Shown here: one piece after another, positions 1 to 64,000 of the stretch | How the letters are laid out: each line of letters begins with the position of its first letter | How positions within the stretch are numbered: position 1 is the stretch's first letter | Position numbers and translations under genes: made by a program | Notes under the pieces: generated by a model | What the model saw: only the letters and a program-made list of their open reading frames with translations | What the model was told of the DNA's origin: nothing | The model's database searches: none | Assembly: GCA_003415625.1 (NCBI GenBank) | Contig: PYIU01000009.1 | Span: forward strand, 248,001 to 312,000 | Length of the DNA stretch: 64,000 nt | Reading direction: 5' to 3' | Source: Aquanectria penicillioides | Lineage: Eukaryota > Ascomycota > Sordariomycetes > Hypocreales > Nectriaceae

Positions 1-1560
1 TAAAAGGTTATTATATAATAAGCTAAAAGGGAATTAATTATTAAACTTTTAAAAATAAATATTAAATTATTTTAAAGCTATTTAATCCTTAAGGCAATAG
101 CTATTAAATAAGTCTACCTTTACTATTAGGCCCTTAATTGCCTTACTATCTTTTAGCTAATAATTTAATTAAATACTATTAAATTTATAAATATTAAATA
201 ATAAATAGATTTCTTATTAAAATTAGTAAGTTTACTAAAGTTATTATTACTTTAAGTAATAATAAAGAAGAAGGTTTTAAATAAGCCTTAAATTGCTAAA
301 GTTAAAGCATTAAAGCAATTTGCCTTTATAGTTTATGCCTTAAGTTTAAGACTTTTGCCCTTAAATTTACTATTAAGCCTAAATTAATAATTAAATTTGC
401 CTAGCCCCTATATAAATTGCCTATTAGCTTATTAACTTATATAAGCATTATTTAATTAAGTGCATTTAAAAAAGAAATTTAAATTAACTAAAATATATTT
501 ATTTATTTTAATGCATTTAATTAAATATTTATTAACTCTTTAGGTAAAGGGTAAGTAATTAAATTAATTTAATTAATTTAATAAATACCTTTATTTAAGT
601 TAGCTATTTTATAGTAATTTAATTAAATAGATTTAAATTTGCTTACTATTAAAAGTAATAAATAGAGTTTTTATAAGCGCTTTATACTACCTTTATTAGT
701 TTCTTAATTAATTAAGTATATAGTAAAAAAAGGGAGTTATACTATAATTGCTAATACTATAATTAAAAATATTATTAATACTGCTATTTAAACTTAATAA
801 AGTAATTATAACCTAAATTATATTACTTTTACTAAAAGAAAGATAACTATTAGAATTAAATAAATAAATTTACCTTAAATTAATTAATAGGCTATTCTTA
901 AACTCCTTTAAATAAAGAGCTAAATCTTTTATATATTAAAAGAGTTAATCTTAATAAATTAATAGAATAAAATTATAATTACTATTTATAAGCTATTTAA
1001 ACCTTTAATTTCTATTTATTAATTTTATATTAATTAATACTGCAATTAGAAATTGTATTATAAAAAAGGTAATAGTAAAGTTAAAATAAAGAGATTAAGT
1101 ATTAAAAGCAAAATAAATTATAAAGAGAGATAATAATAGATTAAATAATAGATTATAGATATAAAGCATTTAATTAAATGCTTCCTTTAAGATTTTCTTT
1201 ATATTTAAATAGATTAAGCTTAAAGTTTTCCTTTTATATTATGCCTTTAATTTACTTAAAAATAAGCATTAAGGCATTAAAAAGGAATAAATTAAAGTTT
1301 AAAGTAATATATATTAATCTATTATTAAATTAATTAAAAAGATAAAAAGGACTTTAAAGATATAGAAAATAAATAAATAGTTTTCTTTAATTAATTTTTA
1401 TTTTTAAAATTCTAAATTCCTTGCATTTAGACTTTATTAAAGTCCTAATATAGCCCTTTATAATATTACTTTATTTATAACTTTTTGCCCTATTTTCTTT
1501 CTTTCTTTTCTTTAAGGGATACTTTAAAGCATTCAATTAAATGCTTTAATACTCTTTTAA
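1..1560. repeat. AT-rich, RIP-degraded repeat block
   Basis: The stretch is almost entirely A and T, rich in TAA, TTA and ATTA words, with few C or G and no long open frame. Its right part aligns with a GC-normal copy at 10925-11293, and the differences are overwhelmingly C-to-T and G-to-A, which is the signature of repeat-induced point mutation. It is therefore most likely a mutated transposon that continues off the left edge of the window. The transposon class cannot be read from what is left. The RIP reading is inferred from base composition plus the comparison of the two copies. Confidence 0.85.
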
Positions 1561-1680
1561 GTTGTTTGCAGCTGCTTGGGAAGGCTATTTGGTCTTCAAC
1601 CGAACCTGCTTACCCTATACCCTTCTGGGTGGGGTGTGTGTTTTGGCCAGTGTCCCTATCCACTAACACACTACTTTATA
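1300..1680 (+). repeat. Dispersed repeat, RIP-mutated copy 1
   Basis: About 380 bp match 10925-11293 in the same orientation. The left two thirds differ mainly by C-to-T and G-to-A changes. The right end, from about 1570, is nearly unchanged and both copies share the words CTTACCCTATACCCTTCTGG and GTTTTGGCCAGTGTCC. The short open frames here (for example 1485-1712) are part of the repeat and not credible genes. It could be a long terminal repeat or the tail of a longer element; no terminal inverted repeat was seen. Confidence 0.8.
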
Positions 1681-3796
1681 AGCCACCTCGGACCTCCACC
1701 GCGATTCACTAGTCATTCTTCCGATGACCCATCTCGAAATGGCCCCCCCACGGGGTTAGTGCATTCGAGTCCACTCCAGTTCCTCATCTAGTCCACGTCG
1801 AGGCCGACTAAACCCCGGAAAAGCGCTCGTCGGATGTCCTCCGCTTCACCGTGCTCGTCACGTTACTGGATATTTTCCACTACCCCACACTCGCACTTCG
1901 GCACTGTCCCATGGGGTTGGATTGTAGTTCGCCCTCCAACACGCGGCCACATCTGACGAAATCTGGGTTGATATGCAAGATAGAGACCAATATGCTTTCC
2001 CTGTTGCCGCCTTGTCGAAACCAGTAGCTCGGATTTGGTCTATCGGCTCTTTCCAGCGTTCATCACATCATCGTACACTCAAAGCTGGCGAGACGATGCA
2101 TTTGTCCACCAGCATCATAATTGAACCTGGCTCCGCACTTCTGCTAGAATTTCCAAAAAAAACAGTCAGCTGGAAGATGCGGAATCTTGATGTCTGCGCC
2201 ATGACTTAGTCCTCGTAGTGAGTGATGAGAGGCGAGCGAGGAAGACAGCTGGAAAATTTTGTTGTATGAAGTCTACTTGGAAACTTACCCAAATTGAAAA
2301 CTGACCACAGAATCTTTGTTCTGATTTTGAGTCTTTGTAATTGAGCAAAAGGGACCTTGGCTAGCGACGTTTTCTTGTGCACCTGAAGCTATTCAATGGA
2401 TTCTAGTCTCTGTTTTTGCTGACCTTTTTTTTCCCTTCCTTTTTCTTTCCCTTTTTGGGTATCTCATCGCTTTAAATTAGCTGTGCAGGGGTCTGGCACT
2501 TTGTTTGAGCCACATTTTGCAGGTAAGATTTAAAGTGGTGGTCGTCAATTTCAAACCAACCATTCTCCAAGTTAGATGACCGCCATCTTGGATAAATACC
2601 TAGAGGGAAAGATGAACCAATTCTGTTGATTAGCCGTTAAATTGGTCAAACTTCAAGAAATTGAAGCAAAAATGTCTCTGATCGGGCACCCTTTTTTGAT
2701 GATATAGATGTGTTTAAAGTTTGGACTGATCCCCACAGCAGATCTACCCTAAAACAACATACTTTTCGATCAAACTCTGAATAAGAACTGAACATATACG
2801 ATCCAAAAATATGTGGAGAGAAAATGCATTACCGATCTATAGGTTGACTAGGTCGCGAGCTTCCGCATGTGACCAGATTCGTCTCAATAGGGTAGCCACC
2901 TAAATGCAACTCTGTTCATCAAACAATCAATTAACCGAAATGTTGGTTCATCCCTTCGTCTGTTACATGTTTAATTGCTCTCCTAGCAAATAGCAAGAGC
3001 ATTTCCAACAAACATAGCAGGAAGAACCGCACAGGGCTGGCGGACTTCAGCCAGATCTCAGAATTCGGGATCTGCATGTTGCGGGGAATGCTCATGCGGG
3101 GAATATCTGGGGCCGTCCCAATTGGGATGGAGCTACGCGAGACGGCATATTTGTGTCCATCAATCACGACGCTCAACAGACGGATCGGCACCAGGGTAGG
3201 TGTCAACAATGTGAAGTTTGATTACTTTTATGGCCTGACGCATGTTGCTTTTCAACTATCACTCGGCTTTCGATCCTGTATGAGCCCGTACCGAACCCGC
3301 AAACCCCTCAAATTTTACTACACCTAGATACCGAAGAAGGCCTTGATAGGTGGATTGACTATACGCCAGGTGAGGTGACGGAAAATCTACTCGCTGCATG
3401 CAGCTTCTCCAAACACCTGTCGGTGGATTTCGTCGCCGTTTCTTATGCATAGGGAAATACCTAGACTGTGATTTTCAATATCCCTGTAAATGTAACTTTA
3501 TTGCCCCCCAACCGCTAACGCGGTACCTCTAAAAGACTTGATTTATTCGAGACCATACGCCTCTTGATATGTTCTGACTTAATAGGGCAGGCTTCTGAGT
3601 TGTACTGAGCTGCAAGGTACCAGAGGGAATTGTAACCGAACTCGGCTATCATCATGTGAGCAATCATGATTTCTGGTCTGGTCGTGGTCCGTCAGGTCTA
3701 TAAAGCTGACCCCATTTCACCCCGTATTCAATGGTTTGTCGCGGTTCACCTCCCCCTCAGCCCTAGTGGAGCCTTTATAGATTGAAAAAGATCAAG
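1681..3796. other. Intergenic, no recognisable gene
   Basis: Ordinary base composition returns here. Short open frames on both strands (1973-2209 plus, 2931-3209 minus, 3061-3450 plus) have no recognisable motif and are not credible as genes. A pyrimidine-rich stretch lies at about 2424-2456. The last 150 bases are the likely promoter and leader of the downstream pectinase gene. Confidence 0.6.
3698..3705 (+). promoter_or_regulatory. TATA-like box of the GH28 gene
   Basis: CTATAAAG lies about 95 bp upstream of the ATG at 3797, a plausible position for a fungal TATA element with a short leader. Assignment rests on position and sequence only. Confidence 0.4.
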
Positions 3797-5334
3797 ATGA
3801 AACCCTTCGCTCTTCTTTCAGTTTTGTCCCTGGTCGCAGTCGACTTGGTCGCCGCTCTTGAAATCCCTGCTGGGGTTCCACGAAGTGTTACCGAGTTCCG
3901 TCGCAAGCATCCTTACACTTCACCAACTCTGAATCACCGCAAGAAGATTACGATTCGGTCTTCCAAGAATGACACCGATGACATCTCTGCTGAGTTTGTC
4001 AAGGGTTTGAAGAAGGCTAACCGAGGTGGAACCCTTTACCTCCCCGAAGGGCACACATATATCATTGGAAAGCCATTGGATCTTACATGGCTTGATGATA
4101 TTCATATCCACTTGGAGGGAGAGATCAAGTTCACCAATGACACCAGCTACTGGCAGGCCAATGCCTTTACTCACCCTTTCCAGGTAAGCGATGTTGGTTC
4201 TTCCTTTCGATCAATTTCTAACTCGCAACCGCAGAACTCCATCATGTTTTGGAAGTGGGGCGGCAAGAACATCAAGATCTACGGCGAGGGAGTCTTGAAC
4301 GGAAACGGACAGCGGTGGTGGAACGAGTTCTCGGGGCTTGAGATTCTCGATCCTGACAATGACTACTTGCGCCCAATTCTTTTCTATGCACAGAATGCAA
4401 CTGGCCTGGAGATTGATGGTATTCACTTCAAGGATTCCCCCTGCTGGACTAACTTTATTGTTACCTGTAAGCAACTTCCTGCCTTTATCACTTGCTGAAC
4501 CGGGCTAACATAGGCACAGCCAAGGATATTTCTTTCCGCGACGTCATCTGCACTGCTCAATCCAACAACGCCACAATTGAACCAAAGAACACTGATTTCT
4601 TTGATTCGCTGAATGTTGAACACGTAACCGTGGAGCGAGCTTGGGTCAACATTGGTGATGATTGCTTCTCTCCTAAGAGCAACGCTACTGATATTCACGT
4701 CAACACCATGTACTGCAACGGTATGGGCAAGCTAATATCGAATTTTATTGTCATATATTAACACGACTTAGGAACTCATGGTCAATCGATGGGCTCCATC
4801 GGCCAGTACTCTGGAGAAAAGTCCTTCATCCAAGATGTCGTCATTGAAAACGTCTGGATGCTGAACGGACAACACGGTGCCCGACTCAAGACTTGGGCTG
4901 GCGAGAGCATTGGCTACGGCTTCATCGACAACGTGACCTTCCGCAATTTCTGGAACGGCGCCAACGAATACACAGCCTTCCTTGATTCGTGCTACTTCAA
5001 CATTGGCTCTGAGAAGTGCGCTACATACCCCTCCAAGGTCAACATCAGCAACATTCTCTTCCAGAACTTTACAGGATATACATCCGGAAAGTATGGTCGC
5101 GCTGTTGCCAAGCTGACATGCAGCACGAGCGAGGATGCTGTTTGCGAGAACATCAAATTCGAAAACTTCAATGTCACAAGCCCTTGTGGAACCCCTGTGA
5201 TCATTTGCGACGGTGTTTCTGACATTGGCGTGGATTGTGTGAGCGTGACTAGCGAGGAGGGTATTGCTGCTTTGGCAGATAAGTGTACCGTCCCGTTGGC
5301 AACGGCTAGCCCATTCAAGGTGCGCGATTATTAG
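3797..5334 (+). CDS. Secreted exo-polygalacturonase-type GH28 enzyme
   Basis: Glycoside hydrolase family 28 enzyme expected to hydrolyse alpha-1,4-galacturonosyl links of pectin outside the cell. I place the start at ATG 3797, which opens a hydrophobic signal peptide (MKPFALLSVLSLVAVDLVAA). Introns are 4184-4234, about 4467-4513 (an alternative acceptor is at 4519) and 4721-4771. The spliced product is about 462 aa, normal for the family. The catalytic motifs are visible: NTD in KNTDFFD, DD in NIGDDCFSPK, the His in GTHGQSMGS (rebuilt across intron 3, which confirms that splice) and RLK in ARLKTW. Many N-x-S/T sites fit secretion. The THGQSMGS form instead of GHG points to the exo-acting branch; xylogalacturonan hydrolase is an alternative within the same family. 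The gene looks intact. Confidence 0.92.
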
Positions 5335-5876
5335 ATGGCTCTCAAGGAAGAGATCATTCAAAAAATCAAGGAAGGGTAAATAGCAGGAGTGTTTTGGGGG
5401 GTTCAATTCTAGTACAAATTTAGATGACTGTTATACAAATTTGAAGATGTTGAATTTGGAGCCAAAGCGTATCTCGAATCAATCGATAAAGAAATTAGCA
5501 ATGAAAGATCACTACGGAGACCTAGCGATGACTCTTGTTCTGGAATAGAGGATAAACTCTGGCATATGATATTGTTCATTCTGAAGTTTGGAAGGGGCAT
5601 ATGCGTCAATAATGTGACCAGGCACTCTGGACACTCAGCTCCACGCACTGTGATGTTTTGGTCAACAATGGCAAATATTCGATGCAACCTCGAGTTTGGG
5701 TAAAGATAACCATCGGAATATGGAAACCAGGTGTGGAAACCGCAGACTTGGTACGGAAAAGCAGGGATCGGGAATGGTTCCGAATCGTGCTCGGCAACAG
5801 ATCCGATCTTTGAGATCCCGAGTTTATAAGACTCGAAAATGACCCCGCACATTCACCAACGTACTCAGAACAGTAG
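5335..5876. other. Intergenic between pectinase and cupin genes
   Basis: This holds the 3' flank of the pectinase gene and the promoter of the cupin gene. Two overlapping minus-strand open frames (5409-5852 and 5606-5893) have no recognisable motif and no splice support, so I do not call a gene. Confidence 0.5.
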
Positions 5877-6615
5877 ATGAACCTTGCAAGCAAAATTTTT
5901 TCTCAGTTCACAATGAAGTCAAATATGGTGGAGCCTGAAACTTACTTTGTCAATCGGACTCGGCATTGTCCAAACTCGAGTCGTCCAATTCTCGTATACA
6001 GACAGGTGTTGCGAGATACGACCCCTGAAAATATTCTAGCCACAATTGAGCCAAATGGCTGGTTGAAGGGAGGTCAGTGGAAGCCGGTAGTCGAAGATGT
6101 AATGACACCGCATTTCCACTGCGCTTCGCATGAATGCTATGGCATCATCAAAGGTAGTGCTCGATATCTCCTTGGAAGATCTCTAGAAGACGGCGAATAC
6201 AATGAAGAGGGACAACCGAATGGATTAGATCTTGAAGTTCGCGTTGGGGATGTCTTTGTCCTACCGGTAAGTCTAAAGTTCTAGAACAAATGCATTCGCC
6301 GGTTCTGAGAGTATTAGACAGGGGTAAGCCACTGTGTGGTTGGTTCAGAAGGAGGGTATGAATTCATCGGGCTTTATCCAGAGGTAAGAATCAGCCTTGT
6401 CTCGACAGATGAACCTGCTCATGTGTTACGAATAGGGCATCGACATTGATGGCTTCAGATATGACATGAATTATTGCAATAATTCTCCCGATAAGGTGAA
6501 AGAGTTGAGACATAAGGCGGAAGCAGCACCTGTCCCTGAACTTGATCCATTATACGGTGCTGGTGGACCACTGCCAAGAATATGGGGAATGAGTCGCGGA
6601 ACCCATAACGCTTGA
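5877..6615 (+). CDS. Cupin-domain protein
   Basis: Small single-cupin protein of 211 aa after removing introns 6267-6317 and 6384-6435. Cupin motif 1 is PHFHCASHECYGIIKG (H-x-H-x4-E with a following G). Motif 2 is GDVFVLPTGVSHCVVG (G-D-x4-P-x-G-x2-H) and is restored only when intron 1 ends at the TAG at 6315-6317, which fixes that acceptor; the downstream CAG would create a stop. The metal-binding His and Glu are present. The start could be ATG 5877 or the in-frame ATG 5913. Related fungal proteins are mostly uncharacterised, and substrate and role are unknown. The neighbour on the right is a broken amadoriase on the other strand, so no functional partnership can be claimed. Confidence 0.82.
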
Positions 6616-6753
6616 GCAGGGCTATTCACAAGGATTATTTTCTAGAACCAGGTGGAGTACAGAATTTTGTATTTAATAGGCCATCCAAAGAGGAAACGGT
6701 TATACCTTGCTACCAGGCTCTGCTATATGTGTCCACCCCTCTACTACAGCTTT

Positions 6754-8030
6754 CTACAGGTCAATGACATTATTATCCGTCCCAAATCTATCCAACGGGT
6801 CATCGCCCCAAAAGTCTGGGACAGTCCCTGGTCGCCACCGCCAAAACTTGGCGAATCTAGGCTCGAGGTTTCCTTCTATGCAAGCCAAAATGAATCTACC
6901 AATGGATAGAATTTGCGTGAATCCCATGTCCGAGTCTCCAGATGCAATGACAAGGGAGGGATGCTGAGGATGATATGTAATTAGATAGTTTCTATCCCGG
7001 GTATCGGCACAACAGCATATTCTTGCATGCACCAAGGGCCGGTCTGCAAGTTGAGGCATGATGTCCTAGAACAGGCGCCACATTTGTATTTCAGACTCAA
7101 TTGATACTTGATATTTTGCAAATGGCACCGAAGTTGGTCTGTCTGAGCCTGGTTCATCTGGCTCCATAAAGAAACCTCTTTCAACGTTGAACAGCAAAAG
7201 AAGGTTCTTGTAGAGGTTGAATTCTTCGGGAGTCATCTGCATGTGACCAAGGGACCAGGTGGATGGCCTAACTGATTCTCAAAATCTAGAAAAAAAGGCG
7301 CTGAGGCGCCAGCAGTCAAGATGACTCGGTCAGCGAGATGCTCGAGACCGTCTGCGGTCTTGGCACCACACACGTCTCCCTCAGCGTGGATGAGGCTGAC
7401 TACTTTTCCTTCTGGAAAGCCAGCAATAAACTTGGCGCCCAGCCTCTTGGCCTGGTTATATGCAGATTCAACGGCCTTTCGGGGATGCACCCAGCCACAC
7501 CCTTCGGACTTGTAGTAGCTGGTCCAATCGGGAAATCCTCCTGTCAGGACACCAGGGGGCATGGTGTTCCAAAAGTGTTGGGCTGTTGATAATTTGGTGA
7601 AGTGGTCCATTTGAGAACCTACCTCGTCCTCCACGACATGTTTTAAACCCTCTACGCTAGAGGCGGCAATGATTAGGCCGGTTTCGCGATAGTAGGGAGA
7701 GACAACGGGGTCTGTGTTCCAGCCTTTGCCGACCGCGGCGAGAATGGCCTGCTTAACCGATTCTTCATCATCGCCGTCAGTTGGGGGGGGTTTTGGAGTT
7801 AGTATGGATCAGAAAAGGGTAGTATTACTAAATAAATACCAGTCTCAGCAATCTTGTTTACATCGTTTCCTGTAGAATTAGCAGACGGAATGGGGTGGCT
7901 GTCCAGGACAGTCACATTGGCGTATCCACGACGGGTAAGGCGGAGCGCGGTTGAGCAGCCCCAAGTGGCTCCCCTGACGATTAGAATTTTGGAGTCGCTG
8001 CGAAAATTGGATGGAATTTTGAAAACAATG
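6754..8030 (-). pseudogene. Broken fructosyl amino-acid oxidase (amadoriase)
   Basis: Minus-strand relic of an FAD-dependent fructosyl-amine oxidase of the DAO fold, which would deglycate Amadori compounds. Recognisable parts in order: N-terminal Rossmann segment ending NVTVLDSHPIPSANSTGND, then DPVVSPYYRETGLIIAAS, GCGWVHPRKAVESAYNQAK, FFLDFENQLG, ERGFFMEPDE, MPQLADRP and the C-terminal LDRFGTDNNVIDL. Lesions: no ATG at the expected start; the FAD GxGxxG motif reads VRGATWG; the first intron lacks a good acceptor in the expected place; a frameshift sits near 7240-7250; about 25 residues are missing after MEPDE; and an in-frame TAG precedes DIMPQLADRP at about 7060. These make it non-functional. 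A single open frame (7233-7634) covers only the middle. Confidence 0.85.
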
Positions 8031-8731
8031 CCAATGCAAGGATCAAACGGACGCAGAGCAACGTTTTGAGTAGCAATACGCCTTCTTACTCAGAGATGTG
8101 TAAATGTCAAGGGAAAACTGGCGAAACTTGAGGACAGGCTGTGATCCCAGATTGAGATGAAGGGTGTAATGAACGGCTGAAATTTAATTGAATTATCATC
8201 TACACTCACGGGCAGGAAATATGTTCCGCAAGTAATATTGCTTCAATCTCCGCGTCTCGTCGTCGTGGTGTTGCCGCGGCATGGAAGGTCCAGCCGACGA
8301 GCAATGCGGGGCACCTGCCGTTATCTGCCACGAACAGGATGTCGATGGAAGGCGCCACGGGCAGTTTTAGCGCACTTTGCTTGATCACTGCAAAACTAGC
8401 CACTCACGGGGCGGTGGCGTGCAGCAATGACGGAGTGCGTCAGGTGATTGCGTGATAGCGAGACCAGCAAGGCAAGACCCATAACACAGTGGACCTGCCG
8501 CCCGCAAGCCGTTAACTGGCTGCTCTGGTCCGGAGATAATTGATTTTTGTGCGCTTCGTCCGGCTCAAGCCGCCGTGTCTCACCCACGCTTCGGCCGCTC
8601 TTGATGCGCTCCACGCCGCTGAGCTCACGGGTCACTCTTGGGCTGCTGAACCGAATCAAGTCCAATCGAGCTGAAGTTAGGGGTTCTTCTTTCTCTAGGT
8701 ACTTGAGCCCTGCTGGAACTGCACTGTCTCC
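8031..8731. other. Intergenic, divergent promoter region
   Basis: Lies between the broken amadoriase (minus) and the Zn2Cys6 gene (plus). Small minus-strand frames (8206-8403, 8396-8884) show no motif, and the second overlaps the regulator antisense. No regulatory site was recognised. Confidence 0.5.
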
Positions 8732-10415
8732 ATGCCCCGTCGAGCGGCCGCCGATCGCTCCGGTCCTGTCCGCCACCGCACGCGCACCGGCTGCTTGACA
8801 TGCCGAACCCGCAAGATCAAGTGCGATGAGCAGAAGCCGCGCTGCCAAAACTGCACAAACCGCGGGCTTCGGTGCGAGCGTCATGTCCAGCTCAAGTGGG
8901 AGGCTGAGTTCGTTGCCCGGGGCTTAGCATTTGGCCGCGTCGGCGTCTGGACAAAGGACGCCGGAGACCAGCCACAGAACAACCGACACCCTTCAGACGG
9001 CCCCGTCAGCTTATTACAGCGTTTCCCACACATTTCTCCACATCACTTTATCAACTTGGTCTGCGCTGATTTCGACCCGGAGCCAGTTGATAGACGGGAA
9101 TACCTTGCCGAGGACGCAGAGACCAGCCACACTGACAGTTTTGCTTTGGTTGCTACAGCCCGGCCTCGGCCTACAATCACATTTACGTCTTCTCTAGCGC
9201 CGTATCTAAGGCTTGATGGCCTTGATTATGGCCTTTTCGACTACTATCTGCATCGACTATGTCCCCTGACTATGCCATCAGGATGCATCACCTCCCCATT
9301 TGCCAACCTGGTCGCCCCCCTGTTCGCCTCGGGCGGCCGTGATTACATACTATTTGCTGTCATGGCGCTAGCAGCTCGCCATCGAAGCCTCAGTGACCCC
9401 AAATGGTCTCGGGCCGCGATAACTTTGAAAGGAAAAGTCCTATCAGCCATGCGACAACGAATTGGACCTCCGGGAATCGCCACCGAAATCCTCTCAGATG
9501 CGCAGATACCAGTCGCAATGATGCTTTTGTGTCTTGATGAGATTCTAGATAGTTGCGATCATCGTTGGGTTATTCACATGAGAGCTGGTCAGGACTTTAT
9601 AAGGCAACGGCGACGGATGCTGCTGGGCCCTGACAACAGCACCGAGAACGACCAACTCGTCCGGTTTGCAGAACGCTTTTTTCGCATACCAGGATGTTAT
9701 CAGCAGAACTGCTTGCGGAAATGCTCCAATTTTTGGCCTAGAATATTGGCAAACCCCAAATAACGAGCTGGGATACGACATATGGACAGGATGCAGTCCG
9801 GCATTAACGTCTCTGGTTTTCAGAATAACCGAGTTAGCGCGGGCACGAGACCGAGATGATATTTCCTCGTATGATTTTGAGGAACAATCAAAGCTCTTAG
9901 GCGAAGAGCTGATGATGATTGATACCGAGGGCACAGCCTTCGGTATCGACGAGACTATGAAGCGTTGCGAAGCCCTGAAAAAGGCATCCGTGGATCTCTA
10001 TTATCACTGCCTCGTGAAAAGTGCGACGCCCAAGACACCACGAGTAGCCGAATTAACCGAGCATATCTTGATCGAAATCTCTCATCTCGTTGAATCCGGC
10101 TGTGTTGCAGGCCTTGTGTTCCCGCTCTTCACAGCAGCAGTGGAGCTAGATCCCCTAGACGACGAGCCGAAATACCGCACAAAGCTGGCAGGCGATATGG
10201 TGTCTGGAAGAAGACTGGTGCTGGAAATATTAGATAGCATGTCCGGGGCAGCGCTTACAAACGTTGCACGAACCGCAGCTGTCATCCGCAAGGTCTGGAG
10301 AATGCGTGACCTTCATCAATGCTGTGAGGATGCGGCCGGTACAGCCGATGCAAAACAACGCAACGACTGGCACATATATGTCAACCCATACAGTCTGAAC
10401 ATAAGTCTAGCCTAA
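8732..10415 (+). CDS. Zn2Cys6 transcription factor with a frameshift
   Basis: Nuclear DNA-binding regulator. The zinc cluster lies at residues about 20-50 (CLTCRTRKIKCDEQKPRCQNC...C), directly after a basic N-terminus, followed by a fungal transcription-factor domain of the Fungal_trans_2 type. No intron is needed. The frame breaks at a run of six T at 9677-9682: reading five T continues RFAERFFAYQDVISRTACG and joins the second frame, which runs to 10415. With six T the protein stops at 9763 after about 343 residues and loses the C-terminal half. This is either a true disabling indel or a homopolymer sequencing error. The neighbours on both sides are pseudogenes, which makes real decay plausible. 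Regulatory target unknown. Confidence 0.82.
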
Positions 10416-10498
10416 TCCATTATACCTTGTTAGACCAAATCGCCTAAGAGCACCATGTAACTGAAAACCGACCATCTCATGCTTCACTCAAGTCGTCA

Positions 10499-12142
10499 CT
10501 CCCCGTTAAAGTCTGCGCGAATGGTGGTGCAGAGAAATCTGGATCTCTGACGTACCCCTTGGACGATGGCTGCAACTTGGCGAGCCGCGATGCAATCGTC
10601 ATTAGCTTCAACTACAGTTTATGGCTACTGGGCTTCCTTGCATTGCCAAGTGCTGGTGTACAGGGCAATATAGCAATTCAGGACACTTTGGCTGCTCTTT
10701 GCTGGGTCAGGGCTAACGCCAAAGCTTTTGGAGGTAATGTCTCAAAAGCCATGCTGTTCGCATAAAGCGCAGGTGGAGATAACACCTTCACCGTCTCAAC
10801 ATTACCCAAGCGAAGTCGCTTATTCCCGCTACGGTTATCGAATCGGGAGGTGGACAGGACATGACACCTTACGAGACAGCCCAATATAGTGGAGAAAGTT
10901 TCGCGAATACTGAGTTGGTGGTCTAAGGTAATGTGGATCAATCTGTCATCAGGTTGGTCAGGGACCACAGAGACATAAGAAATGAACAGGCGGTTTTCTT
11001 TAACTAATTCTTATTTTTGAAATTCTGAATTCCTTGCATTTAGACTCTATTGAAGTCCCAGTGCAGCCCCTTATGACACTTCTTTATTTATGACTTTCCG
11101 CCTTGCATTCCTTTTCCTCTTTTCTTCTAGGGGCACTCCAGAGCTTCTGATCAGATGCTCTAACACTCTCCCAAGTTGTTCGCAGCTGCTTGGAAAGGCT
11201 ATTCGGTCGTCACCAAATCCGCTTACCCTATACCCTTCTGGGTGGGGTGTATGTTTTGGCCAGTGTCCCCTTCCACCAACAAAATACGCTTAATTGTAGC
11301 GGAACAGACGTACGTATTCTGCTGTTCTCGATGGAATTAGAGTCAAGGAAGCACCTTTGGAGGTCGGATCACGAGTTCCCTTGATTGCCGGATCAAGTGC
11401 GTGTCCATGCTCTCCCAATTTATGACTACTTCTGACAATATCAGCTGAGCATGACTCAACACTGTCTGTCTGTTCTGTCAGTTCTTCTACCACAACTCGA
11501 CATCCTCACAGAAGAAAACCAAACCTTATTTCTTTCAAAATGGGGCAAATTCGGTCCCGCAATGGGCCGAGTGTACCCACTGTCACTTTTCAACAGCTCC
11601 GGGTCATCTGAAGCTGTTGTAGCAGCAATCTGGCATATTATTACTGTCTCTAACTTTACTTACCTCGCATATAAAGCTCTTCGGTCGACAATTGATGCTG
11701 GATCACCTGCATTCGGTTATAGGTTCAATCATATTCCATCATGCCCTTGGCTATCGGTGAATGGAGAGGAATTTTCGAATACGAAACATGCCCAACTGTT
11801 TGGATCCACTCATTTCTCAGAACTTCCCTTTGTCTTTGGAAATCTTGATAATCTACCTTTTGGGAATGGTTCATGCGATTCCACGGAAAGCGAGTGAAGA
11901 TTAGCAAGATTTTGATCGACTCTGAGACTTCTATGGGTCTCACGGGGAATGCCTCTACACCTGGTCAAAACTGGCCAGAATTTGATGAATTCGAAGTAAA
12001 AAGCTTAGAAATAACAAGCCGGACTAAGGCAACAATTCTAGACTTCTCCGAGTGTGAATTTTGGGACGAAATCTGGGTTCAAATGGGTGGTGTTGCAAGT
12101 ATTTGGCTACCTGGAACAAATAGTACTTCTAGGAAGCAATGA
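10499..12142 (+). pseudogene. Carboxylesterase type B relic with repeat insertion
   Basis: Remains of a type B carboxylesterase/lipase. The N-terminal part is absent. Conserved pieces in order: LASRDAIVISFNY, GNIAIQDTLAAL..WVRANA..FGGN, the nucleophile elbow region, ESGGGQDMTPYE, GIRVKEAPLEVGSRVPLIAG, and the catalytic-His segment FGSTHFSELPFVFGN followed by TGNAS..GQNWPEF. Lesions: TAA at 10763-10765 stands immediately before SAGGD where GQ-SAGG is expected; a frameshift follows near 10800; a dispersed repeat (10925-11293) separates the two halves; and another frameshift occurs near 11875. The catalytic Ser codon and His codon survive but no complete protein can be made. Confidence 0.85.
10925..11293 (+). 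repeat. Dispersed repeat, less mutated copy 2
   Basis: About 370 bp homologous to 1300-1680, inserted in the carboxylesterase relic. It contains normal C and G where copy 1 has T and A, for example GACTCTATTGAAGTCCCAG here against GACTTTATTAAAGTCCTAA there. No clear target-site duplication or terminal inverted repeat was found at its edges, so the boundaries are good to about 10 bases. It may be a solo terminal repeat or a fragment of a longer element. Confidence 0.78.
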
Positions 12143-12494
12143 AGGATGCGGTAATAGACATAGTGTAGATTTTATGTAGTACTATTAAATTGGCCCGTCT
12201 ATTGACCCAAAGAACCTATATATCATGGTAGTCAAGGACTATCGTCTGCGACTGGATGATACGTTCAATGTCTCTCTTTCCCAACACGCTCGAGTAAGAT
12301 ATCTCCAATGAATCCAACTATAGGAAACCTACTGCTTTGCTCTTTACTAGTTTAAATCAGATCGTTGGAATTGATACCCAAATATGTGCAACATCGAACC
12401 TTTGTAACATAGACCTAGTGTAATATCTGTTAATGCTTGTGCCACGAAATGGTGACAGCTCGAAGGGCATTAGAGATAATGGCTTCGAACGGTG
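12143..12494. other. Intergenic, convergent 3' flanks
   Basis: Sits between the 3' end of the esterase relic and the 3' end of the SDR gene. No open frame or element was recognised. Confidence 0.5.
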
Positions 12495-13418
12495 TTACAA
12501 TGAGAATCCAGCATCAATGACAACATTGACTCCCGTCATGCTCTTAGATTGTGCCAAACCAAATACTTGCTGAGCGACGTCCTATAATTGAGCTTCAAGT
12601 TAGCGTGAAAGAAAAGTGAATGGGTTTCAACGACCATGAAGCCTCACCTCGAGTTCAACAAATCGCTTTAATTTAGTCTTTGCCCTGTGGCTTTCCTTCT
12701 GTTCATGAGAAAATCTAGCCGACCAATCCTGTAATGTATAAGATAAAAGCCAAATGATGCGTACGAAAATGGACTTTACCGTCTGCAACAGGCCTGGCGA
12801 AACACAGTTTACTCTGATTTTGGGCGCGACCATCGAAGCCAGTCCCTTGATCATATGTATCTGCGCTGCTTTTGTTGCCGAATAGGCCTTGGAATATTAG
12901 CCTAGTTGTGAGCGGGAACGGCCTGTGGCAGTTACCAAAGAGCTCCCCATTCCGGTCACGCCAGCCAGCGAGGAGGTGGTGATAAATGATCCTTCGGATT
13001 GGTCAAGATATTTTTTTGAGGCTGAGAGCACCCAGAGATGAGACTTGACATTCATATTGAATGCACGGTCCCAGTCTTGCTCAAAAACATTATCCTCGAT
13101 TGAAGTGGTGTCACGAAATTTAGTCCACCCGCCATTAGAGAAAACAACATCGATGCGTCCCATCTTATCATAAGTCTCCTGAACTAGGCGATTGATATCA
13201 GATGGAGATTCTAAATCGGCTGCAATGGCAATGTAGTCATTGCCATTGTGCTGAGTGGCACATTTCTGTTTAGATAGTTCATCAAGCAAGCCTTTTGCGC
13301 GGTCTTCATTTTGATGATAATTTACCGCAACGCGAAATCCATTTTGCGAGAACAATTTTGCAACTGCAGCACCCAAACCTGCAGTTCCGGCTGTAACAAG
13401 GATCACAGGAGTCGACAT
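12495..13418 (-). CDS. Short-chain dehydrogenase/reductase 1 of the catabolic cluster
   Basis: NAD(P)-dependent SDR, 252 aa, from ATG 13418; the longer open frame upstream begins with GTG and is not needed. Introns are 12888-12935, 12729-12779 and 12582-12647. Removing them gives an uninterrupted frame through SSLAYSATKAAQIHM and the C-terminal MTGVNVVIDAGF. The cofactor loop reads VTAGTAGLG, a variant of TGxxxGxG with Ala for the first Gly. The catalytic Ser lies in ITTSSLAG and the Tyr-x3-Lys pair in YSATK. It is transcribed away from the P450 gene; the shared 460-bp promoter holds one perfect TCGGA-N3-TCCGA site. Exact substrate unknown. Confidence 0.88.
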
Positions 13419-13878
13419 GATGTTAGAAGTTGATCGAGGCACCGTTGGAACAAAAACACTACTTTGGCGAAGATTCCGCCATCCCGGCTATTAAATGACT
13501 CCTCACAAGTGACTCACGCTAGAGTGGCAGCCCAGTACTACTGGAACAGAAAATAAAAAGCAATTGTTGGATATCCCAAACCGACTAGCCGATAATAATT
13601 GATTTCGGCTGATGCGACGTAACACAACACCAAGATAGATAACCCCGCAGCTTCGGACGCTCCGACACCCTAACCGTCAGCAATTCTCCGTACCCACCAT
13701 GTGTTGGTTCCGGCAGATGCTTTCAACTCGGATTGAAAGCTTTATGGGAGCTGCTTGACGCAGATAAAAGACCAAATTTCGGTTCTGATCAATTGACTGG
13801 TTGGGATACAGCCTTCGACACACTTTGATTTGAATATCCACCAAAGACAATCTTGATCACGACCGCCAAATCCTTATC
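13419..13878. other. Bidirectional promoter, SDR 1 and P450
   Basis: The 460 bp between two divergent start codons carry the cluster palindrome at 13653-13665, 214 bp from the P450 ATG and 235 bp from the SDR ATG. Such a central position would let one site serve both genes. Confidence 0.6.
13653..13665. promoter_or_regulatory. Cluster motif site 1, TCGGA-CGC-TCCGA
   Basis: Perfect inverted repeat TCGGACGCTCCGA. It contains CGG-N5-CCG, the architecture bound by dimeric Zn2Cys6 regulators. It is one of five exact copies found, all in intergenic DNA of this cluster. Confidence 0.75.
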
Positions 13879-15696
13879 ATGGCAAAAGTCTATGATGCAA
13901 CTACACTCAATGTCCTGCTTGCAGAGAAGCTGCAGGGCATGGAGAACATGGTGCCTGTGATAACCACAGTTTTGATTGCACTATTCTCCTATATTGTTTA
14001 CAAGGTACGTTTGATGCTCAACCCCTCCTACGATTTCAAGCCCTTGTCTCCGTCAGCCACCAACATCCCTAGCCATTGCACTACCTCCAGAATGATGCTA
14101 ATTGGACTAGGTTGCATTCGCCACAGATGTTCCGCACATCAAAGGACTCCCAGAGATTCCTGGCGCAGTTCCTGTCTTCGGTCATCTCCTCAAACTGGGA
14201 GAAGACCATGCCAGCGTTTGTGAGAAGTGGTGGCGTCAGTACAACCAATCTGTGTTCCAGATCAAATTGGGGAACACAAGAGCCGTCGTTGTAAACTCAT
14301 TTGAGGACTGCAAGAAGATGCTGCTCGGAAATCAAAATGCAGTGATTGATCGGCCAACCTTGTACACGTTCCATGGCGTCATCAGCAGCACGCAAGGCTT
14401 CACAATTGGCTCATCCCCCTGGGACGAATCCTGCAAGAAAAAGCGAAAGGCAGCCGGTACTGCACTTGGAAGGCCGGCTTTGAGGAACTACTATCCCATG
14501 TTCGACTTGGAGAGCTACTGCATCCTCAGAGACCTCAAGAGGGACAGTCGCAACGGAGAGGTTGAGATCAGCGTGCGACCATACATCCAACGCTATGCTC
14601 TGAACACAACCCTCACCCTGTGCTACGGTATTCGAATGGATGCTGTCTACGATACTCTTCTTCGTGAAATTCTCGAGGTCGGCTCTGCGATCTCACTCCT
14701 GCGTAGTGCATCTGAGAATTTGCAAGATTACGTGCCAATCTTGCGTTACTTCCCCAATAACGACAAGAATGCTCGCTCTAAGAACCTCCGCGATAGGAGA
14801 GATGCCTATCTTAACCACTTGCTGGACAAAGTGCGAGAGATGATCAAGCAAGGCACCGACAAGCCGTGCATTTCGGCAGCTATTCTGAAGGATGAGGAAA
14901 CAAAGCTGACTGGTGTGGAAGTCTCCTCCATCTGCCTCTCTCTCGTTTCTGGTGGCTTCGAAACTATTCCGGGTACCCTGACCTCTGCGATTGGATCTCT
15001 CTCAACCCCCGAAGGACAAATCTGGCAGGATAGGGCATACGAGGACATTAAGCGATATTATCCTGACATCCGAGATGCCTGGACAAGCAGCTTCGTGGAA
15101 GAAAAAGTTCCCTATGTTAACGCAATCATCAAGGAGGCAGGACGCTACTACACCGTCAGCTCCATGAGTCTTCCAAGAAAGACCGTGACTGAGGTCAACT
15201 GGAACGGCGCTGTTATCCCCGCAAAGACCATGATCTTGATCAATGCTCAAGCCGGAAATCACGGTGAGAACTTCATTTCACATCCCCATATATACATGAC
15301 AACGCACTAACATAACTAGATGTTGACCATTTCGGTCCTGATGCCGGCAATTTTGATCCGGAGCGATGGCTCAAGAGTATTGACCCCCCTGTTGAAGCAG
15401 AGTCAAGCGGTCTCGGACACCTGAGCTTCGGAACTGGTTCTCGTGCCTGTTCCGGACAGTACATTGCGTCGAGACTTTTGTATGTTGCGCTGATCCGTAT
15501 TTTGGCGTCGTACAAAATCGTAGCCAGCAAGGAGGAGCCCCCAAACACTGACTATGTTGATTACAACCAATTTAAGACGGCATTGGTGGCTATCCCTAGG
15601 GACTTCAAGGTGAAGTTGATTCCCAGAGATGACTCTATGACGAGCGATGCTCTCCATGCAGCTGAGGAGCGTACTAAGGAACACTACAAGGAGTGA
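13879..15696 (+). CDS. CYP504-like cytochrome P450 (phenylacetate-hydroxylase type)
   Basis: Membrane-anchored P450 of 551 aa. Introns are 14005-14110 and 15264-15319. The N-terminal membrane segment covers residues about 24-42 (VPVITTVLIALFSYIVYK). After it comes the proline-rich hinge KGLPEIPGAVPVFGHLLKLG. The I-helix reads SGGFETIPGT, the E-x2-R is in IIKEAGRYY, and the haem-ligand motif FGTGSRACSGQ is intact. The segment YYTVSSMSLPRKTVTEVNWNG and the C-terminal DYNQFKTALVAIPRDFKV closely resemble fungal CYP504 enzymes, which hydroxylate phenylacetate or hydroxyphenylacetate. That family resemblance is from memory of known proteins; the true substrate in this cluster is inferred only to be aromatic. 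The gene shares its promoter with SDR 1. Confidence 0.9.
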
Positions 15697-16222
15697 ACCA
15701 GATTATTGGCAGAAATTCTCAATGTAGTCGGTGGACGGACTAGTCCGATAGATAGAACACAGATAGAGTTGGCCTCAACTGTAGTGTTTCAAAATAGGAA
15801 AGAATTCACATCAAACTCAGTGATCCAAAACCGCTTTCGAATACGTGGGTATATAAAATACAAAAAAAGGAAAGCTCACACGCTTTTTCTACTATTATGT
15901 GATATCCACCATCAAGTTGAAGATTGAGCCAGATAAAATATTGTGGCTGAACCTTTGATACGTAATTGCTTGACTTTATTTGGCCCAGAGAATGTGGCTG
16001 GAATCACAAGTGGTGCACGCTTGAGTACGCCGTCGTTATCACCGGCCCGGCGGCCCATCCGACACAGCCGACAGCATCCGGATCCACCAAAAATCGCCGG
16101 TAGACGTTCCGTCTCGTCCTTATCAGTTTAAAAAGTACCAGGTTCTGATAGATATTTCAGGGTAGAGGCTTATGTGCACAAACAACAGCCACAGAAAACA
16201 GGATCAATCAACATACACCACC
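15697..16222. other. Promoter region of SDR 2
   Basis: It contains a 12-bp palindrome CGGACTAGTCCG at 15736-15747 (CGG-N6-CCG, one base longer than the cluster motif) and a degenerate cluster site at 16050-16062. Short open frames here have no motif. Confidence 0.5.
16050..16062. promoter_or_regulatory. Degenerate cluster motif before SDR 2
   Basis: GCGGCCCATCCGA keeps CGG-N5-CCG and a perfect right half TCCGA, with two mismatches in the left half. It lies 161 bp upstream of the SDR 2 ATG, similar to the spacing of the exact sites. Confidence 0.5.
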
Positions 16223-17385
16223 ATGTCTTCTCTTGACGTCACCAGCTTGTTCTCTGTTCGCGGTTATGTCACTGCAGTTACCGGAGGAAGTAGTGGTCTA
16301 GGATTTATGATTTGCAAGGTATGGGTGCACCAATTCAGCTGCCCTATGCCATTTCAGAAACCATGTACTATGTTGCGTTGATTATAATTGACAACCCTGG
16401 GTAGGGCCTAGTTTCGAATGGCGCTAAAGTCTATTTGATTGCCCTGCCAAGCGACCCGATTGCCGAGAGGGTTGAGGAGTTGAACAACCTTGGAAAGGCG
16501 TCTGGGGGAAGTGCGATCGGGTATGTATGTCTAAGTTAACTGGGCCTCTTCCTTCGAGTTAACATTCCTAGCCTTCCATGCGATGTGTCCTCCAAGGACG
16601 AAATAGCCGCTGCAGTGGCGTATATTAATGAGCGTGAAGACCATCTCGACGTTCTCGTGTCTAATGCCGGCATCAGAAGGGATCCACCTGTCCAATGCAA
16701 TGTCTTGACAGCCCCTGTCCTGGAATTGCAGTCGTCCCTATGGTCTTCATGCCATTCTGATTGGGCAGATACATTTTGCGTGAACACCACAGCGCATTAT
16801 TTCATGTCTGTTGGCCTCTTGCATCTGTTGGAGAAAGCATCGAGACTCGATCGCAGCGGCCCAGACCGACCATTGGGTCGAGGTGTCGTTATCATCACAA
16901 GCTCCTGCGCGAGCATGCATAATGTGACCAATGTTGACTTAACTAGCTATGCTTCTAGCAAAGCCGCAACTGATCATCTGGTTCGACTATTGGCTGCCAA
17001 ATTCAGTCGGTTCTATGTACGAGTAGCTGGCATCAACCCAGGATGTGAGTTGCAACCAATCGACGAAGATGTACTTCGTCCACCAAAAGTTGAATAATCT
17101 AGCTAACAAATTACAACTAGTTGTTCCAAGCAATATGAATCCCGTTGGTGCAGAGGGGAATATTTTCAGTGCCCTTTTTGATCAGGTCCCCGCGAAACGA
17201 GCTGGGGATGAGAAAGATATCGCTGGCGCTGTTCTTTACTTGGCTAGCCCTGCTGCGGTATGAGCACTATCCCTTTTTCTCAAGCTTAGTTAATAAATCT
17301 TATTGACTGTTTTTAGGCATATATTGATGGAATATCTCTTTGTGTTGACGGCGGGCGTGTCTTGGTAGCAAATGGGCAGACTTAG
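16223..17385 (+). CDS. Short-chain dehydrogenase/reductase 2 of the catabolic cluster
   Basis: SDR of 296 aa. I choose ATG 16223 (context CACCACCATG) over the in-frame ATG at 16172. Four introns: 16319-16404, 16521-16571, 17045-17120 and 17258-17316. The cofactor motif is VTGGSSGLGF, followed by DVLVSNAGI (NAG motif), catalytic Ser in IITSSCASM, Tyr-x3-Lys in SYASSKAA, and the C-terminal ISLCVDGGR typical of the classical SDR family. An insertion of about 20 residues follows the NAG motif. It is probably an oxidoreductase of a pathway intermediate; substrate unknown. Transcribed in the same direction as the P450 and the amidase. Confidence 0.88.
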
Positions 17386-17834
17386 AAAATAGCTGATACT
17401 ATATAAATCGCCAATCTCGGCGTAATTGAGCATTCTTCGATGAAAAAATTCTGCTGACAGTTTTGATTTAATCATCTTCAACTAGGCCGTAAAGGCTTCA
17501 AACTACGTATTAAAACCTGATAGCCTCAGATTGTGCAGAATGGATCCTGGCGCTTGCGATGATTGCAGGCGGGGTCCTTCGCCTCGGCAGTGCGGTCTCC
17601 ATCGATTAACTGCACGCAAAGGCTAAAAGTTCCGCTGGGCAAGTAGCCGCGGAGTGGGGTCCGTTATTATTGACATTTGTCCTCTTTAAAACGTCGGATC
17701 GTCCGAACACGCGGGTCGGAGGGAACTATTTCTTGCCCGAAGCGAGCGACCGATGACCTCACAGCACGAACAGCAGAGAAGCCCGCATCGTAACCGCTCT
17801 TTTGCACAAGTACGTAAGAATACAATCCATTACA
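17386..17834. other. Promoter region of the amidase gene
   Basis: Contains the exact cluster palindrome at 17694-17706 and a further half-like TCGGA at 17715. A short upstream ATG at 17752 opens a frame that does not join the amidase in phase, so I do not use it. Confidence 0.5.
17694..17706. promoter_or_regulatory. Cluster motif site 2, TCGGA-TCG-TCCGA
   Basis: Perfect copy of the inverted repeat, ending 129 bp upstream of the inferred amidase ATG at 17835. Confidence 0.75.
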
Positions 17835-19594
17835 ATGTCGATAGTTTCACTAGCCGATGAATTAAAGTATAGGGCCCTCTGAATCTCACCCTGTCTCGCG
17901 GTGGCTAACCAACATTCAGGTCCACTCTCACCATCACGGATTTGCATCAGATAGCCGAGCAGCTACAGATCAAGATCAACAATCAGAAAGATGCTGACGA
18001 CTATTTACTTCTATTGAAGTCCTTGGACTCTGTGATGCAGGATGTCGAAGACTGGCCAGACTACATTCCTCCAGAGCTAAAACCGTACCCCACCACTAAA
18101 CCCCGCACATTCTCCAAGCCCAGTCAAACTTCCAATCCGTTCAATGCTTGGAGCCACCAATGTCACTTCAAAGCCTCAAAAACTACCAGCAACCTGCTAG
18201 ATGGCCGTACCATTGTGATCAAAGACAATATCTCGGTTGGAGGTTTGCCGACTACCCTCGGGACCTTACCTGAACTCTTTGCTGAAAGACGATCCTATCC
18301 AATCTCAGACATTGACGCTTCCGTTGTCTCTCGTGTCCTAGCTGCAGGCGCAACTATCAAAGGATCAGGGACTTGCGAAAGCTTTTGCGCATCTCCTTTG
18401 TCATTTACCTCTCCGAATGGTCCCGTTCACAACCCGCTTCAGCGAGGATACACGGCAGGTGGAAGTAGTAGTGGCTGCTGTGCTATTATTGCAGCACGTG
18501 TATTGGCTCAACAACATGGTACAGCCGTCGGGGATACGGCAGAATTGGCCATTGGTAGTGACCAAGCAGGATCTGTTCGCATTCCTGCTTGCTTCAACGG
18601 GTTATATGGCCTAAAGCCTACCTTTGGGCTCGTTCCGTATACCGGGGCGGGATCTATGGCGGCAATGATCGACCACTTAGGACCGATTGCTTCAAACCTG
18701 GAAGACATTGCATCTTTGCTGAAGATTATTTCTGGATATGATGGATTCGATCCTCGAATGACTCCTGAATCGCCTATCATCGGTCAGGTTAAGGACTATC
18801 CCACGCTTCTGGCGGATTTTCGAAAGTCCCTGACAATTGAACCTCAATCAGGAAAAGGGATGAAGATTGGTTTATTAAAGGAATCATTTGAGATCCCCGG
18901 GGTCTCACCCAAGGTCAGAGATACAGTTCGGCAGGCCGCAACAAGTTTCTTCCAGTCAGCTGGAGCCCAAGTTGTGGATGTATCAATACCCATGCATGTC
19001 GAAGGGCCTACTATTTGGACTGCATCGACAAGGCCTTCTATGTCGCGATGGCTATGTCAAGGAAAGTCCTCTGGCCATCTCACCTATTCGGCGCCACACA
19101 TTCAAACCACATGGCCACCCACACAAGAGACTTATGAATTGTTGACACGAAGCAATCCGGCAGTGGTCAACATTATCTTGAGCGAGCAATTTGCGCAGCG
19201 TAAGTTTGGATCTGCGGTTGAGGCAAAGGCCCATCGCAAGGTATTCGAGCTACGTGCAGCATACGATCGAGCACTTGAGGATGTTGATGTGTTGATTACT
19301 CCATGTGCACCTTCACCTGCCATGCCTCACCCAACTGCGCTTGCTGATGAAAGTAGCAACTCTTCAATTCTGGAGAGGCTGAGTGTAGCTGTGGGAGTAA
19401 CTAACAATACGTGCCCATTCAATGTGACTGGTCATCCAGCAATCAGCGTCCCTTGCGGATACTCGGGGGAATCCGAGCATACCAAGGTGAAATTCCCCAT
19501 TGGTATGCAGATTATTGGAAAACGGTGGATGGATGAAACAGTTCTTATGGCATCTGCGTTATTTGAGCACGGCATGAAACTAAGCACCGCTTAA
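17835..19594 (+). CDS. Amidase-signature-family hydrolase
   Basis: Hydrolyses a C-N amide bond. The long frame from 17942 has no ATG near its start. A first exon of 32 bp (17835-17866) joined over intron 17867-17919 (GTATAG...CTAAC...CAG) supplies one in phase and gives 568 aa. The catalytic Ser-cisSer-Lys triad is visible: Lys in TIVIKDNIS, Ser in the glycine/serine-rich TAGGSSSGC, and the nucleophile Ser in GSDQAGSVRIPAC. The C-terminal half (PCGYSG..FPIGMQIIGKRW) is also typical. Length matches fungal amidases. It lies inside the motif-bearing cluster, which suggests the pathway substrate or an intermediate carries an amide. The specific amide is unknown. Confidence 0.9.
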
Positions 19595-19796
19595 ATCTTA
19601 TTTTCATCCATAGGACAGCATATCTAGGGGTGGAATGATGATGTCGAATAGCATTGTTTAAATTCACCAAGTTAACCCCCGTTGACTGTTTATTAAAGCT
19701 TGATGTGATTGAAATCTCCAACCTTTCTGTACTGCATGGTTACTTGCGACAAATCTTATCTTGTGGCTTATCTGGTACGCTGTGGCGCTTAGCTAC

Positions 19797-20801
19797 TCAG
19801 AAGCTTGCTAGAAACTTGTTAATCTCCTGGTCCATCCAACCTATATCCTCTTTGCTGCTGCCAGACCCAGCAAGATGGCCCCATACAGAAGGGATTACCT
19901 TCAAGACTGCATTAGGTAGCATTCGAGATTCCCTCTCGCTGGCTTCCCATCTAAAATATTGGTCCGATTGGCATGGCATCAACAAGACGCGGGCCTTGAT
20001 CTTTGATAAAGCACCATTCAAGTCATTTCCCTGAAGGCCCTCACAGACTGTAATATCTCCTCTCTGCCACATTCCAAGCTTGATCAGCAGGTCTTTTGGA
20101 TGCCAAGTATCATAATTTGTTCCGGTCACATCATGGTCCCAATCCTCTAAGCTTTGATATCCCAACTCTCTGTAAAGTTGCTGGTCGAACCAATCCGCAC
20201 TGGTCAGCCAAGCGGAGTATGATTTTCCAAAGGCTCTAAGTCCACGCGGGGCCTTGAATGTCTCTGGATGGTGACAATCATCCCTATAGTCGACGGAATT
20301 CTCCAAGGCTGTTTTTGGACCTTCCAGGAACTGAAAGTTGTGTCTACTCGTTCGAGCAGATGAGCAGATGATGACCGCATTTCGAACAAAGTTGGGGTAC
20401 ATTGCCAACCAATGGTATGTACATTGGCCGCCCATAGAGAAACCGGCAATGACATCTAGTGCTTTGATAGAAAGATGGCGCGTGATGAGCTCATGCTGTG
20501 CGCGAACGCAGTCTCTGTAGTCGAGAGATTTTGGGAATCCACTGGTGTTTGACGGACTCGATGATTCACCATTGCCGAATAAGCCAACTACGATAACCCG
20601 AAAGTCGTTCAATGCCCCATTCGCAAAATTCAACATTGAACGAACTCTGCCCCGAAAGCATGTTGGGATAAGGGCTACTTTAGCTTTGTCCGGGCTGAGA
20701 TCCAGATATGCTAGTTTAGCCTCTGGAATCGTAGTTCCATCCTGAAAGGTGAATTCAGGCAAGGAGAAGTACTTGATCTCAGGCTCTGTGGACGGCGACA
20801 T
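19797..20801 (-). CDS. Alpha/beta hydrolase, homoserine acetyltransferase-like
   Basis: Alpha/beta-hydrolase-fold protein of 334 aa related to homoserine O-acetyltransferase (MET2/MetX) and meta-cleavage-type hydrolases. I start at ATG 20801; the frame extends further only through GTG/TTG codons. The nucleophile is in AGFSMGGQ, the acid in MPCQSDQYF and the His in WGHLAGSG, so the triad is complete. Fungal clusters often carry such proteins as hydrolases and not as methionine enzymes; the setting between an amidase and an amidohydrolase favours a catabolic hydrolase. Two perfect cluster motifs lie 134 and 203 bp upstream. No intron. Its 3' end faces the amidase 3' end across 200 bp. Confidence 0.85.
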   Translation of the reverse strand: MSPSTEPEIKYFSLPEFTFQDGTTIPEAKLAYLDLSPDKAKVALIPTCFRGRVRSMLNFANGALNDFRVIVVGLFGNGESSSPSNTSGFPKSLDYRDCVRAQHELITRHLSIKALDVIAGFSMGGQCTYHWLAMYPNFVRNAVIICSSARTSRHNFQFLEGPKTALENSVDYRDDCHHPETFKAPRGLRAFGKSYSAWLTSADWFDQQLYRELGYQSLEDWDHDVTGTNYDTWHPKDLLIKLGMWQRGDITVCEGLQGNDLNGALSKIKARVLLMPCQSDQYFRWEASERESRMLPNAVLKVIPSVWGHLAGSGSSKEDIGWMDQEINKFLASF

Positions 20802-20934
20802 CTTTTTGGTGGAATGAGGAGACACCAAACGAGAGGCCGGTTTGGGGCAGCATCAAGCGGGGTTATACTCGGCTTAGAAAACCGGCGTCTCGAACGAGTC
20901 TCAGCGGTCCCCCACAATTCCCCGGTGCAAAATG

Positions 20935-20947
20935 TCGGAATGTCCGA
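20935..20947. promoter_or_regulatory. Cluster motif site 3, TCGGA-ATG-TCCGA
   Basis: Perfect copy of the inverted repeat in the hydrolase promoter, 134 bp from its ATG at 20801. Confidence 0.75.
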
Positions 20948-21003
20948 CCGGATAGGCATTCCCTTTAGTTAAGTCCGTCCAATAGTCATCTCGACAAAAG
21001 AAA

Positions 21004-21016
21004 TCGGACGTTCCGA
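21004..21016. promoter_or_regulatory. Cluster motif site 4, TCGGA-CGT-TCCGA
   Basis: Second perfect copy in the same promoter, 69 bp (start to start) from site 3. The whole 13-mer is an almost exact palindrome. Confidence 0.75.
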
Positions 21017-21241
21017 TATTGGTTGGAGAGCTTCGCCACACAATGGTCATGTTGCGATAAGGGACAGGACATGCAGACCTCTCAATTGCTGCCACGATCA
21101 ACTGCCAAATACTGGACTAAAAACTAGGAAATGAATGGGAAGGCGGTATGTTCTCAGTGTTGCGGCTCAAGCTAGGCTCTCAGAGAAAGGAGACATATTT
21201 GATAAGTCGGCCTCAAACTCAGTGTTGCACATTCAACAGAC

Positions 21242-22860
21242 CTATTCCCCAAAGGTCTTGACCCCTCCTGACCAGGTCTGCAACACTCGAGCTTTCAGCA
21301 ATGATTCAGAGGGACCAAACCCATCGAGAACTAGGAAATCAGCCCTGAACCCCGGTTTCAAACTTCCTGTCCATGATTCAGCGAATCGAGAGAATGCAAC
21401 ACCCGAGGCAATCGCTTCAAACGCCTCCAGCAAGCTCAACGCGCCTTTTGGGTTCACTTCCATAGTCAAGGCTGGATCAATAGCAGATTTTCTTGTCGCG
21501 GCGTTATACAAATTCGGAAAAGGGAGATGCCTTGCTGTTGGGGTATCTGTACCGATTGCTATACAAGCATTGCCGTGGGCAAATCCTCGATATGGAAACA
21601 CCCTCTTCCACGCGTTGGGGGGCGGCAGGGTTGGATAGGCCTTTACTAAGGCCGGGTCGCTTTGTACGGGTTGAATTGATACCGTAATACCAAGATCGCC
21701 AAGTCTTTTTGCGTCTTGTTCTGTTGTTAGCTCCAAGTGCTCGATTCGATGTCTTCCATGCGGGGCTTTGGCATTCGCGGTTGAGTTGATGGCTTGGTTA
21801 ATGGCAACGTCTCCGGGGCATGAATAGCGACCTGCATGCCTGCTGCAGCGACTCGTTTAATAACCAAATCCATAGTGTCTTGAGGCCATAGAGGCTTGAC
21901 AGGGTCGGAATGGCGACCAAAGGGATAGCTCAAAGCCGCTGTATAACCATCCGGGACACCATCGGATATCAACTTGACACCAACAATGCAAAATTCTTTG
22001 CATTTTGACGGATGCCATTTCTCGTTCATTAAGATAGCTTCTTCCACATGCTTGAGGACATTCTAGAGGTTTAGATCAGAAGGGATAATCCAATACGCAG
22101 CAATGTGAATTGGGATCCCATTTGTGTCTCGAAACAGCACCAATGCTTCCCAGGCGCTTTTATCCATCGCCACGTCAATTACGCCAGTGTATCCAGCGGC
22201 CGAATAAGCATCAAATGCGCTTGCAAGGGCCTCTTGTTTCCCTTCGGTCGTGCTCTTGCCCATGAGATGTGGCCAGATAAATCCCAATTGGGCTTCCTCA
22301 GCCAGTAACCCAGTCGGATTACCATCCTCGTCGCACGGCAGATGAGTCTCGCCAAGCTTTTTAATCTCTTCTCTGGGTAACTCTTTCAGAGCTGCAGAAT
22401 TTCACCATGTTGAATGAAGGTCCAACACCTCCACGAAGATAGGCCGTGGGTCTAAATCGTCCAGTATGATGGCGAGAGCCAATCTATCAGTGCTAGGCAG
22501 ATGCCATCCGCGACACAAAAGTCGCAAAGTTCTGAGTTAGCCTTGGCGTATTTAGAAATTCTCTGTCGAATCTCCTACAGTGGCCTACATCTACACAAAT
22601 CTAGTTTCTGTAAAGACAGTCCAAAGAAGAGCATATGAACATGGCTGTCGATTAAGCCGGGGATGACGGTATGTTTCTGCAAGTCAACCACCTCTGCGCC
22701 CTCTTCTTTTGCGTGCGCCACCAATTCGTCCTTCTCCATACCCATGTGTTGTATCTGCGATCCCTTTATGACCAAACAGTCACAACCATCAATCCCTCCG
22801 AAGAATCTTCCGTTCACAAATACGCGGGGCGCTATCCCTGAACGCGGTTCAAATGACTCT
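21242..22860 (-). pseudogene. Broken amidohydrolase (YtcJ-like) of the cluster
   Basis: Minus-strand relic of a metal-dependent amidohydrolase of the YtcJ / N-substituted formamide deformylase type. Pieces in order: VIPGLIDSHVHML (metal-binding H-x-H), LLAEEAQLGFIWPHL, CIVGVKLISDGVPDGYTAAL (the region of the bridging Lys), MQVAIHA then GDVAINQAI, RIEHLELTTEQDAKRLGDLG, CIAIGTDTPTARH and a natural C-terminus LQTWSGGVKTFGE. Lesions: a stop after CRCRPL at about 22575, at least two frame changes between 22330 and 22575, an in-frame TAG at about 22063 (SDLNL-stop-NVLKH), and a frameshift in the CCCC run near 21824 (HAP/GDV). The metal site segments survive but the frame is broken. The start is not certain; the frame extends upstream of 22817 to about 22860. 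Confidence 0.82.
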
Positions 22861-22972
22861 GCCTGTCGAGTGCGAAATGGGGATCAAAGCATAGAATAGC
22901 GATGTATGCTTTACCTTGATTGAGTTATAGTCGCTAATGTTTATTTCTGTTGACCATGCGCGTTATTACACG

Positions 22973-22985
22973 GCGGTGTGTCCGA
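22973..22985. promoter_or_regulatory. Degenerate cluster motif before amidohydrolase
   Basis: GCGGTGTGTCCGA keeps CGG-N5-CCG with a perfect right half and two mismatches in the left half, about 110-150 bp upstream of the broken amidohydrolase. Confidence 0.4.
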
Positions 22986-23019
22986 CAATGCAGTTATTCC
23001 CCGGTCTTCAAATGCTCCG

Positions 23020-23032
23020 TCGGAGGTGCCGG
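23020..23032. promoter_or_regulatory. Second degenerate motif before amidohydrolase
   Basis: TCGGAGGTGCCGG keeps a perfect left half and CGG-N5-CCG; the right half has two mismatches. Paired with 22973-22985 it resembles the double site of the hydrolase promoter, but decayed. Confidence 0.35.
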
Positions 23033-23865
23033 CAATCAATAGTCACGAGTTTCAAAGTATGACATGAAAATAGGAAGTTGCTGGCGGCCAATTTAGTCAT
23101 GTATTTACGTAAATAGCCCGGCTCCGACGCGTTCAGGAGACTTGAAGTCAACCAACTCGCTCTTTAAGTGTATCTTGACACATTGTCCTGACCTGTCTTC
23201 CTATTCGTGGCGAATATTCCCCAATTCTCATGGGCCTAGTGACATTGTCGCAGATCCAGGTCCTCCTGTCCAATGTATTAATTTGAGATTTGACTCCCCA
23301 TGTCTACCTCTCAAAGTTCTTCGTAAACTTCAATAATCACCGAGTAGGACGATGGATCGACCTCACAGACGGCATACCATTCTCACATTGAAGGGCGGTG
23401 ATGTCATCGTATAGGATTTGCAAGATTCCATTAAGTAAAAGGTCAAAGCTATTGGAATAACAGAAATCCGAACCGTCGTATTTAAAAGTTGGCCATTTGA
23501 GTGGGATAATGTTCGAGGCGTGAACAAACACTCTTCCAGTTATTGTTAAATTTCACAAGCAATCGCTCAATCCCGGGTTTCATCTCTAAAATCGCATGGT
23601 CAATTGGATCAATAAGAACTGTGTCAAATATATCGTTACATGTGCAATATTAGGTTTGGTCTTATGTTCTATCATCTTATTCGCTTCTTGATATGTCAAC
23701 GAGCCTAGTTTCTTCTGTTTGCAAAGTGTTGAATCAAATCACAAAATCTAGGACAGAGACCTTCCAAGATAGGCTTGACAGTTAGTGCGTTTGTTTGTTA
23801 TTGAAACCTCCTATACATGATGATATTTCTAATTTCAATGCACGTGCGCCTAGTTATTCATTTTC

Positions 23866-25251
23866 TCAAAAGACCGACCAGAATCTCTCAGAACCACAAC
23901 AACTAATTTTTGCAAGAACGAGGAATATTGCACTCAGAGCATAGCTTGCCACAGTAAATGCAATGAGGCCCCAATATTTATTTCCACATGCCGTCAGAAT
24001 TGCTCCAGCAATAGGGATGCCCGTGAACATGCTGAACCCAAGAAGATTAGGATAATTCTGACCAATTTGACAAAAGAAAAGTGCTGACCTGATGCTAACA
24101 AGGATGTATGCAGTTGCATACCATCGGCCAAAAGACTCAAGACGACAGAGTTGACCTACACAAACTGGGGCCAGACTCACATTGCTGCCACTGAAAAAAC
24201 CAAATGAAAGCGAGAATATGATCATCATGGCTTGACTCTGTTTTGCTGGTAGCCAGAAGCAAGCAGTGCAGATTGCGCATCCGGAGAGCGTCAGAATCAA
24301 TACATTGAATCGTCCAAACCTATCAGCGTAGTATCCTGGAACGCAGCGACCAAGAATTCCACCTGCATTCACCAGTGAAAGCAGCAAGTACGAGATTTCT
24401 GTCGAGTCGCTTTGGTCAAGTGCGTAGGAAGGGAGATATGAAAAGGGCACAAACAACCCCCATTCCATGAAGAAAACTCCTATACTTGTAAGAGCTAAGG
24501 GTGCATGGCGGAATATGGAAAAGTCAGGGCGAACTGTGGCCATCGTCAGAGGCTTCGGCAGAAATCGCGGGCGAACAAGTATGCCAGCAATAGCGGACGT
24601 AACAATACAGAGAAACGCCGCGATCCGAGTTGCCCAGATGAATCCAACTTGCGAGAAGAGATTTCCAAGCATAAGAGGAAATACTATGCCCCCAACCGCA
24701 CCACCGGAAGATGCGATACCGGTGGCAAGTCCTCGACGTCGATGAAAGTAATGGGCCACAATTGACACTGCCGGAGCAAAGACGAGAGAAAGACTGATGC
24801 CACCGAGGACACCAAACACAACCATGAAGTGCCAATACTCCTTGCAGACACCTAACAGAAAGAGAAAGACAATGGTCCCGATATTGCCGCAGCAAATAAC
24901 GGCTCGCGGTCCTCTAGCATCAAAGATGGGGCCAACTTGGATCCCACAAAAAAAGGTCAGGCCGCTGTATACTCCAAATATCCATCCGATACTTAGATTG
25001 CTATAGTCTTGGAGTTGATTCCTTGAGAGATGGGCTTGGAATGTTCCTATGCTATTCATCAGGCCCATGGAACCAAACAAGGCCATCCAGCTGCCGAGAA
25101 CTACACTCCAAGCCCTCAATCCCCCTTCAGGATATGTGAGTGTTTCTTCGCTCCCAGTTTCATCTTGATCAGTAATTTGGGAGGTAAAGTCATCAGTCTT
25201 TTCGGAGGTTGAGTTGTCATGAGACTCCTGCGATTGTTGATTGGTACTCAT
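23866..25251 (-). CDS. MFS carrier, monocarboxylate-porter type
   Basis: Twelve-helix major-facilitator protein, probably plasma-membrane, of the fungal monocarboxylate (MCT/MCH) group. A polar N-terminus of about 40 residues precedes the family hallmark YPEGGLRAWSVVLGSW at the first helix; further signatures are GPIFDARGPR and PGYYADRFGRF. The frame is open throughout, but 24032-24088 has a GT...CAG intron-like structure of exactly 57 nt with a branch-like CTAAT. Splicing it joins AYILVSIS to MFTGIPIAGAIL, as in related carriers, and gives 442 aa instead of 461. I favour the spliced form. Likely imports the cluster substrate or exports a product. Its promoter is shared with the RidA gene and contains motif site 5. 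Confidence 0.88.
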   Translation of the reverse strand: MSTNQQSQESHDNSTSEKTDDFTSQITDQDETGSEETLTYPEGGLRAWSVVLGSWMALFGSMGLMNSIGTFQAHLSRNQLQDYSNLSIGWIFGVYSGLTFFCGIQVGPIFDARGPRAVICCGNIGTIVFLFLLGVCKEYWHFMVVFGVLGGISLSLVFAPAVSIVAHYFHRRRGLATGIASSGGAVGGIVFPLMLGNLFSQVGFIWATRIAAFLCIVTSAIAGILVRPRFLPKPLTMATVRPDFSIFRHAPLALTSIGVFFMEWGLFVPFSYLPSYALDQSDSTEISYLLLSLVNAGGILGRCVPGYYADRFGRFNVLILTLSGCAICTACFWLPAKQSQAMMIIFSLSFGFFSGSNVSLAPVCVGQLCRLESFGRWYATAYILVSIRSALFFCQIGQNYPNLLGFSMFTGIPIAGAILTACGNKYWGLIAFTVASYALSAIFLVLAKISCCGSERFWSVF

Positions 25252-25791
25252 CCTTGGAAGTCTTTTGTTATCGGTACAGAAAAGACAGGCATAGAACGAA
25301 TGATTGGTGAGGATATAAGCCTAAAACGAGAAGGAAACACCGAAATTAGAGGCTATGCAGAGAACCAGTTACCGATGGGCAACTTTCTCCCTCGGCCCTC
25401 GGACGACAATCGGAGTTTCATGTCATCACGTTGCTTCATTTCCCGCAACGAACCGACGTCGCTGGCGGCTCATCCGACTCAAGCGCAGATTTGTACCCAA
25501 TATGGGTAAGTCTTCTACCTCAGTGGATCGCCAAGTTTTGGTCAATTTAGACCGTTGAGCTTGACTTCACGATGTCGGAGGGTCCGACCGTCGGTAGCCC
25601 CGACGCAACTCAATCCGCCATGGTGGACCATAGATCTGGAGATCGAGCATCAGCAGGGTTCAAAAGCCGATCGATCCAGTACTTAAAATAACTCTTGCGT
25701 TGATAATTTACTTTGATTGTTGACGAAGCTATTCACACCTTTAACCATCTTGATCTTAAATCTCTTCACCAACCTAATTACTTTATACACA
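25252..25791. other. Bidirectional promoter, MFS and RidA
   Basis: 540 bp between divergent starts with the exact cluster motif at 25575-25587, 205 bp from the RidA ATG and 324 bp from the MFS ATG. Open frames in this stretch lack motifs. Confidence 0.55.
25575..25587. promoter_or_regulatory. Cluster motif site 5, TCGGA-GGG-TCCGA
   Basis: Perfect inverted repeat between the divergent MFS and RidA genes; the last of five exact copies. Confidence 0.75.
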
Positions 25792-26241
25792 ATGTCTCCC
25801 AACGGACAAGCCTTCTTGCTCGACCCAGAAGCTCCTGCTGGGCCTACCCGCTATCCGCATGCCAGAATCGTCTCGGCAAATGCGCGTACAATTTATGTCT
25901 CCGGCATTGCATGCCGCCGCCCAGACGGATCATACCCAGGCGTCATAGAGAATCCAGACGGATCTTATACTCTTGACATCCGGGCACAAACCGCCGCTGT
26001 TCTCAAGAACATCGATGAGATTATCAAGGGCGCAACCAATGGTGCAGGAGGAATATTGAACGCGATTGATTCGGTGGTTTACTTGTTGGATATGAAGTCT
26101 CAGTATGCGGGCATGAATGAGGAATGGAACAAGGTGTTTCCCGACCGTGAAAGCGCTCCTGCAAGAGCAACAATTGGAGTTAAGGAATTACCCGACCCAC
26201 GACTTATTGTTGAGGTCAAGGTCGTTGCACTCGTTGAATAA
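25792..26241 (+). CDS. RidA/YjgF-family deaminase
   Basis: Intronless 149-aa protein of the RidA/YER057c/UK114 family, which deaminates reactive enamine/imine intermediates as a trimer. I start at ATG 25792 (MSPNGQAFLL). Visible features: RYPHARIV, IYVSGIACRRPDGSYPGV, DIRAQTAAVLKNIDEIIKGA, and the family C-terminal block APARATIGVKELPDPRLIVEVKVVA with the conserved Arg and a Glu near the end. The CRRPDGSYPG loop resembles the 2-aminomuconate-deaminase subgroup more than housekeeping RidA. In this cluster that fits deamination of an amino-substituted ring-cleavage product; this is an inference, since no ring-cleavage dioxygenase is seen nearby. Confidence 0.88.
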   Translation: MSPNGQAFLLDPEAPAGPTRYPHARIVSANARTIYVSGIACRRPDGSYPGVIENPDGSYTLDIRAQTAAVLKNIDEIIKGATNGAGGILNAIDSVVYLLDMKSQYAGMNEEWNKVFPDRESAPARATIGVKELPDPRLIVEVKVVALVE

Positions 26242-26551
26242 TTGAGAATAAATAAAGAGCACTGGACACATGCAAAGATGTCCAATTCATCAAACCTAGA
26301 AGTCAGAATTGATAGCAGTGAAGTTGTAGCACTTCTGAAATCCAGTGACAAATTTTTAGTTCAATGAGGTTTTCGATATAGTTTCAGTAGTCTCAATCCT
26401 TCTCATATCTTCATGTTCCCAAAACGCTTTTGTGAAATCCCAGGTTGTCGATGGGCGCCGTTCCAATCCAGAGCCAGTGGGCCTTCGCCGCCCACACTGC
26501 ATTATATCACAATATCATCTAACTTATACATATATATGTTTTGACTACCAA
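26242..26551. other. Intergenic, convergent 3' flanks
   Basis: 310 bp between the 3' ends of RidA and the Zn2Cys6 gene. Nothing recognised. Confidence 0.5.
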
Positions 26552-28878
26552 TCATTTTGTATACAAAAGGTCCTTATACCTTTCCACAATTTGTGCTATC
26601 ATCCTTTCGAGTTTGGCCGCTTGCGAAAACTTCACGGTAAGCACCTTGAACAGCTCAATCGACAATTCAAGATCATCAATCGCTTTTGTGTCCTCCAAGA
26701 CTGTAACGAGATTATCCGGTTGTGCCGTGATGGCATAAACAAGCGATACCGTCGACGTAAATATCGCAAGCAAGTTCAGCCAATTGTATGCTAATTTGCC
26801 TTGCCGATGCATATTGATAGCCTGTCGTAGCGACATTGAGGCCGCTTCAGCCAGAATTTTGATCCGCCTCTGATCCAAAGTCGGAAACAGTGGAGTCGGT
26901 CTGTAAAGCATCGCAAGGTGCGTATAGTAGTTGAAGTCATACCAGTTACTCGTCAAGTGAGGTACCTGGTCATTGACATCGGGGAGAGGGAAAGGCATAT
27001 TGCGGCGCCATTCGATCAGCTCTTTATGGAGAGAATGCAATATTTCTTCGCGCTCTGAAGCTTCCAGTCTTGAAATCCTGTTGCTGGAATATACCTGCGT
27101 CGCTATTTTGCCTGCAATTTTTCTCAAGGCCAGGATATGAAGAGGAACAGCCATGAGCGATGGGTGAAGTGTGTTGCGGGGTTTTATGCCTTCAGCGTCA
27201 ATCTCGTCATCGTCTGCATCAGTAAAAGGCTATTTTGATATCATCAGTTCATTTCTTTAGCGTCTATGTTTCCATAGTCAGGCATTCAAGCCCTTACCTG
27301 GACATCAATGTCATCTTCATTTAAAGCAAACGGCCTTCCGAGTGCCACTGACACGACGCTTCAAAATAGTCAGTGGGAACAAGAAGATAGAAAGGCCCAA
27401 AATTTTAGTTCTTACCGGTCCATCATGTAAACACAAAAGAATAGTCGCTTTCGTCGTTCAGCGACGTCGCATGGAAGGCCTTCATAAGTTGAAGAGGTGT
27501 GCAGACCCATCCCGAGGGCAATGCGGGATGCAATTCCCACAAGAAACCAGGTATCTGTGAAAAATGAGCCTTGTGTTGAAATGTCAAGATTAGATGAGGC
27601 TTACCTGGCCCTAGCTGGTTAAAGAATGAATATGACACTTGAAGCATAATGACTTCTAAAGAAGCCTAGATTGACGCGTTAATCCAGTAATCAGACAATA
27701 CCGAACATGTCATACCATTTCTCCAAAACCAAGAGCCGCTTCAAAATATGTTAGGGCCTTATTATAGTACAGCATAGACTCTGATTCTTCAGCCAGCGAC
27801 ACCGAGCAGTACGCAGTGGATCCAATGGCAAAAATCATCCATATTCTGAACAAACAGAGAGGGGACTGGGCCAGCGGTCCTTCTGGGTTGTCGAGGATGT
27901 CCTGGAGTGTGGACAGGAATTCGCTTTGATGGACGATAGGGTAGAGCGTGTGAGAGTGAGAAAAGTAAAAGTTGACCCAGCGACCGATTTGCTCTCGATC
28001 TGTGGGGAGGTTTAGCTGCGTTAAAGCGTCGTCGGTGCCCGACATTTCCGAAAAGTAAGGAAAGTCGGCGAATATTATCGGGTCACAGAAAAGGTTGCTG
28101 TTGAAATTGGTAAAGATGTTGGGGCTGAGAAGCTCTGAAGGCGAGCCAACAGCAAGACTAGGCATCGGGTGATGGTCGTCGCTGGTGCCAAATATGAACT
28201 CGGATTTATCTGGGGTGAGGCGCCGAAGCACCATCTGTGTAAGTTTTGCAAAGGAAATCCCGGACGTCGACCCGAGGTGTCGCTCGGCCGTCGCTTCTAA
28301 TGATAAATTCTTCATCTCTTCGTTGAGCGAATGCGGTGGTTTGACCGACATCTGAGGAGGGGTCTCTCCCTGGGCGGGCTGAATGTCCAAGACTCCCCAG
28401 GCCGAGTCATGGACGGGAAATGTGGGAGAGTCGATATGATTTTGGTTGATGACGACGACATCCTCGGAATCCACAGCCGCGCAGACGATTTCGGCCGCAG
28501 CTGAATGCTCTACGTTCCTTTCACTATCGGATGCCTGTGATTTGGACGCCAAGGAGTTCTCCAGGTCCTGGATCCGCTTCTCCAGGCCTCGGACATAGCT
28601 GTGCGATACGAGTAAGCATTGTGTATCGTCTTCACGGGCACGCGGTGCGGCCATCTGGGCTTGGTCCTGGACCGCGATGGAGCAGATGAGGCCTAAGGCG
28701 ACGGTACTCACGCGATAGGATACGAGGCTGTCTGACGATCGTCATCGAGAAAGCTGCACGCCACGTGTGCTCTGTTACAATTTTCGCACTGCGGCAGAGT
28801 CCTGTCGCAGCGCTTTTTTCTTCTATGGCATCTAGAGCAGGATGCTCGGGCTTGGGCGGGACCAAAATGAGGCGTCAT
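26552..28878 (-). CDS. Zn2Cys6 transcription factor closing the cluster
   Basis: Intact regulator of 662 aa from ATG 28878, six exons; introns 28599-28711, 27666-27715, 27555-27604, 27359-27415 and 27230-27297. Residues about 14-42 form the zinc cluster (CSRCHRRKKRCDRTLPQC..C..C). A short leucine-rich coiled linker (YVRGLEKRIQDLENSL) follows, as in dimeric C6 proteins. The middle-homology region of the Fungal_trans type is evident from WVNFYFSHSHTLYPIVHQSEF through LGMGLHTSSTYEGL..ERRKRLFF and ALGRPFALNEDDID. It sits next to the motif-bearing cluster, so it is a candidate for the protein that binds TCGGA-N3-TCCGA. No copy of the site was seen in its own promoter, so it may be constitutive or regulated otherwise. 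Confidence 0.9.
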
Positions 28879-30116
28879 TGTCAGTCACGCCAGGAGGTTA
28901 TTGGAAGAGGATGCAGACCGCTGCAAACGGGAAAGCCGGGTATTCGTACATAAATATGTTTCGGGGACTGGACAGCTTATCTTGATCTTCCCCGCACTGC
29001 TGTGTCCCCCGCCGATATGGAATCCTTGATCCGAGGAGTCGATGTATGTATGCACCATGCGTGCCACCCACCCAGGGCTCTCCTGCTGCTGCTGGGTTGG
29101 ACTAGGTTGGGCTAGGGAACTACCGAATGCGACAATCCATCTACCGGTACCCTTGTTGGCGTCTGCTTTGTCGTTTACGGGCTTGGACGAGGAGAAGTGA
29201 TGCGCCTAGGGGGATGTCCGGGGGTGGAAGAGATAGCCATATGACAGGTAGTTTTTCTTTATCTGCAATCCCATGGCATTGTTTTGAATCCTATCTTTTC
29301 CCCAATCCATTCATTCTCAAACGCCAATTAGGGAATAGGCATCGTTACATCATCCCGAATTCCCGAACCCATACTTGGCCCAGTCAATGGCCTACCCTAC
29401 ATCGATTTTCGGGATATGCAAAGGGACCATGGAGGCAATAGGTAGTTGGACCTATAGGGAATTTTCCGTTCTAGAATTTAGCGGACGCTGGAATACTAAT
29501 ACGAGATTGTTTCTGTGTTGGAGCTTCGTTTGAAGGTTTTTGTATTCTATGTGAAGTGAGTTTGTCGCAACCTGTCCCTTGGCTTGAAAGCTCACCAAGC
29601 GTGATGTGGAATCGATCATATCACAGTGAAACCCGAGTATTTCACCATGAGTAAGACAGACAAGACCAAAATCTATTCAGCAATAGAATCCGTCTTTGAA
29701 TAACAATATACTATCTGCTATAACTACAACAACTCTTGTGCACCTCAATGCCCAAGAGCCCAGCGTGCCGGCCTTGATACAACAAGGAGGTGGAGCCTAA
29801 TAAAGGGGGCCATGGAGCTGGGATGAGACATTTGGCCAGTCAAGAGGCACGAATTCGTCACACAAATCACCCGACTTCAGGGCCCACCATAGTGTGACTC
29901 TCGACAGGATGTCGGTTAGAAAGCCGCAGTGAGAAGCCGCCTAGCACCAAAGATGCTTGATGGCGGAGATGCCTCGCCAACCCACCTCTGCTGCAGTCTG
30001 GGGGAACTACCACAGACCTGCTCATTGTGTTTCTCATGCAAACGTAGTTGGCTCGGCTGTTGATGAACATCTCGTCGACTTGCCCAAAGCGACCAGAGGA
30101 ACATCTGCGGGGAACC
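28879..30116. other. Intergenic, 1.2 kb between two divergent regulators
   Basis: Contains the promoters of the Zn2Cys6 genes on either side. Small frames (29127-29441, 29867-30118) have no motif or splice support. No cluster motif was found here. Confidence 0.5.
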
Positions 30117-31675
30117 ATGGCGGCATCCAGGAGTCAAGGGGATACTTGCCGTCAGCGGCCGCGGACAGGGTGCACAGTAGGTCCTCGAGCCTCCTCAAAT
30201 GCCATTTTCTCGCGCTCGCTGACGCCTGTAATAGAACTGCCGTCCTAGGTATGACATGCTGTAGTTATGCTTGGATCCATATCCAACTTTTGTTGCTAAC
30301 GTCGGATCGAATCGTCTCATGCGTGTAGACGCCTGGAATGCAAGTCCCCTTTGCACTCATCATGCATCATCACGCGTTGAAGCCAGGTCGAACTGACCGT
30401 GTGTTCCATAATAGGCGATGATGCCCAACTTGCTTGCACTCGATGCGTGAAGCGAGGGGCAGAATGCGTGCGAGGGTTTAATATCCAATTCAAGCATTAT
30501 TCAAGCACATCGTATGTGTAGCCTATGCCGCGGACGCCCCCATGCTCTGCCGCTAGCCATTGACATTATAGCGAGACCTTGCTCTTCAAAACCCGCAAAC
30601 GACAAACCATCAGAGTATTGTTTCCCCTCTCCCCTCGGACCAGACATGGTGCACCTCTGGAAACACATTCTCATTCATTGATGCGGGTCAGAGCCTCTGG
30701 TTTGACGAGTTTGTCTCGGATCGATACTTCCAACGCTGTCTGACCACTCTGGTTCCGATGTTGAGTGATCCTGATGCGCGGTTGAATCAAGACCTATTCG
30801 CAGCAGTTGTTGTATTGAGGAACCTAGAGGAGATTGAAGGTAAGATGTAATCTCCCGCAATATCGAAGCCTTTTTCTTACCATCCTGCGATCCTAGTGCC
30901 TCTGAATGGTGCCGACCCGAGAACCCATTTGTTTGGCAGCCACCTATTTGTCAGTGCCTCTACTGGACACAGTCCTTCTTCGAGTCTGGAGCCTTTACGA
31001 AGAGAATCTGCCCTGACGGGTCTTCGTCGCGCAGCCTTTCTCGTCGCGTTTCGCCAAGAGGTCTACACGGCGTTCGTATCGCAGCGCCCTGTTCTCCCGG
31101 CATTCCTTCTGTGCGATATCGATCGATCACTCGACACGCCGGCTGATGATTGCACCTGGACCAATCGCGTATTATTGCACGTGGCCGACGCCCTAGACTT
31201 TTGCTTCTACGAAAAACCAATCGCTGCTGATGTTTCATTGAAGCGACACGAAGAACTAGTATCTTACGGGGACAATTGGTATGCCAAGAAACCACGCAGG
31301 TTCAGCCCCATCTTCTGCGGCCACGAGACGTTTGATGACGTCGAGGAAGAGGGATATTCAAGGAAGATTTCGCCTAATATCTGGCTGCTCTCGGATGCGG
31401 TCGCGACGGGATTACTGAATTATCACCTTTCACGCATTCTGTTGCTCGCGTTTGACCCCCGGACACCGCGTCTGGGCCCCTCACGGGCGCACTCCCTAAA
31501 ATGGCAAAACATGGAGCTCAAGCAGGAAGTGAGGACGCTGATTGGGATGGCGGATGGGAATCCCGGATGTCCGCCGCACTTTGTGCTTGCGTGCATGGGA
31601 ATCGCATTGGCGGGGGACAGGTTCGAGGAGAGGTGGGAGAAGGAAGAGCTGCTGAGGTTCCTGAAGAAGACGTAG
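30117..31675 (+). CDS. Zn2Cys6 transcription factor (ARCA-like) with micro-exons
   Basis: The zinc cluster is only complete after splicing four small exons: 30117-30176, 30235-30248 (14 nt), 30329-30339 (11 nt) and 30415 onward. They join to GCTNCRPRRLECDDAQLAC then TRCVKRGAEC, a perfect C-x2-C-x6-C-x6-C-x2-C-x6-C. The third intron (30340-30414) starts with GCAAGT, the preferred GC-AG donor. Exon 4 ends near 30511-30515. The next exon begins near 30572 and contains SFIDAGQSLWFDEFVSDRYFQ; the GTATGT donor at 30512 is out of phase with that frame, so this one junction is unresolved (GTGTAG at 30516 is in phase). Intron 30840-30896 then leads into the C-terminal regulatory domain, ending 31675. 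Target unknown. Confidence 0.78.
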
Positions 31676-31987
31676 ACGGTGTATGCCTGGAGCACATCGA
31701 CAGCTCAGCAGCATTTGATGGAGGCGTGGAGCTGGATGGAGGCTGATGCGTGAAGGGCTGAGTGAATGAGGGCTCGCATTTTCCGGAGGAAGAGGTCGTA
31801 AGTGCGTGCATGATGAGGGCACATAGTTTTGAGCATTACATGGACGCTGTTATATACGGCAGTTAAGGTTAGGCATAAGCAAACTGCACAAGATCAAGGT
31901 GAAGTATTGAGAAGTAGAGTCGTTGTTTATCATTATAGACGGGTATCATGTAAATGGAGACGTAACTCCCGTGCCAACATTTCGTCG
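31676..31987. other. Intergenic, convergent 3' flanks
   Basis: 312 bp between the 3' ends of the Zn2Cys6 gene and the nucleotide-sugar transporter gene. Open frames on both strands here are composition artefacts. Confidence 0.5.
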
Positions 31988-33407
31988 TTATTTGAGCGGT
32001 AAATATGTGTCCCCCCCTGTCTGAGCATTATAGGCCTTCCGAGCCACTTTTGTTGATAAGAGCGAGCCAAAGACTCCGCCAAGGACAAGTAATATCCCAC
32101 ACCAGAGCTGGAGAACCATGTCAGCCAAGAAAATGAAACCGAACGAAAAAAAAAAAAAAAAAAAAAAAAAAAGAAGAAGAAGCAGGGCATTGAAGGGGAT
32201 TGGGAAGACATACATTATATCCAATACTGGCAGGTCTAGACAACAGCGGTATTGTCGACGCAGCAAGGAAACCTAACCCCTGGGCGTAATTCTTGGCTAC
32301 GGTGCTCGTGATTCTTACGCACCAGGCTACGATGAAGCCGCCCATGACTTGCAGAGCCACAAAGACCCAGACTAATGAACTATATCCGCGGAAGAAGGTG
32401 GCAATGTGGAACTTGGACTGGCCCAGCAGGCCTATGCTGGCAAAGACGCACGTGTAGGCGGCCAGCTGGGCGTTACGAATGAAGAAGTCATCGGCTACCT
32501 TGAGGATCGTCTCCATGTAGACGCCCGAGAAGGCGACGCAGACGCCGGCAATGACCATTGCGGTGGCGCCGAGGGCCATGTCCTGGCCGGCGTCGGTGTC
32601 GGCGACCTTCTGGGACGAGTTCATGGCGGCGTCGAGCTGGACAAGCACGATGCCCGCGGCTACGCACACTAGACATATCCACTGCTTCCAGCTCAGCAGC
32701 TGCTTGAGCAGGATGCGGCTGAAGATGGGCGTCAGGATGAGCTTGACCTGCGAGAGCATCAGGTACGGGAGCAGGGGCAGGTTGTAGGCGCCGACGGCCT
32801 GGCTGGCGGCGGCGACGGTGTAGAGGATGGCGGGGATCGCAGCGCTGTGGTGGTGACGGCGCAGGGCGTCGAGGAGCGAAGGGTTGGAGGCGGGCTTCGC
32901 GTGGGAGCTGGGGATGTTGGAGAAGATGGCGATGGAGATTGTGAGTTTGGAGACTTCGGCGAGGACGACGGCGGTGAGGGGGTCATATTTGGGGGAGTTG
33001 TCGAGGGTTCGAGTTTGGAGGTTGTGCTGGAGCTGTTTTCGGGGGTTGTTTGGTTAGAGAGGTTTGTTTCTTGGGATCCTTGATCGTTGTTCCTTGTCCA
33101 TATGATTGTTCTCCAACATGTTTTCCCCTGTTCCCCCTGTTCCACTTCCACTTTTCCACTTCCACCGCTTTCCTTTCCGTCCTCCTCTTGTACCACATGC
33201 TGAAGAGAAAAACGCAAAAATAAAAAAAATACCACATACCATTAACGAGGCTGCATTTTGAGCGACAAGCTGCAGTACAAGGATTTTGTCAGTGACGAGC
33301 CGGCGGGGGCGCCAGGGGCCATGCGAACAAACCAAGATGAGCCCTATAGCCTCTGTGGGCAGCGCAGAGGCAAAGCGGGCATCCCTCCAGCTGCTCTCAA
33401 TGGCCAT
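31988..33407 (-). CDS. Nucleotide-sugar transporter (SLC35A/UDP-galactose type)
   Basis: Golgi/ER multi-pass carrier exchanging a nucleotide sugar for the nucleoside monophosphate. Three exons with introns 33033-33239 and 32108-32213 give 368 aa from ATG 33407. Family features: YDPLTAVVLAEVSKLTISI, AAASQAVGAYNLPLLPYLM, LSQVKLILTPIFSRILLKQ, FSGVYMETILK and FVALQVMGGFIVAWCVR, all in the usual order. The second intron contains a run of 27 T on the coding strand (27 A on plus, 32146-32172). The start is the least certain part, since a GC-rich hexamer repeat flanks it. This is a housekeeping-type gene and marks the end of the accessory region. Confidence 0.87.
32146..32172. repeat. Mononucleotide run A27
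   Basis: Twenty-seven consecutive A on the plus strand inside the second intron of the transporter gene, where it forms an unusually long polypyrimidine tract upstream of the acceptor. Length is likely variable and prone to sequencing error. Confidence 0.9.
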
Positions 33408-34397
33408 GACCGCGACCGCGACCGCGACGGACGGGGCGACGGAATGGCGGGCTTCGGGAGAGGACGCGAGGAGGAGCCTGTGCGACGGAGACGCAGAAGC
33501 AATGCAGCAGCAGCAGCGATTGAGTCGGAAGAGGGAAGAAACCAAGTCGAGAGAGAGACATCGAGGCCCCGAGGCAAATTCATGGCGGCTCATACACAGG
33601 CCTTTAACCAATTAAGACGCCCGAGCATCATGGCGTGGCTGAGTAGCACAGCGCCCGGCTCTCCGGAGCCAGTCGGGCCGAGACGCACAGTGATTGGCTG
33701 CACCGCGTGGAAAGATGCAGGTGAGGAAGGCGAGGGTGGCACTGGGAGGGCAGGACGCCGCAGGAGTGGCCCGAGTGGGCTAGAAGCCAGCGGCCCCAGC
33801 ACCAGCGCCACAAAAGCAGCGCACGGAAGTACCTAGCACCTGCAGCAGCCAACAGCACGGCAAAAGCGGAATCGCGCATTACGAAGTGGACATTAGTTTG
33901 TGTTGATCCCAGCCGCCATGAACCCATCAACAGGCGGCAACAGGCGGCAACAGACATTGACAGGCATCACCAGGCATCACCAGGCATTCAGACCTGAAGC
34001 CCCCCCTGCAAACGCGCCTCAGCCGTGAGCGAATCCGGAAAACCTAAATCCTTTCGGCGTCGCATCTGGAGGCTTTGCGCGCTGGGCATCCACTGCGAAA
34101 TCCTGCGTGATGCCTCCATGGGGCTGTAATTCGGCTGTAATTCGAGGCGGTGATCCTCGGGTCTGTCGTTTTCTCCCCAAAATCGGCTAAAGCATCTAGG
34201 TATATGTACTGGTCCTCATTCTTAATTTCTTTCTTCCTCTTCCTCTGGTCAGCCCTGAAGGATCATCCGCTGACTGCACCCTGCAGGGCCGTGAGCAAAT
34301 CGCACCAATCGAAAGAGTCTAGAATTACGGATTGGCGAATCTAAGCAGAATGCGAACAACCGAAGGTCCGAAGCTCGACCCCTGCAAGTCCACTGTA
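33408..34397. other. Intergenic, includes short tandem repeats
   Basis: Upstream region of the transporter. It holds a hexamer repeat of the form CGCGAC at about 33409-33428 and a tandem stretch at about 33931-33990 built of GGCGGCAACA and GGCATCACCA units. A plus-strand frame at 33258-33836 overlaps the transporter's first exon antisense and is Gly/Arg-rich from composition; I do not call it. Confidence 0.55.
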
Positions 34398-34597
34398 CAG
34401 TAGTTATCCTAGTAACTGGAACGCCAATGTGTGGAAAACGCCCGATAAATGGAATATTTTCTCATCTCTTTGCAGGGGTGTTTTGGGTCCTTCTCATAGT
34501 ATTTTCACCCCTGTTTATGGAATTCGCCCTCTAACCGGAACGATTCGAGGCAAAACAGGGATGTCTGAATTCGTTCCAGTTACTAGGATAACCACTG
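34398..34597. mobile_element. 200-bp MITE with 26-bp terminal inverted repeats
   Basis: The left end begins CAGTAGTTATCCTAGTAACT and the right end, read on the other strand, begins CAGTGGTTATCCTAGTAACT. The 26-bp arms (34398-34423 and 34572-34597) differ at one base. TA flanks the element on both sides (34396-34397 and 34598-34599), as expected for a target duplication of the Tc1/mariner-pogo superfamily, whose ends often start CAGT. The interior has no coding capacity, so it is non-autonomous. The near-identical arms suggest recent activity. Confidence 0.88.
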
Positions 34598-35173
34598 TAC
34601 CGAAGTCCCGACTAGAACCCAGAGAGACCCATTTGCATCCCCATGTCGGTGAGATGAGATGGGGGCACCGGTACATACATGTGACATGTCTGCCGTACTC
34701 AATGTTACCTCCCTACGGATATGTATGTATGATTGTATGTACAGGCTAGCTCTCTGATTCTTTGATGGACAGTCAGCCCTGTTGGATAGATTTTCCGCCA
34801 CCATGCGCACCCCCAATTTGATGCGTGTTTGACTGCAAAAAACATTGCCATTCGACATCATGACTTACACCATGCACTATATGTAGGTGGAGAACTCGGC
34901 CGTTGATGCTCGTGCGGTGGCTTGACCGACTAACTTTGTTTTCTTTTGCTTTTTGGATTTTTGTTGTCCCTTGAACTGAGGCTGCCTGTACCTGGCCTGG
35001 CCCAAACCTTGCACCGTCTCCATCTCCATCATTGAGCTAAGCTTTGTGCTCTCACCTGTCCATATGATGACACGCTGTAATCTGCCGCCTTTGACAGCAA
35101 AGGCGACCTAGCGGTATTCTAACCCCAATCTGAACCCTCGATATCCGTAAAAATCACCCCCCTTTCCCCCCTA
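34598..35173. other. Intergenic
   Basis: No gene recognised. It lies between the MITE and the 3' end of a P450 pseudogene. Confidence 0.5.
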
Positions 35174-36460
35174 TTACCTGGTACGGTTCTCTACAATTCT
35201 CGCCTCCAACCCTTCACCCTCGCCGTTCCGGCCTCCAGTCAGCGCTGGGCAGCGCCAGCTCGTAGCAGTGCACCTCCAACGCCAGCAGAACCGTCTGCTC
35301 CAAGAACGAAATGTTTCTTCCGATCTATCCGCGAGCGCCTGCGCTAAACGCCACGAACCCGCGTTGCAGGTCGCGGCCTTTGTCACCAAGCCATCGTTCG
35401 GGGCTAAACTTTTCGGCGTCCGGCAAAACGCTCTCGTCGTGATGCGCCACGTGAGCGGGGGTGCTCACCGACGACTCGCCCGGGATGAACTCATCGCCGA
35501 CCTGGCAGCCCTCAGGAGGCGTTCTCCGCGGCAGCCCGAAGCTGGACGGCGGCGACAGGCGGAGAGACTCGTCGACAACTGCGCCGAGGTGCGGCAGATG
35601 CTTCACCTTCTCGCACAGCGCTACGGCCTCATCCGGGTCAAGCGTCGCATCGACCTCCTCTCGGAGCTTCTTCAGCGATGCGGGGTTGAGGAGATAGTCC
35701 ATGACGTTGACCATGGCGATTGCCGTCGCCTCTGACCTGGCATTCATCATGATGGACACCTCAACCACAATCTCGCCCCAGTCGAGGGTGTGCGCCTGGC
35801 CGCTCTTGTCGCGTATCAGCGCTCGGAAGAAATCGTCCGGCTTCTCGCTATCATCGTATCGAGACATTCTCTTGGTCGCGCGGTGGTAGACCACTTCGTT
35901 CGCTCCAGCACTTGTCTAGGAACAGCATCTGGCGGAATTTGCCCGACAGCTTTCGCGCAAGGAACTTGTTGAGCTTGAACCAGGGATATGCCCAAACGGG
36001 AGATGCAGTGGCTACAGCGCTGGTATGAAGAGCCTCGCGGAAGTTGACGTCGTGCAGTTTGCCATCCACGGTCTCCACAATGCACTTGTCATCGCCCTTG
36101 ACCAGCAGGCCCAGCTTCTCAGAGAGGCCAATGTCTGCAATAGCGTCGATGGTGGAGAAGTTGGTGGACTTGCGATAGTCAAACGTTAAGTCGCGTCGTG
36201 TTTGGCTGAGCGGAGCGGTGCATGCCGTGTCGCAGGCGGCGATGAACTGCTCTGTCTTCGCGACTTTGAACTCCCAGTCTTCCAGATTCTTAAGCGCGTA
36301 GGCAGACGAGAGCACCTTTCGTCTGGGCGCATGCTCGGCCTTGTTGGGGGTCGGCGAGGTGGGCATGTGAACCTGTCGTGATAGAGTAGAACAGATCCTT
36401 GGTGCCGGGCGTGCCATGACTGTAGATGTCCTGTTGTCCGTGTTAAAGACTTGTAGATGA
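35174..36460 (-). pseudogene. Cytochrome P450 pseudogene
   Basis: Minus-strand P450 relic lacking the N-terminal membrane anchor. Order: SITTGSHAHLAD-like segment, HAPRRKVLSSAYALKNLEDWE, ATASPVWAYPWFKLNKFLARK, I-helix MMNARSEATAIA (usual Gly replaced by Arg), K-helix VVDESLRLSPPSS (E-x2-R present), FSPERWLGDK, and the haem loop FSAGARG followed by TAG (35325-35327) where the Cys ligand should be, then IGRNISFLEQTVLLALEVHC. Other lesions: a frameshift near 35890 and one near 35215. Both the missing cysteine and the frameshifts rule out a working enzyme. Subfamily not assigned. Its 5' end faces the reductase relic. Confidence 0.85.
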
Positions 36461-36489
36461 TCAAAGCTGTGAATACGTCGTTACCTTGA

Positions 36490-37671
36490 TGGCTTGCACC
36501 CCAACAAACGACAATCTCAAGGCAATCGTAGCTGACCTGTCAGACTACGAAGTGGGAACCAGTTCGGTAATCCCCTCATCAAAGCATGCCATGTTCATCA
36601 TGCCCACATTCGATATTCGGCGAAGGTGACCCCAGCGACAACGGGGCTGATCTTTGGAAATACTTGGCCGCCAACGAGCCACTCACCAATCTCAACTACG
36701 CTGCCCTGGATCTGGGCAATAGCAATTATCAACATTGCAACTGAGTTATCGACGTAGTCAGTGCGGCTCTTGAGAAACTTGGTGCGACGGCTATTCTTCC
36801 CCTCGCAAAAGCCGATGATGCCGATGGAACCACTGAAGCTCAGTTTGTTCACTGGAAAGAATCATGCCTCGCCATGCTGCAGCGGATGATGAACGTAGAA
36901 GAGCGTGACCCAGTATACCTTCCGGGTATCAAGGTTGACATAGACGGATCTCTCGACATTATCGTCTTGCACCTGGGCACTCCTGTGCACTTCAGCCTCG
37001 TCTCTACTCCATCTCGAGCAGCAGCGTCAATTCTCCCAAGACACCAACAATCACGGCCCTGGTTGCGAGAACACCACGGAAGGGTGCTCCGGAAACTTTC
37101 ATCAACGGCTTGACATCCAATCTACATTCAATCTGCGGCCTTGCTGGTCAATTCACAGCCTTGATTGAATCATTTGTCTGATTCAATTCCTAATGATCCC
37201 GTGCCTCAACTACGCGTCCTAGTTCGCAAATCGAATTTCCGTCCTCCACCATCTACCTCTAACATCATCATGGCCCGGATGCTGTCTTTTTAAGCTCTTC
37301 CTTGATTATATGGTCTTCTTTAGGACTTCTATAGCAACGGAATTACAAAGTCTGACCTGCCACTCCAGTTCCTGCTGAGACTTCTCGGAGCCGAGATCAT
37401 CTCGGTATACTCACGCATTGAGTACGTGGGTAAACCGGGCCGAGGATACGTCCAGGACGCTGTCGCGAATAGCACACAGAGGCCGAGTACCATGATCCTT
37501 GAGCAAGGGGCTCGAGTCTACGTCTGTGGTCGTGCAGTAATGTCAAGAGAAGTCGCGACTGCATTGAAGGAGTCTGTTGGGGCAGTAAAGGGATGCAACG
37601 AGCGCCAACAATGCGAGTGGTGGGCTAGCTGGAGACGACAGGGAGGATTTTTGAAGGATGTTTCGGGGTAA
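36490..37671 (+). pseudogene. P450-reductase-family relic (flavodoxin/FAD/NADPH parts)
   Basis: Plus-strand relic of a diflavin reductase (stand-alone P450 reductase or CYP505-type fusion). Flavodoxin part: LKAIVADLSDYEVG, then FGEGDPSDNGADLWKYLA, YAALDLGNSNYQHCN-stop-VIDVV, and ATAILPLAKADDADGTTE. FAD part: RLYSISSSSVN (the R-x-Y-S motif). NADPH part: KPGRGYVQDAVANS, ILEQGARVYVCGRA and the C-terminal GGFLKDVSG. A TGA at 36742-36744, several frame changes and loss of most of the FAD domain (between about 36960 and 36990) make it dead. Its position head-to-head with a P450 pseudogene suggests a former functional pair, which is inference. Confidence 0.78.
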
Positions 37672-37796
37672 AATCAATATCGCTGTGCGTATTATCCGCA
37701 CGTCAAAATGGTTATAAAGTGTTATGGATCAGTGGATGGGTTTGTATTGTCAGTTTATCTCATACTGTTGGGATCGCATCGTGATGCAGAAGCCTT

Positions 37797-39365
37797 CTAA
37801 AGCTTTTTTAATTCACGGGCGGCGGCTTCAATCTGCATCTGAGCTTCAGTCTTGTAGTACTTAAACTCTCTTGTCGGAACTCCTTTTGCAAACATTCCGT
37901 CCAACTCCTGATAAGACCCCCCAGCAGTCTCGGGTTGACAGAACCAAATGTAAGCAAGCGAGATGATGCACAATCCGCCAAAGATGAGTGCAACTATGGC
38001 ACCAATATTTCCTTGGTCTGGGTTAAACATGAATGGGATGACGAATTGCCACATGACGTTGATGGAGTTTTGAACGGCGTATCCAATCGCAATAGTCTTG
38101 ACACGCAGGTGGGAGGTGGAAACCTCGGCGAGCAATGAAAACGCCGTCGAACCAATCGACACGTTGTACCGCCAACTGTATATGAGTATGAAGGCAACCG
38201 TTCCAGTAATCATTGGCTGGGTGGTTCCTGTCCCTAGGCCACCAGTGATCAACAAGAAGATGGTCAAGATCACAAGACCCCAAAACGTTAGATCTCGTCT
38301 TCCGACTCGATCAACTATGGCAGCTGCTGTCAAGGTGCGTCGTAGGTTGGACTTGCGCAAGCACTCCACGTAAGTTACGCCTTCAGTTTCCTTGCGGACC
38401 TGGTCTAAGGTGGGCTCAATAAGAGCGAGCTTACTCTGGCCAACTTCTCTAGCATGTCTTAGCTTATGAAGGCTTCGTAGTGCTCGGTCTCTTTGTCCCT
38501 TTGAAGCAAGCCACCATGGGGATCTGGAGCTTGTTAGATAAGAATGTCTGGTCTGAGAGTGGCAATACGTACTCAGGCATTACTAGAATTGAAAGGAAGG
38601 CCACACCAGCGAACCCCCATTGAAAGCAAAATACAGTACGGTATGCCCATCGAGAATTGACGTCCCCAGTGTAGTTAATGACATTGAATGCTACAAGGGG
38701 TCCAATGCCGTAGGCCACGCCAACGCAGCACGTAAAGACACCAAGAAGGGCCAGAGGCGTGATCTGTTGAATGATTAGCACACAAAATACGGTTGAAATG
38801 TCTTTCTGAAATCCACATCTCCGATGTAGCTGACCATGGTGGTGGCGACACCGCCAACCATTACTCCGTTGAGAAGTCTGCCAAGAGAGAATACTAGGTT
38901 TGAAGTTGCAACAAACTCAATGGTAACATTAATAAATGAAAGAATTAGAGAGACCAATAGTACATATTTCCTTCCAATAATATCAGCCAATTCTGAAGAT
39001 ACCAGGGAAGATATCACAGCGCGGGGAACAACACAGGTGATTAGCAAATCTTTGTATGGAACTGGAATAACATATCTAGCGACTGGTGCACTACTGAATG
39101 CCAATTGCTACTTGGTAGGAATCACGTAGTCATCACCGTATTTTCCTTTCGGAATTCGGGAATACTGACAACGCTTCCTGCTGCTTAGACGTCGAAACTG
39201 ACAATAAATGCACCAGGCGTAAGCCCAGGGATACTTGAGAAAAGACTTCCAGATTCCAGTCTCATGGTCCTCTTGGTCAGATAAATGGGCCAGCTGAGCT
39301 TCGTGCGCAGCTTCCATGTGTTGTACACCATTGTCTTTGTCAATGGCATCAGTGCTGTTGTTAGC
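37797..39365 (-). pseudogene. MFS sugar-type transporter pseudogene
   Basis: Relic of a general alpha-glucoside/hexose-type MFS permease. Pieces: SFLKYPWAYAWCIY, IPEFRK, SSELADIIGRKYVLLVSL, LLNGVMVGGVATTMVSYIGD, IDRVGRRD-like VDRVGRRDLTFWGLVIL, STAFSLLAEVSTSHLRVKTIAI and FCQPETAGGSYQELDGMFAKGVPTREF at the C-terminus. At least three frame changes (near 39180, 39105 and 38775), stops in 38380-38470, and an internal deletion before VDRVGRRD break it. Four open frames cover the pieces, none of them complete. Confidence 0.85.
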
Positions 39366-40084
39366 CATGATGGTGGACGATGACAGAGATTGAGAAATAA
39401 ATGCAAATTGCAACCAGTCGCCTGAAATAGTAGCCTTGGAGGCCAACTGCTCAATTTATAGAAAATTGACGCGTTGCTTCAGCCGTACGAGCCTTTCTCG
39501 CATTGGTATCGATCAGCACTGATAAATGCGCTTTGTTACCCCGAATTTCCCCAGAAGCTGCATCTCTGGGGACACCGGGTTTTTCTTCGGGGAATGCTCA
39601 TGTCGGTGCCGTATACCGGCTTCGGTCCTACTCTTTTGGATCAGGACCACCATTTTCCTGGTGCTTGATGTTGCCCAAAACTGTAGTGGGACTCGTAGCC
39701 CGATCAATGTCACGCATCTTGTGCATGTGGAGTGGTAGTAGCTCAGAACATGGAAACATCGCGAAGACAAACGAACCCAAGTTAAGCTTTCCGCTTGGGT
39801 TTGAAAATGAGCTTCGTGGAGACGCCTTGATATGCTACCTATGCAGGTTGAAGACATTGGGGAACACGAAGTCATTGATGCTGTTTGAGATCTGTAAGGT
39901 GTGCCGAGATTCATGATGATTTGAATTTGATTTCCCGCAGATCTCGAAAACACTGCTTATGACGTGAAGAGGAGAAAGATATAATTTACCTGTGTTGATT
40001 GTGAAGTTTGATTACGCAAGTAAAATACAGCGTCTTTAGTTTACATGCAAGTCTAAATCTGAGGCACTTTTCCTTTCCTATGGC
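39366..40084. other. Intergenic, unrecognised open frames
   Basis: Two overlapping frames of 137-146 codons (39503-39916 plus, 39513-39953 minus) have no motif I recognise and no matching splice structure. One of them could be a remnant, but I cannot support a gene. Confidence 0.4.
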
Positions 40085-41576
40085 TCATTCTAGTTTCTCG
40101 TTGACAGGTTGGATGAGGATGCGACGGTAACTTGTAAGAGGCGGCGATCCGCTGTCCGTAACCTCGAGAATCAAGTGTAGGAGTAGGCCGCGCTTGATCT
40201 GCTTCTTTTCCTTGAAGATGATGCATGATTCCTCGGGACCGGCAATGATCACCTCAACCTTGCTGCCGCTTTCGTTGACCGTCTTAATCTGTAGCTTGGA
40301 AACCTCAGCCAGGTGGTAGGTCTGCTCAGCACTCGGCTCGCGATAATGGTACCACTTGAAAGAAAGGTCATCTCCATCAGGATCGTACGTTGCAGAGGCA
40401 TCAAGTGTTATTGTCGAGCCAGCAGCGGCCTCGATATTAATCGGGGTGATTCCAGCGTCGCCATCGACATCGATGACAGGATGATGGTTCACTTTGGTGA
40501 AATCATCCGTCAGGGTCCACTGCATGCGTGCAGCGAAGTCATTTTGGAAGGAATTCCTCCAGCGCCAGATAGTGGCCTTGTTACTGTTGTAAACTCGGCC
40601 ATCATATCCCTCGACTTGATCGGCGGTATCGGCATAATGGCCCATGGGAATTCCCTTGCTGCTAATATTGACGGGAACATAGCGTCCACCCCAAGAGCCA
40701 TACGAGGGGCGTTCTGGAAAACTGAGCCCGTTTTGGATCAAGTATAGGAAAGTGGGAGTGTCTCCCTCCATGATGTACATGACATCGGGGTACTGAGCTC
40801 CAAGCGGTCCAACCTGGATGTGCTCCTTGAGCCATTCTTTGGTGACCTTGGATGGATCTGGTCCACCTTGGTCGACGGGGGCTGAGATTCCAACCCAAGT
40901 AGAGTTCGCGTATTGATTCCAGCCATGCACTGAGCAGATATAAAAGACATCAGGCCACTGGAGACGCATCTAAGCACTCGTGTCATCCTGGTCTGATATG
41001 GCGTACTCGCGTAACTTGGAGCAAAGCTTCGCAGCGTCTGGGCGATCACGAATTTTGTTTAAAACTCGGGCTAGCACATTTGCACCTCCCCAAACGAGGA
41101 CCCAAAGAGGCTCTTCTGAGGAAGTTAGGCTCTTTAGGAGCAGTTCGCTCCCTTCGCTCAGAGGGATGTCGTCACCGACAGCGTCCATGCCATAAACCTA
41201 GGGCAATGGCCTTAGTTTTCGAAGTGGATATAAAAATCAATAAATGATGACTTACAGGCGAGCCGCGTTTGATAATGCTGCGAAAGTAGTCTGAGGAGGG
41301 GTATGGGAATTTCGGATGAACATGTGCATTGAGCTTATCGACAACGGTTTCGTATCCGTTGACAATTTCGAAGAGGTTCTCTGGGGCAATCTTGTCCTTG
41401 AGCCACACTGACGTTGTCGCGACGACGCCTTCAGTCTGAAATTGGTTCGAGTAAGTCAGGTATCGACAAAAGGGCTCGGCATCATCGGGCTCGTTGGTGA
41501 TATCAGTGAGGATAAAAACACGGGGCCTGGAGGGAAAAGCAGCCACAGGCGCCCGCGACGACGTTGATTCTGTCAT
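40085..41576 (-). CDS. DUF1593/nucleoside-hydrolase-like protein with in-frame TAG
   Basis: Protein of 477 codons from ATG 41576 with intron 41198-41255. The N-terminal domain (FILTDITNEPDDAEPFCRYL, LWVLVWGGANVLARVL, WPDVFYICSVHGWNQYANS) matches the DUF1593/Sde182 nucleoside-hydrolase-like family, including the Asp-rich N-terminal motif of that fold. The C-terminal part (DGDAGITPINIEAAAGSTITLDA, YDPDGDDLSFKWY) is an immunoglobulin-like beta domain seen in the same family. A single TAG at 40970-40972 stands where a Trp codon is expected (DDTSA-stop-MRLQWPDV). Everything else is intact, so it is a very young pseudogene, a read-through case or an assembly error. No signal peptide was seen. Role probably in carbohydrate or nucleoside breakdown; substrate unknown. 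Confidence 0.8.
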
Positions 41577-42677
41577 ATTGAGGCGAAATTGAGACAGAAT
41601 GACTACATAAAGAATCGTTGACCTGCATCTTCGCGCCCTCGAATGTCACTCGCCTTTTATTACGCAGCTGGTTCATCACCAACATCCGCATCAATGGCCT
41701 CTTCGCCCGTAGATAACCCGATGCGTGTCTGACGGAATGAGAGATGCCCTGAATTGGCAAGATTAAGCACCCGATCGGCGCTCATTAGACCAAGTCAGCC
41801 GATTGTTATCCTGAATGATGCAAATGGGAGGGTAGATTTGGAAAATACGCGGAATCTCAACACAACCAGTGTTGTTTTCTCTGGTGGCCATCAGTGGTTG
41901 GAGCTGAGGATTCTGATGTACTCCTCGGCGTTGTACTGCGCATTTATCTCGAGCTGGTTGATCCTTGAGCTCAAACCTCCGTGATACAGAGAAAGAAAAT
42001 CAAAAGTCCAGTGAAATCCTTGTGATGATAAATGCCAGTGATGGCGAATAGCTTGCATATAAGTAGCTGATTTTGTTGCAAGCATGTCTGAGCGCAGAAT
42101 AAACATCCTTTCCCAGTTCAGGAACCACCTTGGGATTCACTAAGCTTTTTTAGAGACTTTCTAGCACGAGAATACTTTCACATAGTTAATTCGCTATATC
42201 AGATTCAAATTCGATCATCATCCCCAGTGAGTTGACTAGCCGTATAGCATCTGTATGCAGTTGCGGGAGGCATTGCAAAGGTTATGTGAAGTAAATGAAC
42301 TCATAATTTCCCCCGCATGACCACAGGAAGCCCAGGAGTTGCTATCCCTCGTACCACTGTGCTCCTGATGGTTGTTAGCTCGCCGCTTGGCGTGAGGGGC
42401 CATCATACACAGTAAGCGGAATGGCTCGGATGCAAGGGTCTTAGTTCCGGTGAACCACCTGACTCGGGGTTTGCGCGGGGTGCAGCAAATAGCTTCCTGT
42501 GGGGGAATCAGCAAGGCATGACCCAAGTTTGCCCATCGTATCTCCGTGTTTGTTTTGCCGATAACCGGCCTAGGACAGCTGAAGTGGCTGGAGTGCCCTG
42601 AATCCATTCTCTCACAACCCACCGCCGACTTGGTCTGAGAGTCACAGAGCATCAGAACCTCCATCTATTCGCTCCTT
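41577..42677. other. Intergenic, divergent promoter region
   Basis: 1.1 kb between the DUF1593 gene and a Zn2Cys6 gene. Small frames have no motif. Confidence 0.5.
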
Positions 42678-45180
42678 ATGGAGAGTGCAAGGCCCAACAC
42701 CAGGGCCGACTACCCCGATCCTTCGGCCGGGCTGCTCGAGTCTGTCCTTGCGTGCAACTGCTGCCGCCGGCGTAAGCTGCGCTGTTCTCGGGAGTTGCCA
42801 GTATGCCAGCAATGTCGCAAGACGGGTGAGTCATTCCGCAGCCCTGCCAAAGCGTGCAAGTAAGATTTGGCGACTCATAGAGGCACGCACAGGAAGCGAA
42901 TGCCAGTATAAGGGTGAAAAGAGCAAGCCCGGAATGAAATCCGGAGCTATTGAGAGCATCCATCGTCGCCTTGGTGATTTCATCCACTCAGCCCTTTCCT
43001 GGCAAACATCCCTGACTGACATCTAACAGATAATTTGGAAAGATGCATTGAAGAATTACAGTCACAATCACAATCTTCCCAACCACACCACTCTACAACC
43101 GCTTCATCAAATGGAACGGGTAACATCCTGGCTTTGCTTGCACAGGAACTAGAGCATCTGAATGACAAACGAAGCCATCATGTCATTGAACAGGAGCCCT
43201 CTCCTTCTCCTGTTGCATTTCATAGCCCGCTTGTCAAAGAGGCGTCGAGAAAACGAAGGCGCATATGCGAAGATTCCCTAGTCTCTTCACCTCATTTTGC
43301 TGGGACACCACCGTTACCGGCAAGTTCAGTGCTTGATGCGGTAATTGAGAATTATTTTAGTCACGTCCACCCGTGGATTCCAATGTTACAGAGAGCACGG
43401 TTTGATCAGAGACTTTCAGACCCAGAGGAAAGACCCAAGCCATCAGTAATCCTCCAAGCCATGGTTGTCGCCGCCACAAGATATGTCAACCCAGACCACG
43501 TCATGGACAGGCTTTGGTCTCACAAAGAGCGAGAGGCTGCGAGAAGCTGGGTAATTTCCACTGCGATGAGCTCTCTGGTCATCGAGAGCCTTCAGGCGCT
43601 GACGATAATTGCATTTAATGACGTATGTCATGCTCCTTCTGGCTACTAATTGCCCCATTGCTAATAAGATTCAGATTGGAAATGGAGAGGCCATGAAAGC
43701 ATGGTCCACTATTGGGTCTCTCACTCGTACAGTGGAATATCTGCAGCTGACAGTCGAAAAGGAGGAGCTGGATCGACCACCATTATCGAAGCCATTCGCC
43801 TCGTTGTCACCCCATGACGAATGCCCATGGATAGAAACAGAGGAACGGCGAAGAGTGTTTTGGAACATTTTTAACCTGGACAGGTTTTGTTCCATAACAA
43901 TGGGCTGGAACACAAGTTTGACATCAAACGATGTCCAACGACGTCTTCCCTGCGACATTAGCCTGTGGTGGCAGGATGAGCCTGTCGTCACGCCGTACTT
44001 CAATATTTGGGATAAATCTGCTGGCCGTATCGGAAACCCGATTGCCTTCTTACCGTCTCATTATGGATCTTCCGGTCAACACACAAGCCCCGAGGATGAC
44101 AAGAGCACACCCGCGGAAACGGGACTGTCGCCGACAGGCTCAGCTCCAGCGATAAACATGTCCACAGTCGGGGCATTTGCATATTCCGTTGAAGCTACTG
44201 AATCACTCAGCCAAGTCACCACGTATTTCCTGCAGCAGAAGGTCAACATGAGGGACCAAAGAGAGATTGGGAGCTGGCTTACCCGGTTCAAAGAGCTTGA
44301 TCTCCGTCTCATCCATTGGAAGATGTTTCTCCCCCAAAAGTGGAAAGCCGACATGGCCAGGCAGTCAATCCGGATGGACCCGAACCTGACACTGGCACAT
44401 ATCACGCACAATACTTCCATTATTCTCCTCCACCAACCCATCGCCTTCCCGCCGATCGACTGGTCGTTTAGCGCTCGTTTACCGAGCTCCTCTAGTGCAG
44501 AAACATGCCACGCCGCTGCGATTGAGGTCGCATCTATCACCAGAAACTACCTCAAGACCTCACCCTCTACCCTGCCAGTGGCGAACCAGTTTGCGTTTTG
44601 CGTCTTTATTTCTGCACGTCTGTTGTTGATCTATTGGAGATATTACAGTGCCTCCACACTGGCGCCCGAATTTACCTCCCTTTTGAGGAGCCTTGATGAA
44701 ATGTCAGGATTGTGGTCAGGATTTGTTGACTCGGAATCCTTGAATTTGGCGGGTAAATATGCCGAGCGCCTGCGAAGCTTACACGAAAAGAGCATCGGCA
44801 ACGAATTCTTCCGAATCAAACCATCTGGTTACACGACAGAAATTTCTCATCAGAGCTCATCGATATCAAGAATCGAGCCATCTCGACTGGCAGGAAGTCG
44901 TGGCCAGCATGCAAAGCACAATGAGAAGAGCAGAGATTTGAATATTGCACCTAACGGCGGCTTGTTGGGGACAGTTCCTGTGGCCACGGACACAAATTCT
45001 GAGATTTCAGACCTGGAATCTGGAACAAACGATCCGTACCGCCAAGGCGTGACGGGATCTGGTGATTTGAGCTCAATCTCTCAAATATTCCTTGACCGGA
45101 ATTTCATAGATGTGGATAGAATCATTAGCCTGGACGACGGAATGTTCGACGCTGGGTATGGGGGATCAGGCTGGTCTTGA
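42678..45180 (+). CDS. Zn2Cys6 transcription factor
   Basis: Intact regulator of 775 aa. Introns: 42826-42892, 42974-43029 and 43623-43674. The first acceptor is fixed by the zinc cluster: using the CAG at 42890-42892 gives CNCCRRRKLRCSRELPVCQQC then RKTGSEC, a perfect C-x2-C-x6-C-x6-C-x2-C-x6-C, whereas the earlier TAG would insert four residues. A glutamine/serine-rich linker follows, then the Fungal_trans domain (VIENYFSHVHPWIPMLQRARF, ERRRVFWNIFNLDRF). The C-terminus is acidic and Ser-rich, typical of activation regions. It lies between the DUF1593 gene and the dehydroquinase group and may regulate either; no binding site could be identified. Confidence 0.9.
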
Positions 45181-45333
45181 TTGGATTAAGGAGACAACAT
45201 GGTGATCATGATACATGGAGCGACGGGAAGTAGATTAGAGATAAATGCTTAATTTATGAGCCCATGTTCTATTCTGGAATATTTTAATCTGTAACTAATG
45301 AAGTAATGTGATAACTACCTCGAGATCATGCAG

Positions 45334-45915
45334 TTATTCTGAGCTGGCTGCGGGCCTCTCGGGGAACTTGTTGATGACATGCTCGATTGAGTAGCCATAT
45401 CCAGCTGCGCCGCAGCCAACCTAATTAAGAGTAAGCAAACAGAAACTCAGATAGAAATATTTGAGTGATTGACGTACAATAATTGCCTTTGCCTTGTCTG
45501 AAAAGTAGGAATGGTGTCGCCACTCTTCTCTAGCATGGATATTGGCAACGTGAAGCTCGATGAAGGGAATGTCCACGCCAAGGAGGGCATCACGGATGGC
45601 AACAGAAGTATGCGTAAAACCACCAGGATTTAGCACGATTCCATCTGTGCCATCGGTCCTCGCCTCTTGAATCTTGTCAACAATGGCGCCTTCCCAGTTG
45701 CTAGTACATGTTAGTAAACGGAGCTCCGGGTGTCATCATACTGTATCATACCTCTGGAAAAAGTCAACATTAGCATTTAGCTGCTCGCCTTGTTTCTTTC
45801 CGGCAGCTTCTACGTCTGTAAGAGTCTCGTATCCGTACAATTGGGGCTCACGGGTGCCCAAGAGGTTCAAGTTGGGTCCGTTGATGACCAAGACAGTCTT
45901 CTTCCCGTCACGCAT
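45334..45915 (-). CDS. Type II 3-dehydroquinate dehydratase (catabolic)
   Basis: Converts 3-dehydroquinate to 3-dehydroshikimate in cytosolic quinate catabolism (the QutE/QA-2 type), distinct from the AROM pentafunctional enzyme. 157 aa after introns 45701-45751 and 45421-45477, as expected for the dodecameric class. Motifs: [21 protein letters not shown] (active-site Asn, Arg and the lid Tyr), [15 protein letters not shown] [18 protein letters not shown], and [21 protein letters not shown] with the conserved His and Arg. The start is ATG 45915. It sits in a group with a Gfo/Idh oxidoreductase, an SDR and a carboxylate carrier; those are not the standard quinate genes, so the pathway may be an alternative one. 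Confidence 0.93.
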
Positions 45916-46661
45916 TTTGCTGTCTTTGGGCGGAGAGAAATTTGGGAGAAGTAAGTTGAGATGGAGTGCTAGGATTGCAAGCTAGTGAATTGAGGCGGTA
46001 GTAAATATCGTGAAGGCGATGTTGATGATTGGCTTCCGTGACAGGAATATTCACTTGAAATTATATCTCCCAAGATCTTGAATCCTCATCGGACCAGGGA
46101 TACTGGAGAATGACTCTTAGCGTACCCCACACCAGGCATGTGTCCAGCTTCTCCGCTCCATGTCCACCACCTTTGCTCCAATGTGGGTTGGTGCCGCTGT
46201 TGGGGGCAAGCCACTTCGCAGTTTCGTCTGTCCGAGACTTAGTCCGAGGGCCCAAGATGATGAATCAGGTTCAGACGAGAAAGTCCGAAGAGCGGACGCT
46301 TGAAAGCCCCCAACCCCAAGTGCTCGAGTCATTTACTTTCGCGCGGTCATGTGTTCTTGTGAAAAGATGGAGATGCGGGATGCGGGGTGGGGATGAGCTG
46401 TTGATTATCCGACGCGGGGAAGCTGTGAGAATCTGCACATGTGAGGACATGTAAATTAAAGTTGAGAGTTGTGCCGGTGTCTTGGAGCTTCACAAATCAT
46501 CGCAGTTTAGCTTCATCAAGACCATCCTGGCCATCTGTCCTCTCCAAACTCTGAGAATCATTATTGGGTTTCTTTGATTCCATCAAAAGGCCAATATTTT
46601 CTGCATCACACTCACAATTGACCAAAACCAAACTCAGTTACCCCTCCAGGACGCTTCAGCA
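45916..46661. other. Bidirectional promoter, dehydroquinase and Gfo/Idh gene
   Basis: 746 bp between divergent starts. It contains two TCCGAG words 12 bp apart (46231-46236 and 46243-46248). Short frames (46061-46454) have no motif. No quinate-activator type GGATAA-N4-TTATCC site was seen. Confidence 0.5.
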
Positions 46662-47828
46662 ATGGTTGCTCAACCTATCGTCCACAATGTGGGCATCATC
46701 ATGAACGGCGTCACCGGTCGCATGGGAACCAACCAGCATCTCATCCGATCCATCTGCGCCATCCGAAAGGAAGGCGGTGTTAAGCTCCCTGATGGAGAGA
46801 TCATCATGCCCGACCCCATCCTCGTCGGGCGAAACCCGCTCAAGCTCCGAGAGCTTTGCGAAGCCCATGGAATCTCCAAGTCCTCGACCGACTTAGATGC
46901 CTGCCTCGACGACCCCTATAACACCATCTACTTCGATGCTCAGACGACCGGCCGTCGCGCGGATGCTGTCAAGAAGGCAATTGCCAAGGGAAAGCACGTC
47001 TACTGCGAAAAGCCCACGGCTGTCTCGTCCGAGCAAGCATACGATTTGTACAAGACCGCCGTGGCCGCAGGCGTCAAGAATGGTGTTGTGCAAGACAAGC
47101 TTTGGCTTCCCGGCCTGGTCAAGCTTCGCACTCTCATCGAAAGCGGCTTCTTTGGGGAGATCCTCTCAGTGCGGGGTGAGTTTGGCTACTGGGTCTTTGA
47201 TGGCAAGGGCCCTGTCACGCCTCAACGCCCAAGCTGGAACTACCGCAAGGAGGATGACGGCGGCATTATCAGCGACATGCTGTGCCACTGGCAATACGTC
47301 ATCCAGAACCTCTTTGGAGACATTCAATCGTTGACTTGCAAGGGTGCTACCCACGTCAAGGAGCGCGTCGATGAGCAGGGCAAGACATACAAGTGCACTG
47401 CGGACGACTCCGCCTACGCTACGTTCGAGCTCGACAATGGCGTTGTCGTTCACTTCAACTCTTCGTGGACAGTTCGAGTTCGCCGCGACGATCTCTTGAC
47501 CATCCAGGTCGACGGAACCAAGGGCAGCGCCGTTGCTGGCCTTCGGGACTGTGTTGCTCAGCACGAGAGCCAGACTCCTCGACCCACATGGAATCCCGAC
47601 GTGGATTCTCCCATCAAGTACTCAGAAGGATGGAGCCGAGTGCCAGACTATCAGGCCTTTGATAATGCATTCAAGGTGCAGTGGGAGATGTTCCTTCGTC
47701 ACGTGGTGAAGGATGAGCCATGGAAGCACAGCTTGCTGGAGGGTGCCAAGGGTGTGCAACTCACCGAGCTTGGTATTCAGAGCTGGGAGAAGAGAGCCTG
47801 GGTGGATGTGCCAAAGCTGGGGGAGTAA
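46662..47828 (+). CDS. Gfo/Idh/MocA-family oxidoreductase
   Basis: Intronless 388-aa NAD(P)-dependent oxidoreductase. The N-terminal Rossmann part starts GIIMNGVTGRMGTNQHLIRS. The EKP motif characteristic of the family is in GKHVYCEKPTA, followed by the C-terminal alpha/beta domain with GGIISDMLCHWQYVIQNLFG (the D-x3-H type catalytic pair) and YATFELDNGVVVHFNSSW. Members oxidise or reduce sugars, inositols and related polyols. With a KduD-like SDR, a dehydroquinase and a carboxylate carrier nearby, a sugar-acid or cyclic-polyol substrate is plausible but unproven. Intact; start context CAGCAATGGT. Confidence 0.9.
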   Translation: MVAQPIVHNVGIIMNGVTGRMGTNQHLIRSICAIRKEGGVKLPDGEIIMPDPILVGRNPLKLRELCEAHGISKSSTDLDACLDDPYNTIYFDAQTTGRRADAVKKAIAKGKHVYCEKPTAVSSEQAYDLYKTAVAAGVKNGVVQDKLWLPGLVKLRTLIESGFFGEILSVRGEFGYWVFDGKGPVTPQRPSWNYRKEDDGGIISDMLCHWQYVIQNLFGDIQSLTCKGATHVKERVDEQGKTYKCTADDSAYATFELDNGVVVHFNSSWTVRVRRDDLLTIQVDGTKGSAVAGLRDCVAQHESQTPRPTWNPDVDSPIKYSEGWSRVPDYQAFDNAFKVQWEMFLRHVVKDEPWKHSLLEGAKGVQLTELGIQSWEKRAWVDVPKLGE

Positions 47829-48189
47829 TATATTGATAGACTTTATAAAACTTAAATTCCTTATTACCTCTTACTGTTTATTCTCCATTACCTGCTGTTT
47901 GAATGAAAATAACAAGCGTGTTTAAAAGATTCAGTCACTGACGGTATGTATTCCGGATTCCGAGAAGCCCCGAGCCCGGTTCCGGCATGACGATAAATGT
48001 TGAAATTGACAGTGGACGAAAAAAGAAAAGGAATCAATGATTAGTGTTCATCCATCAATTAATTCGATTGACTTGTTTCATTTCACAGAAGCTTGTAGTT
48101 CGGACCTTGACTCATTCAAATCATCATGCTTGAGCTGCGGACTTTTTGTCTATTATTCTATGCATAGCTAGTCTTCATTATTCAACACT
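47829..48189. other. Intergenic, convergent 3' flanks
   Basis: 361 bp of AT-leaning sequence between the 3' ends of the Gfo/Idh and SDR genes. Nothing recognised. Confidence 0.5.
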
Positions 48190-49100
48190 TTATCGTCCCA
48201 TGTGGCCACCATCTACAACAAGAACCTCTCCAGTTACATATTGACTAGCGTTGCTACATAAGAACACCGTGGGCCCGGCAAAGTCTGCTGGTGCACCCCA
48301 TCGACCTGCTGGGCAACGGCCGATTCGAGCGGCGTACTGCTGGGGATCCGATCGAAGGTCGGTATTACTGTGAAAGATTTGATTAGCATTCTATCAGTTC
48401 CAACTTTTACTGGACTCAGTACATACATATCAGTGGCGATTGAGCCAGGCGCGATCGCGTTTACTTGAATGTTGTACTTTGCCCACTCATTGCTGAGAGC
48501 CTTTGTAAGCTGCGACACGGCTCCCTTGGATGCTGCGTAGGAGGCCACAATCTCTCCACCAATAAAGCTGTTGAGCGAGGCGACGTTGACAATCTTGCCT
48601 GATCTTCGGGGAATCATGTGTCGACCGGCGGACTGGCAGATGAAGAAAAGAGCCTTCAAGTTGACGTCGACGACCTGGTTTTATGAGCTCTTGGGGATCA
48701 ATAGCAGAGGCACACAAAAACGTACACTATCCCACTCCTCTTCTGATACAGAAATGGTTTCTTTTCTCTTCAGTAGTCCACCACAGTTAATCAGAATATC
48801 GATGCGCTCATCCATGACGTCCAAAGCCTTCTGAAAGACAGCCTTTGAATCCTCCATGTTGGTAAGGTCGCAGTGGACAATTTCGGCTCGGATGCCCTTG
48901 GCGCGAATGGCGTCAGCGGTGGCTGTGTTGGTGACATCGCGCTGCGCAATGCAAATGGAAGCCCCAGCATCGGCCAAGGCATGCGCCATTGCAGCGCCAA
49001 TACCTCGAGATCCTCCTGTGACGAGGGCATTCTTGCCCTTGAGGGAGAAGAGCTCGAGGGCGGGAACCTCAGGGGTGTGGGCAGCAGCTAGGGTAGTCAT
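48190..49100 (-). CDS. KduD-like short-chain dehydrogenase
   Basis: SDR of 266 aa, introns 48675-48725 and 48368-48426, resembling 2-deoxy-D-gluconate / 5-keto-uronate dehydrogenases (KduD group). The cofactor motif is ALVTGGSRGIGAAMA, then LINCGG, catalytic Ser in VNVASLNSF, Tyr-x3-Lys in SYAASKGAV, NAIAPGSIATDINTDLRSD across the last splice, and the usual C-terminal TGEVLVVDGGHMGR. Complete and in frame. Transcribed away from the JEN-type carrier with a 743-bp shared promoter. Likely acts on a keto-sugar acid or related polyol intermediate. Confidence 0.9.
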
Positions 49101-49843
49101 GGTGGGTGTGCAATTGAGTTCTTGGTGATGTTGACTATCAATCTAATGAGTTAATAAAACAAGAATCTTTGATGACGCGGTAATAAATAGAAAGGTTCGG
49201 GCCCAAAAGTGGGAAGCAGCCTCACATAAAACACGTCCAGTCTGCGGGGTGCTTTGGGGAACGTTGGAGCTACAGACTGCCAGTCAAGTGCAATCGGAGG
49301 TAGTCAACCGATGAATTGGTCGTCATGCTCATGAAGTCTTGCTTCTTACGGCTTAGCTGTCGAATTAGACTTGCCGGGGCGGAGTTGGGGGTGGGGTAGA
49401 CATTGGTGATAGTCTCATGCCGCCTCATGATCCAGTCGGCCTATTTCGTCCGAGGGACATGGCCCGACACGCCGCACGCCAGCTTTGATGTTTTAGACAC
49501 GACTCAAAGAGCTAATCTGGATTCAGATTAAGGTCTGCGTACTACGGTGCCCCAATAGTTCACGGCTAGCCTCATTTTACCCCGCGATCCTGGGGGCTGC
49601 CCCTGGTTTTTGGGTCCTATGGGCTGATCAGTCTGGGCGTGGGCGGTTGCTGGATGCTCTTAGCTGGTAATCACCATCACGCAGCCAAGACTTGCTTACC
49701 AGGTTGAGTGTTTGCTCTATTGAAAGGCGAGGTATTTGAAGTAGGACTATTTTCCACCTTGCTAGGTTGTAAAGCATCTCTCCAACAGGCCTGGAATATC
49801 GCCAGCATCTATCAAGACGAGAAGCTGAAAAGAACAGCTCAAA
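49101..49843. other. Bidirectional promoter, SDR 3 and JEN-type carrier
   Basis: 743 bp between divergent starts; contains a TCCGAGGG word at 49449-49456 that also occurs at 46243-46250 in the other promoter of this group. No gene recognised. Confidence 0.5.
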
Positions 49844-51420
49844 ATGATCGCCTCGGTGGTCGACTCACAGCCAACAATGACGGCCGCTCAGTACTTGGGA
49901 TCTCGCTTCTCAACTTTGAAGCCTCCCATGGACAAGGTCGTCAACCCGATCACCGCAATGCGAATGCTGAATAGAGAGCAATGGGCATTCTTCATGGTAT
50001 GTTTTGGTATTCTTCGTTGAAAGCAATACCCTCCCCTGATTGATCTTCTTCACAGTGCGCCTGGTTCGCCTGGGTGATTGACGCCTTCGATTTCTTTACC
50101 GTCAGCTTGACCGTTACACCGCTCGCCAAAGAGTTCAACAAGAAGAACTCTGACATCACATGGGGAATCACGCTGGTGCTCATGTTTCGATCGGTCGGCT
50201 CCATCATCTTCGGAATCTGGTCTGACAGATTCGGCCGCAAGTGGCCCTTTATCTTCAACAACATCCTGTTCATCGCGCTTGAGCTCGGTACCGGATTTTG
50301 CAACACATATGGCGAGTTCCTTGCTTGCCGAGCTCTCTTTGGCATTGCCATGGGAGGTCTCTATGGAAACGCCGTGGCCACTGCGCTTGAGGACTGCCCG
50401 GAGCAAGCTCGAGGTGTCATGTCCGGCTTCTTCCAGGCGGGCTACCCAGTTGGATACCTTTTGACAACCGCATTTGCTCGCGCCTTGGTCGGTACAACCA
50501 GTCACGGCTGGCGCCCGCTGTTCTGGTTTAGCGCTTGCCCACCCGTCTTCCTCATTCTCTGGAGATATTGGCTTCCAGAGACCCAGGCCTATCGAGAGCG
50601 AGAAATTCTACGACAGTCAACCTCCACAAACAGAACCGGATTTATCCAGCAAGCTGGAGTTGCCTTGCGGGAGCATTGGGTCACTCTCGTTTACATGGTT
50701 TTGCTGATGGCCGGATTCAACTTCATGGTGAGTCCAGATGGACAAAAAAAAAAAGACTCACAACAAGCTAACTAACTCACCCTTCAGGCGCACGGTGCTC
50801 AAGACTTTTACCCTACCATGCTTCTCAACCAGTTCGAATTTACCGCCAACGAGATGACCATCACACAAGTCATTGCTAATTTTGGCGCCATCTCCGGAGC
50901 AGTTTGCGTCGGTTACCTGTCCGAGATCTTTGGACGTCGTCTGACAATCATGGCTTCTTGCGTTTGCGCAGGGGCTTTGATCTACCCTTATACGTACGTC
51001 ACTACTACAGCAGTTGCAGCAAGCGCCTTCTTCCTTCAGTTCTTCGTGCAGGGTGCATTTGGCGTCATTCCCACTCACCTGATGGAGCTATCACCGGGTC
51101 CCATTCGAACCTTTGTTGTGGGAACTGCCTACCAACTTGGCAACCTCGCATCCAGTCCCGCAGCCACTATTCAGTCCACCATTGGAGAGAGCTACTTCCC
51201 ACTGAAGCCCACAGCTGCTGGAGTGAAGCGCTACAACTATGCGATCGTTATCTGTGCATTTCTTGGCGCTTGCACGGCGCTGGTCTTCATTGTTACATTC
51301 CTCGGACCAGAGAAAAAGGGCAAGCAGTTTGGGCTCAGCGAAGAAAATGATGAGTACGGAATTTCGTCTAAGGATCCTGAACACATCATGGGAGGATCTG
51401 AGCACAAAGAGATGGCTTAG
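49844..51420 (+). CDS. JEN-type carboxylate:proton symporter (MFS)
   Basis: Plasma-membrane MFS carrier of 485 aa, sialate/JEN branch, expected to import monocarboxylates or dicarboxylates with protons. The start at ATG 49844 adds a 51-residue polar N-terminus by splicing intron 49997-50055; a second intron is 50728-50787. Signatures: AWVIDAFDFFTVSLTVTPLA, FGIWSDRFGRKWPFI, RALFGIAMGGLYGNA and FVQGAFGVIPTHLMELSP. The JEN selectivity motif, rebuilt over intron 2, reads NFMAHGAQDFYPT, so the usual S/T positions of N-x2-(S/T)-H-x-(S/T)-Q-D-x3-T are Ala. Probably imports the substrate of the neighbouring enzymes. C-terminus is polar and cytosolic. Confidence 0.9.
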
Positions 51421-52012
51421 ATAGTAGCAGATTAAAACCTGAGTAGCTCTAGTCTACTGAAGATTTGTTTTTACAGAATTCCACAGCGGCTGAACCTGAC
51501 ATTCTGGCATTAAGAATTATATTTTCTTCTAGGCCCGCAATGCTTTTCTTGCAATGTTTTCGTAACAGAGTGATGCACCAGAGAAGCCACAAGTATTGGG
51601 ATTTATGATAGAATAGCATAGCTTAAGGTCCATGTAGCTGAAGGGCAGCCTAATATCGGATACATTCAAAGTAATAGAAACTCGCGAAACATGGCAATAA
51701 ATTATAATACGCAGAGTGGCGTTGAACAACGACTCTTCCTGTAGGGTAAACATAGTCCAGGTCTCGCGATCCGCCACGCTTCTCCGCACCGCCACATGTT
51801 TAGTCACAAGCCGGCTATGACCCCGCTCCTCCCAGAGCTCGGCTTGAACAACCGAGGGTGTAGACTAATTGTTGTTTATTGAGAAGGTATTCATCATTAC
51901 TTAGGTACAATTTCACACTTTGGCAACAGTTGGCTGTCCTGGATTGTTTACGTCTACAGCATTGGAGCAGACCCTCGGTGGAGATTGATGCAGCGGCGTC
52001 CTCATCACCACA
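51421..52012. other. Intergenic
   Basis: 592 bp with the carrier's 3' flank and the thioesterase promoter. Minus-strand frames (51529-51807, 51815-52132) have no motif. Confidence 0.5.
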
Positions 52013-52681
52013 ATGTCTCAGTACAGCGACTACAACTGGGATCGATACCTGGAATTTGTTACCAACGTCCCCGCGCCCCAAGAGGACATCGATTACTTCC
52101 TCTCGATACCATGGGCTTGTGAGTACCTCCAAGCGTCCGGTCCGTTCAAGGCGATCCCATTCCTAGCCCGGTACTCGCTGAAGGACACATCAAACGGCTT
52201 CTTCAGCAACGTGATCAAATCCAGGAAAACCATACCCCATTTGCTTGCCCTGATGCCAAAAGATTGCCAGGATTTGAAATATTTTGACTCAAAAAATCAT
52301 GAAACCGGCGCGAAAATGAGTCGAGATTCCTCTCAGCCAGATTATCTTCTTTTTGTCTCTCTGGGCCCGGACCTCAGCGGTTTCAAGAATACAACCCACG
52401 GCGGTGTTCTTGCCTGCCTCTTCGACGAAGCATTGGGTGCATGCGTCGAAGGAATACGGCAGTCGGTTTCGAACGACAGGGCGGCGCTTTTGACGGCATA
52501 CCTAAACGTATCCTACCGTGCACCGGTGCCAACCAACACTATCGCGATGATCGAGGTGCAGCTCAAGAAGAGGGAAGGAAGGAAGTGGTTTTTGGAAGGA
52601 AAATTACGTACCGAGGACAATGTGGTGCGTGCCGAAGTAAAAGGCCTCTGGATCAGTCAGAGACAAACCGCCTCCCTCTAA
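52013..52681 (+). CDS. Hotdog-fold acyl-CoA thioesterase-like protein
   Basis: Intronless 222-aa protein of the PaaI/4HBT hotdog family, which hydrolyses acyl-CoA thioesters. The core motif is THGGVLACLFDEALG (H-G-G-x5-D-E), with the central helix and conserved Asp/Glu; the following strands LTAYLNVSYRAPVPTNT and WFLEGKLRTEDN..RAEVKGLWI complete the fold. The N-terminal 90 residues are longer than in bacterial PaaI and are common in fungal members. No targeting signal evident. Substrate unknown. Confidence 0.87.
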   Translation: MSQYSDYNWDRYLEFVTNVPAPQEDIDYFLSIPWACEYLQASGPFKAIPFLARYSLKDTSNGFFSNVIKSRKTIPHLLALMPKDCQDLKYFDSKNHETGAKMSRDSSQPDYLLFVSLGPDLSGFKNTTHGGVLACLFDEALGACVEGIRQSVSNDRAALLTAYLNVSYRAPVPTNTIAMIEVQLKKREGRKWFLEGKLRTEDNVVRAEVKGLWISQRQTASL

Positions 52682-54394
52682 GCGGATGGAGTGTTTCAAC
52701 GCCATGCAGCGATGGTCTGAGCCGAGTTGTTGAAAGGATCGACGCTGTAGACCTCCACGTCTGGGGTGACAATTGGGTTTGTCGGGTCAATACGAAGCGG
52801 TGTGTTGAGCCAAAACTGTCATAATTTTCTTGCAGCCGGGGTCCAACGATTCTGGTAGCCTCCTTGTTCGTCAATAACGACACCTGGCGTGGACATGGTG
52901 AATATGTTTCCTGAGAACTAGCAGGTTGGAGGCTGAGTGAAAGAAGTCCCACATGTTGATCTTACAACCTTGTCTGACCACAACAATTTACCGCTTTCTG
53001 CCTTCAAGACAAGGGACGACCAACACTGAATGAAGCATCGCTAATTTTCTGACATCTCGCACTAGCTATTTTTGAGCGTGGCGCGGGCGTAGAAGGCGGC
53101 ATCGTTGGCCGCCCTTCAGCAGGGCGGGTTTTGCCACGTCACGAGGACTCCAGAACAAGGCAACTGTTGAACTGCATGCAGATGCCATAATGATATGCAA
53201 ATACATGGGTGAGGATGCAAGGAAAGTGTGTCTAGGATTTCGCAATATGGTGACGGCTTCTGTGACATTGCCTTGCGATGACGGGTCCGGGGTGACACTG
53301 AACTGAGGTAAATGGATTCTATGGTGGTGTTCACGATATCCGAAAGCTTGCAGCGGACTTCCCAGGGGCAATGCAGGGTCACATTATGCAAGATGAAGCT
53401 ACCACAGCCTGACTAAAAAACCCAACCACACCACGTGTAGTAATGACTTCCTAGATGTATGTTGGTCGAGTGTGCACTTTCGGCCCCCAACGCCAAGAAC
53501 ACTGAAACCTTGCTGGCAGAATTGTCTGAACGAGAAACTTTGCTATGAATACACCCAAGAGCGACTTACTGAAAGATAGACGGGCAATTAAAAATGGATG
53601 CAATAATATAATAGTTTTCGTTCCATGGTCGTGAGCTTTTGGCATCATTTGTGGTCCTCATGAGACATCATTTATCTGAACCGTGGGGAACTAATTTGTA
53701 CTAAGGCAACAAGCGTACGGGTAGGGCCATTGGCCTGTTTTAAATAAATTGTCTGCCCATACATTCAGAAAGGCGGTGCAACCGTGATGCCACCTTACAC
53801 CAGGTATGCAAAGAGAATTTGAAGGCGCTTAAGGCTGATGCTGGCCTTTGGTTCTTGACCCAACTCAAAAAGATTGGTCGAAAGTTGACCCAAAGATCCG
53901 GAAACACCTCTGATAGGTTAGATATATGGGCCTTGAAACCTTTAGCGCTGGTAGAAGCTGGGTGTTGGTTGTAGGCTGGATCATGGCCATGCTTGCAGCG
54001 ACCTCAAGGTTAAGTCGAATCAATTACAATCGCTTAGCCTGAAAATGGGGCACAGCACCATTTGCGCGTATCTGCCTTGCCTGTGTGCCTTCATGGCGCT
54101 TAACGCGCATGATGCAAGTCGTTCCTCCAGGATGATACGTGTAATGATTCAAGCAACTGTCAACTGACAATGAGTTGCCAAGCAGGTCGGAATGAGATAA
54201 ACAGAGAACGAGGCATTTTCATCGAGACATATATTGAGGTTCTGCCACTAGGTTATTACAAGTATCAAGCCTCTGATCCATTGATTCATTTGTTGTGGTC
54301 TGACAGCAATCTTCGCCCTTTCTTTTCTATTCTTTCCTTTTTTCTTATTTCCTTTTTCATTCATTCCGTTCTCTTTTTTTTTTCTAAATCATTC
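52682..54394. other. Intergenic, 1.7 kb without recognisable gene
   Basis: Several short frames on both strands lack motifs. A pyrimidine-rich stretch at 54318-54386 (runs of T and C) lies just before the start of the secreted-protein gene and is its likely leader/promoter. Confidence 0.5.
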
Positions 54395-55780
54395 ATGAAA
54401 ATGCTGTATAAACTCTTCGCCATTATTTGTTTCCAGCTTACTGGATCAATCACTGCCAGAACCCTCCAGAGGCCCCCGATCGTAGCGAGCAACGATATCG
54501 CTCCTCATCTTCCAAGAGATCTCGTGCTGAGAGATGTGGATCATACCGAATCCATCGGTTGGTCCAAGAAAGGAGAGTCTATTATTGATGTGTAGGTACT
54601 CTCCTGATTCTGCCTTACTTTTACTTACAGTGGTTGTGGTAGCGACCTGGGCGGTAATAAATTTCAAGTCAACTGCACCGAATGCCATCTCTCTGGAGAA
54701 ATACAGACAGCCTATGATGAAGAGAAATTGGACTTTTGGAACTCAAACCTCAAGATATCAATGAACAAAGTATCCGGCTATTTTGACATGAGTATTCTAT
54801 CCGGATCCAGTACCGAACAAATTATTCCTTTGTGGAGCGTGGGAGGCATTAGTCTCGCGGTAAGTTCCCCAGTATCGAGACGGTGGATGAATGTTAATTG
54901 TGGATGAAGGGCTCTTCAGTCAACCTTGGCCTCGGGGTTTATCTCGAGATGGTTGTTTCAGTTGATGGAGACCTAACGGCTTCGGGCGGGTTCAACTTCA
55001 CTATTCCCGATGGGTCATATGTTGTCACAAGCCTAACTGGAGGGGTTGAGGCAAAGTTGTAAGCATGGGTCCAAAATATTTCAAGTTTTTCACTAATGTT
55101 CTTGGAGCGATGGATCGGATAGCGACATAATAGCATGGGACTGGACCCAGGGCACAACCACGCTCAAAATTTCTCTTCGCCTGCGCACTCAACTTGGTGT
55201 GACCCCCAAGGGGTTTTCGCTTGGGGCTGAAACAGCAGTCGGCGTTTACATGAATGTGATTGAAGTTCTCATCGCTTTTGAAGATAAAAAGGATGACAAG
55301 ACATGTGCGGTTGAAGCCGCAGAGTCGTGGAACATCAATGCTGGGGCCTATGCCAAAGTCGACGTCGATCTTGATAAAATTACCTTTGATGTTGGCCCCA
55401 CCAAGTCGACCACGTTTCTCACAGGGCCAACCTTCACACAATGCCTAGAGTCCGCCTCTTTGACAAAGGTCACTGCCATAACCAACGTCCAGTCCGTTAC
55501 CGCTATCGCATCCACGACGAATGATATTGCTCGCAGCTCTGCTACTGAGGGAGCAAACGCAACCGAGACCGAGGACTGTGATGAAGGTCATGATACATCA
55601 GCACCTTTTGCGTCAAAGACAACTCCATACCTTGTTTCGACCATAACCACCAGTCCCAATATGAACAACACTGCGAGTACTCCAACCAAGACGACCACAG
55701 TTACTGGCCAAGGTGTAGCCATTGTGACGGTGACGGAAATCGTTGAGCAATACACCACAGTCTGCCTTGATATCCAATGA
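54395..55780 (+). CDS. Secreted Ser/Thr-rich protein of unknown function
   Basis: Four exons (introns about 54592-54630, 54860-54909 and 55059-55122) give 410 aa. The N-terminus MKMLYKLFAIICFQLTGSITA is a signal peptide, followed by LQRPPIVASNDIAPHLPRDL. The folded part contains cysteines (SKGC-like GCGSD, NCTECHLSG, KTCAVEAAESW, TQCLESA) and reads as beta-rich (SVNLGLGVYLEMVVSVDGDL, ASGGFNFTIPDGSYV). The last 110 residues are Ser/Thr-rich, ending in TTTVTGQGVAIVTVTEIVEQY..VC, suggestive of an O-glycosylated stalk; no clear GPI anchor. I do not recognise the family. The first intron is only 39 nt and least certain. Lineage-restricted secreted or cell-wall protein is the best guess. Confidence 0.72.
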
Positions 55781-57281
55781 GAACTGCATGGCCGTCTTCT
55801 AATGTGATTCAATCTGTCCAGGACACTTGAACCAAATTATGGCGGCCTAATTGTTGGACAGATTTCTCAGATTGATTGCCTGTCGTGATGCGTTCCGGGC
55901 ATGTTACAATTGAGATAATCCTGTTAGTGCCCGTCGATAATACCGCGCTACACAGGCTAAAATGTGATCCTGCGGAAGTTTAGACATATCAAGCGAATAT
56001 CTGATCATTTGGGATTGCAGCTTTGTTTATGAGCATACAATGTCTAGACCTTGCACTCGAAGGACAATGACAGACATCTTCGGAATTCTCGTTGCAGTTG
56101 GCAGAAATGTATCTAAGTTGTTTTGCCTTTGCAGCCCATAACTCATTCCTGTAATGGTTAACACGGGAAAGTTTCGAAATTCGGTGGCAAACGCGTACCT
56201 CGCTTGCAATTCTGCCTATTGCCAAAGTGTGTACAGCATGTCTTCAACCCTTTCATCCTCCCCTCCTCTGTATATTCCAACATCTAAATCTTGTATTTGA
56301 GGACCTGTTATTCTCAACTAAGGTCCTAGAGGGTCATTTTCTCGTGAAATTACTCCGAGACAGTCATGAATTCTGGAACAGTTAATGGGGATCACTTTCG
56401 AAGGAAGTATGAAGTGCGCTTTGTGCATAGCTTGATGAGTTTAGAAAAGCTTGGATATTCAGAAGGCTGGCCCACCAATTATTGCCATTGTCATTAACAA
56501 GTAGCTATCAAAGCTAGCGGATTTGTCGGCAATGACTGATGGGTGATACAGGGGTCGTGCTTGATACACACCTCCGTCATGACAAGAAGCAAGGTGTTTG
56601 ATAAAACGGCAGCAAAATTGGAGGTCCCAGCGCTATTCAACTTAGAAGCGCATATTAACACCGATTCGTTGGTGCGATGATAGACGTAACATGCGCGGAT
56701 TTCGAGTAGCATGGAGCCCACCCACGACACACAATGCCTGTCTGATATCGTCCCTATGAGACAAAGCAGTGACTGTGACGCTTCTAAGGACGGATACTTG
56801 AGCTAGAGACCCCAAAGCCTGCAGTATGCACCCAGAAGCCATCAAGAGTCCGGGATCAACGTTTCTTGAACTGTCGCTGTCCGTCGGTTGCGTATGCAAG
56901 GGGGAACACTTTGTGGTTTAGTACGGTCTGACCAGCCAGGTGACAGACCAGGAAGATCCTCATTTCGGAATAGTCAGGGCATAAAACCTGACTATATTGT
57001 GTACATGCGTTTTACGTTGGGAAGAATACATATACCTATTACTCCATCCAGCCCTGTTTCCATTACATCAGAAGCAGATGTCGCTTTGCAACTAGCTTAC
57101 ATCACATACCCTGCAGTCGTCATCAGTGAGGCCTGGGCAGCCAATCAACGTTCGAGAGAAGATATAGTTCACCGCTACAATGATAGCATAGCACCTGTTA
57201 GGAATCCGAGCGATGGGCGGTGAAATTATTCATGACATAGTTTAAAGTGATTTTTGTAACGTATGCCCTGATCTAGTGTTC
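55781..57281. other. Intergenic, 1.5 kb
   Basis: No motif-bearing frame. Small frames such as 56888-57223 are not supported. Confidence 0.5.
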
Positions 57282-58410
57282 TTATGAGAATAGTTTGGCG
57301 AGGCCTTCTACCGAGATGTTACCTCCACTTAAAACCAATCCCAAGTCCCAACCTGCCTCTCCGGCTGTTTCTTCTACCATCGCTCTAAACTCTTCATTAA
57401 ACAATGCCACCGCCAATGGCACCGCAGCGCTCGGCTCGACCACTAACTTGAGTCTTTCAAAGATGAGCGTAGTTGCGTCCCGAATCTGGTCCTCGGTCAC
57501 AGCATACATGCCACTCACAAGCCTCCGTTCATAGATGAGATTCCAAGGCCGGACCCCAATAACGCCAATAAGCCCATCAGCAATTGTTCTGGTTTTGACT
57601 TTTGTAATGCGCTTGCCTGATAAGAACCCACGGCGCCCGTCATCCGCGCCCTCGAATTCGGGTTCAGCCCCGAAGACTTTGATACCAGTTCCTTCGCAGC
57701 TGAGTGCAACACCGGAGAGCATACCCCCACCACTACAACCGGTGATAATTGCGTCCAGACCCTCGACTTGATCTTGCAGCTCTAAACCTATGGTCCCTTG
57801 GCCAAGAATAACATCAGGATGATCAAAGGGTGGCACAAGGCGAGCACCTGTCTCAGTGACTATCTGAGACGCCACAGCTTCGCGCTCATCCATGCCACAG
57901 ACAACAACATTAGCGCCATAGCCTTTCGTTGCGGCAATCTTGAATGGAGTAGTGGTGTTTGGCATCACAATGTGAGCAGTGATGCCATTTTCTCTGGCTG
58001 CAAGTGCCAGTGCCTGGGCATGGTTTCCTACATGCCCTGTTAGTGAGGCTTTCGCGACATGCTGTAATTTGTTCTCGTCACAAACCCGCGCTGAATCCCA
58101 CAACTCCTTTAGCCTTGCCGTCATTCTCGACCCAGCCAGGTTCTTGTTTCAGCCTCTCAATGGCATGAAATGCCCCTCGAGCTTTGAAAGCGCCAATGCG
58201 TTGCAAATTTTCACATTTGAACCAAAGTCTGATGATGGGCTTTGCAGGTTGCCGACAGCCAATGCGACTCGGGTCTTGAGGAGTAGATGCCATTTGCGAC
58301 AAGGTCTTGTTCGTCACCACGGGCGTGAAGTGGATGAAAGGCTTGATCAGCTTGTGAGCCTCAATAATGGAATCCCTGGTAAGGGGAGGGCAAGTTGATA
58401 GAGCCGCCAT
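57282..58410 (-). CDS. PLP-dependent threonine/serine dehydratase-like enzyme
   Basis: Fold-type II PLP enzyme of 356 aa from ATG 58410 with one intron, 58028-58085. Splicing it restores VVGFSAGNHAQALALAA, the phosphate-binding region; the upstream CAG acceptor would insert three residues. The Schiff-base Lys is in KCENLQRIGAFKARGA, and the glycine-rich loop is ITGCSGGGMLSG. The C-terminal segment LVLSGGNISVEGL is typical. It lacks the regulatory ACT domains of biosynthetic IlvA, so it is a catabolic-type dehydratase, serine racemase or hydroxyaspartate ammonia-lyase; sequence alone does not decide. Adjacent to an IlvD/Edd relic. Confidence 0.87.
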
Positions 58411-59072
58411 GGCTGACAATTCTCTTGAAATAGTTGCTAAGTGTGGGCTAGGTGATGTATGAGAGTTTTTGAAAATTAAGTAGGAAAATGCCTTGCAGTT
58501 TGGTATTGCTTTTGTACACGTGCGATGGCCAAAGTGACTCCGCACTGAAAAGTGGGCGGCAAGATGTTATTCAACCGAGAGCGTTGAGTCGGCTTCTTGC
58601 GATGTTGCCGAAGGACGGGCTGGCTAATGGAGTCTACTTGAGAGATTTACGGGGTAGGTGCTTGACCTTTTTCGCATTCAACGGGAATCACAACCTAGAT
58701 GATTAGCTGTAAGTCCCTTTGGTTTAAACAGGTAGAAACTTTCCGCTGCGATATCACAATGTCAACAAACGTGTTGACATTAGGGAGTCATGACTATCAT
58801 CATATCATGGTACTACTGTGGGGTGAGAAGGAGGGGATTAAGGGACGCAATATCAACGAGAAGATCTTCTACGGGAGGCCAATTAGAAAATGAGGACATC
58901 CATGATGCTATCCTAACGGACAATTCATATGGGAGACAATTATTTCATTTTGTGTAAAATATCAGCATCGATTGGGACGGGCGAAGTTTTGATCTCCTCT
59001 CCGCCCTCCTCAACGCCTTGGTAGAGGTTCTAAGAGGGCAAATATTTCGTGAATAAATTTACATGACTTCAG
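58411..59072. other. Intergenic
   Basis: Promoter of the dehydratase gene, then 500 bp with no recognised feature. Confidence 0.45.
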
Positions 59073-59760
59073 CTATGCGCCATCAGCTGTCAAGAAGGCA
59101 AAATCTACACCAAGCTCAACTTGGTTAACAGTCGCTTCATACAGTCCCCGATACCCGCGCTTTGGATACTTTTTGGGTTTGCGTTTCAGGCTCCCCGCAC
59201 CATTACTTGTCCCAGTTTCTTTAGCTGCCTGTAGCTCTTGCAAATATGCTGCACGTTCCCTTTGGAGTTGCTCAATCTCTTGGGCGCTAAGCTCTATTTT
59301 AAGCAGTCGTTTCTCCACATCACAGACAATTCAATCATCAGTCTCGAGGATGCCTAACACATTATCAGGGATGATGGCTTCAGTTGACACGTGAAGAACA
59401 ACTGTTCCTTCAGTTGTACCGCTCATTCGGTCGTCGTGGATGCGAAACATGTCAATGACTCCTTGGCTGACCAACTTTCTCGGAATTAGCAAAAGGCCAG
59501 CTTCTGGCATCCCGGGTTCCTCGTTTCCAATGGGGCCAACACCCTGAAAGTACCAAGACGGAGTCAGGGTCAACATCCAAGCCAGGGCCGTCGATTCGAG
59601 TAGCAAGATCCGTGGAGCTGGAGAAGACCACCGCGCGTCCTCGATGAGATAGCAACCGGCGGTCCTTGCTTGCGCTGGGCTCCATGAGGGCCCCTCTCGC
59701 CGCAATATTTCCCTGCAAGACTACAAGCGACGAGTGGGGATATAGCGGATCTGACAAAGG
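59073..59760 (-). pseudogene. C-terminal relic of an IlvD/Edd-family dehydratase
   Basis: Only the C-terminal third of a dihydroxy-acid/sugar-acid dehydratase remains. Pieces: SSLVVLQGNIAARGAL, RGRAVVFSSSTDLATRIDGP, LDVDPDSVLVLSG, GMPEAGLLLIPRKL, IDMFRIHDDRMSGTTEGTVVLHV, and the C-terminus RGYRGLYEATVNQVELGVDF. The iron-sulphur N-terminal domain is absent. A frameshift lies near 59545 and an in-frame stop at about 59330 (ETDD-stop-IVCDVEKRLL). It cannot be functional. The family identity is clear from DxRMSGTxxGTVVLHV. Confidence 0.82.
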
Positions 59761-59905
59761 ACGAGCGAAGCAGTGAAAATGTCTGTTTCAAATTGTTCAT
59801 GGGAGAATTTTGCTAGTTTTGACATAATGATTGAATCGCCCCCATCCAACAGATCGGTTACACCAAGGCAATTCTGGTTGTTTTTCTGTGAACATACCCA
59901 ATAAA

Positions 59906-61566
59906 CTACACCGACGCTGTGCGTTTACTGAGCTGAACTTCCACACCCTCCTGTCGGACAAACCACGAGTTCTTCAAGTTCCAGGTAGCCGAAGTATCGG
60001 TAAGCTGGATCTGTGAAAGTTTTAGTAATGGGGGTGCGGTTTGTGGACGGATAGATAGCTGCTTACAGAGTATTTCAGGAACAGACTGGGGAGCATCTTG
60101 TAAATCTCCAGCAAACTAATGTTTTTACCAATGCACGACCTATGGCCTTTGCCGAATGTCATGGTCGCACCAGTCATGGCCTTGAGGCGTTTGGTATAGT
60201 CGTCAGCATCTTCGCCACTTTTTATCAACCATCGCTCCGGTCGAAAATCTGCAATGTCGTCGCCAAAGACGGCCCTGTCGCGGTGCATCACCCAAGGTGA
60301 CGCGCCGACAATGGTACCGGCAGGTAATGTCGTCCCGCACTCGAGTTTCAAGCCTTGACTAGGGACAATCCTTTCCAAAATTAATCCGACCGCGGGATGC
60401 ATTCGCAGGGCTTCTTTGACGACTGCGTCAAAGTAGGGAAGATTCTGGCTTTCTCTCCAGGTGGTGGGCATGCTTAGCTGTCCAGCCTTCCTCGCCTCGT
60501 CAAGCTCCTCCATCAATTTCGCGTACACTCTGGGGTGTTTGATCGTGTAGTACACAATGGCTCTTAGGGAAATAGCTGTTGTGTCTGATCCAGCAAACAT
60601 GTTGGTAATCATGTACGAAAAAACTTGGCCATCGTCAACGACGTCAGGATGTGTTTCTTTGGCGCGAAGAAATCGAGATACAAAGTCGCGTCTGGATGCA
60701 TCCTGGTTATCTTCCGGGGATTCCTTTTTGCTTTCGTCGAGTCTTAGAGTCAATTGTTCTCGGGCGAACTTGGCCACCGCACCAGTTGGCTGTTTGATCT
60801 TTGCCCACAGAGGGTTCTTCTTCAGCCAGTGATCAAGCCACGGGACCTGGCCCACGACTGCGTTATAATCCATGGCCACGTTGAGGGCTTCTATAATGCC
60901 ACCCACATCGTGCCCATTCTTGAGAAAGCCAAACGATTCTCCACAAGTGATTTCTCCAATGACATCGAAAGCGTAGTACTGGAGCCACTCAAACATGGGA
61001 CAGCTTTGGCCTCGACTCGCGTACCGTCCATCTAGCTCCCTGAACAAGGAGAGAATTGTTCGATCTACCAAACTCTCGTACTCGGTGAGGACTGTCATTG
61101 AGTAGGCATTTGCAACCGGTCGCTTGATTTTGGAATGCCAAGCCTCGTCCAGTGTCGTGAAAATCGTCTGCGTAGCCTTTCCATTTGCTAGCTGCTGCTG
61201 GACAGCATAAAACTCACTCTAAAGATTTCTGGTTAGCAATGATTTTCCACTGCTTTCGTAAGCCATTACCTTGACGAATCCTCCTTTGATTCCGTACACC
61301 TTGTTGACGTCCTTTGGGTTCCGGATGCTGACAACGTGAGGGCCGAGTCTTACGTTGTCTCCGTAGCTGTCGTGAAGTTTTAGGAGGGAGACATGGTTCT
61401 GTCCCTTGGAGACATCCAGGAGTCTGTAAAGATTACTAAGTTTCGCGATAATTGGTCCAGGAAGCTCCCGTAGACCTGGAGCAAATAGAGTTGCGAGAAG
61501 TCGAATGATGGCAATGACTACTCCGGTCCAAAACAAGGCAGTCAAGGTCTGAGTTGCGAAAATCAT
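59906..61566 (-). CDS. Cytochrome P450, pisatin-demethylase-like
   Basis: Intact P450 of 517 aa from ATG 61566. Introns 61219-61269 and 60011-60066. The N-terminal membrane helix is LTALFWTGVVIAIIRLLATL, then the hinge LRELPGPIIAKLSNLYRL. I-helix MFAGSDTTAI, K-helix VVKEALRMHP (E-x2-R), PERW in FRPERWLIK, and the haem motif FGKGHRSCIGKN are all present. Overall pattern (YGDNVRLGPHVVS, ITCGESFGFLKNGHDVGGII) resembles the pisatin demethylase (CYP57-like) and benzoate-hydroxylase-like fungal group, suggesting an aromatic or phytoalexin-type substrate. That assignment is by resemblance only. Endoplasmic-reticulum membrane, requires a reductase elsewhere in the genome. Confidence 0.9.
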
Positions 61567-62647
61567 ATCTGCAATGCTGGGAAGATGCAATCTACGACTC
61601 GTTGGGAAATGACATGTGTGGATGCATATCGCATCATGGGCTAGCTACCCCATACTCTTATATCCCCACGGGGTATTCAACTCGGAGGATGTCACTTGAA
61701 CGCCGACGCGGCACCGAAACGGTGCCGAATCGCAAGCTAGAAGTGATAGAATTGCATTTCGGAATTGCGCCGATTTGTAGAATTGCTATCACAGATGTGC
61801 CCTAGTCTACCAGAAGGGGATGGCGGGATCGCAATGAGGGGAAATGATGGGGGAACCAATGGAGAAATTATCCGCCAGGGGAGTACAGTCCACTTTGGAG
61901 CAGGATGGATGAAGGAAGCGAAAGAAAATTTATAATGGGGTGGTATTTCTCCTACTAAAGATTGTATGTCCCTCAGACGTCTGCTCAAGTGGACGGCCGT
62001 CGTTCAATTATTCCGAGACTGCTGTCTCGGAGCACGGCGACCGAGTCCCCGAATACCGAATGCCGGACATGAAGTGTCTAAGATGTTCAACTACCGCGGA
62101 CACGAGGAGAAATGGAAGAGGTGAGTTCTAATGGTTTTATTGATTGCCCTTTCTGGCGTCTAAAAATGCGAGAATGGAATTGACAAGATGGCAGAATTCG
62201 CAAACCCCTTTCATGGATGGTCCAAGCGGGCGGCCCAGTTTCGCAGGCGGCGAACAGGTAATAATAGAGCGGACTCTTGCGTGGCGGCACAAGATAACAG
62301 CAAACACTCAATGATTATGTTGATGAATCAATTGGTCAAGCAAAAAGTCGGTGTCGGCGGCGAATGTGCAAAAGTCGAAAAAGGAAAGTGTTTGTGGGCT
62401 GGTGCAACGTCGAGGGGCAATACGACGCCAAAGGTTTGTCGAAGTACGAGGTACTTGACGGAGCCTATCACGGCTTTGCGACCAGAGGTACCGGAGAGAG
62501 AGGGAAATGGAGGGGGGGCCAACGCAGCGGTTCTTGAACTTTTGGCGGTGCGTAGAGTATATGTAGTCTACGTATTCGCACGGGGAAAAGGAGGAGGCCA
62601 CAAAGGCAGCGTGCGTGGACGAGAGCAAGGCCGGTGGACAAGGCTGG

Positions 62648-62762
62648 GGACAAGACCGGGGACAAGACCGGGGACAAGACCGGGGACAAGACCGGGGACA
62701 AGACCGGGGACAAGATCAAGGCCAAGGACAAGAACAAGAACAAGGACAAGAACAAGAACAAG
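62648..62762. repeat. Minisatellite: 12-bp GGGGACAAGACC then 6-bp units
   Basis: Six tandem units of GGGGACAAGACC (last one varied) pass into a 6-bp array of AAGAAC/AAGGAC units. Because 12 and 6 are multiples of three, all frames stay open and encode repeats (DKTG or GTRP on plus, LVPG or PVLS on minus). It is probably non-coding and length-polymorphic. Confidence 0.88.
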
Positions 62763-63289
62763 CAACTATGGCAGAGTCAGCAACTCGTTCAGTCTCTGGG
62801 CAGGCAAACAAACAACGACCCGACCGGCGTAGCGTAAGCTTACACACACGCGCACAAGCAAGTATCCGACCCGACACTCGATTATCTGCCTCGACCTATT
62901 ATTGGCCGTCGGCTGTCTGTCTGTCAGACGTTGCACTCCTGTATTCTCCATTGTTATCCAACAAAGCCGCAGCAACGCCGCAGCAAAGCAAGAGACTTGC
63001 CATGTGACCAAACTGGACCTGGCGGCTGGCTGAAACGGAGCAACAATCACATCCAGCCCAGCTCGGCTCGACAGCCACGCCGCCAATAAGGCGACCGACG
63101 GCTCAAAGGGCGACCCGGGCAGTGGGTTTTTCCAGCCCAATGAGGCTGGGCTGGATTCAACTTCATTTCAAGGCAGCCACAACATTGCAATCGTCAACGT
63201 TGTCAGTTTTGTCTCTTTCGCCGCTGCAGCTTCTCGAGACGGAAAACAGCAGAATCTTGGTTTCCTCGGCCGCCCTTCTAGCAAATACA

Positions 63290-63331
63290 GCCACAACCGC
63301 AACCACAACCACAACCACAACCACAACAACA
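63290..63331. repeat. AACCAC hexamer repeat in the C2H2 leader
   Basis: ACAACC units repeat about seven times immediately upstream of the ATG at 63345. It is likely part of the 5' untranslated leader and could vary in length. Confidence 0.8.
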
Positions 63332-63344
63332 GCCGTCGGCCGCC

Positions 63345-64000
63345 ATGGAGCATGAATGCTCAATCTGCCGACGCTCCTTTCGCACAGCTCGAGCTCTGGA
63401 ACAGCATCGCACCTCGGGCGTCCACGACGTCGAGTATCCGTGTCGCGTGTGCGAACGAAGCTTTAGCACCCACCGCGCCCTGCAGCAGCACATGAGCGAC
63501 TCTCCGGCCCACAGCCAGCGATATGAGTGTCCCATTTGCACCCGTGAGTTTCGCAGCGAGACCGCCCTGCAGCAGCACATGAATGATTCTCCGGCCCACG
63601 ACACCACCAGCTGGGTCGAGCGTCTCCACGACCCCGGGCCATATCACAACCACCCCTTCGGGCTGCCCGCCACCGACCACTTCCTGGGCTTTGCTCTGGG
63701 CCCCAGGACAGGCCACAGTCCTCCAAGCCCCCCATCACCGCTCCACTACCTTGACCTCGACGAGGACGCTATCAATGGAAGAGTATCTCTGCCGCATGTG
63801 AGTCTCGGCTGGGAGCCCAGCCTCCACCCTACGTTGCCCTACCAAGAAGACCGCATCAGTTGGCCGAGGTACCCCTACATCCCGCGTGTCCAGGCCATGA
63901 CACCGCGCTCAGGGTCGAGGACACCGCGCTCAGGATCCAGTACGCCGCAGTCTGCTTTAGCCATCGATGAGGACAGCATGCCTCAAGTGCCCCCCATCAG
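63345..64000 (+). CDS. C2H2 zinc-finger protein, 5' part
   Basis: Frame opens at ATG 63345 (context CCGCCATGG) and remains open to the window edge, so the 3' end is missing. The first 85 residues hold three closely spaced fingers with C-x2-C-x12-H-x5/6-H spacing: CSICRRSFRTARALEQH, CRVCERSFSTHRALQQH and CPICTREFRSETALQQH, each followed by a similar S-x-x-H (SGVH, SPAH, SPAH). After them comes a proline/glycine-rich, disordered region with the phosphorylation-like repeat TPRSGS. Fingers two and three share an almost identical tail (DSPAH), suggesting internal duplication. Probable nuclear nucleic-acid-binding protein; target unknown. Confidence 0.82.
   Translation, partial: MEHECSICRRSFRTARALEQHRTSGVHDVEYPCRVCERSFSTHRALQQHMSDSPAHSQRYECPICTREFRSETALQQHMNDSPAHDTTSWVERLHDPGPYHNHPFGLPATDHFLGFALGPRTGHSPPSPPSPLHYLDLDEDAINGRVSLPHVSLGWEPSLHPTLPYQEDRISWPRYPYIPRVQAMTPRSGSRTPRSGSSTPQSALAIDEDSMPQVPPI

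Follow-up and report, generated by a model that had tools for sequence, protein, structure and literature searches.

A 5-base-spaced CGG palindrome in the promoters of a catabolic-type gene cluster as the probable operator of its Zn2Cys6 regulator

Several Zn2Cys6 proteins, including UaY (the Aspergillus purine regulator), GliZ (gliotoxin), Gal4 and Put3, act as dimers on inverted CGG-type half-sites. The half-sites of UaY and GliZ read TCGG...CCGA, and the spacers are 6 bases for UaY, 3 for GliZ and 10 for Put3. According to the consulted part of PMC11534201, the Gal4 site has a spacer of 11, and Ppr1 is reported to bind CGGN6CCG at target genes of uracil biosynthesis or purine catabolism. 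A CGG-N5-CCG string appears in the consulted part of a paper on AtrR of Aspergillus fumigatus, as one of several spacings noticed in a single promoter and not as a proven binding site. With regard to catabolic gene clusters, the 3-hydroxyanthranilate cluster often includes a YjgF/RidA gene (consulted part of PMC7842363).

The window analysed here, meaning the whole 64-kb stretch of DNA, carries a cluster of catabolic type, whose genes were modelled exon by exon (coordinates, strand, product):

12495..13418, minus strand, SDR1; four exons, open throughout; PF13561, 1.5e-42
13879..15696, plus strand, cytochrome P450, CYP504-like; three exons; some of its best relatives carry the name phenylacetate 2-hydroxylase
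16223..17385, plus strand, SDR2; five exons, open throughout
17835..19594, plus strand, amidase (PF01425); two exons; closest solved structures 3a1k/3a1i, titled Amidase
19797..20801, minus strand, alpha/beta hydrolase, MetX-like
21245..22958, minus strand, remnant of an amidohydrolase gene (PF07969), with in-frame stops as well as frame changes; its outer limits are approximate
23866..25251, minus strand, MFS transporter; single exon
25792..26241, plus strand, RidA/YjgF-family protein; closest solved structure 2-aminomuconate deaminase 6izh
26552..28878, minus strand, TF2, a Zn2Cys6 + Fungal_trans regulator of 662 aa and six exons (Fungal_trans from the precomputed domains of relatives); proposed operator binder

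The P450 was 84-87% identical to the best-scoring listed proteins that bear the name phenylacetate 2-hydroxylase, and 82% to a protein called CYP504E1, all names being those given by the source; nothing on CYP504E was found in the literature searched. No ring-cleaving dioxygenase turned up when the cluster was scanned against Pfam.

The following copies of the palindrome TCGGA-N3-TCCGA, and of its CGG-N5-CCG core, were mapped in front of these genes (no strand assigned to any):

13653..13665, exact operator TCGGACGCTCCGA; divergent SDR1/P450 promoter, 235 bp to the SDR1 ATG and 214 bp to the P450 ATG
16050..16062, degenerate operator GCGGCCCATCCGA, one half perfect; SDR2 promoter, ATG 161 bp away
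17694..17706, exact operator TCGGATCGTCCGA; amidase promoter, ATG 129 bp away
20935..20947, exact operator TCGGAATGTCCGA; alpha/beta hydrolase promoter, ATG 134 bp away
21004..21016, exact operator TCGGACGTTCCGA, the second in front of the alpha/beta hydrolase; ATG 203 bp away
22973..22985, degenerate operator GCGGTGTGTCCGA, one half perfect; before the broken amidohydrolase
23020..23032, degenerate operator TCGGAGGTGCCGG, one half perfect; before the broken amidohydrolase
25465..25477, degenerate operator GCGGCTCATCCGA with a perfect TCCGA half; MFS promoter, ATG about 214 bp away
25575..25587, exact operator TCGGAGGGTCCGA; divergent MFS/RidA promoter, 324 bp to the MFS ATG and 205 bp to the RidA ATG
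25591..25603, weak CGG-N5-CCG copy TCGGTAGCCCCGA, adjoining the exact copy at 25575
28928..28938, weak CGG-N5-CCG copy, 50 bp upstream of the TF2 ATG

Five exact palindromes (13653, 17694, 20935, 21004 and 25575) were found in the window and no others, all within 12 kb and one catabolic-type cluster. Only 0.07 copies were seen on average in 100 dinucleotide shuffles of the window, and none of the 100 shuffles held five or more. According to the gene models, all five are intergenic (the longest open frame across any of them has 85 codons), with start codons 129-324 bp away, and the exact 13-mers occupy four of the six promoter gaps. An earlier, sequence-only reading of this DNA had reported the same five positions, had put the chance level close to ours (about 0.06 copies in 64 kb) and had placed all copies in intergenic promoters, as the gene models now bear out. 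Its three degenerate copies (16050, 22973 and 23020) are also real, each with one perfect half, but its list was incomplete and missed those at 25465, 25591 and 28928. The weak copy at 28928 is possibly a site of TF2 autoregulation and could be chance.

The spacing of the half-sites was strict. Specifically, when inverted TCGGA-Nk-TCCGA was searched in the window for k=0-25, only k=3 (equal to 5 bases between CGG and CCG) was found; over the same range, everted and direct arrangements of TCGGA numbered two and six, with no spacing recurring within either kind. The six promoter-bearing gaps of the cluster (3383 bp) contained 10 copies of CGG-N5-CCG vs 0.64 expected (P 1.7e-9), with at least one copy in every gap. 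By comparison, the bodies of the cluster genes had one copy vs 2.35 expected, and the two convergent gaps had none, which carries little weight alone (0.10 expected). CGG-N6-CCG occurred once in the cluster gaps, compared with the 10 copies of CGG-N5-CCG, and CGG-N3-CCG did not occur there.

A strict spacer together with placement in promoters only indicates an operator. We consider it probable that TCGGA-N3-TCCGA serves as operator for a pathway-specific Zn2Cys6 regulator, most likely TF2 as a homodimer, that switches the cluster on. Spacer specificity, promoter placement and the Zn2Cys6 gene at the cluster's end support the suggestion of the sequence-only reading that the palindrome is the operator of one pathway-specific regulator. 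What was computed directly comprises the sites with their exact spacing, their restriction to promoters and their genomic clustering. With regard to mechanism, we infer that TF2, whose gene closes the cluster on the right, would most likely bind the palindrome (core CGG-N5-CCG) as a homodimer, each zinc cluster of the dimer reading one CGG (TCGGA) half-site, and would activate the cluster when an inducer is present. The genes under the operator would be SDR1, the P450, SDR2, the amidase, the alpha/beta hydrolase, the amidohydrolase (now broken), the MFS transporter and RidA. As substrate class we infer a nitrogen-containing aromatic, perhaps of the arylacetamide type, which the pathway would take up and break down. 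It counts against this explanation that SDR2 and the broken amidohydrolase have half-perfect sites only, and the TF2 promoter only a weak copy, and that the spacer used by PPR1, the best structural match of TF2, has 6 bases and not 5.

Several properties of TF2 are consistent with such a role. Its zinc cluster and linker (first 99 residues) had PPR1 (1pyi, E 4.9e-7) as the best solved-structure match, and the six zinc-cluster cysteines were invariant in TF2 and 29 relatives chosen from those listed with PF00172. No close paralogue of TF2 was found in the genome, where the next best-scoring match was 24% identical. The relative search, the paralogue search and the cysteine alignment used a 654-aa model lacking eight residues at one exon edge of the final 662-aa model. 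Judged from equal-sized contigs, locus tags and fused gene models, relatives of TF2 appear, in many other fungi, to be linked to those of the cluster enzymes. Among the matches listed (best 120 each, named rows), TF2 and P450 relatives shared equal-sized contigs in 31 cases and TF2 and hydrolase relatives in 17, and all three occurred together on 6 contigs. Among the matches listed, 42 of the 104 named TF2 rows were paired with at least one P450 or hydrolase contig and 62 were not. The latter include Ilyonectria robusta, where the TF2 row was on a contig of different size from the P450 and hydrolase rows. The count left out 16/120 TF2 rows, 6/120 P450 rows and 67/120 hydrolase rows, these last nearly all without an organism name and one named but without a contig. 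Fused gene models elsewhere joined a TF2 relative to a relative of either SDR1 (62%) or RidA (68%), and a P450 relative to one of SDR2 (71%).

Across the genome (53.76 Mb) we found 43 exact copies, 5 in the cluster and 38 outside. The latter number is close to the ~40 expected (10128 CGG-N5-CCG / 256, even base use assumed), and 20/38 of these copies fell in open frames of at least 150 codons, vs 48% of random positions. A control pattern, the site read backwards, had 73 genome copies, so the exact site is not in excess genome-wide. At the outside rate, the probability that a site has at least four others within 11.9 kb is ~2e-10 per site, or ~9e-9 after allowing for 43 sites. Since the outside copies equal background, the palindrome is best regarded as a cluster-limited operator and not as a scattered motif. 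The genome-wide scan proposed by the sequence-only reading refutes scatter, with 5/43 copies within 12 kb and 38 at background; its term 'regulon' needs to be narrowed to the cluster itself. Two close site pairs were also observed elsewhere in the genome, against an expected 0.018, and the reading of the site as a TF2 operator does not explain them.

It could be argued that a 13-bp motif is short and that, with 38 copies elsewhere at background, the five sites arose by chance or are left over from a local sequence duplication, with no regulatory meaning. We regard this as extremely improbable given the clustering probability and the location of all five exact copies in promoter gaps. Descent of the sites from a longer repeated element was considered and rejected, since the spacer triplet is different in each of the five and the flanks resemble one another only loosely. 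An unlinked regulator, for example a broader one of PPR1/UaY type using inverted CGG half-sites, might instead read the site. The genome does offer candidates (14 of the 57 stretches matching TF2, itself excluded, cover the zinc cluster), and the Ppr1 site reported in the consulted part of its source is one spacer base away from the cluster site. However, a broad regulator should give excess sites elsewhere, where they are at background, and the inverted spacing is strict within the window; we find this alternative unlikely.

It is also conceivable, but quite unlikely in our view, that the operator belongs or belonged to TF1 (8732 to 10412, Fungal_trans_2 class), now or before that gene broke. 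TF1 is a Zn2Cys6 protein ~2 kb beyond SDR1 at the left end; its zinc cluster matches PF00172 (E 7.1e-10), and PF11951 is represented by both its parts. Nonetheless, the PF11951 match is spread over two reading frames, indicating a frame break in the gene, and the map of promoter sites stops at SDR1. Linkage to cluster enzymes elsewhere was found for relatives of TF2, the only regulator whose relatives were searched. Both Zn2Cys6 proteins had been named as candidates by the sequence-only reading; that at 26552-28878 is by far the stronger of the two, and the second (8732-10412), with its frame break, is less likely.

We see about an even chance that a breakdown pathway whose genes stay together in Sordariomycetes and Eurotiomycetes is controlled by a dedicated regulator using a CGG palindrome with 5 bases between its halves. 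Neither this spacing for a zinc-cluster protein nor the pathway was found in the literature searched. If true, this would provide an exact, testable site and a regulator for a catabolic cluster seemingly widespread in ascomycetes and apparently unnamed in the literature searched. The site would show how far the pathway extends (SDR1 to RidA/TF2), offer a means of finding its orthologues and inducer, and provide the spacing code of zinc-cluster proteins with a clean 5-base example.

No publication of the site or the cluster was found in the literature searched, although the cluster may be described elsewhere, and the sequence-only reading, which knew of no published regulator with this exact site, was borne out in that literature. 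A collection scan (viral contigs) gave no match. Identity with the clusters in PMC7842363 and PMC10512309 was rejected, as the consulted parts of both give other gene sets, e.g., metallo-beta-lactamase, or 3-hydroxyanthranilate dioxygenase with ACMSD. In general layout, with hydrolases, dehydrogenases, a transporter and a regulator side by side, the cluster resembles FDB1 and other xenobiotic-induced clusters of Fusarium verticillioides and the 3-hydroxyanthranilate and nicotinate clusters. With AtrR it shares the CGG-N5-CCG string, which the literature search found only in the AtrR paper; the target genes of AtrR are others (cyp51A, cdr1B). The site differs from the GliZ-type TCGG-N3-CCGA, given the lack of CGG-N3-CCG in the cluster gaps, and from the PPR1/UaY-type CGG-N6-CCG, the spacer being 5 bases here and 6 for Ppr1 in the consulted part of its source. 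The likeness to PPR1 of Saccharomyces cerevisiae and Candida albicans nonetheless extends to a Gal4-type zinc cluster followed by a linker nearly equal in length (one alignment gap), to a coiled-coil-like stretch after the linker in TF2 (judged by eye), and to inverted CGG half-sites in the genes of a single pathway.

Our scan of the window found the five copies of TCGGA-N3-TCCGA listed in the sequence-only reading (13653, 17694, 20935, 21004, and 25575) at the correct positions, with no further copy in the window. None of 100 shuffles reached five exact sites (shuffle mean 0.07), and a search of the 64 kb for TCGGA and TCCGA as inverted half-sites at spacings of 0 to 25 brought out no spacing other than that of the palindrome. 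All five sites had also been described as intergenic, which agrees with the gene models, as the longest open frame across any site spans 85 codons.

According to exon models and Pfam domains, the cluster comprises, from left to right, SDR1 (-), P450 (+), SDR2 (+), amidase (+), alpha/beta hydrolase (-), a broken amidohydrolase (-), MFS transporter (-), RidA (+), and TF2 (-), a 662-residue Zn2Cys6 regulator. Two features in and beside the cluster are as follows:

21245-22958, minus strand: amidohydrolase remnant (PF07969) with frame changes and in-frame stops
8732-10412: TF1, a Zn2Cys6/Fungal_trans_2 gene left of SDR1, with its PF11951 domain divided between two frames

The split domain of TF1 is a possible assembly error. 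An 82-residue piece of the amidohydrolase has paralogues in the genome of at most 51% identity.

These nine genes leave eight gaps, six promoter-bearing and two convergent; two divergent pairs (SDR1/P450 and MFS/RidA) have a common gap. The core CGG-N5-CCG occurs 10 times in the 3383 bp of promoter gaps and is present in 6/6 of them, against 0.64 copies expected at the genome rate (P 1.7e-9). Gene bodies hold 1 copy versus 2.35 expected; neither convergent gap holds any, which is weak on its own because only 0.10 would be expected. When CGG/CCG spacings of 0 to 20 were compared in the cluster gaps, N5 led with 10 copies and N8 followed with 4. Four promoter gaps out of six contain exact 13-mers, which lie 129-324 bp from start codons. 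The copies previously described as degenerate at SDR2 and the broken amidohydrolase are indeed only half-perfect, and another half-perfect site lies at 25465 in the MFS/RidA gap. A weak copy at 28928, 50 bp upstream of TF2, may be due to chance. Each site upstream of the amidohydrolase remnant retains one good half, as though gene and site were decaying jointly.

The genome-wide scan proposed in the earlier reading turned up 43 exact copies across 53.76 Mb. Those beyond the cluster, 38 in all, represent background, because ~40 are predicted from the genome total of 10128 CGG-N5-CCG copies with four further fixed bases (assuming even base use). The pattern read backwards, used as a control, has 73 copies compared with 43 exact sites, and the site therefore shows no overall genome excess. 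Open frames of at least 150 codons contain 20 of the 38 outside sites; positions drawn at random from the same loci fall in such frames in 48% of cases. Given this background number and random-like placement, the exact operator is restricted to this cluster.

Two close pairs occur elsewhere (C10:111568/112241 and C13:1367944/1368601), with 0.018 pairs expected within 700 bp. The first (G000:C10:111568-112253; 9168-9853 of extracted locus L006) consists of two exact sites separated by 673 bp and located at a gene resembling, by eye, a fungal transcription factor, with a GST-like gene nearby (also by eye); one site falls inside the longer model of the transcription-factor-like gene, and a third (C10:97874) lies within an MFS-like gene model. 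The C10 sites are possibly another regulon of similar specificity. The G000:C13 sites (5945 and 6602 of locus L008) share an identical spacer in a partly repeated stretch, and the gene finder put no gene at either.

Around the cluster, the window scan found no exact operator in 30000-64000, where the neighbours include a nucleotide-sugar transporter, sugar transporters, a Sde182-like hydrolase, a Gfo/Idh/MocA oxidoreductase, a PALP enzyme, P450s at about 35 and 60 kb, and another Fungal_trans gene. Positions 1-2000 have 25% GC, a TpA/ApT ratio of 1.32 (0.61 in the remaining window), and a (CpA+TpG)/(ApC+GpT) ratio of 0.71 (1.36 in the remaining window), a composition as left by repeat-induced point mutation. 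Between TF1 and SDR1, about 10540-10800 resembles a carboxylesterase remnant by eye.

To evaluate linkage of TF2 to the cluster enzymes in other fungi, we called a contig shared when equal in size, using 104 TF2, 114 P450, and 53 hydrolase rows, each from the best 120 relatives. Among the matches listed, relatives of TF2 and P450 had at least 31 contigs in common, TF2 and hydrolase at least 17, P450 and hydrolase at least 18, and all three at least 6. Of the TF2 rows, 42/104 matched at least one enzyme contig and 62/104 matched none among the matches listed; the latter carry little weight because each list holds the best 120 clusters. They include Ilyonectria robusta, whose listed TF2 contig differs in size from those of its P450 and hydrolase rows. 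Locus tags are in agreement, for example in Neonectria magnoliae (QQZ08_007996, TF2; QQZ08_007992, P450), Fusarium nematophilum (ACJZ2D_003748, TF2; ACJZ2D_003753, P450), and Neonectria ditissima (g3847, TF2; g3845, hydrolase). Equal contig sizes and locus tags link TF2 relatives to the cluster enzymes indirectly. Direct adjacency of neighbours follows from three fused public gene models, which are probably annotation errors: P0071 joins relatives of SDR1 (62% identical) and TF2, P0120 joins relatives of RidA (68%) and TF2 and additionally has a tyrosinase domain, and P0140 joins relatives of P450 and SDR2 (71%) in the order seen here. By eye, P0155, P0172, and P0178 are similar fusions.

With regard to the pathway, the P450 shares 84-87% identity with the top-scoring proteins that bear the name phenylacetate 2-hydroxylase, and 82% with a protein called CYP504E1. 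The closest solved structures to the amidase are amidases 3a1k and 3a1i (presumably from Rhodococcus), the alpha/beta hydrolase is MetX-like, and RidA is closest to a 2-aminomuconate deaminase. From these similarities, the cluster is predicted to break down a nitrogen-containing aromatic. With its amidohydrolase broken, this strain may carry an impaired pathway.

Literature searches, largely confined to non-subscription papers, returned no match for CYP504E, only an unrelated potato match for the half-sites under looser terms, and, among the papers listed, no matching cluster by title or abstract opening. Searching for the exact site, or for CGG-N5-CCG in its simple spellings, led to a single paper, on AtrR, which mentions CGG-N5-CCG as one among several spacings noticed in a promoter. 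We thus found no description of this spacing and pathway in the literature searched, which does not prove novelty.

The palindrome is a putative operator of a known kind, and TF2 is its likely regulator. The best TF2 relatives (64-65% identity) come from Ilyonectria (a member of Nectriaceae), Dactylonectria, and Neonectria; the host thus probably belongs to Nectriaceae, although this identity is too low for one and the same species. The genome contains no close paralogue of TF2 (next best-scoring match 24%). Six zinc-cluster cysteines are invariant across 29 aligned relatives, picked from those listed with PF00172. The best solved-structure match to the TF2 zinc cluster and linker is PPR1, and the Ppr1 site is reported as CGGN6CCG (PMC11534201); by analogy, a sister spacing of 5 would thus be plausible for TF2.
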